Position numbers and translations under genes: made by a program
The notes under the pieces: model-generated
Told to the model about the DNA's origin: nothing
The model's input: only the letters and a program-made list of their open reading frames with translations
The model's database searches: none
Source: an uncultured Gordonibacter sp.
Lineage (GTDB): Bacteria; Actinomycetota; Coriobacteriia; Coriobacteriales; Eggerthellaceae
Length of the DNA: 35,290 nt
Reading direction: 5' to 3'
Assembly (NCBI GenBank): GCA_904420575.1
Contig: CAJFVW010000162.1
Span: forward strand, 1-35,290
Shown here: piece by piece, positions 1 through 35,290 of the stretch
How positions within the stretch are numbered: the stretch's first letter is position 1
Layout: every line of letters starts with the position of its first letter

Positions 1-1
1 C

Positions 2-706
2 GTGGAGCCCGACCTGGTGTGGGACTTCCAGTTGAAGAACGTCTGGTCCATCAACTGCTCCGGCCACAAGTACGGCCTCGTGTACCCCGGCATCGGCTGG
101 GTGGTGTGGCGCAGCAAGGAAGCGCTGCCCGAAGACCTGATCTTCTGGGTGAGCTATCTGGGCGGCGAAGAGGCCACCATGGCCATCAACTTCTCGCGCA
201 GCGCGTCTCAGATCGTGGGGCAGTACTACGTCCTCATGCGCAACGGCTTCCAGGGCTTCAAGGAGATCCAGGAGCGCACGCTCGACGTGGCCCGCTACCT
301 GGCGCTCGAGCTGGACGAGATGGGCATCTTCGAAATCTACGAAGACGCCAGCCACATTCCCATCGTGTGCTGGGGCCTGAAGGACGACGCGAACGTGGAG
401 TGGTCGCTCTACGACCTGTCCGACCGCCTGCGCATGAGCGGCTGGCTGGTGCCCGCGTACCCGATGCCTGCCGACATGCAGGACACCACGGTGCAACGTG
501 TCGTGGCCCGCGCCGACTTCTCCATGCAGCTGGCCATCAAGCTGGTCGAGGACATGAAGAAGGAGATCGACACCCTGAACAAGGCCAAGTTCGTCACCGG
601 CAACACCCAGGGCGTCATCCGCACCGGCTTCAACCATGGCGGACGCGCCGCGGTCAACAACGGCGACAAGGTGCAGACGAAGGCTCCCACGCCCGCCGCT
701 AAATAA
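2..706 (+). CDS. gadB: Glutamate decarboxylase, C-terminal part (cut by window start)
   Basis: PLP-dependent enzyme that converts glutamate to GABA and CO2 in the cytoplasm, consuming a proton (acid resistance). The visible 234 residues are about half of the usual ~465. The pattern S-I-N-C-S-G-H-K-Y-G at residues 16-25 carries the PLP-binding lysine (K23), preceded by the family's W-D-F stretch. The NFSRSASQ segment near residue 63 and the following helical region also fit GadB. The true start lies before the window, and the GTG at 2 is only the first in-frame codon. No glutamate/GABA antiporter gene follows; the next gene is on the other strand. The C-terminus is Ala/Pro/Lys-rich and looks flexible. 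Family assignment is confident; physiological role is from family knowledge. Confidence 0.93.
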   Translation: MEPDLVWDFQLKNVWSINCSGHKYGLVYPGIGWVVWRSKEALPEDLIFWVSYLGGEEATMAINFSRSASQIVGQYYVLMRNGFQGFKEIQERTLDVARYLALELDEMGIFEIYEDASHIPIVCWGLKDDANVEWSLYDLSDRLRMSGWLVPAYPMPADMQDTTVQRVVARADFSMQLAIKLVEDMKKEIDTLNKAKFVTGNTQGVIRTGFNHGGRAAVNNGDKVQTKAPTPAAK

Positions 707-730
707 GCACGGCTCCGATAGCGTTTTCGA

Positions 731-757
731 CGCCCCGCGTGCATCTGCCGCGGGGCG
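731..757. terminator. Hairpin between convergent genes
   Basis: Perfect 9-bp arms CGCCCCGCG (731-739) and CGCGGGGCG (749-757) with a 9-nt loop. It sits between the end of gadB and the end of the LuxR gene, so it may serve both strands. A CTTT follows at 762-766 on the plus strand, but there is no long T tract. Confidence 0.6.
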
Positions 758-778
758 CCCTGCTTTCGAGGAGAGCGC

Positions 779-2320
779 TTAGCCCTGCGCGTCGATGAGC
801 GCCAACAGCTCCTCTTGCGAAGAGACGTTGATCTTCCGGTATATGTTGCGGACGTGCGTGCGGACGGTGCTGATGGAAAGCACGAGAGTGCGTGCGACAA
901 AGGTGGGGTTGTGCCCGCGGCCGAGATATTGCAGGATTTCCGCCTCGCGGGGAGAGAGTTTCGATTGGCGGGCTATGGCCTCGCACCGCGACCTGAGAAC
1001 CGATTCCACGGGAACCTGCGCGTCGTCTTTGCGCGCAACGGGAACGTCGGCCTGCGATGCCAGCGCCACGATCGAGGCCAAGATGATGCCTGCGAAATAT
1101 ACCGTGCTCATAACCAGCAGGGCGGGCCCGGCATCTTGGTCGGGGAACAGTTGGCTCGCGGCAATGCCTACGAGCGAAACCAGCGAAAATGCCGAGAGCA
1201 TGGTGCCGAACACGAGCGTTGCGGGAAATTCCCGGGCGTGTACGACGGCGCACAACGATGCGAGCGCAATGACGCCGACGACGGCGAAGAACACATAGGT
1301 GAGCGAAGCGCTCGCTATTTGCACGACCGAGCCTATCGGAAAACTGTTGCATATGACGAGCGCAAGCGCCGCATAGGGCAAGAACTGCTGGTGGGTGAAC
1401 GAAAGAAAAGGCCGTCGCGTACGTGCGAAACACAGCGGGAGCACGACAATGGGCGCCACGATGCCGGCCAGAAGCTCGATGTCGTATCCTCCGAACAGGT
1501 TGAACTTGCGCACTGACATCGTGAACGCGAAGACGATGAACCCCACGAACGGCGCCGCCGCTACCGAAGAGAGCCTCCTAAGCGTTTGCCAAATGGTTTC
1601 ATGCGGTTGGCGGGGGGAAAGGGCCAATGCCAGTTCGCGGTCGGCGGCAAAGGCCACGTCCTTTCCTTCCATGCTGTTTCGCCCATCATCCGGCAGGTCT
1701 TCGGATGGGCGGTCGCCGAGAGAGCCGCCTGCCGCGCAGTCCGCATGGTCGCGGTCGGAAAGAGCCGTCCGTTGCCATGCCGACGCCAAGGGCGTCGTCA
1801 AGCCGATCAGAACGATGGCGAAAAGCGAAACCAGATAGGGGACGCCTTCCAGAGAAGCCAACATGAACGAGACGAGCGAGCCGATTCCGCAGGTGGTGGC
1901 AACGTGCAGCAGGCCTGTCCGAATGTCCAGTGCCGAAAACCGCATCCCCCATGCGCAGCACAGGACGATGAGGCCGAGCCCGCACGAGACGCCCGCCCCG
2001 GCTTCAAGCGCCCTGCTGGTGCCGCCGTTCAGCCCATCGGCGGCAAGGACGGCGAAGCCGCCCAAGTAGAGGACGCAGCTGGCAACCACGGTGCGCCGTC
2101 CTGCCACCACGCGGTCGACCGCATGGCCAATCGAGGCGACGGCAAGCCCGAGCCCTGCAACGAAGGCGCTCGCCAGCATGGCCTGCACAAAGCATCCGAG
2201 TGCCAGGCTCGCCATCCCCAGTGCGTTCGTGAAGGACACGATGTTGGGCGAGTAGAGCGGGATGGTGGCAAAGAACGCCGCGAAGGGCAAAAGCTCTGGC
2301 TTGAATGACGGTTTGAACAT
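779..2320 (-). CDS. Membrane-bound LuxR-type transcriptional regulator
   Basis: Predicted 513-residue regulator. The N-terminal ~430 residues contain roughly ten to twelve hydrophobic segments, interrupted near the middle by a hydrophilic Asp/Arg-rich loop. The last ~60 residues form a LuxR/GerE helix-turn-helix (LSPREAEILQYLGRG, then STVRTHVRNIYRKINV). The ATG at 2320 is chosen because AAGGAGG lies 7-8 nt upstream. The frame stays open further upstream to 2587, but that part is not protein-like and covers the inverted repeat at 2513-2589. The gene is divergent from the flavoprotein at 2620, as in three other pairs in this window. The inferred role is sensing a ligand or redox state through the membrane domain and controlling the neighbouring reductase. 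The ligand is unknown. Confidence 0.88.
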   Translation of the reverse strand: MFKPSFKPELLPFAAFFATIPLYSPNIVSFTNALGMASLALGCFVQAMLASAFVAGLGLAVASIGHAVDRVVAGRRTVVASCVLYLGGFAVLAADGLNGGTSRALEAGAGVSCGLGLIVLCCAWGMRFSALDIRTGLLHVATTCGIGSLVSFMLASLEGVPYLVSLFAIVLIGLTTPLASAWQRTALSDRDHADCAAGGSLGDRPSEDLPDDGRNSMEGKDVAFAADRELALALSPRQPHETIWQTLRRLSSVAAAPFVGFIVFAFTMSVRKFNLFGGYDIELLAGIVAPIVVLPLCFARTRRPFLSFTHQQFLPYAALALVICNSFPIGSVVQIASASLTYVFFAVVGVIALASLCAVVHAREFPATLVFGTMLSAFSLVSLVGIAASQLFPDQDAGPALLVMSTVYFAGIILASIVALASQADVPVARKDDAQVPVESVLRSRCEAIARQSKLSPREAEILQYLGRGHNPTFVARTLVLSISTVRTHVRNIYRKINVSSQEELLALIDAQG

Positions 2321-2512
2321 CCGATCCCTCCTTCTTCCCATGGCCATGATACGCCATGGCGGTTGCTGGAGAGAAGACATGCGAGCGTGAAAAGCCCGTC
2401 GAGGCGCGTTTACCCAAAATGTGTGAGGCGGGCCGGCGGGATAGCGCGTGATTACCAAAGATGGGCGATTATCTCCGTTGCCGCTGGCAGGGCATACTTT
2501 TGTGCCACAAGG

Positions 2513-2589
2513 GCATGGCCAGCAGCCTGGAAACCGGTCTCCCTCCGATCCCTCCCTTGTTCGTTCGGTTTCCAGGCTGCTGGCCATGC
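2513..2589. repeat. 24-bp perfect inverted repeat in the divergent promoter region
   Basis: Arms at 2513-2536 and 2566-2589 are exact reverse complements over 24 bp, with a 29-nt spacer. The left arm begins GCATGGCCAGCAGCCTGG. The right arm ends 30 nt before the flavoprotein ATG, so in the mRNA it could form a very stable hairpin just ahead of the ribosome binding site. It could also be a paired operator or a mobile-element remnant. I did not see a second copy in the window. Confidence 0.85.
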
Positions 2590-2619
2590 TGGAGATGGCA
2601 CACAGTCAAGGGAGCAATC

Positions 2620-4428
2620 ATGGATGATGCAAAGGATTCGAAAGCAAGGCTTACGCGCCGTTCTTTTCTGGGACTTGGCGCCACGGCTGCGGTCGTCGCG
2701 GCGGGAGCCGGGCTGGCTGCATGCAGCCCTACGGCGGCAGCCGAGAGCGCGTCGGGCGCGTCGGGAGGCTCTGCAGCTGCTTCGGGCGCAGCATCGTGGA
2801 GAACCCCTCCTTCGGCGCCGGACGATGTTGCCGAAGAAGCCCAGTGCGACGTTCTGGTCATAGGGTTGGGCCATGCGGGAAGCTGCGCGGCGCGCGCGGC
2901 GGCCGAAGCAGGAGCCGTCGTGTACGCGTTCGAGCAGCAGGAGCAGGACGCGCGTTCGTACATGTCCGGCGGGCAGGTGGGGCACATCAATTCGGAGCTG
3001 CTCAAGAGCCAGGGCGTTCCCGAAGTGGACGAACTCGTGTTCATGAACGACTGGATGCTGCGCCATAACAACCGTCCGAACCCGGGACTCATTCGGAAGT
3101 ATGCCGCCAATTCCGGCGCCTGCTTCGACTGGCTGTTCGGCGACTTCATCGACGATCCGGCGAGCGTCGTCGTTCGCCAATGGCCTGCCAACGATTCCTA
3201 CCAGCAGGAAATAGGCGGGCTGCGCGGATTCGTCGGCTGCGCCCATACGGGCGACTTCATGACCCAGGCGCTTGACCATTGTGCCCAGGTGGTGGAGAGC
3301 AACGGCGGCAAAATCTATTACGGCACGAGCGGCTATCTGCTCACGACCGACGACGCGGGTGCGGTGACGGGCGCGTACGGCGAGAAGTCAGATGGCACGT
3401 ACGTGAAGGTGGAGGCCGCAAAAGGCGTCATCCTGGCGGGCGGCGGCTTCGGCGGGAACGCAGACATGCTCACCGACCTCTACACCGAAAGCCTGGGCCT
3501 CAAGCCCGAAGGAGAGACGCTGTCGGCGGGCATGGACCAGGACGGTTCCGGCGTGGCGCTTGGATACTGGGCGGGCGGAAAGCTTGACCCTTGCATGAGC
3601 GGCATGGGCGGCAACTATTTCTATCCTTGCGACTCGCCAAGCGATCCGGCCGGCACGGCCCCGGTCCTGTGGCTCAACAGCAAGGGAAAGCGCTATTGCA
3701 ACGAGGGCTTCGGCTCCATCGAACTGGCGGCTATTCCGGGCGCGAAGGAGCCTTCAGGCATCGTGGCCACCGTGTTCGGCAGCAACGTGGACGACTACGT
3801 GTACGCGCAGGTTCCCTCGCACATGGCCATCGATTACTCGCACGAGGCGAGCCAGCCGAGCATGTCGGGGCTGCATGAGACCATGGAGAAGGCCCTTGCA
3901 GGGGGCGCGAAAGGCTCTGCGGAGGACGAGGCCTCTTCTGAAGACGCAGGGGCGGGCGAAGGCGGGGCGCCGGCAGGCGGCCCGGGTGGCCCGGGTGGTC
4001 CGGGTGGCGGCGTGACCATGTACTGCTCCGACGATCTGGCCACCTTGGCGGGCTACCTGGGCTATACCGGCGAGGCGGTCGACAACTTCGTTGCTTCGGT
4101 AGAGCGGTACAACGAGCTGTGCGACCAAGGACGCGACGAGGACTTCGGAAAGGATTCTCATCTGATGATCCGAATGGAGCCTCCTTATTATGCATACTGC
4201 GCCGAAAAGGAGATCGGCACGCCTATGGTCACGACGTCCGGCTTGCTGGTGAACCAAGACAGCCAGGTGCTCGATCAGAACTGCGATCCAATCCCCGGCC
4301 TGTTCTCTGCCGGCAACAACTCCGGCAGCCGCTTCGGATACCAGTACACGACGTCCATTTCGGGCGTGAGCCTGGGCTTCGCGCAGACTCAGGGATACCT
4401 GGCGGGGAAGTACGTGGCCGAACGGTAA
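2620..4428 (+). CDS. Tat-exported FAD-dependent reductase (fumarate reductase flavoprotein family)
   Basis: 602 residues. The N-terminus has a twin-arginine signal (R13-R14, RRSFLGLGATAAVVA) with lipobox LAAC (C35), so it should be exported folded and anchored as a lipoprotein. An FAD-binding Rossmann motif VIGLGHAG lies near residues 80-87. The C-terminal FAD segment reads GLFSAGNNSGSRFGYQYTTS. There is no FMN-binding or heme domain. Homologues reduce C=C bonds of small organic acids as respiratory electron acceptors; the substrate here is unknown. The start is set by AAGGGAG 6-7 nt upstream of ATG 2620. Odd feature: an acidic/Gly-Pro low-complexity insert at about residues 430-465 that includes three Gly-Pro-Gly units. 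The classic H-T-x-G-G motif near the FAD is replaced by V-T-T-S-G. Its neighbour is the divergent LuxR gene. Confidence 0.9.
   Translation: MDDAKDSKARLTRRSFLGLGATAAVVAAGAGLAACSPTAAAESASGASGGSAAASGAASWRTPPSAPDDVAEEAQCDVLVIGLGHAGSCAARAAAEAGAVVYAFEQQEQDARSYMSGGQVGHINSELLKSQGVPEVDELVFMNDWMLRHNNRPNPGLIRKYAANSGACFDWLFGDFIDDPASVVVRQWPANDSYQQEIGGLRGFVGCAHTGDFMTQALDHCAQVVESNGGKIYYGTSGYLLTTDDAGAVTGAYGEKSDGTYVKVEAAKGVILAGGGFGGNADMLTDLYTESLGLKPEGETLSAGMDQDGSGVALGYWAGGKLDPCMSGMGGNYFYPCDSPSDPAGTAPVLWLNSKGKRYCNEGFGSIELAAIPGAKEPSGIVATVFGSNVDDYVYAQVPSHMAIDYSHEASQPSMSGLHETMEKALAGGAKGSAEDEASSEDAGAGEGGAPAGGPGGPGGPGGGVTMYCSDDLATLAGYLGYTGEAVDNFVASVERYNELCDQGRDEDFGKDSHLMIRMEPPYYAYCAEKEIGTPMVTTSGLLVNQDSQVLDQNCDPIPGLFSAGNNSGSRFGYQYTTSISGVSLGFAQTQGYLAGKYVAER
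3979..4005 (+). repeat. Three 9-bp tandem repeats inside the flavoprotein gene
   Basis: Unit GGCCCGGGT occurs three times (third copy with one mismatch) and encodes Gly-Pro-Gly x3 from residue 454. The unit is a multiple of 3, so copy-number change would alter the loop length without breaking the frame. Confidence 0.85.
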
Positions 4429-4488
4429 CCGCAGGCGTTTGCTCCATGCCCTCTCTCTCTTTGCGAGGGGCGCGCATGGTTTGCGAAG

Positions 4489-4518
4489 GGTCTGGCCACG
4501 GACGCGAGTGGCCAGACC
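4489..4518 (+). terminator. Hairpin downstream of the flavoprotein gene
   Basis: Perfect 11-bp arms GGTCTGGCCAC (4489-4499) and GTGGCCAGACC (4508-4518), loop of 8 nt, 60 nt after the stop codon. There is no clear T tract, so termination is inferred from position and stability. Confidence 0.5.
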
Positions 4519-4686
4519 ATGGACGCAGGGGCCGGCTGTGGACAAAATCGCTTCCATTCCGTAGATTCTGCAGCTTATGGAGCCTCTCCACCAAGGGACC
4601 TTGCAAGTAATGCCTGTTCAGCAGAGAGAGAATTCCGTTATCTTTGCCAAAAGACAAAGAATTGAGCTGATTTTGTCCAGACCGCT

Positions 4687-4749
4687 GCGAAGGTGCGACG
4701 GATCACCGCGAAGGCGCGAAGGATCGCTGCGAAGGCGCGACGGGGTACG
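4687..4749 (+). repeat. Three imperfect 21-nt tandem repeats
   Basis: Units begin at 4687, 4708 and 4729. Each starts GCGAAGG(T/C)GCGA followed by (C/A)GGATC or a variant. The copies are intergenic and non-coding on either strand as far as I can judge. Confidence 0.75.
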
Positions 4750-4813
4750 GATCGAGGCCGATCCGCCGCGCCTTTCAAGAGCGGACTAAACGCACGCACC
4801 TTTCTGGAGTTGT

Positions 4814-4846
4814 CCGCCGATGGGCCGCGTCATGGCCCATCGGCGG
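4814..4846 (-). terminator. Terminator-like hairpin after the XRE gene
   Basis: Perfect 13-bp arms CCGCCGATGGGCC (4814-4826) and GGCCCATCGGCGG (4834-4846) with a 7-nt loop. It lies about 30 nt beyond the stop of the minus-strand XRE gene. It is GC-rich and lacks a strong T tract. Confidence 0.65.
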
Positions 4847-4877
4847 CAAGGCCAATCTGGCGTTTCAGGGTGCTTGG

Positions 4878-5465
4878 CTACCCGAAGAGCATGAAACCCA
4901 CGTAGCCTGCGACGGCGCCCACGCAGGCCGACAAGAGAACGAGCGCGGCACCCTTGAGGAAGCGGTGCTTGCGGGCACGACGGCTCTTGGGGTTGTCGCG
5001 GTCGATGGGTTCGCCCCTCGTGAAGGCGACCAGTTCGCGGTACGTGACCAGGTCATGTTCTTTCTTCAGGCGCTCCACCTTCAGCGCCATGAACATGCCG
5101 ATGCCCCACACCAAAAGTCCGATGATGCAGCTGGGCACGATGCCCCAGTCCCAGAACGAGATGCCGCACACGACGGCGACGGCGCCCGTGATGGCCACCA
5201 CCATGCCCGCCAAGGCCAGCATCTGCATCTTCTTCGCGTCGTTTTCGATGATCTCTTTCATGGCTTCCACGTCTCCTTTGATCAGTTCGTCTACCGTCTT
5301 GTCGAAGAGAACGCTCAGGAGCAGCAGGCTTTCCACATCGGGGTAGGTCTTGTCGTTCTCCCAGTTCGACACCGTCTGCCGCGACACGTAGATGCGTTCC
5401 GCGAGGTCTTCTTGGGACAGGCCGCATGCGGTCCGGTACTCCCTGATGTGCTTGCCGAGTTCCAC
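4878..5465 (-). CDS. XRE-family regulator with C-terminal membrane domain
   Basis: 195 residues. Residues 1-60 form a Cro/C1-type helix-turn-helix (RTACGLSQEDLAERIYVSR, then QTVSNWENDKTYPDV). A short linker follows, then three hydrophobic segments: MLALAGMVVAITGAVAVV near residue 80, a second near 110, and one at the extreme C-terminus. A basic stretch precedes the last helix. This layout is common in Gram-positive membrane-tethered XRE regulators. The chosen start is GTG 5465, because GAAGGGA lies about 5 nt upstream and homology to HTH proteins begins there; an ATG 54 nt upstream would add a non-homologous tail. The gene is monocistronic on the minus strand with a hairpin downstream. Target genes cannot be inferred from the sequence. 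Confidence 0.85.
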   Translation of the reverse strand: MELGKHIREYRTACGLSQEDLAERIYVSRQTVSNWENDKTYPDVESLLLLSVLFDKTVDELIKGDVEAMKEIIENDAKKMQMLALAGMVVAITGAVAVVCGISFWDWGIVPSCIIGLLVWGIGMFMALKVERLKKEHDLVTYRELVAFTRGEPIDRDNPKSRRARKHRFLKGAALVLLSACVGAVAGYVGFMLFG

Positions 5466-5655
5466 GTCGTTCCCTTCGCTGATCCAAGGTTGCCATGTTG
5501 GGCACCACCTTACCATCAAAAGGCTTCGACACGTGGTCCCGTTGCGAGAAAAAGCCTTGTCAAATGTGTTTGGCAGGGCTATGAACAGGAGAAATAGGCT
5601 GCACTAAAACGATGGCCCTCATGTCGAATGTGCCGAGAAGGCGTATGGGCACAAG

Positions 5656-5770
5656 CGGGACGGGGAGCGAGAAGCGGACCGCGATGCGGGAAGTGGGCTG
5701 CGGAGTGGAACGCGATGCGGGAGGCGTGTCGCGGGTTGCGTGCGGGACGCGGAGCGAGAAGCGGACCGCG
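5656..5770. repeat. 28-nt direct repeat, 27/28 identical
   Basis: Copies at 5656-5683 and 5743-5770 differ at one base and share the core GGAGCGAGAAGCGGACCGCG. A shorter shared piece, CGCGATGCGGGA, occurs at 5681-5692 and again at 5711-5722, so the region looks built from partial duplications. Confidence 0.8.
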
Positions 5771-5785
5771 GAATGCAAAAAGAGG

Positions 5786-5820
5786 ATGGCCCCTCCCGCC
5801 GAAGTGGCGGGAGGGGCCAT
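5786..5820 (-). terminator. Intrinsic terminator of the minus-strand flavoprotein gene
   Basis: Perfect 15-bp stem: left arm 5786-5800 (ATGGCCCCTCCCGCC), 5-nt loop, right arm 5806-5820. On the minus strand the stem is followed by TCCTCTTTTT, giving a proper U tract. It lies 66 nt beyond the stop at 5886. Confidence 0.85.
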
Positions 5821-5829
5821 GCAGGGGAG

Positions 5830-5868
5830 GGAGAGACCGCTTTGCAAGGGAGGGAGGGCGGTCTCTCC
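5830..5868 (-). terminator. Second hairpin after the flavoprotein gene
   Basis: Perfect 11-bp arms GGAGAGACCGC (5830-5840) and GCGGTCTCTCC (5858-5868), 17-nt loop. It lies between the stop codon and the stronger terminator at 5786-5820. It may protect the 3' end or add to termination. Confidence 0.5.
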
Positions 5869-5885
5869 GGCGCGAATGGTTCGCG

Positions 5886-7616
5886 TTACACGCTGGCGGC
5901 AGCGTTTTTGCCGGCCAGACGGCCGAACGTGAGCGCCGTGCCCAGGCTGATGCCGGCGACGACTACGGGGTAGTCAACAAGGAAGCGGCGACCCATGCTG
6001 TTGCCAGCCACATACAGGCCGGGGATGGGATCGTTCGTGCCGTTCTTCGTCACTTCCAGGTTGTGGGTGCATTCCAGGCCGCCTACCATGACGAGCATGC
6101 CGGCATTGCCGAACTTGCAGGCGTAATAGGGCGGGTTCTCCACCGGGAACATGCGCTTGGCCATTTTGCCGAAGTCCTCGTCCACGCCCTTGTGGCACAG
6201 CTCGTTGTAGCGCTCGATCTCGGCCTTCATGGTTTCGTAAGGCAGGCCGGTTTGCTCCGCCAGCTCTTCCAGGGTGTCGCAGATGACGTCGGTGCGCTCG
6301 TCCACCATGGCTTTCGTGGTGTAACCCAGGCCGAAGCCGGAAAGCACCGTGGCGTACTTGTCGGTCTCTTCGTCGGGGATGAAGTACGTGGTGTAGCCGT
6401 GTCCGTCAGGCATGTGGATGATCTGTTCGGGCCACTTGCTGTCGAAGATCTGCCACGCCTTCACGCCGGCAGCCGCCATTTCGGGATCCTTGGAGACGGG
6501 CTGGCGCGTGTGCTCGTCAGCGATGTTCTGGCCGGGCACGTCTTCGTTCATGAAGCGCCGGCCTTCCATGTTCAGCTGCAGGAAGCTGTCCACGCCTAGC
6601 GATCCGCCCATGTGGTGCGTCATGGGCGCGTGCGGGCCAAGCTCCATCCAGCCGCCCGCCCAGATGCCCATCAGCTGGCCGCGGCCGTCGTCGACGCCGC
6701 CTGCGAACTCTTCGGTCCAAGGAGCATAGTAATGGCGCATTTCGGGATTTCCGCCGTAGTCGCCACAGCAGATGACCGTGGCCTTGGCGTTCACCTTGAG
6801 GTATCCGTTCGGCGTCTTGGCGTAGGCGCCCGTGACCGTGCCGGATTCGTCCACGATCAGCTGTTCGCCCTCCGCCTCGTAGATGAGTTCGGCGCCGGCT
6901 CCCACAGCGTCGTTGAACGCGGCCTGGCAGGCCCACTGCATGTTGGGGTTCGTGGTGATGGTGCCGTGGAAGTACGGGTACAGCTCTTCCTTGTAGTTGT
7001 ACGTTTCCAGCTTGGGGAAGCATTTCGGCCGGATGTAGTTTTCTTTGTCGGTCTTGCGATCGGCTGCGGTTGATTCCAGCACTTCGTAGTCGGCGTTCTC
7101 GATGAACCAGTCGAAGTCCTCGCCGGAATGGTCGTACCAGTAGTTGATCATCCATGTGTCGCAGCGACCACCGGTCTCCTTGACGAACTCGTTGAGGATG
7201 TCCTCCTTGGGAGCCCATTCGATGCCCAGGTTCTTCTGAATCTGAGAGCCCACGACGCCGAAGTCGCCGGCCATGGATATGACGGCGTAGCTGTCTTCGG
7301 GCTGTTTTTCCAGCACGATGACCTTCTTGCCCGCTTCGGCCGCCTCCTTGGCGGCGGCGGTGCCGGCCAGGCCCATGCCGATAACCAGCACGTCGCAATC
7401 CTTTTCCTCGGCAATGTCGGTAGGTACCGGCGGCGGCGTCAGGAAGTCTGGCTTGTACTCGGTGGGAGGAACGCCCTGGGCGCCTGCGCCCGCGTCAGAA
7501 CCGCCGCTTGCAGGAGTGCTCTGCGGTGCGCAGCCAGCCAGGCCGGCGCCTGCGGCAACGGCCGCCGTGGCACCCAGCCCCAAGAACGCGCGGCGACTCA
7601 AATCCTTTTCCATCAT
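5886..7616 (-). CDS. Tat-exported FAD-dependent reductase (fumarate reductase flavoprotein family)
   Basis: 576 residues. The N-terminus carries SRRAFLGLGATAAVAA (R8-R9) and lipobox LAGC (C29), so the product should be a Tat-exported lipoprotein. The FAD Rossmann motif VIGMGLAG is near residue 80, and the C-terminal FAD segment reads GLYVAGNSMGRRFLVDYPVV. It belongs to the same subgroup as the 2620 gene (AGN-x-x-G-x-RF). The His usually found before the T-x-G-G turn is replaced by M-V-G-G. No FMN or heme domain is present, so electrons must come from a separate donor. Two ATGs stand in tandem at 7616 and 7613; AAAGGAG lies 9 nt before the first. The frame continues upstream to 9551 but only as a shadow of the LuxR gene. 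It is divergent from the LuxR gene at 7890. Substrate unknown. Confidence 0.9.
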   Translation of the reverse strand: MMEKDLSRRAFLGLGATAAVAAGAGLAGCAPQSTPASGGSDAGAGAQGVPPTEYKPDFLTPPPVPTDIAEEKDCDVLVIGMGLAGTAAAKEAAEAGKKVIVLEKQPEDSYAVISMAGDFGVVGSQIQKNLGIEWAPKEDILNEFVKETGGRCDTWMINYWYDHSGEDFDWFIENADYEVLESTAADRKTDKENYIRPKCFPKLETYNYKEELYPYFHGTITTNPNMQWACQAAFNDAVGAGAELIYEAEGEQLIVDESGTVTGAYAKTPNGYLKVNAKATVICCGDYGGNPEMRHYYAPWTEEFAGGVDDGRGQLMGIWAGGWMELGPHAPMTHHMGGSLGVDSFLQLNMEGRRFMNEDVPGQNIADEHTRQPVSKDPEMAAAGVKAWQIFDSKWPEQIIHMPDGHGYTTYFIPDEETDKYATVLSGFGLGYTTKAMVDERTDVICDTLEELAEQTGLPYETMKAEIERYNELCHKGVDEDFGKMAKRMFPVENPPYYACKFGNAGMLVMVGGLECTHNLEVTKNGTNDPIPGLYVAGNSMGRRFLVDYPVVVAGISLGTALTFGRLAGKNAAASV

Positions 7617-7889
7617 GTATTTCCGCTCCTTTCCCTTGCATGCAGGATTCTCTGAATCCCACAGCATGTTTTCGGGGAGTCCGGGAACCGGTCCCCTCCC
7701 TACACGCCCAACCTTAGGTCGCGGGTGTTGTCCCTGCCACACCTTTTGCCGGGTGGTTTTGTGGATCTGCGCCCTACTCGTTTCGGGTAGGATGTGCCCC
7801 CTGCAAGGCCAAAGCCCATTTCGGTGCTGTGCTGCATGCGGTTTATCTGGTAGGATACCGGCAGGAACCACAAGCGGACAGGGGGTTTC
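7617..7889. promoter_or_regulatory. Divergent promoter region of a flavoprotein/LuxR pair
   Basis: 273 nt between the two start codons. An octamer GGTAGGAT occurs at 7786-7793 and 7849-7856. TTTCGGGT at 7781-7788 also occurs in two other LuxR/flavoprotein intergenic regions (21064 and 34807). No clear -35/-10 pair was recognised. Function as an operator is inferred from position. Confidence 0.4.
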
Positions 7890-9335
7890 ATGGAGCGGGT
7901 GAAACAGCTGTTTGCAGGGATGAGGGCACGCGACGTCGCGTTCATGGGAGGCTATGCTCTCTATCTTGCGTTCGGCTACATGTCGTTCGAATCGCCTACG
8001 GTGCTTACCTCGTTGGGCGAAGCGGGACATCTGGTACAGTCCGTGTTTCTCATTGCCGTCATCGTTGCGCGCTTTGCCGTGTACGGCACCATGGTCATGC
8101 TGGCACGTCGCACGGGGAGATTGGCGTCGATGGCGGCCTTCGTGGTCACGGCCGCCACGGCGGCCGTTGGGTTCGTGGTGACGCGCATGGCCTTCCAGTT
8201 CGCAGGGTTCGTTCCTCTGGGCAGCCTGGTGCCGTACCTGGTGTTCGGCGGCGTGTGCTTCGGGGCGGGCGATGCGTTGATCAACCTCATGTGGGCACGC
8301 TTTTCCGGCACTTTGGGCCTGCGCAAGGTGTACGTGTTCGTTCTGATGAGCAACATGCTCAGCCTGGTCGTGTACTTCCTGGTCACTCTTGCCCCCACGC
8401 CGTTCATGCTGCCATTGGGGGCGGCGCTGTTCTTCGTGTCGGTGGTGTGCGCCAAGCGCTCCCTGGACCTGCGCGCTCCCATTTCCGAAGAGTATTCCGC
8501 TCCGGTGTTCAAAGGCACGCTGGCTAATCTGTGGCGACCGGTGCTGGGCACGGCCATCCTCGCCTTCATGAGCGGGCTCATGCTGCAGCTTTCCGCGCGC
8601 CAGGACATTCCGCTCGAGACCTTTCAGACTACGTCGCTGGTCACGCAGGCCGTGCTCATGGCGGCGCTGTTCCTGCCCGTGCTGTTGGTGAAGAAGCAGC
8701 CGAACCTGGGTGCGGTCTACAAGGTGGCCTTGCCCCTTTCGGCGGCCGGTTTCCTGCTGCTGCCCCTCATCTGGGACGGAGCAGGTGGTTTGGCCAACGC
8801 GTGCGCGCAGCTGGGCACGTTGGTGGCGGGCATCATTCTCTGGTGCATGGCGGCAGAAGCCGTGCACGATACCAAGCTGCCCGCCGTGCTGTTGTTCTCG
8901 TGCACGTTTCTGTGCACCAATGCCGCGCAGCTGGCAGGGACGCTCGTGGGCTTCTTCAACGCGAGCACGCTGGCACAGGGCGACGTGGCCCTGACGGCGG
9001 TGGCCCTGGTGGCGGTGTATCTGGTGGCCATGGTGTCGATGTTTCTGTTCAAAGACCGCAAGCTCAATGCCAAGGAGGACGAGGTGGCCGCCGCGCCGCA
9101 ACAGGGCGATGCGTTGGAGGCGCGCTGCAACGCCTTGGCCGAAGGATATGGCTTCACGCCACGCGAAACGGAGATACTGGTGCTTCTGGGGCAAGGCCGC
9201 ACGGCGCGGGGCATCTCCGAGAAGCTCTACGTTTCCGAAAACACGGTGAAGTACCACATCAAGTCCATCTACCAGAAGCTCGGCGTACACGCGCGCGGCG
9301 AAGTGATCGACCTCATCGAAAGGTCGGAAGCGTAA
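7890..9335 (+). CDS. Membrane-bound LuxR-type transcriptional regulator
   Basis: 481 residues. About twelve hydrophobic segments span residues ~15-385 with only short loops. A hydrophilic linker follows, then a C-terminal LuxR/GerE HTH (FTPRETEILVLLGQGRTARG, then SENTVKYHIKSIYQKLGVHA). There is no receiver domain, so any signal is probably sensed by the membrane part. Start ATG 7890 has AGGGGG about 4-5 nt upstream. The gene is divergent from the flavoprotein at 5886-7616, which it probably controls. The HTH is a typical full-length DNA-binding unit with the conserved S-x-N-T-V-K recognition helix. Confidence 0.9.
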   Translation: MERVKQLFAGMRARDVAFMGGYALYLAFGYMSFESPTVLTSLGEAGHLVQSVFLIAVIVARFAVYGTMVMLARRTGRLASMAAFVVTAATAAVGFVVTRMAFQFAGFVPLGSLVPYLVFGGVCFGAGDALINLMWARFSGTLGLRKVYVFVLMSNMLSLVVYFLVTLAPTPFMLPLGAALFFVSVVCAKRSLDLRAPISEEYSAPVFKGTLANLWRPVLGTAILAFMSGLMLQLSARQDIPLETFQTTSLVTQAVLMAALFLPVLLVKKQPNLGAVYKVALPLSAAGFLLLPLIWDGAGGLANACAQLGTLVAGIILWCMAAEAVHDTKLPAVLLFSCTFLCTNAAQLAGTLVGFFNASTLAQGDVALTAVALVAVYLVAMVSMFLFKDRKLNAKEDEVAAAPQQGDALEARCNALAEGYGFTPRETEILVLLGQGRTARGISEKLYVSENTVKYHIKSIYQKLGVHARGEVIDLIERSEA

Positions 9336-9533
9336 GGTTGCTGGTGGCGCCCGTGCGCAAGCGATGGAGGCGTAAGCCGTCGGCGTGCGCTCGCGCCTGC
9401 GCCAGAGGCGCCAGGCCGCCGGCGGCGCTCTCGCGCCTGTCCTGGAAGCGTGGACGCGCATCGAGGCTCTGTCGACCCAGAAAAACAAACCGCAACCTAA
9501 AGCCATGGTTAAATTACTGCGATTCTTCTCTCC

Positions 9534-9545
9534 GGGGGGGGGGGG
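9534..9545 (+). repeat. Homopolymer of 12 G
   Basis: Uninterrupted run of twelve G residues, 10 nt before a TATAAT box. Runs of this length are prone to slipped-strand mispairing, and at this position they overlap the place where a -35 element and spacer would lie. Confidence 0.9.
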
Positions 9546-9555
9546 CTTCATGGCC

Positions 9556-9561
9556 TATAAT
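9556..9561 (+). promoter_or_regulatory. Consensus -10 box upstream of the EAL gene
   Basis: Perfect TATAAT. No good -35 hexamer stands 16-18 nt upstream, because the G tract occupies that space. Transcription from here would give a leader of about 225 nt before the ATG at 9793. Confidence 0.5.
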
Positions 9562-9792
9562 GACTTCGTGTGTTCCGTTCCTCTTTGCGCTGGCCCTGCG
9601 CGCCTTGGCGCAGTGTGAGACGCCTCGTTTAGCGCAGGGGGGATTGACGGACGTGGGCTGGGAAGACACAATTGCAACAGCTGAGAGGCCGAGGCACGTT
9701 TCCCTGTGACCCCGTTGCGCCGGAGGCGATTGGCTGCTGCCAAACGTCATTCCGGTAGCGGGGGCCAAAACTGACGAAAGGCAGAATGCGGG

Positions 9793-11901
9793 ATGAGGGA
9801 GTTGCTCGAAACCCTGATGGAGGAGCTTCCGGAGCTCATCTACATCAGCGACCCGCATACGTACGAGTTGTTGTACCTCAACGAGGCGGGCAGACGTACT
9901 TTCGGAGAATTGAGCCCCGACGGCTCCAGCCGTTGCCATCGCGTGCTGCAAGGGCTCGAGGAGCCTTGTCCTTTCTGCACGAACGACGTGCTCGGTCACG
10001 AGTCGTTCTATTCTTGGGAGATCACCAACCCTCTCACGAACCGCCATTATCTGTTGCGGGACAAGCTGATCACGTGGCGGGGCCGCGAATCGCGCATCGA
10101 GATCGCCTTCGACCTGACGGAAAAGGAAGAGGAGCGGGCGCGGTTCGCGTACTTGGCCACCGCGGGCGAAACGGTCGTGGAATGCATCAAGCGCCTCTCG
10201 GAGAACGAAGACACGCTTGCCGCCATCAACGGGGCGCTGGCGCTGATGGGAGGCGTGTTGGATGCTGACCGCACCTACGTGTTCGCCATCCACGAAGACC
10301 GGATGAACAACATAGCAGAGTGGTGCGCGCCGGGCGTCGAGCCGGAAATCCATTTGCTGCAGAATCTGCCTCTTTCGCTCATCGATCGGTGGCGTCTCGC
10401 TTTTTCCGCCCATAAGCCCATGATCATCGAACAGGTGGAGGGGCTGAAGCAAACTTCGCCCGAAGAGTACGACATCCTGTCCTTGCAGGGCATCGACAGC
10501 CTCGTTGCCGTGCCGCTCGAATCCGATGGCGAGCTTTTGGGCTATTTGGGCGTGGACAATCCGAACATGGGCAAGGCCGACGACATCGCAGCGCCGCTGA
10601 TGTCCCTTGCCTACTTCATGTCGTCCACCATGCAGCGCGAGCGCGAGCGTCATGTGCTGGAGATGCGGACTTGGGGCGACATGCTGACGAACGTGCATTC
10701 ACGTACGGCGTTCTATCGCGACTATGGCGCCGACCCTTTGCGCCGCGTCGGATTGGTAGAGGCAGACGTGGACGAGATACGCCTGGTCAATGTGACCAAG
10801 GGACGTGAAGCGGGCGATGCCTTGCTGGTGACGGTGGCCGACAAGCTCGCCGAAGCCTATGGGCGCGAACGGGTCTATCGTACCGGCGACGACGAGTTCG
10901 TTGCCATCGTCACCGACGTGGACGAAGCGGCCTTCGTGTCGGACGCCCTTGCGCTCTCCCGCAGGCTGGATGCCCAAAAGGTGCCAGTGACGTTGGGCTA
11001 TGCCTGGCAGCAGACCTGTCTTGATGTGAGAAGCATAGCCAACGAGGTGGACGAGAAGCTCAAGCAGATGAAGCAGATGCGCGCCCGCGCACGATCGGCT
11101 GGCTGGAAGCCCTGGGAAGAGTCGGGCGCCGGGACGCTGTTGCGCCCTGGTGGCGCGGCGGAAGCCGTCGCAAAGGGCGCGGTGTCCATCCACGTGCAGC
11201 CTCAGGTCGATCAAGACGACCAGGTGGTCGGCGCCGAGGCGCTGGTACGCTATGCCGATCCCGAAACCGGCGAGCTGGTGCCCCCGCTCACCTACATCCC
11301 TGCGCTCGAGGACATGGGCGAGGTCTCCGTCATCGACTTTCACGTGCTCGACCTTGTATGCGACCTGCTCGTGCGATGGCGTGCGTGCGGCTATGTCGAC
11401 GACGGCTTCTCCGTTGCGACCAACTTCTCGCGTCGCACGGCAGAAGATGCGGGCTTCATCGAACGCGTCGTCTCGGTGGTGGCGGAGCACGGTCTGCCAC
11501 CGTCCTGCATCGAGGTGGAGATAACCGAGTCGGCCCGCGAGTCCGACTCCCAGGAACTGACCGTCGTGGTCAATCGCCTGCGCGAGGAGGGCTTTCGCGT
11601 GGCCATCGACGACTTCGGCGTGGACAACGCCAACGTGTCGCTGTTCGCTTCCATGCGCATCAGCACGCTCAAGTTGGACCAGAGCCTCGTCGACTGCATC
11701 GGCTCGAACGATTGGGGCGCGGCCATCGTGGAATCCATCGTTCGACTGTGCGCTGACCTGGACGTCACGACCGTGGCCGAAGGCGTGGAATCACCCGAAC
11801 AGCTTGCATTGCTGCGCGCCATGGGCTGTGCGCGTATCCAGGGATTCCTGACGGGACGACCGGTTACCGTGGAAGCGTTCGAGCGGCGCTGGTTCGCGTA
11901 G
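9793..11901 (+). CDS. PAS-GAF-GGDEF-EAL cyclic-di-GMP signalling protein
   Basis: 702 residues, soluble. Order: PAS-like domain (~1-115) with a Cys pattern C-H-R-V-L-Q-G...P-C-P-F-C, GAF domain (~135-285), GGDEF domain (~305-430), EAL domain (~455-700). The GGDEF motif reads G-D-D-E-F (365-369), so the second Gly is lost and cyclase activity is doubtful. The EAL part keeps the key residues: E-A-L at 482-484, N544, E in EITES near 575, D606-D607, K627 and E663. It is therefore likely a c-di-GMP phosphodiesterase, controlled by PAS/GAF sensing and perhaps by GTP binding to the GGDEF remnant. ATG 9793 has AAAGG about 11 nt upstream, a modest site. The cysteines in the PAS part suggest metal or redox sensing, which is inference. 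Confidence 0.9.
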   Translation: MRELLETLMEELPELIYISDPHTYELLYLNEAGRRTFGELSPDGSSRCHRVLQGLEEPCPFCTNDVLGHESFYSWEITNPLTNRHYLLRDKLITWRGRESRIEIAFDLTEKEEERARFAYLATAGETVVECIKRLSENEDTLAAINGALALMGGVLDADRTYVFAIHEDRMNNIAEWCAPGVEPEIHLLQNLPLSLIDRWRLAFSAHKPMIIEQVEGLKQTSPEEYDILSLQGIDSLVAVPLESDGELLGYLGVDNPNMGKADDIAAPLMSLAYFMSSTMQRERERHVLEMRTWGDMLTNVHSRTAFYRDYGADPLRRVGLVEADVDEIRLVNVTKGREAGDALLVTVADKLAEAYGRERVYRTGDDEFVAIVTDVDEAAFVSDALALSRRLDAQKVPVTLGYAWQQTCLDVRSIANEVDEKLKQMKQMRARARSAGWKPWEESGAGTLLRPGGAAEAVAKGAVSIHVQPQVDQDDQVVGAEALVRYADPETGELVPPLTYIPALEDMGEVSVIDFHVLDLVCDLLVRWRACGYVDDGFSVATNFSRRTAEDAGFIERVVSVVAEHGLPPSCIEVEITESARESDSQELTVVVNRLREEGFRVAIDDFGVDNANVSLFASMRISTLKLDQSLVDCIGSNDWGAAIVESIVRLCADLDVTTVAEGVESPEQLALLRAMGCARIQGFLTGRPVTVEAFERRWFA

Positions 11902-11967
11902 GGCGGGGCATCCTCGTTCCCGGACACCGCTCGGTTGACGGCGGGTACGGACAACCGGTCGGAAGCA

Positions 11968-11998
11968 TTGCGCTCTCGTCTGTGGACAGGAGTACAAT
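11968..11998 (+). promoter_or_regulatory. Possible promoter of the DUF2148 gene
   Basis: TACAAT at 11993-11998 (5/6 of the -10 consensus), with TTGCGC at 11968-11973 as a weak -35. The spacing of 19 nt is long. The gene starts 37 nt after the -10. Confidence 0.35.
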
Positions 11999-12034
11999 AA
12001 CCCAAGCAAGATCAGCGGACGGAACGGAGGCGCC

Positions 12035-12556
12035 ATGATAGCGAACGAGCGCGACGTGCGGCAGAAGCAGGCATGGGATATTGCACAGAAGATGATGGTA
12101 GCAGCGCGCACGGCCCCGAAAGGCAAAGGCGTCGACATCGTGGAATGCCTCGTAGCCGACGGGGAAGACGTGCGGCGCGTGTCCCAGGAGATGCTCGTCG
12201 TGGCCGAGGAAAGCGGCATGAAGTTCTTCGTGCGCGATGCGCAGAACCTCTTGGGTGCGCAGTGCGTGGTTTTCGTGGGCACCCGCGAACAGGCGCAGGG
12301 CCTGAACTGCGGCCATTGCGGCTTTGCGACCTGTGGCGAGCGTCCGGACGGTGTGCCGTGCGCCATCAACAGCGTGGACGTGGGCATTGCGCTGGGCGCA
12401 GCGTGCTCGAAGGCGTGCGACTACCGCGTGGACACCCGCGTCATGTTCTCGGCCGGCCTGGCAGCCCAGCGCCTGGACCTGCTGCCCGGCTGCAAGCAGG
12501 TCTACGGCATTCCCGTGAGCATAGCTTCGAAGAGTCCGTTCTTCGACCGCAAATAG
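12035..12556 (+). CDS. DUF2148 ferredoxin-domain protein
   Basis: 173 residues, no signal peptide, so cytoplasmic. It matches the family annotated as 'ferredoxin domain-containing protein' (COG4739 type). The central segment NCGHCGFATC followed by P-C gives a C-x2-C-x4-C-x8-C set that could bind an Fe-S cluster. The rest is an alpha/beta fold with conserved NSVDVGIALGAACSKACDYRVD. Start ATG 12035 has GGAGG about 5 nt upstream. The gene is separated from the EAL gene by 133 nt and ends convergent with the DUF2871 gene, so it appears monocistronic. The biochemical role of this family is not established. Confidence 0.85.
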   Translation: MIANERDVRQKQAWDIAQKMMVAARTAPKGKGVDIVECLVADGEDVRRVSQEMLVVAEESGMKFFVRDAQNLLGAQCVVFVGTREQAQGLNCGHCGFATCGERPDGVPCAINSVDVGIALGAACSKACDYRVDTRVMFSAGLAAQRLDLLPGCKQVYGIPVSIASKSPFFDRK

Positions 12557-12669
12557 AAGGGGGCCTCTGGGGCGTGCCTAGCCACGTGTCTTGCGCACGA
12601 ATTCCTGGCGGCTTTGCCAAAGCCTATGCCTGCGTGTGGCACGCGTTCCCCGTCCCCGCGTTCCCGTCC

Positions 12670-12689
12670 CATGTGCCATGTGGCACGTG
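12670..12689. terminator. Small hairpin between convergent genes
   Basis: CATGTGCC (12670-12677) pairs with GGCACGTG (12682-12689) with one G-T wobble and a 4-nt loop. It lies in the 176-nt gap between the DUF2148 and DUF2871 genes. A related GTGGCACG occurs at 12636, so the gap holds an imperfect repeat. Confidence 0.35.
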
Positions 12690-12732
12690 TCCCCCGTCTT
12701 CCACTCTGTGCTGAGGGGGAACTTGGCGGGGG

Positions 12733-13167
12733 CTAGGCTTGGGGCGTCCGCTGCATCACGTGGTCGACCACCTTGCTCAGCAGCACCAGGAGCAACGCCA
12801 GGCCTACGACGACGAGCACGTTGCCCAGGATGCCCACGGCCTCGTACACCGTCCAGGCTCCCTGCGTGGCGGTATTGGTGTACAGCGCGGCGCCTTTTGC
12901 CAGCAGCGCTCCTGCACTCAGCACGATTCCGACGTTGTAGACCAGATAGAACGGACGGAACAACCGCTCGCCCGTGAAGTCGGCGCGCAGGGCGAACAGC
13001 GTGGCGACCAGAAAGCCGAAGAACCCGAGCGCAATGAGGTGGGGGTGGACGGCGCCCAGGGCCGAGGCGCCGGCAACGCAAGGCTGTGCCGCGAAGCCGC
13101 GCAGCGCCAGGGCCGCCACCGCGCCGAGAACCAGGTAGAAGACCGATGTGTTGAACAATACCTTCAT
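12733..13167 (-). CDS. DUF2871-family small membrane protein
   Basis: 144 residues with four hydrophobic segments: VFYLVLGAVAALALRGF near the start, then HLIALGFFGFLVATLFAL, YNVGIVLSAGALLA, and a C-terminal LGNVLVVVGLALLLVLL. The His in VHPHLIALGFFG and the overall pattern fit DUF2871, an inner-membrane family of unknown function. ATG 13167 is preferred over the ATG 18 nt upstream, because AAAGG lies 8 nt before it and the first helix starts right after. It is monocistronic on the minus strand. The product probably sits in the cytoplasmic membrane; no partner is evident. Confidence 0.8.
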   Translation of the reverse strand: MKVLFNTSVFYLVLGAVAALALRGFAAQPCVAGASALGAVHPHLIALGFFGFLVATLFALRADFTGERLFRPFYLVYNVGIVLSAGALLAKGAALYTNTATQGAWTVYEAVGILGNVLVVVGLALLLVLLSKVVDHVMQRTPQA

Positions 13168-13286
13168 GGGTGCACCTTTCGACAAGCGGATCCGTCATCG
13201 AAAGTATGGCGCACCTGGCGTGCGATCAAGGAAAAGCGGGAGGCATTCGTTTTCTCACGGTTGACCTGCCGTAACCTGCCGCGGGC

Positions 13287-14132
13287 TTACACGGCCAGCA
13301 GGTCGACTTCCCGCATGTAGGCTTCCAGGTCCTCTTCCCACGTGGGCATCTCGACGCCCACCATTTCCAGCATCAGACTTTCAAGGACCACGTTTTCGGC
13401 TGTTTTCGGGTCGGTCTTCGGCACCAGCACCGTGCCCGGATCGTAGCCGGCCAGCTCCAGGATCTTCGCCGCGAAGTCGTAGCGGCTTGCCCGCCCCTTG
13501 CTCACGATGTGGAAGGTGCCCGTGGCTTTCTGCTCGAGGGCCTTGATCATGAACTCGACGTAGGTGGCCATGCTGGTGGGGGCCGCGAACTGATCCACGC
13601 GCGCCTCGTACTTCTTGCCGGCGATGGCGGCGTCCAGGATGTCCTTGAACCGCCCACTGTAGGCATGGTACAGCCACGACGAGCGGATGATGATGTGGTC
13701 GGGAGTGGTGTTGCGCACCATCATCTCGCCGGCACGCTTCGACTTGCCATAGGGCGTGTCGGGGTGGGGGTTGTCGAACTCGTTCACCGGCTCGTCGAGC
13801 CGCGACGAGTACACGTCGTCCGAAGACACCTGCACCACGGTCGCTCCCACGGTGTTGGCCACCAACGCCACGTTGCGCGCGCCGAGCGCATTGACCTCGT
13901 ACGCCTTCACGCGGTTGCTCAGCCCGGTGGCGTCGCGCCGGATGCCCGCGCAGTTGATGATGATGCCCGGCTGCACCTCTTCGGCGAACGCCTCCAGGCG
14001 CTCGGGCTCGCACACGCTCAATTCTTCGTCGGTCCCTATCACGGTGAAGCCCGCCTTGGTCATCCGATGGCTGATCACGCTGCCGACGAAGCCTTGGTCG
14101 CCCGTCACCCACACGATGCTGTTGTCGCTCAT
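13287..14132 (-). CDS. RmlD-like NAD(P)-dependent sugar-nucleotide reductase (SDR)
   Basis: 281 residues, cytoplasmic. Extended short-chain dehydrogenase with nucleotide motif TGDQGFVGS (residues 10-18), NCAGIRRD near 60, VSSDDVYS near 102 and catalytic Y-G-K-S-K near 127. It is closest in layout to dTDP-4-dehydrorhamnose reductase (RmlD), but no other rhamnose gene is nearby. The gene follows the TRAP permease gene by only 27 nt on the same strand, so it is probably co-transcribed. GAGG lies about 8 nt before the ATG. The coupling to an organic-acid transporter is unusual; it might act on the imported compound or be a chance neighbour. Substrate not predictable from sequence. Confidence 0.82.
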   Translation of the reverse strand: MSDNSIVWVTGDQGFVGSVISHRMTKAGFTVIGTDEELSVCEPERLEAFAEEVQPGIIINCAGIRRDATGLSNRVKAYEVNALGARNVALVANTVGATVVQVSSDDVYSSRLDEPVNEFDNPHPDTPYGKSKRAGEMMVRNTTPDHIIIRSSWLYHAYSGRFKDILDAAIAGKKYEARVDQFAAPTSMATYVEFMIKALEQKATGTFHIVSKGRASRYDFAAKILELAGYDPGTVLVPKTDPKTAENVVLESLMLEMVGVEMPTWEEDLEAYMREVDLLAV

Positions 14133-14159
14133 GTCGAAACCTCGCTTTCCGCGTCGGGC

Positions 14160-16283
14160 CTATGCCGTGGCTTCTGCCGGGATGGACGGCACGTCGGTGC
14201 TGTCGTCCGCGTCATCGTCGCTGTCGCTCTTGTGCTTGCGCGCAAGCATCATCTGGAATCCGCACAGGCCGACGATGACCATCAGGCCTGCGATGTCGGT
14301 GGCCGTGCCGGGTATCATCATGCACAGGCCGCCCGCCGCGAATGCCAGGCGCACCAGGGGGTTCAGGTGATAGCCGAACAGCATGCTGGTCAAAGCGCAC
14401 TGCAGGCCGAACACGCCCACCAGGGCGGTGCCGGTGTTGAGTATGACGGTGAACGCCGTCACGTCGTCTCCCAAGAGCAGCAGCACCGGGCTGAACGCGA
14501 AGATGTAGGGCACCACGAACTTGGCGATGCCCAGTTTGGTGGCGTTGACGGCTGTTGCCATGGGTCGCGACTTGGCGATGGCGCTTGCGGCATAGGCGGC
14601 CAGCGCCACCGGCGGAGTGATGTCCGCGGCGATGCCGAAGTAGAACACGAAGAAGTGAGCGCAGATGGGGTCGATGCCCAACTGGATGAGGATGGGCGCG
14701 CAGGTGGACGCCATGATGCAGTAGTTGGCGGTGGTGGGCACGCCCATGCCCAGGATGAGACAGCAGATCATGGTGAACACCAGACCCACGATGACGAAGT
14801 CGCCCGCCATGAGCACGATCACGTTGATGATGGTGGAGGCAAGCCCCGTCACCGTGATGCAGCCGGCGATCATGCCTGCCATGGCGCATGCAACGGCCAC
14901 GGGGATGACGTTCTTGGTGCCGGCGGCGAACGCGTCCACGGTGGTGAAGAGGGCGATCTTGCCGGTTTGCGCCAACACGGCCAAAAAGCCCTCGCCTTCG
15001 GCGCGTTCGCGCCAGTTGTTCATCAGGAAGTTGACGAAGCCGATGAGGAAGGCGCCGAAGATGGAGATGGCGGCGCTGACGGCCATGGTGCGGGTGCCCG
15101 AGGCCACCAACCATACCAGCAGCACCAGCGGCAGGATGAGGTAGCAGTTCTTGGCCAGGTAGCTCCAGGAGGGAAGCTCGCTCTTCGGCACGCCCTTCAG
15201 ATCCAGCTTCTTGGCTTCCAAGTGCACCGCGATGAAGATGCCGGCGAAGTACAGAAGCGCGGGGATGAGGGCCTTCGTGGCCACTTCCAGGTAGGGGATG
15301 TCCATGTATTCGGCCATGAGGAACGCTGCTGCGCCCATGATGGGCGGCATGATCTGGCCGCCGGAGGACGAGGCCGCTTCCACGGCGCCGGCGAATTCGG
15401 GCTTGTAGCCGGTCTTCTTCATCATGGGGATGGTCACCGATCCGGTGGTCACGGTGTTGCCGACCGAGGAGCCGGACACCATGCCGCACAGCGCCGACGC
15501 GATGACCGACACCTTGGCTGCGCCGCCGCTCGACCAGCCGGCAATGCGGTTGGCCAGCGAGATGAAGAAGTTGGAGATGCCCGTGCGTTCCAGGAACGCG
15601 CCGAAGATGATGAACAGCACGATGTAGGTGTAGCACACGTTCACGGGAGTCCCGATGACGCCCGAGGTGGTGTAGAACAGCTTCTGCACGATCTTGCGCA
15701 GCGCAGCGAACGGGTCGGCACTGCTCGACGACGTGATCTGCCAATAGAACGCATAGCCTGCCAGGCACAGCACCACAATGATGATGGGCAGGCCCACGCA
15801 TCTGCGGCACAGCTCCACCAGGACCAGGATCCCCACCACGCCCAGCACCACGTGCAACGGCTCGATGCGGGCACCCATCAGCAGGATGTCGGTGCAGTTC
15901 GTGGCGAAGAACATGAACGATCCGAAGCCCAGCGCCGCAAGCACGATGTCATACCAGGGAATATGGTTGACCTTGTGGTTGGTCTTGCGGGCGGGGTACA
16001 TCATGAAGCCGATGACGACCACGAACGCAAGGAAACGCGCGAGGCGCGCTTCTGCCTGCTCCGTCGAGAGCAAGGTCATGAGCAGGCAGTATACCGAAAA
16101 TGCCACCATGAAGGTGGTCACGATGATCTTGGGTACCCCTTCCCAGATGCGCGTGTTCGACTCCTTGTCGTACTTGCGCATGACCTCTTCGGCATCGATC
16201 TCTTCCATGACGGCGCCATTGGCGTCCTGTTGTGGTGCTGCCTGGGTCTGGTCGGCGTTCTTCTTTCTCTTGAGAAGTGCCAT
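14160..16283 (-). CDS. TRAP transporter fused permease (TAXI type)
   Basis: 707 residues and strongly hydrophobic. An N-terminal cytoplasmic stretch of ~60 charged residues is followed by a small (DctQ-like) membrane unit and then a large DctM-like unit, fused in one chain as is typical for TAXI-family TRAP systems. Recognisable DctM features are SSGGQIMPPIMGAAAFLMAE and GMGVPTTANYCIMA. It imports a small carboxylate-like solute with a Na+ or H+ gradient, using the binding protein encoded upstream. Start ATG 16283 has AAGGGGG about 5 nt upstream; the open frame extends 81 nt further, but without a ribosome site. The gene lies 203 nt downstream of the binding-protein gene with a hairpin between them, and 27 nt before the SDR gene. 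Confidence 0.92.
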   Translation of the reverse strand: MALLKRKKNADQTQAAPQQDANGAVMEEIDAEEVMRKYDKESNTRIWEGVPKIIVTTFMVAFSVYCLLMTLLSTEQAEARLARFLAFVVVIGFMMYPARKTNHKVNHIPWYDIVLAALGFGSFMFFATNCTDILLMGARIEPLHVVLGVVGILVLVELCRRCVGLPIIIVVLCLAGYAFYWQITSSSSADPFAALRKIVQKLFYTTSGVIGTPVNVCYTYIVLFIIFGAFLERTGISNFFISLANRIAGWSSGGAAKVSVIASALCGMVSGSSVGNTVTTGSVTIPMMKKTGYKPEFAGAVEAASSSGGQIMPPIMGAAAFLMAEYMDIPYLEVATKALIPALLYFAGIFIAVHLEAKKLDLKGVPKSELPSWSYLAKNCYLILPLVLLVWLVASGTRTMAVSAAISIFGAFLIGFVNFLMNNWRERAEGEGFLAVLAQTGKIALFTTVDAFAAGTKNVIPVAVACAMAGMIAGCITVTGLASTIINVIVLMAGDFVIVGLVFTMICCLILGMGVPTTANYCIMASTCAPILIQLGIDPICAHFFVFYFGIAADITPPVALAAYAASAIAKSRPMATAVNATKLGIAKFVVPYIFAFSPVLLLLGDDVTAFTVILNTGTALVGVFGLQCALTSMLFGYHLNPLVRLAFAAGGLCMMIPGTATDIAGLMVIVGLCGFQMMLARKHKSDSDDDADDSTDVPSIPAEATA

Positions 16284-16404
16284 GCACGCCCCCTTTTCTC
16301 GCATCGGTGGACACGGCAGGCATGAGATCCGCAGGTGACTTCGTATGTGCCGGATGGGTGCCAAAAGGCTCCAGGCGAAAGCACTTGCGGACCTAAGCCT
16401 AAAA

Positions 16405-16437
16405 CGGCTGCGACGGGAAACGTGCCCGTCGCAGCCG
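16405..16437 (-). terminator. Hairpin between TAXI binding-protein and permease genes
   Basis: Perfect 13-bp arms CGGCTGCGACGGG (16405-16417) and CCCGTCGCAGCCG (16425-16437), 7-nt loop. On the minus strand TTTTAGG follows, so it looks like an intrinsic terminator. Partial read-through would give more binding protein than permease, which is common in such operons. Confidence 0.75.
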
Positions 16438-16486
16438 CGTCGTCAATCTTCAGGCTGGGAGCCCGAACGAGAGCATCGGGTTTTCG

Positions 16487-17494
16487 CTACTTGCTCGCGA
16501 CGGTGATGCCCTGCTCTTCGAAGTACTTCGCGGCGCCGGGATGATAGGGCACGGAGGTGACGGAAGCAGCTTCCTCCATGTCCAGCTCGTTGTACTTGGC
16601 ATGGGCGCTCGCGTTGTTCTCGGCACCGTCGAAGAGGGATTTCGTCAGGTTGTAGATGGCCTCTTCGGAGACGGAGTCGTTGGCGATGACGACGGCGCCC
16701 ACCGAAACGGTGAGCACGTCGGCGTCAAGGCCGTACGTGTCGGCAGCGATGGTGGCTGCGGCATAGTAGGGAGAAGCCTTCAGCAGCTTGTCTACGTGGG
16801 CCTGGTCCATGGAAACCAGGTAGGCGGTCTTGGTGGTGGACAGGTCGGTGATGGCCGTGGTGGGGGCGCCGGCCACGATGAAGGCCGTGTCGATCTTCTC
16901 GTCCTTCAGGGAGTCGGCGGAATCGCCGAACGACTGGTACACCGGCGTGATGTCCTCAAGCGTCATGTCGTAGGCGGCCAGCACGTCGATGGCGTTGAAG
17001 TACACGCCCGAACCCGCAGCGCCCACCGAAACGGTCTTCCCCTTGAGGTCGGCGACCGACTTGATGTCGGGATTGCAGGTCACGATCTGCACCTGCTCCT
17101 GATACAGGCTGGCCACCACGGAGAAGTCCTTGTAAGCGCCGTCCTCTTCGAACAGGTTCGTACCTTCGTAAGCGTAGGCCAGCACGTCGGACTGGCAGAA
17201 CGCCACGTCGGCGTCGTCGTCCTGCAGGGCCTGCACGTTGGCCTGGCTTCCGTTGCCGGAAAGCGCCGTGACGCCAAGGCCGTAATCGCCGTTGGTGGCG
17301 TACTGGGCCAGCACGTTGCCGTAGGCGTAGTAGGTGCCGGACTCGCCGCCCGTCACGAAGCGCAGGTTGGCGGTGTCGCCGGAAGCGTTGCCCTTGTTGC
17401 CTTCGTCATTGCCGCCGGAAGAACATCCGGCAAGCCCCATGGCCAGCACGCCGACCACGGCGACGGCCAAGAGTGCCTGAATCTTTTTCTTCAT
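16487..17494 (-). CDS. TAXI-family TRAP solute-binding lipoprotein
   Basis: 335 residues. The Sec lipoprotein signal is MKKKIQALLAVAVVGVLA with lipobox LAGC (C24), followed by a Gly/Asn/Ser linker. The mature part starts with the TAXI hallmark RFVTGGESGTYYAYG and includes QSDVLAYAYEG and LKGKTVSVGAAGSGVYFNA. It captures a carboxylate-type substrate outside the cell and hands it to the permease encoded downstream. ATG 17494 is set by AAGGGA 8-9 nt upstream; the extra frame up to 17632 lies over promoter elements. It is divergent from the LysR gene at 17851, which probably controls it. The ligand is unknown; members bind glutamate or other organic acids. Confidence 0.93.
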   Translation of the reverse strand: MKKKIQALLAVAVVGVLAMGLAGCSSGGNDEGNKGNASGDTANLRFVTGGESGTYYAYGNVLAQYATNGDYGLGVTALSGNGSQANVQALQDDDADVAFCQSDVLAYAYEGTNLFEEDGAYKDFSVVASLYQEQVQIVTCNPDIKSVADLKGKTVSVGAAGSGVYFNAIDVLAAYDMTLEDITPVYQSFGDSADSLKDEKIDTAFIVAGAPTTAITDLSTTKTAYLVSMDQAHVDKLLKASPYYAAATIAADTYGLDADVLTVSVGAVVIANDSVSEEAIYNLTKSLFDGAENNASAHAKYNELDMEEAASVTSVPYHPGAAKYFEEQGITVASK

Positions 17495-17524
17495 GGTCTG
17501 TTTCCCTTCCCTATTCGACTGCCT

Positions 17525-17552
17525 GGCCGTTGCCGGCATGCCGGCAACGGCC
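17525..17552. repeat. 28-bp perfect uninterrupted palindrome
   Basis: Half-site GGCCGTTGCCGGCA (17525-17538) is followed directly by its exact reverse complement (17539-17552). It lies 31-58 nt upstream of the TAXI start codon, downstream of the likely -10, so it would be in the mRNA leader. It may be an operator or an RNA hairpin. A 14-nt piece (17536-17549) recurs at 23051-23064. Confidence 0.85.
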
Positions 17553-17582
17553 TTGTGAGGCAACCCCTTCAAAACACCCCCT

Positions 17583-17588
17583 ATTCTA
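17583..17588 (-). promoter_or_regulatory. Candidate -10 box of the TAXI/TRAP operon
   Basis: On the minus strand this reads TAGAAT (5/6 of consensus). No convincing -35 was found at the right distance, which would suit an activator-dependent (LysR) promoter. Confidence 0.4.
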
Positions 17589-17641
17589 AGCCATTCCCAG
17601 AGGTTGCTGCTTCGAAATAGGGCATCTAACAAAAATTTTCG

Positions 17642-17677
17642 GTGAAATCACAATAATTCACGGTGACTATCCTTCAC
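17642..17677. promoter_or_regulatory. Candidate LysR binding sites
   Basis: Two neighbouring inverted repeats: GTGAA-N10-TTCAC (17642-17661) and GTGA-N7-TCAC (17663-17677). They lie in the AT-rich centre of the divergent region, just upstream of the TAXI -10. Spacing and symmetry suit LysR-type dimers; assignment to the adjacent regulator is inference. Confidence 0.5.
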
Positions 17678-17850
17678 TTGCAGTATCTTGGGAACCGACA
17701 TGCAGCGGCAGGCATCGTGCATGTGGGTTGGGCCGCCCGGCCTTTGCGTGAGAACCCGCAAGTGCGGAAGGCGGCCGTGTCGGGCAGATGGGTATGCCGC
17801 TGCGCACAGGTTCGGAACACGACGGTTTGGCCAACGACGAGGAGTGAAGC

Positions 17851-18789
17851 ATGGCGCTGGAGTCTTGGGAGTGGTTCGTCCGGCTCATGGAGAAGGGCTC
17901 GTTCACCCATGCCGCCGAAGAGCTGCAGCTGCCCCAGCAGACGCTGAGCGCGCGATTGGCCGCGTTGGAGCGGGAACTGAAATGCAAGCTGGTGGTGCGC
18001 AGCACGCCGTTGACCCTCACGCGCGCGGGCGAGGCGTTCCTGGCCTATGCGCAGGAGCAGGAGCAGGCGCGGTCGCTGATGCTGCGCCAGGTGGGAGAGG
18101 TGACGGTCGGCGGGTCCGGCGTGCTGAAAGTGGGCATTTCCAGCATGCGCGGCTGCGTGCTCATGCCTCATGTGTTGGAACAGTTCCACCGCAGCCTGCC
18201 GGGCGTGAGCGTCAGGCTGCAGGAAGGCACGAACGAGCAGCTGGTCCGCCTGGCCGAGCGCAACGAGGCCGACGTGGTGGTGGCGCACTTCGACGAAACG
18301 CACCCGGGCGTGTGCGTGCGCCCTCTGTATCAGGAGGAAGTGGTGCTGGTCGTGCATTCGGGCCTGCTGGAGCACGTGACCGGCCTTCCTGCGGAAGAGG
18401 CGGCTGCGCGTGTCCGCGTGGAAGGGCTGGGCATGCTGCGGGACTGCCCCTTCCTGCTGGAGACCGTCGACGACATATCGGGCCGTGTGGCCCGTGTGGA
18501 ACTGCAACGTGCCGGCATCAAGCCCCGTGGTTTGGTGGAGTCCGAAAGTCTGATCACGCTGCTTTCGCTATGTGCGAAGGGGTTGGGAGGCGTGTTCTGC
18601 CCCACTAACATGCTGAACGAGACGGACCGTCTGACCGGCCGGCTGGTGCGCATCGGCCTTTCGCCTGACGCCAGTTATGCCATTTCGCTGGGAACCCCGG
18701 CGAGCGCGGAGGCATGGACGCCTGCGCAGATGTTCGAAGACGTGCTGGGGGCCCTGTTCGGAGACGACGGCTCGCTGCAGCGGAAGTGA
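17851..18789 (+). CDS. LysR-family transcriptional regulator
   Basis: 312 residues. N-terminal winged HTH (residues 1-60: WFVRLMEKGSFTHAAEELQL, then PQQTLSARLAALERELKCKL), linker helix, and a two-lobed substrate-binding domain from about residue 90 (LKVGISSMRGCVLMPHVLEQ). GAGGAG stands about 6 nt before ATG 17851. It is divergent from the TAXI/TRAP operon, the usual arrangement for a LysR activator of a transport operon, with the transported compound or a product as likely co-inducer. The USP gene follows after 134 nt with its own candidate promoter. Confidence 0.93.
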   Translation: MALESWEWFVRLMEKGSFTHAAEELQLPQQTLSARLAALERELKCKLVVRSTPLTLTRAGEAFLAYAQEQEQARSLMLRQVGEVTVGGSGVLKVGISSMRGCVLMPHVLEQFHRSLPGVSVRLQEGTNEQLVRLAERNEADVVVAHFDETHPGVCVRPLYQEEVVLVVHSGLLEHVTGLPAEEAAARVRVEGLGMLRDCPFLLETVDDISGRVARVELQRAGIKPRGLVESESLITLLSLCAKGLGGVFCPTNMLNETDRLTGRLVRIGLSPDASYAISLGTPASAEAWTPAQMFEDVLGALFGDDGSLQRK

Positions 18790-18870
18790 GCGCGCCGGCA
18801 GGAGGCCCCTGTCGCTTGCTGTTGCGCGAGAGCGCACGGGATTGCGGGCTCGACAGGCGACGCGAAGCGC

Positions 18871-18876
18871 TACAAT
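18871..18876 (+). promoter_or_regulatory. Candidate -10 box of the universal stress protein gene
   Basis: TACAAT, 5/6 of consensus, 48 nt before the start codon. TCGACA at 18850-18855 resembles a -35, but the 15-nt spacing is short. Confidence 0.4.
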
Positions 18877-18923
18877 GTCAGCCGCAGCCCTTCTTGGGCA
18901 CCCGATGCGAGAAAGGATCTGCC

Positions 18924-19376
18924 ATGTCGTTTCCCTATCTGCGCATATTCGCCGCACTCGACGGAGCGTCGACGCAGGAGGCAGTGGCGCGCCGAGCCGT
19001 CGCGCTTGCTGCCGCCAGTGGGGCGCAGCTTTTGTTCGGGCATGTGGTCGACGTGGCTCCCTCAGACACGAACGGAGCGGACTTCGAGGCCTTGGCGCAG
19101 GAAGAGCAGGTGCGCATCGAGCAGGAACTCGCCGGCGTGCTGGCCGAGGCGCGTGCCAACCCCGCCATCCCGTCCTGCTCGCTGGAGGTGCGCGTCGGGC
19201 GCGTTCCCGACGTGTTGGTGGAGCAGTTCGTCGGTCCGTACGAACCCGACCTGGTCGTCTGTGGCGAGCGCGGCCTTTCGGACATCAAGTACGCCTTCGT
19301 GGGCAGCGTGTCGCGGCACCTCGTCCGCACCGTTCGCGCCGACGTTCTGGTGGTCAAGCAGGGCGGGGGCCGGTAA
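18924..19376 (+). CDS. Universal stress protein (UspA family)
   Basis: 150 residues, cytoplasmic. The first strand reads LRIFAALDGA, and the C-terminal part has C-G-E-R-G-L-S-D-I-K-Y-A-F-V-G-S, which is the ATP-binding pattern G-x2-G-x9-G-S. It is therefore probably an ATP-binding Usp, of the kind induced by starvation or stress. ATG 18924 has AAAGGA about 7 nt upstream; the longer frame to 18714 overlaps the LysR gene and is rejected. It sits alone between the LysR gene and a convergent LuxR gene. Its precise role is unknown. Confidence 0.93.
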   Translation: MSFPYLRIFAALDGASTQEAVARRAVALAAASGAQLLFGHVVDVAPSDTNGADFEALAQEEQVRIEQELAGVLAEARANPAIPSCSLEVRVGRVPDVLVEQFVGPYEPDLVVCGERGLSDIKYAFVGSVSRHLVRTVRADVLVVKQGGGR

Positions 19377-19424
19377 CGCCGGGGGCGGCAGTCAGATGCG
19401 GCCCTGACGCCTCTCGCTCGCAAC

Positions 19425-19446
19425 CATGATCCGATCATGCTAGAAT
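19425..19446 (+). promoter_or_regulatory. Palindrome next to a -10-like box with no gene downstream
   Basis: CATGATCCGATCATG (19425-19439, 6-bp arms) is followed directly by TAGAAT (19441-19446). On the plus strand no coding gene follows; the convergent LuxR gene ends at 19595. It may be a promoter for a small RNA or an operator remnant, or chance. Confidence 0.25.
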
Positions 19447-19594
19447 CCCCGCGTTCGAGGTTAGGGCAACGGGTGCAGGGGGCGAGGACGGGCCCGATCG
19501 GCGTAGCAGGTATCGTGACGACGCCAGCCTTTCGGCGATTTCGTTTCGCGAGTCCGCGGCTTTCGCCTGGCCTTCGTCGGATTGCTGCCCGATT

Positions 19595-20992
19595 CTAGCA
19601 ATCCTCCTGCTGCTCCATCAGGTCGATCAGTTCCTGCTTGTCGTGTACGCCCAATTTCTGGTAGATGCGTTTGCGGTACGTCTTCACGGTGTTTTCGGAA
19701 AGGTAGAGCGTCTCGGCGATGTAGGGTGCCGAACGTCCGCGGCATACCAGCACGAGCACCTCCAACTCCCGCGCCGAAAGCCCCTGCGCCCTGCCCACGT
19801 CGTGGCAATGCTGGTCGTCAAAGCCTGCGGGGTTTTGCACATGGTCCTGCAACTCGGCGGTCAGCAGATGCATGCCGGGAGAGCGAGCCGGAAGCAAGAA
19901 CACGATGGTCGCAAGGATGACGAACAGGAACACGGGTGCGAAGGCAGCGTCTCCGAATCCCGCATCTTCGCTGAACACCAAGGCCCGAACGGCCCAGTCC
20001 AGCATCGAAATGACTGCATATCCGATTGCGATGACGAGCGCGGGAGGACACGCGCTGCGCCGTCCAAGGTGAATGAGGAAATACACGAGGAACATGAATA
20101 CCAGTTCCGAGGACGCGCTCAGAAAGACCTGGACGGCCCGTGTGGGTCCGAACAATGCCATGGTCAGAAGGCCAACGGCCAGGAGGAAATAGGCGATGTG
20201 CCAGAACTGCGTCCAGTCCACGGATCGCTTCTTCCGCAGTACCCACCAGAGCATGAACAGGCTGAATCCGATATCGATGGCCTGCGTGCCCAGAACGAGC
20301 GCCACCGACAGGCCGCCGTTGCCGGCAATGTGGCCGAAGTTCAGCGTGAACACCGCGTTGAGGAACGACCACAGCAGGAAGAAGACGACGATGGACAGGA
20401 TGGTCTGCCAAAGTGCACCGATGGACCTGAGCGTGTATCCTTCGCGAGGCGCAGGCACCGGTCGCTCGGAAACCTTCAGCCCTTGCAGGGAAAGCGTCAT
20501 GAAAACCAGGATGGCGCCGAACAGCATTGGATGCAGGAAGGAGGGAAGGGCGAAGCTGCACATCTTCACGACGGACGTGGCGGCGATGCCAATCAGCAGC
20601 AGGACAAGGTTCTCCTTGGCGTCTTGGGAGGCGTACCACGAACACCAACGCACGATGGACCAGGCCGAGAACCATCCTTCGGCAGCAGTGCCGAGCAGAA
20701 GCAAAGGAAGCCCCACGTCCTTCAGCGGGTTCTGGTTCAGGATAAGGAGGCTGAGAAGCGCCAGTCCCAGCGCAATCCAGTCGCCCGCCTTGCCCGGCAA
20801 CGCGGCCCGCCGCGCAACCACGAGCGCCAAGGCGATGCCCAAGGCGAACACCCCGCAAAAGCCGAACTGGTTGAGCCACCACCAGTCTGCCGACACCGGG
20901 TAGATGCGAGAACTCGCCCAGTACCCGAAGCTGTACCAACCCCAAAAACCAACCGCCCCCTTGATGTAGGCAAGCGCCCGAGTAGTCGACAT
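19595..20992 (-). CDS. Membrane-bound LuxR-type transcriptional regulator
   Basis: 465 residues. About twelve hydrophobic segments fill residues ~10-375; the first part is rich in Trp/Tyr (FWGWYSFGYWASS), which may form a ligand pocket. The C-terminal LuxR HTH reads LSARELEVLVLVCRGRSAPY, then SENTVKTYRKRIYQKLGVHD. ATG 20992 has GGGAGGG about 5 nt upstream. It is divergent from the flavoprotein at 21255, with 262 nt between the starts. It has the same architecture as the LuxR proteins at 779 and 7890 but low obvious identity in the membrane part, as expected if each senses a different substrate. No receiver or PAS domain. Confidence 0.9.
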   Translation of the reverse strand: MSTTRALAYIKGAVGFWGWYSFGYWASSRIYPVSADWWWLNQFGFCGVFALGIALALVVARRAALPGKAGDWIALGLALLSLLILNQNPLKDVGLPLLLLGTAAEGWFSAWSIVRWCSWYASQDAKENLVLLLIGIAATSVVKMCSFALPSFLHPMLFGAILVFMTLSLQGLKVSERPVPAPREGYTLRSIGALWQTILSIVVFFLLWSFLNAVFTLNFGHIAGNGGLSVALVLGTQAIDIGFSLFMLWWVLRKKRSVDWTQFWHIAYFLLAVGLLTMALFGPTRAVQVFLSASSELVFMFLVYFLIHLGRRSACPPALVIAIGYAVISMLDWAVRALVFSEDAGFGDAAFAPVFLFVILATIVFLLPARSPGMHLLTAELQDHVQNPAGFDDQHCHDVGRAQGLSARELEVLVLVCRGRSAPYIAETLYLSENTVKTYRKRIYQKLGVHDKQELIDLMEQQEDC

Positions 20993-21254
20993 GCCGTCCC
21001 CTCCCTCTGCGGGCCATCCGCTGGCCTATGATCGCACGGCGACGCGTTTCGGAAAATGCCCCCTTTTCGGGTGACGCGTCTCACGAGGTTGTATCCCTTT
21101 AGCATACTGCCTTTCGCCCTGGCGCGCGCCTATGATTCCGAAAGAGGGCCAAAGGGCCCGAACCTCGGACGACAAACCGTCGGGGGGCGCCAAGGACTCC
21201 CTGCCGGCTGCCGGTGCGGAGGGCGCAAGGGGAACGATGCAAGGAGGAAAGGAC

Positions 21255-22931
21255 ATGAAGACGACGAACGGCGAACGGGCAGGGGAGCGTTTGGTGCAAT
21301 CGCGGAGAAGCTTCATCAAGGCGGCAGGCGCTGCCGCTTTGGGCATGGCGGCTTTGGGGGCGGCAGGTTGCGCGGCCCAGAACCCGCAGAACGACAAGGC
21401 CGCTTCGGCGAACGAGATCGCGTGGGACGAAGAATGCGACGTGCTGGTGGTGGGCGCCGGAGCGGCGGGCCTGGCCACGGCGCTGACGGTGGCCACGGAA
21501 GGCGGCGGCGCGAAGACCCTGCTTCTGGAGAAAGGCAGTTCAGAATTAGGGAACGGCAACAGCATATTCTCGTCGGGCGTCATCTTCACGGGCGACGACA
21601 GCGGCCGGCTGTTCGAATACCTGAAGGAACTCCGTGGCGGCTTCACAGGAACGCCGGATGCGATACTGAAGGCGTTTGCGGACGAGATGATCCACCATCG
21701 GGAATGGCTGAACGGGCTGGGCGCCACCGACGAGCAGCTGATCGACTATCCCAGCAAAGCCGCCGAATGGAGCGAACTGCCCCATGCCGACGCGACGTCC
21801 GCCATCTACTTCAACAAGGAAGACCCGGACGGCATGACCCATGTGGTCAAGTTCCTGGACGCGGCCCTGGCGGACCATGCCGACACCGTTACGCGCCTGA
21901 CCGAAGCTCCCCTGACGGCGCTGGTGCAGGATCCTGAAACGAAGCAGGTTCTGGGCGGCGTGTACGAGCACCGGTCGAAGAGCGTGTACGTCAAGGCGAC
22001 GAAGGGCGTGGTCATGACGTGTGGCGGCTTCGAAAACGACGACGTCATGAAACAGGACTACCTGTCCTATCCGAAGTCCCACCCGGCAGCGGGCCTGTGC
22101 AACACGGGCGACGGCCACCGCATCTGCGGCAAGCTGGGCGCCGACATGTGGCACATGAACAGCTTTGCCGGCGGTTGGAACAACGCCGTCAAGCTTGACG
22201 GGTCGGAAATGGCGCCGTACCGCATGCTCAAGAAGAACCAGGGCATCAGCGTGGGCACGAACGGGCGCCGCTACTACATGGACTGGGACGGATCCACCAT
22301 GTACAAGGACTGGGCAGGCACGGACCTGTCGCTCAACTACGGATGCCGCCACGGCCATCAGAACTTCGGAGGCGACTGGGCTTCGCTGCCGCAACCGAGC
22401 GTCTCGTGGTTCGTCTTCGACAGCAACGGGCTGGCAAAAAACGCGTACCTCGGCAAGTACGCCTCCACCAACACGCTCATGACGCAGACCCAGACCACCC
22501 AGGACAAGTTCGACGTCGACCCAGCGGAGGACGGCTACGGCTACAAGGCGGACACCATCGAGGACTTGGCCGGCCAAATGGGCGTACCGGTGGACGAGTT
22601 GGTCAAGACCATCGCCATCTGGAACGACGGATGCGCCAAGGGCGAAGACGACCGGTTCTATAGGCCTGCCGACACGCTGGTGCCCATCGACACGCCGCCG
22701 TACTACGCGGTCAAGTGCCTGCCCGAAGTGCTCAACACCGACGGCGGCCCGCGCCGCAACGAGAAGGGGCAGATAGTCGATTTGGACGGCGAGCCCATTC
22801 CGCGGCTGTACTCGGCTGGCGAGTTCGGGTCGGTCTGGTGCGACAAGTATCAGGGCGCCGGCAACATCAGCGAGTGCCTGGCGTTCGGCCGGATCGCCGC
22901 CCGCAACGTGCTGGGAGAGAGCGCGCAGTGA
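21255..22931 (+). CDS. Tat-exported FAD-dependent reductase (fumarate reductase flavoprotein family)
   Basis: 558 residues. Tat signal SRRSFIKAAGAAALGM (R17-R18) with a Cys at residue 39 in A-A-G-C, so probably a lipoprotein. Rossmann motif VVGAGAAGLATA near residues 65-76. The C-terminus carries N-T-D-G-G-P-R-R and R-L-Y-S-A-G-E-F-G-S-V-W, marking a subgroup different from the 2620 and 5886 proteins but shared with the split flavoprotein at 30215. No FMN-binding or heme domain, so an external electron donor is needed. ATG 21255 has AAGGAGG 7 nt upstream; the frame upstream to 21132 lacks a site. It is divergent from the LuxR gene at 19595-20992. It is likely a terminal reductase for an unsaturated organic substrate; identity unknown. 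Confidence 0.9.
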   Translation: MKTTNGERAGERLVQSRRSFIKAAGAAALGMAALGAAGCAAQNPQNDKAASANEIAWDEECDVLVVGAGAAGLATALTVATEGGGAKTLLLEKGSSELGNGNSIFSSGVIFTGDDSGRLFEYLKELRGGFTGTPDAILKAFADEMIHHREWLNGLGATDEQLIDYPSKAAEWSELPHADATSAIYFNKEDPDGMTHVVKFLDAALADHADTVTRLTEAPLTALVQDPETKQVLGGVYEHRSKSVYVKATKGVVMTCGGFENDDVMKQDYLSYPKSHPAAGLCNTGDGHRICGKLGADMWHMNSFAGGWNNAVKLDGSEMAPYRMLKKNQGISVGTNGRRYYMDWDGSTMYKDWAGTDLSLNYGCRHGHQNFGGDWASLPQPSVSWFVFDSNGLAKNAYLGKYASTNTLMTQTQTTQDKFDVDPAEDGYGYKADTIEDLAGQMGVPVDELVKTIAIWNDGCAKGEDDRFYRPADTLVPIDTPPYYAVKCLPEVLNTDGGPRRNEKGQIVDLDGEPIPRLYSAGEFGSVWCDKYQGAGNISECLAFGRIAARNVLGESAQ

Positions 22932-23239
22932 AAAAGGCCTTCCTTTGCCCCTCTGCGCCTTTCCGGTGAGAGGCCATTGGCGCAAACAAAAGACGGCGAA
23001 TGCGCGGCGGAGGCGGTTTCGGCCGTTTCCGCCGCTTTGCCTATTCGTGCGCATGCCGGCAACGATGCCGTCTCGGATCTCCGGCATGTGCCCGAGCGTT
23101 GCGCTTCGAGGCGGCCGCCTGCCGAAGGGGGCGGCCCCGTGGACGGCGGAATGTTGCCTCGGTCGCGGGCCGCGATTCCCGAAGGGATTCCGTGGTATCA
23201 TACGTTCGCACGATACTTTGGAAGGTGGGAGTTGCGCGG
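22932..23239. other. Intergenic region upstream of the GntR gene; no gene seen
   Basis: 308 nt. A hairpin with 8-bp arms GCGGCGGA (23004-23011) and TCCGCCGC (23028-23035), followed by TTTGCC, may end the flavoprotein transcript. At 23051-23064 a 14-nt piece repeats half of the 28-bp palindrome at 17525. ATGCCG/CGGCAT arms lie at 23065-23087. The GntR operator candidate is at 23195-23216. Confidence 0.5.
23195..23216. promoter_or_regulatory. Candidate GntR operator
   Basis: GTATC (23195-23199) and GATAC (23212-23216) are inverted, and the left side reads GTATCATA. The same octamer starts the inverted repeat at 24874. It lies 24-45 nt upstream of the GntR start, which suits autoregulation. Confidence 0.5.
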
Positions 23240-23620
23240 GTGTTCGACGATCTGCACATAAACGAGAAGTCCGGCGTGCCTGTATGGGTGCAGATACGCA
23301 ACCATCTATTGTTCCTCATCAAATCGGAGCGTATAAAACCGGGCGACGTGTTGCCCACGGTGCGCGAACTTGCCGCTCGTCTCGGCGTCAACTACAACAC
23401 CGTGCACAAGGTGTATCAAGACTTGGAGGCCGACGGCCTCATCTGCTCCAGCCGAGGAAAGCGATCGTTCGTGGCCGATGTCGACAGCAAGAAACTGGAA
23501 CTCCCCGAATCACCGGTTGATCTGGTCATCGAGGAATTGGTTCGGGTGGCGCAAGAGGCCAGCATCGCGCCGCAGGACGTGCTTCTGCGTGTGGAAGCAC
23601 GCTTCGAGCAGATGGGATGA
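23240..23620 (+). CDS. Short GntR-family regulator (YtrA/YhcF type)
   Basis: 126 residues. Winged HTH at about residues 10-75 (VWVQIRNHLLFLIKSERIKP, then LPTVRELAARLGVNYNTVHK), followed by only ~45 residues, which matches the short YtrA subfamily rather than GntR proteins with large effector domains. The GTG start at 23240 has GGGAG about 8 nt upstream; in-frame sequence before it is non-homologous. The SPFH gene follows after 108 nt. An inverted repeat in its own promoter shares GTATCATA with the promoter of the heme/molybdopterin-fold operon at 25014, so this protein may control both. YtrA-type repressors often respond to envelope stress or ligands in Gram-positive bacteria. Confidence 0.88.
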   Translation: MFDDLHINEKSGVPVWVQIRNHLLFLIKSERIKPGDVLPTVRELAARLGVNYNTVHKVYQDLEADGLICSSRGKRSFVADVDSKKLELPESPVDLVIEELVRVAQEASIAPQDVLLRVEARFEQMG

Positions 23621-23728
23621 CGAGCTGCGGCTGGGCAGAAGCGACGATCGGTTGCAGGGCTGCGCAGCGCCCGTGCAAGGGCGGCATTGGTCAGGGGAAC
23701 TTCTGGCTAACGGCAGAATGGAGAGGAC

Positions 23729-24658
23729 ATGGGCAAGGACAAGGGCAAATCCGAAGATGAAAAACTGAACGAAGAGCCGGAGATCACCGAGATCGATGAA
23801 GTCTTCGAAGATGCGGCGACCAGCCGTTTCGGCGCCGGGTTTCTGCGCTGGATCATCACGTTTGCGGTGGCGGCTGCATTCGCGGCCATTGCCTTCCTTA
23901 CGCAGCAGCCTGCATGGGGCATCGTAGGCGTGCTGGGCGCTGCCGTCCTCTTCAGCTGCATGCACGTGGTGCTCGAGTGGGAACGCACCGTGGTGCTGCG
24001 CTTCGGCAAGTTCAACCGCGTGGCAGGTCCCGGCCTCATCTTCATGATTCCTTTCGTGGAATATTCTGCAGCCACGGTTGACCTGCGCATGCGTTCCACC
24101 GCATTCAAGGCCGAGCACGTGCTCACAAGCGACCTGGTGCCTGTGGACGTAGATGCCGTGCTCTTCTGGATGGTATGGGACGCGGGCAAGGCGTGTTCGG
24201 AGATTCGCAACTACGAGCGCCTGGTGTACTGGGTGGCTCAGACCACGCTGCGCGACGTGATGGGCGGCGTCGGCATTGCCCAGATGGGCGTGAGGCGCAC
24301 GCAGATCGACAAAGAAGTGGCGAGCATTCTGGAACGCAAGACCAGCGAATGGGGCATTACCATCGTGTCGGTGGAAATACGCGACATAGAGATCCCCGCC
24401 GACCTGCAGGAAGCCCTTTCCGCCGAAGCGCGTGCCGAACGCGAGTACAATGCCCGCATCATTCTCGCCGAGGTGGAGAAGGAAGTCTCGGAAATGTTCG
24501 TGGATGCCGCACGCACGTACAAGAAGGAAGACGCCGCATTGCAGTTGCGAGCCATGAGCTTCGTGGCAGACAGCGTGAAGGAGAAGGGCGGTCTGGTAGT
24601 GGTTCCCAGCGCGCTGTCAGAAGCCTTCGAGGGATTGGAAAAGATCGCGAAAGGGTAG
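23729..24658 (+). CDS. SPFH/band-7 (slipin-like) membrane protein
   Basis: 309 residues. An acidic N-terminal stretch (~1-35) is followed by two hydrophobic segments (~40-58 and ~64-80) and the SPFH core beginning ERTVVLRFGKFNRVAGPGLI. Next come RTQIDKEVASILERKTSEWG and VSVEIRDIEIPADLQEALSA, typical of bacterial slipins, then a C-terminal helical region. Slipins form membrane-bound oligomers and organise membrane domains; they are often found with NfeD proteases, but no nfeD gene is seen here. GGAGAGG lies just before ATG 23729. It follows the GntR gene and may share its transcript. Confidence 0.92.
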   Translation: MGKDKGKSEDEKLNEEPEITEIDEVFEDAATSRFGAGFLRWIITFAVAAAFAAIAFLTQQPAWGIVGVLGAAVLFSCMHVVLEWERTVVLRFGKFNRVAGPGLIFMIPFVEYSAATVDLRMRSTAFKAEHVLTSDLVPVDVDAVLFWMVWDAGKACSEIRNYERLVYWVAQTTLRDVMGGVGIAQMGVRRTQIDKEVASILERKTSEWGITIVSVEIRDIEIPADLQEALSAEARAEREYNARIILAEVEKEVSEMFVDAARTYKKEDAALQLRAMSFVADSVKEKGGLVVVPSALSEAFEGLEKIAKG

Positions 24659-24704
24659 GGCCTTCGCGTATGTGATGAGCGGATCGCCTGCTTGCCGATA
24701 CCCC

Positions 24705-24735
24705 CTTCCCTCGATCGTTCTTGGTCTGAGGGAAG
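24705..24735 (+). terminator. Hairpin after the SPFH gene
   Basis: Perfect 8-bp arms CTTCCCTC (24705-24712) and GAGGGAAG (24728-24735), 15-nt loop. The position fits transcript ending; no U tract. Confidence 0.45.
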
Positions 24736-24873
24736 TTCCGTCGAAGGGGTAGGTCTTTCGACCACCATCGCAGGCAATGACGCCCGCATGGGCTATTCGC
24801 CAGCATAGACATCGGTGGCTTGCAAGCCCGGCGTTTACTATTCTCGAAAAAGAATCACACGACTCTAAGATAA

Positions 24874-24907
24874 GTATCATAAATTAGTATGATTTATGAT
24901 AAGATAC
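24874..24907. promoter_or_regulatory. AT-rich inverted repeat, operator candidate
   Basis: Ten-bp arms TATCATAAAT (24875-24884) and ATTTATGATA (24892-24901), 7-nt centre. Outer GTATC/GATAC lies at 24874-24878 and 24903-24907. It shares GTATCATA with the GntR promoter at 23195. It stands just upstream of TTGACA at 24921 and is far more AT-rich than its surroundings. Confidence 0.65.
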
Positions 24908-24920
24908 GCGCCATGAGGTA

Positions 24921-24926
24921 TTGACA
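24921..24926 (+). promoter_or_regulatory. Consensus -35 hexamer of the respiratory module
   Basis: Perfect TTGACA. The matching -10 is poor (TCGATA at 24944-24949 with a 17-nt spacer). Confidence 0.4.
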
Positions 24927-25013
24927 AGGGGCGGCACGTCCGCTCGATACCGAAGGAGGTGCGGAAAACGAGCCGTTTTTCGTATGCAGCAAAAGGTTGG
25001 GGAAAGGAGAGAC

Positions 25014-26606
25014 ATGGGATTCGCTAAGAACCGCAAAATGGTGATTTCCGTCGTGACGGTAGCGCTGGCCGCCGCCGCCCTGGCGGGCTGCGCGCAGAAC
25101 GCGGTGACGGAGGAGCCCGCAGATGAGAGCACCGTCGGCCAGGCTACGGTGAACTACCAATCGGAAGGACGCTACAAGGACAATGTGGCGGCGTTCCCCG
25201 ATGGCATTGACGCTGACCTGGGGACGAAGAACGCCGAGATCAACGCGCCTTTCAGCTACGTTGACCGCAACGGCTTCACCGTGCAGCCGGTGCCGAGCGA
25301 CGACATCGGGTGGAACATCAGCTACCTGAACGCCGACCAGCGCGGATGCACGTCGTGCCATACGTTGGAAGACGCGTTGATGATGCTGGACACGTACCAC
25401 GGCACCATCTTCATGGGATATCCCACCGAGCAGACGCTGTCCACGTGCGTGGCCTGCCACATTTGGGCGAACCCGCTGCGCGATTCCATCCACGCAACGC
25501 ATCTGGGCAACGAGCTGTTCGAGAACAAGAACGGCACTTGCGAGTCGTGCCACTACATCGACGAGAACGGCGACTTCAAGCGCTGGGATTACGAGAAGTA
25601 CAATCTGTACCAGGGCATCACCGATGTCGCGGCGAGCGATGCCGATCTGAGCGTGACCTACGATCAGGAAACGCTTACCTCGAACGACGACTTCTTCTAC
25701 AAGAGCATCAAGGAGTACGGCGACTTCGACGCGAGCGACTGGCGTACCGACGACAGCAACATGGATCCCGAACTGTACAACAACTGGGTGTTCTCCGTTG
25801 GCGGTGCCGTGGAGAATCCCCTCGAGATGACGCTGCCCGAACTGGTTGAAAAGTTCGGCACCGTGACCACCGTCATGAAGCAGCAGTGCACCATCAACGG
25901 AGCGGGCAATGCGGCCATCGCGCAGGTTGAGGTCACCGGCGTTCCCATGCAGGCGATCATCGACTACGTGAAGCCGCAAGGCGACGTGAACGCCGTGGAA
26001 TTCATGACCGAGGATCCGTATCCCAATGTGGGCAAAACGTACAACATCCCCTTCACGGCCATGACCGAGAACGATTCCCTCCTGGTCATCGAAATGAACG
26101 GCGAGACGCTGCCCAACACGCAGGGCTACCCGTGCTCGGTATGGACGGCGGGCGGTTCCGCTGCCGGCGGCATCTTCAAGGTGTGCACGGGCGTGAACTT
26201 CAACGTGGTGGACGAAGCCGACGCCGCTTCTGGCTATTTCATGGGAGGCTTCGAAGACGCGGGCCTTGATGGCGCGCCGGCCGACAAGCCCAACAGCGCC
26301 GTGCTGAACTACCCCTCTGGCGTGGTGCTTGAAGGCGTGGCTGGCACGGAAGTGCAGATCGAAGGCTTTGCCGACGCGTTCGACGAGCCTATCCAGAAGA
26401 TCGAATTCTCCTGGGATCACGGTCAGACGTGGACCACGCTGGAAACGCCGGACAACGACCCGCAGTACTGGACGTACTGGCGCATGGGCTTCACGCCTCC
26501 TTCGGAGGGCGCATACCTGCTTGACATTCGCACGACCAGCTTGCAGGCCGATGGCACGGAGCGCGTCAACGGCGTCAACACCCAGTTCCTGCTGAACGTG
26601 AAATAG
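25014..26606 (+). CDS. Triheme c-type lipoprotein with sulfite-oxidase-type molybdopterin fold
   Basis: 530 residues. A Sec lipoprotein signal ends in LAGC (C26). Three heme c motifs follow: CTSCH (112-116), CVACH (145-149), CESCH (176-180). From ~250 to 410 comes a domain resembling the SUOX Moco-binding domain (WVFSVGGAVENPLEMTLPEL, then a possible Mo-ligand Cys292 before NGAGN). From ~430 to 530 comes a Mo-co dimerisation-type Ig-like domain (IEFSWDHGQTWTTLETPDND, ending LLNVK). It would pass electrons between hemes and the C-terminal module outside the cell. ATG 25014 has AAAGGAG about 4-5 nt upstream. Oddity: Moco proteins are normally exported by Tat, but no twin Arg is present, so Moco binding is uncertain. 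It heads a gene set with the 26621, 27804 and 28537 genes. Confidence 0.87.
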   Translation: MGFAKNRKMVISVVTVALAAAALAGCAQNAVTEEPADESTVGQATVNYQSEGRYKDNVAAFPDGIDADLGTKNAEINAPFSYVDRNGFTVQPVPSDDIGWNISYLNADQRGCTSCHTLEDALMMLDTYHGTIFMGYPTEQTLSTCVACHIWANPLRDSIHATHLGNELFENKNGTCESCHYIDENGDFKRWDYEKYNLYQGITDVAASDADLSVTYDQETLTSNDDFFYKSIKEYGDFDASDWRTDDSNMDPELYNNWVFSVGGAVENPLEMTLPELVEKFGTVTTVMKQQCTINGAGNAAIAQVEVTGVPMQAIIDYVKPQGDVNAVEFMTEDPYPNVGKTYNIPFTAMTENDSLLVIEMNGETLPNTQGYPCSVWTAGGSAAGGIFKVCTGVNFNVVDEADAASGYFMGGFEDAGLDGAPADKPNSAVLNYPSGVVLEGVAGTEVQIEGFADAFDEPIQKIEFSWDHGQTWTTLETPDNDPQYWTYWRMGFTPPSEGAYLLDIRTTSLQADGTERVNGVNTQFLLNVK

Positions 26607-26620
26607 CGGAGGTGACATTC

Positions 26621-27412
26621 ATGGCTGACAAAAAACAACTTGCCGTAAGCGCAGTGGCTGCTACCTCTCTGTTGCTGGCCGGCGCGACCCCTGCCTTGGC
26701 GGCGACGAGCGAGTCTTCGGATGCTGCGCAGCTTGCAACCGAGAGCGCAGTGCAGTCGAACCAGAGCGCGGGCGCCTTCGTGAAGGCCGATGCGTCGGAG
26801 GGCCAATTCGCCTGGGATCAAACCACGATCACGCCGAACTCGGTCATCAAGGAAGTGTTCCGAGCGGCTACGAGCGCGCTATGCAACGCGACGAACGATC
26901 TGGCGGTCGACAACCCCTTGCAGTGGCGTCTGGCGGTTTCGGGAGACGTGGACAACGCCTTCACGGCGACGGTCGACGAACTGTCTCAGGAACAGGCCGT
27001 GCAGCAGACGATGACGTGCTCCTGTGGCGGCAACCCCTCTGACGGCAAGGCCATCATCACGGCCGAGGTCAAGGGCATTCCGGTGAACTATCTGGCAGGG
27101 CGAGCAGGTGCGCACAGCGACGCCAACACCATCACGTTCGTTTCGTCCGACGGCACGGAAGTGGCCATGCCGCTGGCCTATGTCATTGGCCATCACGGCG
27201 TGATTTCCTTCGAGATAAACGGAGAGGACCTGTCGGCGTCGGTCGGCGGCAACAACCAGCTGTGGCTGGCTGGTGCTCCGGCGAACTACTTCGTGCGCGA
27301 TATCGCCGAGATTCGCATCACTGCAGAAGACGTGGTTCCGGCGAACCCCGGCGAGGGCATGGAATATCCCAACAGTCCCAATGTCGGCTTGCTTTCGGCG
27401 GAGGCCGAGTAG
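26621..27412 (+). CDS. Secreted single-domain protein with sulfite-oxidase-type molybdopterin fold
   Basis: 263 residues. The Sec signal reads LAVSAVAATSLLLAGATPALA, with likely cleavage after A-L-A near residue 28 and no lipobox. The mature part is an Ala/Ser-rich stretch followed from ~100 by a SUOX-like domain: QWRLAVSGDVDNAFTATVDE, T-C-S-C-G-G-N (C133, C135), then NNQLWLAGAPANYFVRDIAE. C135-G-G-N resembles the C-A-G-N motif of the Mo-binding Cys. Unlike the upstream protein it has no hemes and lacks the C-terminal dimerisation domain; that domain may be supplied by the 27436 gene. GGAGG lies 8 nt before ATG 26621; a GTG at 26612 overlaps that site and is less likely. It is 14 nt after the preceding stop, so same operon. 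Probably an extracellular partner; catalysis unproven. Confidence 0.75.
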   Translation: MADKKQLAVSAVAATSLLLAGATPALAATSESSDAAQLATESAVQSNQSAGAFVKADASEGQFAWDQTTITPNSVIKEVFRAATSALCNATNDLAVDNPLQWRLAVSGDVDNAFTATVDELSQEQAVQQTMTCSCGGNPSDGKAIITAEVKGIPVNYLAGRAGAHSDANTITFVSSDGTEVAMPLAYVIGHHGVISFEINGEDLSASVGGNNQLWLAGAPANYFVRDIAEIRITAEDVVPANPGEGMEYPNSPNVGLLSAEAE

Positions 27413-27424
27413 GGCGGAACGTGT

Positions 27425-27468
27425 GCGGCCGTCGATCAGGCTTCCACGTGAAGTTCGGCGACGGCCGC
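27425..27468. terminator. Hairpin at the convergent junction
   Basis: Perfect 10-bp arms GCGGCCGTCG (27425-27434) and CGACGGCCGC (27459-27468) with a 24-nt loop, overlapping the 3' end of the minus-strand gene. It may end plus-strand transcription after the 26621 gene; no T tract. Confidence 0.4.
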
Positions 27469-27717
27469 AAGGGGGCTCGTCCGGCCGTCTTCCGTGACCG
27501 ACCGCACTTTCAGCTGGTAGATGCCTTCCTGCTGAGGTGTGTAGGCATAGGTCCAGTGGACCATGAGGTCGGGATCGGAGGCGCTCACGTCCTGGCGAGC
27601 CCAGGTGGTTCCGCCGTCAAGAGAGAACTCGAGGGCGACGATGTGGCTGCCGTAGTCGTCAGCGTATCCCTCGAAGGTTACCGGCTGGCCGACCTTTCCT
27701 TGGACAGGGGCGATCAT
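27436..27717 (-). CDS. Stand-alone Mo-co dimerisation-type (Ig-like) domain protein
   Basis: 93 residues, no signal peptide visible. The whole protein matches the C-terminal domain of the 25014 protein: VGQPVTFEGYADDYGSHIVA, then LEFSLDGGTTWARQDV, then GIYQLKVRSVTEDGRTSPL. This is the Ig-like dimerisation domain of sulfite oxidase family enzymes. ATG 27717 has AAAGGAG 5 nt upstream, an excellent site, which supports it being real despite its small size. It is convergent with the 26621 gene (23 nt between stops) and divergent from the ferredoxin gene (86 nt). The lack of a signal is puzzling if it pairs with a secreted partner; it could act in the cytoplasm or be a rearranged fragment. Confidence 0.75.
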   Translation of the reverse strand: MIAPVQGKVGQPVTFEGYADDYGSHIVALEFSLDGGTTWARQDVSASDPDLMVHWTYAYTPQQEGIYQLKVRSVTEDGRTSPLAAVAELHVEA

Positions 27718-27754
27718 AAGGGCTCCTTTCAGAGGTTGGCAGGGGAAGTTCGAT

Positions 27755-27781
27755 GAGCGGTTGCTGCACAGTATACCGCTC
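27755..27781. promoter_or_regulatory. Inverted repeat between divergent genes
   Basis: GAGCGGT (27755-27761) and ACCGCTC (27775-27781), 13-nt spacer, in the 86-nt gap between the small minus-strand gene and the ferredoxin gene. Operator candidate only. Confidence 0.35.
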
Positions 27782-27803
27782 TGGGCAAAGGATTGGAGAG
27801 AAC

Positions 27804-28481
27804 ATGCGAGACGATACGGGCATCCCACGGCGCACTCTGCTGCAAGGGGCTGCCGTGTTGGGCGCGACGGCGCTCGCTGGAGGTGCGGTTGGCGCCACGC
27901 GCAAGGCCGCCTTCGCCGAAGACGGCAAAGCGGGCGCGGCGCCGCAGGATGCAGAGGCCGCAACCTCGCAGGGCGGCATGCAGTACGGGTTTCTGGTGCG
28001 CATGTCGAACTGCGTGAACTGCCAGCAATGCGTCGAGGCCTGCCGCAAGGCGAACGGCACGCCGGAGGACGTGCCTGCCCGCCGTGCAGTGACGCCGTAC
28101 ACGACGGCGAATGGCCAGAAGGTGTACGTTTCCACCTCGTGCATGCACTGCGAGGATCCCGCCTGCGCGACGGTGTGCCCTGCACGGGCCATCACGAAAG
28201 GCGAAGGCGGCGTGGTGACGGTGGACCACGACCGGTGCATCGGCTGCAAGTACTGCTATCAGGCATGTCCGTTCGGCGTGCCGCACTACACGTCTGCCGG
28301 CATGGACAAATGCGACCTGTGCCTCGAGGCTGGCGTTGCTCTGGGGGAGGCGCCCAACTGCGTGCAGGCGTGCAAGTTCCGTGCGCTGCACTTCGGCACG
28401 ATCGACGAGTTGGTAGCAGGGTCGGGCGGACGTGCCAAGAAGATAGAAGCATCGACCGGCCCCTCGTATGTGCTGCTATAG
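27804..28481 (+). CDS. Tat-exported four-cluster [4Fe-4S] ferredoxin (DmsB/NrfC type)
   Basis: 225 residues. A twin-arginine signal PRRTLLQGAAVLGATALAGG (R9-R10) places it outside the membrane. Sixteen cysteines form four [4Fe-4S] sites: 70/73/76/80, 113/116/121/125, 145/148/151/155 and 170/173/186/190, the full pattern of the electron-transfer subunits of NrfC, PhsB and DmsB type. It should shuttle electrons between the NrfD-like anchor encoded next (28537) and the heme/molybdopterin-fold proteins encoded upstream. GGAGAG lies about 3-4 nt before ATG 27804; the frame reaches 27753, but a signal peptide fits the later start. The extracytoplasmic location suits a respiratory chain that feeds or drains menaquinone. 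Confidence 0.92.
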   Translation: MRDDTGIPRRTLLQGAAVLGATALAGGAVGATRKAAFAEDGKAGAAPQDAEAATSQGGMQYGFLVRMSNCVNCQQCVEACRKANGTPEDVPARRAVTPYTTANGQKVYVSTSCMHCEDPACATVCPARAITKGEGGVVTVDHDRCIGCKYCYQACPFGVPHYTSAGMDKCDLCLEAGVALGEAPNCVQACKFRALHFGTIDELVAGSGGRAKKIEASTGPSYVLL

Positions 28482-28536
28482 GCGGGCGCGGATTGTGAAC
28501 GACTATGTGCCTGCAAGTCAGGTAAGGAGGTAATCG

Positions 28537-29508
28537 ATGGCCGAATTGCAATCGGTATGGGGTTGGCAACCGGCCCTGTACTTGTTCTTGGGAGGCATGG
28601 GCGCTGGCGCCTTCGTCGTGGCTGCGCTCTTGTACTTCCTCGACAGGCAAAGCAATCGCAAGACCATCTGCATCGCTTCATGGGCTGCAACGGCCTGCCT
28701 CGTCGCGGGCCTGCTTCTGCTGCTGTCCGAGCTGACGAACCCGTTGCGCGGCATGCTATTGTGGCAAAGCTTCAGCAACGGGACGTCGTGGATGACGTTC
28801 GGTGCGTGGGTGGTGTTCGCGGCGGTGATCGTGTTCGGCCTCATGGCCGTGCTGTCGACCGAGCAGTGGGTGAAGCCCGTTTCCAAGAAATGGAAGGGCT
28901 ATCCCAAGGCGAGGAATCGCATGCGCAGCGTGCTTGCCGTCGTGGGTATCGCCCTGGGCTTGTGCGTGGCCGTGTACACCGGCATTCTGCTCATGTCCGT
29001 TCCGGGCGTGCCGCTGTGGAACACGCTGCTTTTGCCCTGCCTGTTCACCGTTTCTGCACTGGACACGGGTGCAGCGTTGGTGGAGATCGTGGCGGTGGCG
29101 CCCAAGCGGGCGGTGCTTTCCAACAAGACGCATCGTCTGCTTGAAGCTTCGGTAATGGTTCTGGTGGTGCTGGAAGTGGTCGTGCTCGCCGCGTTTCTGG
29201 CGACCATGCAGGGGAGCGACCTGACCACGGCAACGGGTGCAACGGCGGCAGCTTCGGCTCGGCTGCTGGCCCAAGGCATGCTCGCGCCGTTCTTCTGGCT
29301 TCTGGTGGGGGCATGCGGCCTGGCGCTTCCTTTGGCCATGGCCATTGCAGGCATGGTGCTGCGCAAAAGGAGGAAAAGCGGGCGTACGGCCATGCTTGTG
29401 GGGGCGGCTGGCGCGCTGGTGGGAGGATGCGCCCTGCGTTTCCTCGTGCTCATGGCTGGTTTGCACGCCGATGTGGTGGCCCAGGCGGTTTCAAAGATAG
29501 TGTCTTAG
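28537..29508 (+). CDS. NrfD/PsrC-like membrane anchor (quinone-interacting)
   Basis: 323 residues with about eight hydrophobic segments. The N-terminus W-G-W-Q-P-A-L-Y-L-F-L-G-G-M-G-A-G-A-F is typical of NrfD/PsrC proteins, which exchange electrons between membrane menaquinone and a ferredoxin subunit. A conserved E/N region (LLSELTNPLRGMLLWQSFSN) near residue 65 is close to the quinone site in relatives. GGAGGT lies 7 nt before ATG 28537, and the gene starts 55 nt after the ferredoxin stop, so they form one operon. A strong terminator follows. The direction of electron flow cannot be told from sequence. Confidence 0.9.
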   Translation: MAELQSVWGWQPALYLFLGGMGAGAFVVAALLYFLDRQSNRKTICIASWAATACLVAGLLLLLSELTNPLRGMLLWQSFSNGTSWMTFGAWVVFAAVIVFGLMAVLSTEQWVKPVSKKWKGYPKARNRMRSVLAVVGIALGLCVAVYTGILLMSVPGVPLWNTLLLPCLFTVSALDTGAALVEIVAVAPKRAVLSNKTHRLLEASVMVLVVLEVVVLAAFLATMQGSDLTTATGATAAASARLLAQGMLAPFFWLLVGACGLALPLAMAIAGMVLRKRRKSGRTAMLVGAAGALVGGCALRFLVLMAGLHADVVAQAVSKIVS

Positions 29509-29546
29509 ACACCGGTCGCTTGACTTTGCCCCAAGGGCAGGCGATA

Positions 29547-29579
29547 CCATGGCGAGCGTTCGGAAGGCGCTCGCCATGG
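29547..29579 (+). terminator. Terminator of the ferredoxin/NrfD operon
   Basis: Perfect 12-bp arms CCATGGCGAGCG (29547-29558) and CGCTCGCCATGG (29568-29579), 9-nt loop, followed by GGCGTTTTCC. 39 nt after the NrfD stop. Confidence 0.75.
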
Positions 29580-29682
29580 CGGCGTTTTCCGGCAGGGTGG
29601 GACGTGTTGTGCTCGGCCGGACAAGGCTGCTGGTGCGGGGAGGGGCGCAAGGCGTCAGGGGCCGAGAGAAGGAGGACCTGTC

Positions 29683-30213
29683 ATGGAGGGACCTGCAACG
29701 TCTCGAAGGACGTTTCTGAAGGCGAGCGCGGCCTGTGGCATAGGAGCGCTGGGAGCCGGGTTCTTGGCGGGCTGCGGGGGCGGCGGGCAGCAGGCCGACT
29801 CCGGCGGTGCGACGGGCGCGGCCATGCTGGAGGACATCGCGTGGGACGGTGCGTTCGACGTGGTGGTCGTGGGGTTGGGGGCGGCGGGCGCATCGGCGGC
29901 CATCGCAGCGGCCGAAAGCGGCGCGAGCGTGCTTGTTGTCGACAAGGCCCCCGAAGGCAGCGAAGGTGGCAACAGCCGCTACAGCTCGCAGCTGTTCGCG
30001 TCTGCCACCAACAAGGACGAGGCACTTGCCTACGTAGGTGCGCTTGCGGGAGGCTACTACGTGCCCGCCGACGTGCTGGACGCCTACGCACAGGGTCTGT
30101 GCGACGTGCGTGACACGTTGGTGGCCTGGGGCTTGGACGAAGGCGAACTGTTGGACGTCACCGACGTGACCGAGGCCGACATAGACGCGCTGTCCGCGCA
30201 GGGAGGTGAGTAG
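29683..30213 (+). CDS. N-terminal part of a split Tat-exported flavoprotein reductase
   Basis: 176 residues. Tat signal SRRTFLKASAACGIGALG (R8-R9), lipobox LAGC (C31), then the FAD Rossmann segment FDVVVVGLGAAGASAAIAAA and the flavin-proximal E-G-G-N-S-R-Y-S-S-Q. It ends after DVTEADIDALSAQGGE, where family members normally continue into the middle of the FAD domain. The stop TAG (30211-30213) is followed one base later by the ATG of the next gene, which carries the rest of the flavoprotein. No start site could join the two frames: the downstream gene is in another frame. Either the two chains assemble into one enzyme or the gene is broken. Its own ribosome site (GGAGG about 7 nt before ATG 29683) looks functional. 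Confidence 0.82.
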   Translation: MEGPATSRRTFLKASAACGIGALGAGFLAGCGGGGQQADSGGATGAAMLEDIAWDGAFDVVVVGLGAAGASAAIAAAESGASVLVVDKAPEGSEGGNSRYSSQLFASATNKDEALAYVGALAGGYYVPADVLDAYAQGLCDVRDTLVAWGLDEGELLDVTDVTEADIDALSAQGGE

Positions 30214-30214
30214 C

Positions 30215-31858
30215 ATGTGCTTCAGGCCTTCCAATTCGGAAGCGAAGAGCGTGGTCGTATGTCCTAGCTGTGGCAAGACGACGCCTCTCGATTCCGAAAG
30301 ATGCGAGAAATGCGGCGCCAGCCTGGATGGGTCGGATGCTCCCGCCATCGCGCCGCCCCAAGCGCCCGCCATCGCGCCGTCCGCCATTCCGGGGCGTTAC
30401 AACCTGCCGCCGCTTTCCGTGTCGCATCCGGAACTGCCAGGCGCTTCCTCCATCCGCACGAACCTGGTGGGTTCGTCCATCAACGACGGGGCCTTGTGGC
30501 GCTTCCTGAAGAAGGGCGTGGTGGCGCGCAAGAGCCAGATAGACTGCTGGTACTCGTCGCCGGTGACGGCGCTCATCCAGGACCCCGTGACGAAGGCGGT
30601 CGTGGGCGTGGAGATCGAGCGCAACGGACAGAAGCTCAACATTGCCGCACGCAACGGCGTGGTGCTGGCGCTGGGTGGCTACGAGAACGATCCGAATGCG
30701 GCGCAACAGTTCCTCGACCAGCCGAAAACCCTTGTCACCGGCACACTGTACAACGAAGGCGACGGCATGCGCATGGCCCAGGCAGCCGGTGCGCGCCTGT
30801 GGCACACGAACGCATGGGAGAGCGGCGGCGTGGGCCTGGTTCCCGAGGCGGACCGCATGCGCAGTCTGGGAGCCGACATCGCGTTCTTCAGGGCAGGATC
30901 GGTGGTGCTGGTGGGCGGCGACGCGCGGCGCTACCTTGCAGAAGACGCCGAGCAGCGGGGCGGTCGGGTGAAGGTGGGCGGTTCGTGGGTGGTGCCCGCC
31001 CGCCCCGATGCGAACTTCTTCGTGTTCGACGAGGCCCAGCGTGCCGATATGGAAAACGGCGTGGCGCCGCGCCCCTTTCCCAACTGGAGCGTGGACCTGT
31101 CTGCGGAAGTGGAATCCGGCAAGGTGGCGCGTGCCGACGACGTGCCCGGCCTGGCTGCTGTGCTGGGGTTGGACGGAGAGGCCCTGCAGGCCACCATCGA
31201 CGCGTACAACGCCGCCGCTGCCTCCGGCTTCGACGCGCTGGGCCGCCAATCACAGAACATGCGCGCCTTCGGCAACGGCCCCTACTACGGCGTAGCCGTG
31301 TATCCGGCGGTGCTCGCCACGCAGGGTGGTCCGGAGCGAGCGGCGAATGCCCAGGTGATGGGCGCTTCTGGCGAACCCATCCCGCACTTGTACGCGGCGG
31401 GCGAATGTGGCAGCGTGACGGCGCGCAATGCGCAAAGCGGCGGGAACCTGGCGGAATGCATCGTGTTCGGAAAGATTGCCGGGGAGGAAGCGGCAACGGC
31501 GAAAGACGATGCGGTGGCGCTGCCCGAGGGCCTGACGCACGGGCCGGGCTCGGGCGACGTTTCCGTATACGACGAGGCTCCCGACGAGTCGGGCCTTTCA
31601 TCGGGGGAGGCCGTAGGCGTTGGGGAAGGTTTGGGCGGCCCCCTCTGGGTGAAGGTCGCCGCCACAGGCGGCGCGATAGACGCGGTGGAGGTCCTGCGCC
31701 ACACCGAGCATGCCGAAGTGGGCGCCCCTGCGCTGGACGAGCTGAGGGCGCGCATGGTCCAGGCTGGCACGCCGGACGTGGACGCGGTGGCCGGTGCCAC
31801 GGTCACCAGCATGGGCTTGAAGGAAGCCGTGCGCAACGCGCTGGGACATGGCGCGTAA
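30215..31858 (+). CDS. Zinc ribbon fused to the C-terminal part of a flavoprotein reductase, with FMN-binding domain
   Basis: 547 residues. Residues 1-34 form a zinc ribbon beginning M-C-F-R-P, with C16-P-S-C19 and C30-E-K-C33. Residues 35-60 are an Ala/Pro linker with the repeat APAIAPPQ/APAIAPSA. From ~61 (YNLPPLSVSHPELPGASS) the flavoprotein resumes where the 29683 product stops, through A-T-Q-G-G-P-E-R and Y-A-A-G-E-C-G-S-V-T. After residue ~430 comes an FMN-binding domain ending A-V-A-G-A-T-V-T-S, close to the covalent FMN motif (usual Ser before GAT replaced by Ala). GGGAGG lies 8 nt before ATG 30215. No signal peptide of its own, so it cannot be exported alone; it might ride with the N-terminal chain. 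Whether active or decaying is unclear. Confidence 0.82.
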   Translation: MCFRPSNSEAKSVVVCPSCGKTTPLDSERCEKCGASLDGSDAPAIAPPQAPAIAPSAIPGRYNLPPLSVSHPELPGASSIRTNLVGSSINDGALWRFLKKGVVARKSQIDCWYSSPVTALIQDPVTKAVVGVEIERNGQKLNIAARNGVVLALGGYENDPNAAQQFLDQPKTLVTGTLYNEGDGMRMAQAAGARLWHTNAWESGGVGLVPEADRMRSLGADIAFFRAGSVVLVGGDARRYLAEDAEQRGGRVKVGGSWVVPARPDANFFVFDEAQRADMENGVAPRPFPNWSVDLSAEVESGKVARADDVPGLAAVLGLDGEALQATIDAYNAAAASGFDALGRQSQNMRAFGNGPYYGVAVYPAVLATQGGPERAANAQVMGASGEPIPHLYAAGECGSVTARNAQSGGNLAECIVFGKIAGEEAATAKDDAVALPEGLTHGPGSGDVSVYDEAPDESGLSSGEAVGVGEGLGGPLWVKVAATGGAIDAVEVLRHTEHAEVGAPALDELRARMVQAGTPDVDAVAGATVTSMGLKEAVRNALGHGA

Positions 31859-31955
31859 GGGATTCGGCCACCGCTTGCGAGGCTCGGTGCGGGATGGCCT
31901 TGCGTGGTGGCGGGCGCGCGATAAGGGCGGCGCAAGCCGCGAAAGGGGAAGCGTG

Positions 31956-32918
31956 ATGGAATGCATGAAGGCTGCCGCAGACGGAGGTAGCAGCGACAGC
32001 GGCGCAGACACGTTCGGCGCGGGCGCGGGTTTCCCGCTTGCCGGAGACGATCCATGCGATGCGGGCGTGGACCTGCAGGCCTCGCGTGCGGAAGGTCGCG
32101 CTGGTCACGGCGATCTCATGGGACGGCGCCAGTTCGTCGCGGGTGCAGCGCTTGCGGGTTTCGCTGTGGCGGGAAGCCTGGTCGCAACGGGGTGTTCTGC
32201 AGGGAAGGACGCCCAGCAAGCGTCTTCCGACCAACAACCCATCGACGGGGAGGGCGGCCCGGCCGCAGAGGGAGGCGCGGGAGGCGCAGGGGCGCCTGCC
32301 GTGCCTGGCGACGCTTCAGGCCACAAACCCCTTCCCGCGCCCGAGGCCGACCCGGAAAGCCCCTTCGGCGTGGACGCGAACGTCAACGTGGGCACCATCG
32401 ACCAGTGGCTTGGCCGCGAAGACGTGGCCTACCGCGACATGCGCCTGTTCTTCGACCCTGCCGACTACGCCTCCATCGGCGGTGACCCCAACCTGACGGC
32501 CACCGTGGAGGGCTTCAAGGTGGTGCCGTTTCCCTATTTGGCCACCCTGCCGCCCCTTCCCGTGGCGAACGCCTACGATGGGCAGACGGCATGGACGGTG
32601 GAATGGGCGGACGACGGCTCCATCGTGTCGGCCACGCCGAACTTCCGCGAGTCGGGGCCGCTTCTGGACGAGCTTTTCCCCAAGGACAAGGCCATCTTCC
32701 TGATGTGCGGGGCGGGCGGCTACGCGGGGCAGGCGAAGACGCTGCTCGTGCATTTGGGCTGGAATGCCGACAAGCTGTACAACATCGGCGGCTTCTGGAA
32801 CTACACGGGCGACCGCGCCGTGCAGCTCATTACCACGGACGCTTCAGGCCAGCCTCTCCATTGCATGTGGCGTGCCGACACGGCCCCTCTCGACTTCGCC
32901 TGGATGCACGCGCGCTGA
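31956..32918 (+). CDS. Tat-exported rhodanese-like lipoprotein
   Basis: 320 residues from this start. A Tat signal MGRRQFVAGAALAGFAVAGS with Cys in A-T-G-C lies ~57 residues in, which is an unusually long n-region. A later ATG at 32118 would give a normal signal but has no ribosome site, while ATG 31956 has AAAGGGGA 6 nt upstream. After a Gly/Pro/Ala-rich linker comes a rhodanese-type domain (~135-320) with C-G-A-G-G-Y-A-G as active-site loop and I-G-G-F-W-N-Y after it. Such proteins move sulfur or bind related ligands outside the cell. It follows the split flavoprotein by 97 nt and ends one base from the convergent LuxR gene. An ATG at 31848 overlapping the previous gene is less likely. Confidence 0.75.
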   Translation: MECMKAAADGGSSDSGADTFGAGAGFPLAGDDPCDAGVDLQASRAEGRAGHGDLMGRRQFVAGAALAGFAVAGSLVATGCSAGKDAQQASSDQQPIDGEGGPAAEGGAGGAGAPAVPGDASGHKPLPAPEADPESPFGVDANVNVGTIDQWLGREDVAYRDMRLFFDPADYASIGGDPNLTATVEGFKVVPFPYLATLPPLPVANAYDGQTAWTVEWADDGSIVSATPNFRESGPLLDELFPKDKAIFLMCGAGGYAGQAKTLLVHLGWNADKLYNIGGFWNYTGDRAVQLITTDASGQPLHCMWRADTAPLDFAWMHAR

Positions 32919-32919
32919 C

Positions 32920-34683
32920 TCACGCCGTGGCGGAGGCGGCGGCTTCGGTTTCGGCGGGCGCGGGGCTGGTTGGCGCGGCGTCGGCCGACGGGGCGTCGCT
33001 GCGGACGAGGTCGATGATGTCTTGCTTGGAATGGACGTCCAGCTTCTTGTAGAGGCGCTTGATGTGGGTCTTGGCCGTGTTCTCGGAAACGTCGAGCGCG
33101 GTGGCCACGTCGGTGGTGGAACGGCCCTGCGCCAACAGCTCGAACACCTGCTGCTCTCGCTTCGTGAGGCGGTGCTGCTCCGCCAGCTGCTTGCAGGCGG
33201 GCGGTAGCGCCTCGGGAGGCTCCTGCCCGGCGACCAGGGGCTGCCGCATGAGGGCCGTCAGCTCGGCGCGCGTGTGCACGTCGCAGGCGCGGTAGATCTT
33301 CTGAGCGTGGTACTTCACGGCGCTTTGCGACAAATACAGGTCCTGCGCGATGCGCGCGATGGTGCGCCCTTCCACCAGCTGCTTGAATATCCTCGTTTCC
33401 TGCTCGTTCAGCCGGTACGCCTGGGCCACCTGGTCGAGCGGCGCGACGGGTTCCAGCGCGGCCGCGCCGCTTGTGGCCTCGGCCGTCTGGCCGTCGTCCC
33501 CGCGCGGTTGGCGCAGGCGCTCGTCGGCGTGAAAAGAGCCGGTTGACGTGGTGCGCAGGCGCGGCACCCGGTCACGGCCGACAAGCCAGGAGGCGCCGAT
33601 GGTGAGCAGGTACAGGCAGCCCATCCCGATGACCGCGAACGCGGTGTTGGTGCCGGGCAGGTACACCGCGCAGGCGGTTCCCAGCCCCGTGCCCACGAAA
33701 AGGCAGAACAGCGACACCACTTCGCTTGCCGCATAGAGGGGCACCGAAGCGATGCGCGCCGCCTTGCACACTTCGGCAATGGTGCAGGAAAGAATGATGC
33801 CGCACATCATGTAGCCCGTCGTGGCCAAGGTGCCGGCTATGGCGGGCGGGACGGCGTCGAACAGCCCCGGCAGCACCAGGAAGCCGAGCGCGGAAAGCGG
33901 CAGCGCCACGCGATAGCTGCTTTCCAGCTTGAGCGGCTGGCGATACGCCAAGGCGGGCACCGACATGATCACAAGCACGCCCGCCGACACGGCCAGCACC
34001 AGGTATTGCTGGAACGTCGGGTCGCCCACGCTCTGTTCCGACATGCGCGACACGAAGCCCGACACCAGGGCGAACAGGCCGACGGCCAGCACTCCTTTCC
34101 CGATGAGCGGCACGACGTCGGCGGCCTGGTCGGACAGGGCGTGCTCGAGGGTGCGTTCGGGCTTCAGGAAGGCGACGCACGTGCTCGATCCCAGAAACGC
34201 CGCCATGGTCACCGGGAGGTACCACGCCACGGGCAGCGTCAGCACGAGCGCGCACAGCGCGGTGGCCCCCGCGTGGCTTCCCAGGATGTACAGATAACTC
34301 TGCCGGTACGTGAGCTGCGGAAGCACCGAGAGCCACATGAGGCTGAGCAGCGCCTGCGCGCAGCCGATGCAGGCTGCTCCCAGAAACGCCACGGGCGCGA
34401 GCGTGAGACCCCACGGGTCGGCCACCAGGGCGAACCCTGCCAGACCCAAAACGGCGGCGGCGATTCCCGTGGGACGCGGCGAAAGCGGTTCGCTGGTACG
34501 GCGCCAGAACAGCACGGCCACGCCTACGTACATGGCGACGCGCACGGCCATGGTCGCGGTGGAATACGCGGTGCCGTCGAACGTGGGCAGCGCGGCGAAC
34601 GCCGTCGTGGCGTGCAGGCTCAGTATGTTGGAAAGCAGGAGCAGCGCGAATCCTGCCAAAGGCGCGCGAGCGCGCAATCTCAT
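32920..34683 (-). CDS. Membrane-bound LuxR-type regulator with two tandem HTH domains
   Basis: 587 residues. About twelve hydrophobic segments fill residues ~8-375. Two separate LuxR/GerE HTH domains follow: first at ~422-478 (LNEQETRIFKQLVEGRTIAR, then SQSAVKYHAQKIYRACDVHT), second at ~503-560 (LTKREQQVFELLAQGRSTTD, then SENTAKTHIKRLYKKLDVHS). The second ends with an Ala/Pro/Glu-rich tail of ~27 residues. Two DNA-binding units in one chain could bind a two-part operator; direct GGGTGA repeats 30 bp apart lie in the divergent promoter (34811 and 34841). ATG 34683 has AGAGG 6-7 nt upstream; the frame runs on upstream only as a shadow. It is divergent from the 34961 flavoprotein and convergent with the rhodanese gene, so it may control one or both. 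Confidence 0.9.
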   Translation of the reverse strand: MRLRARAPLAGFALLLLSNILSLHATTAFAALPTFDGTAYSTATMAVRVAMYVGVAVLFWRRTSEPLSPRPTGIAAAVLGLAGFALVADPWGLTLAPVAFLGAACIGCAQALLSLMWLSVLPQLTYRQSYLYILGSHAGATALCALVLTLPVAWYLPVTMAAFLGSSTCVAFLKPERTLEHALSDQAADVVPLIGKGVLAVGLFALVSGFVSRMSEQSVGDPTFQQYLVLAVSAGVLVIMSVPALAYRQPLKLESSYRVALPLSALGFLVLPGLFDAVPPAIAGTLATTGYMMCGIILSCTIAEVCKAARIASVPLYAASEVVSLFCLFVGTGLGTACAVYLPGTNTAFAVIGMGCLYLLTIGASWLVGRDRVPRLRTTSTGSFHADERLRQPRGDDGQTAEATSGAAALEPVAPLDQVAQAYRLNEQETRIFKQLVEGRTIARIAQDLYLSQSAVKYHAQKIYRACDVHTRAELTALMRQPLVAGQEPPEALPPACKQLAEQHRLTKREQQVFELLAQGRSTTDVATALDVSENTAKTHIKRLYKKLDVHSKQDIIDLVRSDAPSADAAPTSPAPAETEAAASATA

Positions 34684-34806
34684 AGGTAACCTCTTCTTCG
34701 GGCGACCGCTTTCCCCTGCCACTATGGTACTCGACGTTCGCCGTTTTGCGTGGAGTTCTCCATGAGAGATAGCGCATTGCGCTTCGCAATCAGGCGATTT
34801 TGGCCG

Positions 34807-34846
34807 TTTCGGGTGACAAATTCGGTGGTTGGTCGTGTTTGGGTGA
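34807..34846 (+). promoter_or_regulatory. Direct repeats in the divergent promoter region
   Basis: TTTCGGGTGA (34807-34816) and GTTTGGGTGA (34837-34846). The shared GGGTGA cores are exactly 30 bp apart, about three helical turns. They lie between the tandem-HTH LuxR gene and the flavoprotein gene. Confidence 0.45.
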
Positions 34847-34960
34847 TGGCTCTTTTTCGGACGGGACCCTATGCTGGCGTTCGCCGGCGGCCCTGAAGAG
34901 GAAGTCCCGAAGGGGGACGGTCGCGCGGCACGTTTCGTCAATCTAGGGAAGGGGACGAAC

Positions 34961-35290
34961 ATGGAAGACATGAAGATCACCCGCAGGTCGTTTCTGGGCC
35001 TGGGCGCCACCGCCGCCGTGGTGGCAGGCGCCGGGCTGGCCGGATGCGCTCCGGCCGCGAAGGACGACCCGGCCAAGGGCGCGTCGGCGGGTGGCGACGC
35101 CGCGGCTCCGGCAGCAAACGGCAATCCGACGGAATTCACCCCGTCGTGGATGAACCCGCCCGAGCCCATCGACGACTCCACGGTGGCGGAGACCATCGAC
35201 GTCGACGTGTGCGTGGTGGGCCTCGGCTTGGCCGGCGTGTGCGCGCTGCGCGAGGCTGCCGATTCCGGTGCGAAGGTCATCGGCATCGAG
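34961..35290 (+). CDS. Tat-exported FAD-dependent reductase, N-terminal part (cut by window end)
   Basis: 110 residues visible. The Tat signal RRSFLGLGATAAVVA (R8-R9) with lipobox LAGC (C29) is nearly the same as in the 2620 protein. An Asp/Ala-rich linker follows, then the FAD Rossmann segment VDVCVVGLGLAGVCALREAA ending in G-I-E, where the ribose-binding acidic residue is expected. AAGGGG lies about 6-7 nt before ATG 34961. It is divergent from the tandem-HTH LuxR gene with 277 nt between starts. Membership of the fumarate reductase flavoprotein family is clear; the substrate and the C-terminal domains lie outside the window. Confidence 0.88.
   Translation, partial: MEDMKITRRSFLGLGATAAVVAGAGLAGCAPAAKDDPAKGASAGGDAAAPAANGNPTEFTPSWMNPPEPIDDSTVAETIDVDVCVVGLGLAGVCALREAADSGAKVIGIE

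Follow-up and report, generated by a model that had tools for sequence, protein, structure and literature searches.

In the SorA/sulfite oxidase (SO) family, an SO domain (PF00174) that carries the cysteine ligand of molybdenum is followed by a dimer domain (PF03404), and the molybdenum cofactor (Moco) is, as we assume from general knowledge of sulfite oxidase, anchored by a pocket histidine and arginine (H304 and R309 of SO). Sec-exported SO folds without Moco are already known: PruR, annotated as a molybdopterin oxidoreductase, has a Sec-type signal and an SO fold but no Moco (PMC13259868). The Sco3746-type polytopic Moco proteins of Actinobacteria have a conserved twin arginine before the last membrane helix (TMD5), and their reporter fusions were Tat-dependent (PMC5449189). 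A different fold, that of the Mo-bisPGD (DMSO reductase) family, is found in QrcB/ActB, the cofactor-less molybdoenzyme homolog that occurs in Qrc and alternative complex III together with a multiheme cytochrome and NrfC-like and NrfD-like subunits (PMC6303296). In the present study, we analyzed a locus of an uncultured Gordonibacter sp. in which two adjacent genes, A and B, encode a further variant of the Sec-exported SO fold, with three c-type heme motifs in the chain of A. Our literature search for A/B genes in Eggerthellaceae gave nothing specific. Probably, A and B are SO folds without Moco that now belong to a lipid-anchored triheme module for electron transfer, exported by Sec.

The window, that is, the whole stretch of 35,290 nucleotides that was analyzed, belongs to an Eggerthellaceae genome of 2.96 Mb (245 contigs, 86% complete). 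Gene A (25014..26606, plus strand) begins with an ATG at 25014, preceded by the Shine-Dalgarno sequence AAAGGAG, and runs to a stop codon at 26606, giving a protein of 530 amino acids. Its closest relatives found were from an uncultured metagenome-assembled genome (93% identity) and then from Raoultibacter timonensis (82%). The N-terminus is a Sec/SPII signal peptide, MGFAKNRKMVISVVTVALAAAALAGC (25014..25091), which extends to the lipobox LAGC (C26) and has no Tat twin arginine; a lipobox is present in nearly all A proteins with a sound start. Three heme motifs follow, namely CTSCH (residues 112-116, 25347..25361), CVACH (residues 145-149, 25446..25460), and CESCH (residues 176-180, 25539..25553), all on the plus strand. 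None of 20,000 shuffles of the A protein reached three CxxCH motifs, and apart from spacing variants the motifs are invariant across 52 A proteins, as are the candidate distal histidines His129, His160, and His163. One invariant candidate per motif is the pattern expected for bis-histidine electron-transfer hemes, and such ligation is predicted here. Behind the heme region lie the SO domain (residues about 255-400; PF00174, 3.4e-20) and a dimer-type C-terminal domain (residues about 420-530), for which the Mo-co_dimer match was weak. The A profile matched SorA (2blf) at 3.6e-30 over both the SO and the dimer domains. A shares with SorA the order of the domains and the ligand cysteine, and differs from the SorA/SO family in having three hemes in one chain.

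Gene B (26621..27412, plus strand) encodes a protein of 263 amino acids with a plain Sec signal ending in ALA and an SO-fold domain (PF00174, 4.5e-16) without a dimer domain. The original prediction had described A as a lipoprotein with a Sec signal, three CxxCH motifs, and an SO fold, B as an SO fold with a plain Sec signal, and both as lacking twin arginines, and our results agree in each of these respects. It had also considered that a corrected start of A, at the ATG at 24984, might reveal a Tat signal. This candidate was rejected, because the in-frame "ERRD" located between the ATG at 24984 and that at 25014 is the Shine-Dalgarno sequence GAAAGGAGAGAC read in frame, and in the close homolog L050 an in-frame stop just upstream shuts the corresponding frame. 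The span originally assigned to the system, 25014-27717, does cover A and B; however, its end includes a third gene, C, on the minus strand (27436-27717), and the system itself runs on to NrfC, NrfD, and a flavoprotein (27804-31858).

To evaluate the Moco pocket, we compared 52 A and 45 B proteins with a reference set taken from other Actinomycetota (49 PF00174 proteins) and scored the pocket by alignment columns. The ligand cysteine, together with the histidine and the arginine of the HGxPxR motif, was present in 43 of the 49 reference proteins. The anchoring role that we assign to the last two residues rests on general knowledge and on the conservation measured here. The ligand cysteine was found in all A (52/52) and all B (45/45) proteins, where Cys292 of A (25887..25889, plus strand) and Cys135 of B align with the Mo-ligand cysteine of the genuine relatives, so that the original view of these residues as candidate Mo ligands in altered contexts was confirmed. 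The His/Arg pair, in contrast, is lost. Among the A proteins, histidine occurs in one and arginine in five, never together; in B, glutamine occupies the place of arginine in 45/45, and again the two residues do not occur together. A fully conserved Moco pocket, which together with proof of Tat dependence had been named as evidence against the original prediction, was therefore found in none of the 97 domains. In the window, the motif reads QGYPCS in A and VGGNNQ in B. Because SorA, a real enzyme, has asparagine at the place of the pocket histidine, only the loss of arginine is strongly diagnostic. The ligand cysteine, invariant despite the missing anchoring pair, appears odd in these alignments, as do Cys133 and Cys88 of B. 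Some observations count against the preferred reading: this cysteine and a pocket lysine present in 44/52 A proteins would be superfluous in plain scaffolds, five A genes retain the pocket arginine, and most A genes lack adjacent NrfC/D genes (see below). AlphaFold models made from three-row alignments had pLDDT values of 32 (A) and 30 (B).

The change of the pocket is accompanied by a change of the export signal. In the original prediction it was assumed that proteins of this family load Moco in the cytoplasm and leave by Tat. This holds in part. Of the 43 intact reference proteins, 27 have a twin arginine before a hydrophobic segment (three of them recognized by eye), and two are cytochrome b fusions; however, 14 have no hydrophobic N-terminus, so that many are cytoplasmic, and PruR shows that an SO fold free of Moco can leave by Sec (PMC13259868). 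Unlike SO molybdoenzymes, which are cytoplasmic or Tat-exported, A and B have, as judged by motif, Sec signals without a conserved twin arginine; the motif was seen in one A and one B protein, and the nearest relatives of each lack it. For some A and B genes the called start was wrong (for example, A in L057, L062, L083, and L084), and these were left out of the signal evidence. The Sco3746-type proteins come from the same phylum and likewise place an SO-family domain outside the membrane, but differ from A and B in the conserved twin arginine and the Tat dependence (PMC5449189). TatC was found in the genome of the window, and 20 of its Mo-bisPGD-family enzymes were classified on inspection as Tat-type (8) or cytoplasmic-looking (12). 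This single incomplete genome contains as many as 63 PF00384 (Mo-bisPGD family) matches, that is, very many molybdoenzyme homologs. Its search for ResB, a heme maturation protein, gave one weak partial match.

The pairing of A and B is conserved. From 48 contig stretches we obtained 52 A genes, 53 B genes, and 30 free copies of C. In 50 of the 52 loci, B directly follows A with a median gap of 13 nt; one exception is a contig end and the other has no B call. Relatives of A were found in 35 of 140 Eggerthellaceae genomes, with more than 120 matches in total and up to about 10 per genome. The genome of the window has 12 PF00174 matches at seven loci, mainly A-B sets. About 850 Actinomycetota genomes were covered in all, including a class-wide and a phylum-wide survey; among them, only Eggerthellaceae yielded full-length A with its heme domain, and the matches in the others were confined to the SO and dimer domains. 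A maximum-likelihood tree built from 93 SO domains groups A with B (92/94) and places all B in one clade (100/100) that is nested within A. Thus, B looks like a duplicated, heme-less A. One pair in the genome of the window (L009:6840-9287) is decayed, with an in-frame TAG right after the lipobox of A and a B of only 162 amino acids; either pseudogene formation or an error in sequencing could account for this.

Gene C (27436..27717, minus strand) encodes a lone dimer-type (Ig-like) domain of 93 amino acids with a Shine-Dalgarno sequence (AAAGGAG) and no signal peptide. The position of C relative to the A-B pair varies: it may follow or precede the pair, or lie on the other strand, as in the window and in L048, L049, and L050. 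In nine cases C is fused to B. We considered whether B and C are joined by readthrough, and rejected this, since the frames differ in L011 and C is on the other strand in the window. It is odd that C has no leader, since the domain to which it is homologous is an exported one; C may act in the cytoplasm, as a regulator or an assembly factor, or may be exported by Tat together with a partner. Six Eggerthellaceae genomes also have a leaderless C-type domain joined to a domain of tyrosine-phosphatase type (PF13350; L071:7314-8348, L081:8667-9689, L084:820-1854, L175, L176, and L177).

SO folds with an altered Moco site are not limited to A and B. Single-domain SO lipoproteins of other Coriobacteriia (L159-L173) and of a few further Actinomycetota (L194-L196) have RGFPF(Q/M) instead of HGxPxR. 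Like A and B, those of L159-L173 have an SO domain with the cysteine present and the pocket histidine and arginine replaced, but unlike A they are single-domain, carry no heme, and belong to a separate clade (100/100 in the maximum-likelihood tree). The RGFPF(Q/M) proteins have mainly plain Sec lipoprotein signals, with a twin arginine near the start in 4/15, and are probably Moco-free SO folds as well. In L096 and L098 the Mo-ligand cysteine is replaced by threonine, histidine and arginine are present, and the N-terminal anchor has no twin arginine; these proteins represent a third departure from the intact SO proteins, and PruR (PMC13259868) represents a fourth. Taken together, Sec export of an SO fold whose Moco site is broken is a recurring outcome rather than an isolated case. 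As judged by motif, loss of the pocket coincides with a missing Tat signal in at least two separate clades, in addition to PruR in the literature.

The neighborhood of the pair suggests a role in electron transfer. Upstream of A on the same strand are genes for a GntR-type regulator (23240..23620; PF00392, 2.6e-15) and an SPFH/band-7 membrane protein (23729..24658; PF01145, 6.7e-36), and this pair also adjoins A in loci L048-L050, L071, and L084. Downstream, the plus strand encodes an NrfC/DmsB-like [4Fe-4S] protein with the Tat signal IPRRTLLQGAAV (27804..28481) and an NrfD-like quinol-reactive membrane protein (28537..29508; PF03916, 1.7e-35), which together form the kind of module by which electrons pass to or from quinol (PMC8076601, PMC6303296). 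The cluster (27804-29508) thus has the NrfC-like and NrfD-like genes that characterize Qrc and alternative complex III. Because A and B have the SO fold rather than the Mo-bisPGD fold, and the hemes of A are fused to the pseudo-enzyme, we regard A/B as a possible functional analogue of QrcB/ActB and not as a member of that group. Next on the plus strand is an FAD_binding_2 flavoprotein (29683-31858) split into two genes, as in four genomes; the N-terminal half (29683..30213) has the Tat signal SRRTFLKAS, and the leaderless C-terminal half (30215..31858) has a zinc ribbon at its start, FAD_binding_2 at positions 143-412, and FMN_bind. At the end of the gene run, 31956-32918 encodes a protein with a twin-arginine signal and a lipobox, without a Pfam match but rhodanese-like by eye (FLMCGAGGYAGQ).

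We infer the absence of Moco from the loss of the His/Arg pair in 97 domains, the lack of a conserved Tat motif, the occurrence of half-domain B genes (see below), and the position of A and B in a clade apart from the genuine Moco proteins. With no need for cytoplasmic Moco loading, A and B could cross Sec unfolded. After export, A would gain its three c-type hemes outside. The two SO domains, one from each protein, would serve as a scaffold and docking pair in a putative A-B complex. Where NrfC and NrfD adjoin, as in the window, the likely path of electrons would be from menaquinol through NrfD and NrfC to the hemes of A and on to an extracellular acceptor, which in the window would probably be the flavoprotein encoded next. 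NrfC and/or NrfD genes lie downstream of A on the same strand in 12 of 52 A loci and are not adjacent in the other 40; thus, A-B may serve several partners.

An alternative possibility is that in A and B the former Mo-ligand cysteine (Cys292 of A and Cys88, Cys133, and Cys135 of B) forms a new redox site outside the cell, which would receive a metal, a pterin, or even Moco once Sec export is complete and would be fed by the three hemes. This would make them a new kind of extracellular reductase of gut Eggerthellaceae, a proposal that we consider doubtful. A narrower form, in which the former ligand cysteine is reused for another metal or for a redox disulfide in B, perhaps together with Cys292 of A, as a new heme-fed site, seems unlikely to us. 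The conservation of the cysteines among the 53 B proteins is indeed high (Cys133, 100%; Cys135, 98%; Cys88, 94%), and Cys292 is invariant in A. Furthermore, four short B genes (L009, L074, and two in L085) break off halfway through the SO domain with the Cys motif intact. Three of these, of about 160 amino acids (L074:7899-8381, L085:7927-8418, and L085:12142-12639), have all three conserved cysteines. Since the short genes retain exactly the Cys-bearing half of the domain, that half must matter. However, conserved cysteine pairs of exported proteins are frequently structural disulfides, and the models of A and B are too poor to give Cys-Cys distances.

The SO domains might instead bind a free pterin or a similar small ligand extracellularly, as PruR binds tetrahydromonapterin (PMC13259868), and gate or sense electron flow without Moco. 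The A profile does match PruR (7kos), although weakly (E 0.008). However, PruR has tryptophan where A and B have cysteine, is only about 170 amino acids long, has no heme, and acts with DcpA-type signalling partners, whereas no PruR-type partner (DcpA or a sensor kinase) was seen beside A/B among the genes examined, and both A and B differ in the residues that anchor the pterin. We therefore think this explanation quite improbable. That A and B are real molybdoenzymes receiving Moco after Sec export by an undescribed route, the other branch of the original prediction, is very improbable and found no support here: the invariant ligand cysteine, the richness of the host in Mo-enzyme homologs, and mammalian SO, which reportedly acquires Moco in the mitochondrial intermembrane space, speak for it, but the anchoring pair is gone in all 97 domains, B exists as half-domain genes, no Moco exporter or periplasmic inserter was noticed in the operon, and we know of none in bacteria.

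Under the preferred reading of A and B as Moco-free parts of an electron-transfer module, a redox-enzyme fold would have been repurposed along with a change of the export route, and because pocket loss and Tat loss occur together, comparison among relatives offers a test of how Moco loading and Tat are linked. Domain searches name A and B molybdopterin oxidoreductases; if they lack Moco, this label misleads models of gut metabolism. Furthermore, the module is expanded in a family of bacteria that are known to respire drugs and compounds of the diet, and thus may supply electrons to extracellular reductases of pharmacological interest.

Follow-up and report, generated by a model that had tools for sequence, protein, structure and literature searches.

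How can a ferredoxin and an NrfD-type anchor serve a respiratory complex if the large catalytic subunit that usually accompanies them is missing? The question is raised by positions 25014-29508 of a contig (CAJFVW010000162.1) from an uncultured Gordonibacter sp., a gut-dwelling member of the Eggerthellaceae, the analysed stretch of which, 35,290 nucleotides in all, is called the window here. A preliminary description had named four genes in this region, i.e., those for a triheme lipoprotein, a second protein of related fold, a ferredoxin and an NrfD protein, and had seen in them the union of a sulfite-oxidase-type (SUOX) module with a DmsB/NrfC-type ferredoxin and NrfD anchor. All four (P1, P2, F and N below) are confirmed on the plus strand from sequence and Pfam, each with domain or motif support, and their union proves to be a conserved set; the list was nevertheless incomplete, having overlooked a minus-strand gene (D) and a split flavoprotein. 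The large DMSO-reductase-type subunit is absent, as had been claimed: no protein in the window matches PF00384, and none of the genome's 63 matches lies on contig C162. The features are as follows.

23240..23620, plus strand: GntR-type regulator gene (from the gene call; 23000 is an alternative start further upstream)
23729..24658, plus strand: SPFH/Band 7 membrane protein gene (Pfam Band_7, 6.7e-36)
25014..26606, plus strand: P1, triheme lipoprotein with a SUOX domain and a C-terminal dimerisation-like domain (Oxidored_molyb, 3.7e-20)
25347..25553, plus strand: three CxxCH heme motifs of P1 (CTSCH, CVACH, CESCH)
25887..25889, plus strand: Cys292 of P1, opposite the Mo-binding cysteine of SorA in the alignment
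26621..27412, plus strand: P2, the other protein with a SUOX domain, bearing a Sec-like signal but no dimerisation domain (Oxidored_molyb, 4.6e-16)
27017..27025, plus strand: CxC motif of P2 (Cys133 and Cys135), invariant in 28 aligned rows
27436..27717, minus strand: D, stand-alone SUOX C-terminal (dimerisation) domain of 93 residues (positions 300-377 of the SorA model, 1.7e-7)
27804..28481, plus strand: F, ferredoxin exported by Tat, with motifs for four [4Fe-4S] clusters (Fer4_11, 8e-18)
28537..29508, plus strand: N, NrfD-type membrane protein (Pfam NrfD, 1.7e-35)
29683..30213, plus strand: FLAV-N, N-terminal part of a split flavoprotein, with a Tat signal (FAD_binding_2 positions 1-100)
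30215..31858, plus strand: FLAV-C, the remaining flavoprotein, with a zinc ribbon, FMN_bind (1.8e-13) and a GATVTS motif (FAD_binding_2 positions 143-412)
31953..32918, plus strand: RHO, rhodanese-like protein with a Tat/lipoprotein-like N-terminus and an MCGAGGYAG loop (31848 is an alternative start further upstream)

Linkage of the ferredoxin and NrfD genes to the SUOX genes

Because the combination of F and N with P1 and P2 is found again in 36 loci, the gene set is not a product of chance. In 138 Eggerthellaceae genomes, gene neighbourhoods were examined around the 61 NrfD hits that came closest. The linkage of ferredoxin and NrfD to SUOX genes held, with 36 hits lying beside P1 or P2 (in 26 genomes of 12 genera, totals that were counted by hand), 12 beside DMSO-reductase-type genes and 11 beside flavoprotein genes; at one locus, L172, which reaches a contig end, the absent P1 and P2 may have been cut off. 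The linkage is kept across several gene orders (P1-P2-D-F-N, F-N-P1-P2-D and P1-P2D-F-N), as is expected if the products work together. A culturable relative, Raoultibacter timonensis, has the orthologous cluster at locus L095. In a tree of 60 N sequences, built by a quick method that warned of long branches, the NrfD proteins group by partner: the SUOX label changes 4 times versus 17.8 in shuffles, and 0 of 500 shuffles were as low. Alignments, models and trees of P1 and P2 drew on 24 and 28 sequences. All loci were picked by similarity, such that numbers drawn from the fetched loci do not measure frequencies in a population. Gene calls and labels (P1, P2, P2D, P2n, P2cD, D and FLAV) come from our own scripts.

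F carries a RRTLLQ Tat motif and 16 cysteines distributed over its four cluster motifs, and matches FdnB at 1.7e-22. A hydropathy count gives eight hydrophobic segments for N, for which phmmer retrieved no PDB entry at E<=0.1; its NrfD identity is consistent with a putative link to menaquinone. The core unit is P1-P2-D, which is found also without neighbouring F and N: since 43 of the 79 P1 genes have neither nearby, these two are not obligatory for the module. A LuxR regulator gene lies near 31 of these 43, and an SPFH gene near 18 of the 36 F/N-linked P1 genes. Homologues of the GntR-type regulator adjoin SPFH and P1 in related clusters, and scans for promoters and terminators gave chance-level hits only. 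The genome has genes for TatC and for the assembly of cytochrome c, a match to MoaE and 12 Oxidored_molyb matches.

Two SUOX units, one divided between P2 and D

P1 begins with a lipobox-type signal and scores 72.6 bits against the Oxidored_molyb cut-off of 24 set by Pfam; its profile matches SorA at 2e-29, its structure model resembles SoxC (Z 19.2), and both profile and model place a C-terminal dimerisation domain within P1 itself. Opposite its Cys292 stands the SorA cysteine that serves as molybdenum ligand. This cysteine is kept in 79/79 P1 proteins, and an asparagine three residues on in 74/79. The arginine of the 'PxR' motif of SorA and SorT, however, is kept in only 11 of the 79 and lost in 68, the P1 of the window having serine there. 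P2 (59.3 bits against the same cut-off; model versus SorA, Z 16.1) retains both CxC cysteines in all 28 rows, Cys135 being aligned with the SorA cysteine, and has glutamine in place of the PxR arginine in 28/28, the window's own P2 included. Relatives of P2 occur in 37 of the 138 genomes, often in several copies.

The dimerisation domain that P2 lacks is encoded by D, on the opposite strand between P2 and F. That D is a chance open reading frame is ruled out by its AAAGGAG ribosome site, a bias of substitutions toward third codon positions relative to three relatives, its match to SorA and the finding of 52 such genes across the fetched loci. P2 and D together are the second SUOX unit: the two belong together because, of 82 P2-type genes that the fetched loci contain, 20 are natural P2-D fusions. 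We also considered an invertible, phase-variable switch, but D is not flanked by long inverted repeats and its orientation is the same in loci L054, L055 and L056; we keep the view that its position reflects an old inversion.

How D meets P2 is a puzzle of topology, since none of the 52 D genes encodes an export signal. A hidden signal upstream is unlikely: most D proteins start at a conserved MIxP-type stretch, and an in-frame stop lies within 15 codons upstream in 19 of 51 and within 30 codons in 28 of 51. SUOX units are also split at different places, i.e., between domains or inside the pterin-binding domain, and the SUOX-domain pieces of the internally split form likewise carry no export signal (0/9).

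A probable menaquinol-linked reductase and its alternatives

The explanation that we favour, at a probability of roughly 0.55, is that the set encodes a menaquinol-linked extracytoplasmic reductase complex, with its cofactor, direction and substrate inferred from the genes. Its products would assemble into a single complex on the outside of the cytoplasmic membrane, in which N would accept electrons from menaquinol and F would relay them through its four clusters to P1 and its three c-type hemes. P1 and P2, the latter completed by D, would form a pseudo-homodimer of SUOX units whose pocket may reduce an acceptor, probably an organic one; of the two units, P2-D, in which the CxC...N and QLW residues are invariant, would be the likelier to hold the cofactor. 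Electrons might, in this cluster, also pass on to the adjacent split flavoprotein. The multiplicity of modules, the frequency of LuxR neighbours and the number of Oxidored_molyb matches suggest substrate-specific reductases rather than one generic conduit.

Several observations weigh against this explanation. As a rule, the Tat system exports pterin enzymes that have already folded, and proteins with c-type heme, of which P1 is one, require Sec. The scarcity of twin-arginine motifs (2/79 P1, 1/52 P2) speaks against a pterin enzyme, and the predicted export signals argue against a bound molybdopterin in P1; loss of the PxR arginine, the signal-less state of D and the many P1 genes without F and N count against the reading as a whole.

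The alternative that survives best, although we consider it unlikely, is that the SUOX domains are cofactor-free scaffolds, and that the complex would be an electron conduit joining menaquinol to another acceptor, which in this cluster would be the split flavoprotein. The analogy is with QrcABCD or alternative complex III, in which a molybdopterin-fold subunit without cofactor accompanies hemes, a four-cluster ferredoxin and an NrfD protein. The Sec-like signals on P1 and P2, the lost arginine and the low model confidence directly after the Mo-type cysteines (residues 293-298 of P1 and 137-142 of P2) all fit such a conduit, as does the precedent of QrcB, described as cofactor-less in the portions of PMC13059093 and PMC6303296 drawn on here. 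The conduit is favoured too by the flavoprotein halves, which adjoin the complex in 5 loci, one of which (L195) has a different gene order, and their split is not a frameshift or assembly error, the same two-gene form being present in L054, L055, L056 and L195 (our gene calls start late for both halves in L055 and for FLAV-N in L195); no export signal is seen in the FLAV-C sequence. But most P1-P2-D loci are without this flavoprotein, the conserved cysteine and asparagine are hard to explain in a dead scaffold, and many paralogues with LuxR neighbours are ill-suited to a generic role.

Somewhat more doubtful is that D, with its fixed start and absent signal, acts as a cytoplasmic, chaperone-like helper that would hold P2 before export and is no part of the enzyme, the other genes functioning as in the reductase reading. 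The P2-D fusions, 19 of 20 with an N-terminal hydrophobic stretch, instead place D on the side of P2, and the pieces of the internally split form are without signals as well.

Least probable is a dehydrogenase oxidising an extracytoplasmic substrate (e.g., a reduced sulfur compound) at the SUOX site and passing electrons through the hemes, F and N to menaquinone: among solved structures, its closest kin are the sulfite and sulfane dehydrogenases, a rhodanese-like gene is close by and the NrfD/PsrC module of Qrc can reduce menaquinone according to part of PMC13059093, but the PxR arginine is lost, scores against the sulfite-dehydrogenase models fall far under their cut-offs and, in the sections of PMC13060105 used here, Eggerthellaceae live by reducing organic acceptors. 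The earlier guess of a sulfur oxyanion is not supported, on the first two of these grounds, and sulfite is an unlikely substrate since so few P1 proteins keep the arginine. The one support for that guess, the rhodanese-like gene, is indeed present downstream; it has no match in Pfam or NCBIfam, and its six members occur in only 6 of the loci fetched up to that count.

Some clusters (L056 and L180) lie near genes for S-methyl-thiohydantoin-desulfurase-like proteins, hydantoinases and amino-acid-type ABC transporters. As a lead to the substrate this is weaker than the rhodanese-like gene, the window having none of these genes.

If the reductase reading is extended, a tentative and rather unlikely proposal is a class of split-polypeptide respiratory molybdoenzymes, whose SUOX units are cut in various ways, with one piece bearing the signal, and would be folded around the cofactor inside the cell, co-exported and docked onto the SUOX subunit with its three hemes and onto a quinol module of ferredoxin and NrfD. 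We know of no export or maturation route in this enzyme family for a fused c-heme/SUOX protein with signal-less pieces, and the split, partly signal-less architecture poses a specific question of protein export that is open to direct test. Eggerthellaceae use large families of respiratory reductases to transform drugs, hormones and dietary compounds; if they are reductases, the P1-P2-D modules are further candidates for catalysing orphan transformations in the gut. The catalogue in the consulted part of PMC13060105 comprises flavin-dependent (COG1053) and DMSO-reductase-type (COG0243) enzymes, beyond which these modules look like a third family.

Comparison with known systems

A search of the published literature for this gene set returned no description, and its parts resemble several characterised systems. 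SorA(B), SorT and SoxCD likewise have the SUOX fold, the Mo-type cysteine, a dimerisation domain and a partnership with c-type heme. Here, however, the hemes are fused into the SUOX polypeptide, the second unit is split into P2 and D, the PxR arginine is missing and a ferredoxin and NrfD protein are joined; the best scores miss the NCBIfam equivalog cut-offs for SorA (51 of 600 bits), SorT (36 of 570) and SoxC (34 of 420).

The complex iron-sulfur molybdoenzymes DmsABC, PsrABC and TtrABC share the four-cluster ferredoxin and NrfD/PsrC-type anchor and are extracytoplasmic and quinone linked, whereas here SUOX-fold proteins would take the catalytic place of the DMSO-reductase-type subunit and no NarJ/TorD-type chaperone lies beside the gene set. 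In the same bacterial family, the 21-dehydroxylase cluster Elen_2451-2454 also combines an SPFH protein and a ferredoxin with a molybdoenzyme, but its description in the available part of PMC11835702 gives a molybdopterin oxidoreductase and FdhD, and names no SUOX genes and no P1-P2-D.

QrcABCD and alternative complex III, as presented in portions of PMC13059093 and PMC6303296, contain c-type hemes, a molybdopterin-fold subunit, a ferredoxin and an NrfD protein, all of which recur among the predicted products of our gene set. The present fold, by contrast, is that of SUOX rather than DMSO reductase, the hemes lie in the fold's own polypeptide, and the Mo-type cysteine is kept. The NrfD-type subunit QrcD has 10 helices (PMC13059093, in part); for N, the hydropathy count is eight segments. 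Within a known modular layout, heme-bearing SUOX relatives, one of them divided between two genes, stand in for the large molybdenum subunit that is usual there.

Linkage of the redox genes

A preliminary description had joined four genes of the window into a candidate respiratory complex. All four were found where it had placed them, and a fifth gene, D, lies among them:

25014-26606: P1, a lipoprotein that combines three CxxCH motifs with a sulfite-oxidase-type (SUOX) domain and a C-terminal dimerisation-like domain
26621-27412: P2, a SUOX domain only
27436-27717, minus strand, between P2 and F: D, a stand-alone SUOX dimerisation domain of 93 residues
27804-28481: F, a Tat-motif ferredoxin whose 16 cysteines fall into four cluster motifs
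28537-29508: N, of NrfD type, with eight hydrophobic segments

The large DMSO-reductase-type subunit reported missing is indeed absent from the contig, with no PF00384 match there vs 63 in the whole genome (Eggerthellaceae; 2.96 Mb, 245 contigs, 86% complete). This one genome also holds 12 Oxidored_molyb matches, and one of its PF00384 matches (C86:19196-20470) contains an in-frame TGA and is perhaps a selenocysteine enzyme. Elsewhere in the window, 9793-11901 and 13287-17494 hold genes for an EAL/GGDEF protein, an RmlD-type reductase, a DctM-type TRAP transporter and an NMT1-like binding protein.

That the four genes form a conserved set was the central proposal of the earlier account, which had named gene neighbourhoods as the place where it might fail. 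We searched for N in 138 Eggerthellaceae genomes, fetched all 61 matches of at least 170 bits and labelled their neighbours (the neighbour tally of 65 N genes includes five weaker ones from the same loci). The linkage held: 36 of the 61 matches adjoin P1/P2 and 11 adjoin flavoprotein genes; a further 12 have DMSO-reductase-type subunits plus a NarJ/TorD-type chaperone beside them, and two (L171, L220) have no partner label. By hand count, the 36 come from 26 genomes in 12 genera; 35 share a strand with P1/P2, and in L196 the P1/P2/D genes face N. The gene order is not fixed: F-N can precede or follow P1-P2, and D occupies several places. A quick tree built from 60 N proteins puts the DMSO-reductase-linked ones on one side and the SUOX- and flavoprotein-linked ones on the other; the SUOX label requires 4 changes, vs 17.8 on shuffling (none of 500 shuffles reached so low a number). 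The gene set is real, and our literature search found no description of a P1-P2-D-F-N set.

The core of the set is P1-P2-D. F and N lie no more than four genes away from 36 of the 79 P1 genes in fetched loci; a LuxR regulator gene is close to 31 of the other 43. In L184, L190 and L212, one F-N pair lies between two facing modules of P1 and a P2-D fusion, each with a LuxR gene on its outer side. Relatives of P2 occur in 37 of the 138 family genomes. A class-wide draw of 396 genomes gave matches of E < 1e-60 only in Eggerthellaceae and, elsewhere in the order, in three genomes from two families, and among the matches listed in a phylum-wide draw (396), the heme region was covered only in Eggerthellaceae, the others matching the SUOX part only. 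All 33 loci of a named collection are from Coriobacteriia, including Raoultibacter, Adlercreutzia, Eggerthella sinensis, Paraeggerthella, Slackia and Parvibacter.

The divided second SUOX unit

The match of D to SorA is confined to the C-terminal part (positions 300-377). The ATG of D is preceded by an AAAGGAG site, and substitutions relative to three relatives fall mostly at third codon positions (9, 8 and 48 changes at positions 1, 2 and 3 against L056). P2 and D are regular partners: 47 of 52 unfused P2 genes in fetched loci have a D gene no more than four genes away, and 20 of 82 labelled P2, P2-D and P2-N-half genes are fusions. In L054, L055, L056 and the window, D is encoded exclusively on the strand opposite P2. 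In a further 10 of the 82, the SUOX domain is internally cut, and nine separate genes supply its remainder plus D. The cut lies near residue 165 (L074, L075, L076, L077, L080, L081, L084, L091 and, in the window's own genome, C200 [L012] and C79 [L078]), and the second gene has no export signal; at some loci a single piece of the two was seen, and in L080 the pieces are on opposite strands.

An uncharged 12-residue stretch near the N-terminus, a pattern count rather than a signal-peptide prediction, occurs in 48/52 P2, 19/20 fusions and 10/10 N-terminal pieces, and in 0/52 D and 0/9 C-terminal pieces. By the same kind of count, twin-arginine motifs are rare in P1 (2/79), P2 (1/52) and fusions (0/20) and common in F (38/68), the N-terminal half of the split flavoprotein (FLAV-N, 8/8), flavoproteins (26/33) and DMSO-reductase-type proteins (12/20), these last figures being lower bounds because some genes are truncated or late-starting. 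Judged from these patterns, SUOX pieces that need to fold together appear to begin on opposite sides of the membrane. The puzzle would disappear if the pair folded first and was then exported jointly, or if D acted as a helper in the cytoplasm.

Possible cofactor, partners and likely function

A profile of 25 P1 proteins matched SorA (2c9x; 2e-29), then SorT, SoxC, animal and plant sulfite oxidases and an MsrP/YedY-type protein; the P2 profile matched SorA at 1e-9. Comparisons of predicted structures agree (P1 with SoxC: Z 19.2, 300 residues, 4.1 A; P2 with SorA: Z 16.1, 170 residues, 3.0 A), model confidence being moderate (mean pLDDT 72.9 and 67.8), with low-confidence loops after the key cysteines. 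Both models also match PruR pterin-binding proteins (Z about 11 to 14). The SorA cysteine is aligned with a cysteine in 79/79 P1 proteins; Asn follows at +3 in 74/79, and the 'VK' position is occupied by Lys or Arg in 79/79. P2 has CxC and Asn in 28/28 rows. On this evidence, a cofactor is plausible. Sulfite chemistry, and with it the earlier guess of a sulfur oxyanion as substrate, finds no support, since the SorA 'PLR' arginine is kept in only 11/79 P1 proteins, all at F/N-linked loci, and P2 has Gln there.

A possible hint to the substrate comes from flanking genes. Eight P1-P2-F-N clusters (L055, L056, L180, L181, L183, L187, L192, L202) have S-Me-THD-like (PF06032/PF20906) genes, hydantoinase A genes or both on the upstream side, an amino-acid-type ABC transporter on the downstream side, or such genes on both sides; the Pfam assignments come from representatives in L056 and L180 only. 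Some of the eight also contain a Y_phosphatase3 gene.

In the window cluster, a split flavoprotein is the leading candidate to accept electrons downstream. FLAV-N, 3' of N, carries a Tat signal and the first part of FAD_binding_2; FLAV-C (30215-31858) carries the remainder, a zinc ribbon, FMN_bind and a GATVTS motif. The two-gene form recurs in L054, L055 and L056, and in L195 with a different gene order. FLAV-C begins with MCFRP and the ribbon (CPSC...CEKC; also in L054, L056 and L195), an odd start, given that both its FMN_bind domain and its partner point to an extracytoplasmic location. The quinol module also occurs in a different arrangement: in L167, L168, L169 and L170, P1/P2 give way to a flavoprotein plus a small multiheme cytochrome beside close relatives of F-N.

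The proposed complex is most likely a menaquinol-linked extracytoplasmic reductase. Its main rival, by analogy with Qrc, would be a cofactor-free conduit: two papers describe QrcB as a molybdopterin-subunit relative without cofactors (PMC13059093, PMC6303296). An SPFH gene is close to 18 of the 36 F/N-linked P1 genes, and the 21-dehydroxylase cluster of Eggerthella lenta, which contains an SPFH gene (PMC11835702), offers a precedent within the Eggerthellaceae for SPFH beside a molybdoenzyme.
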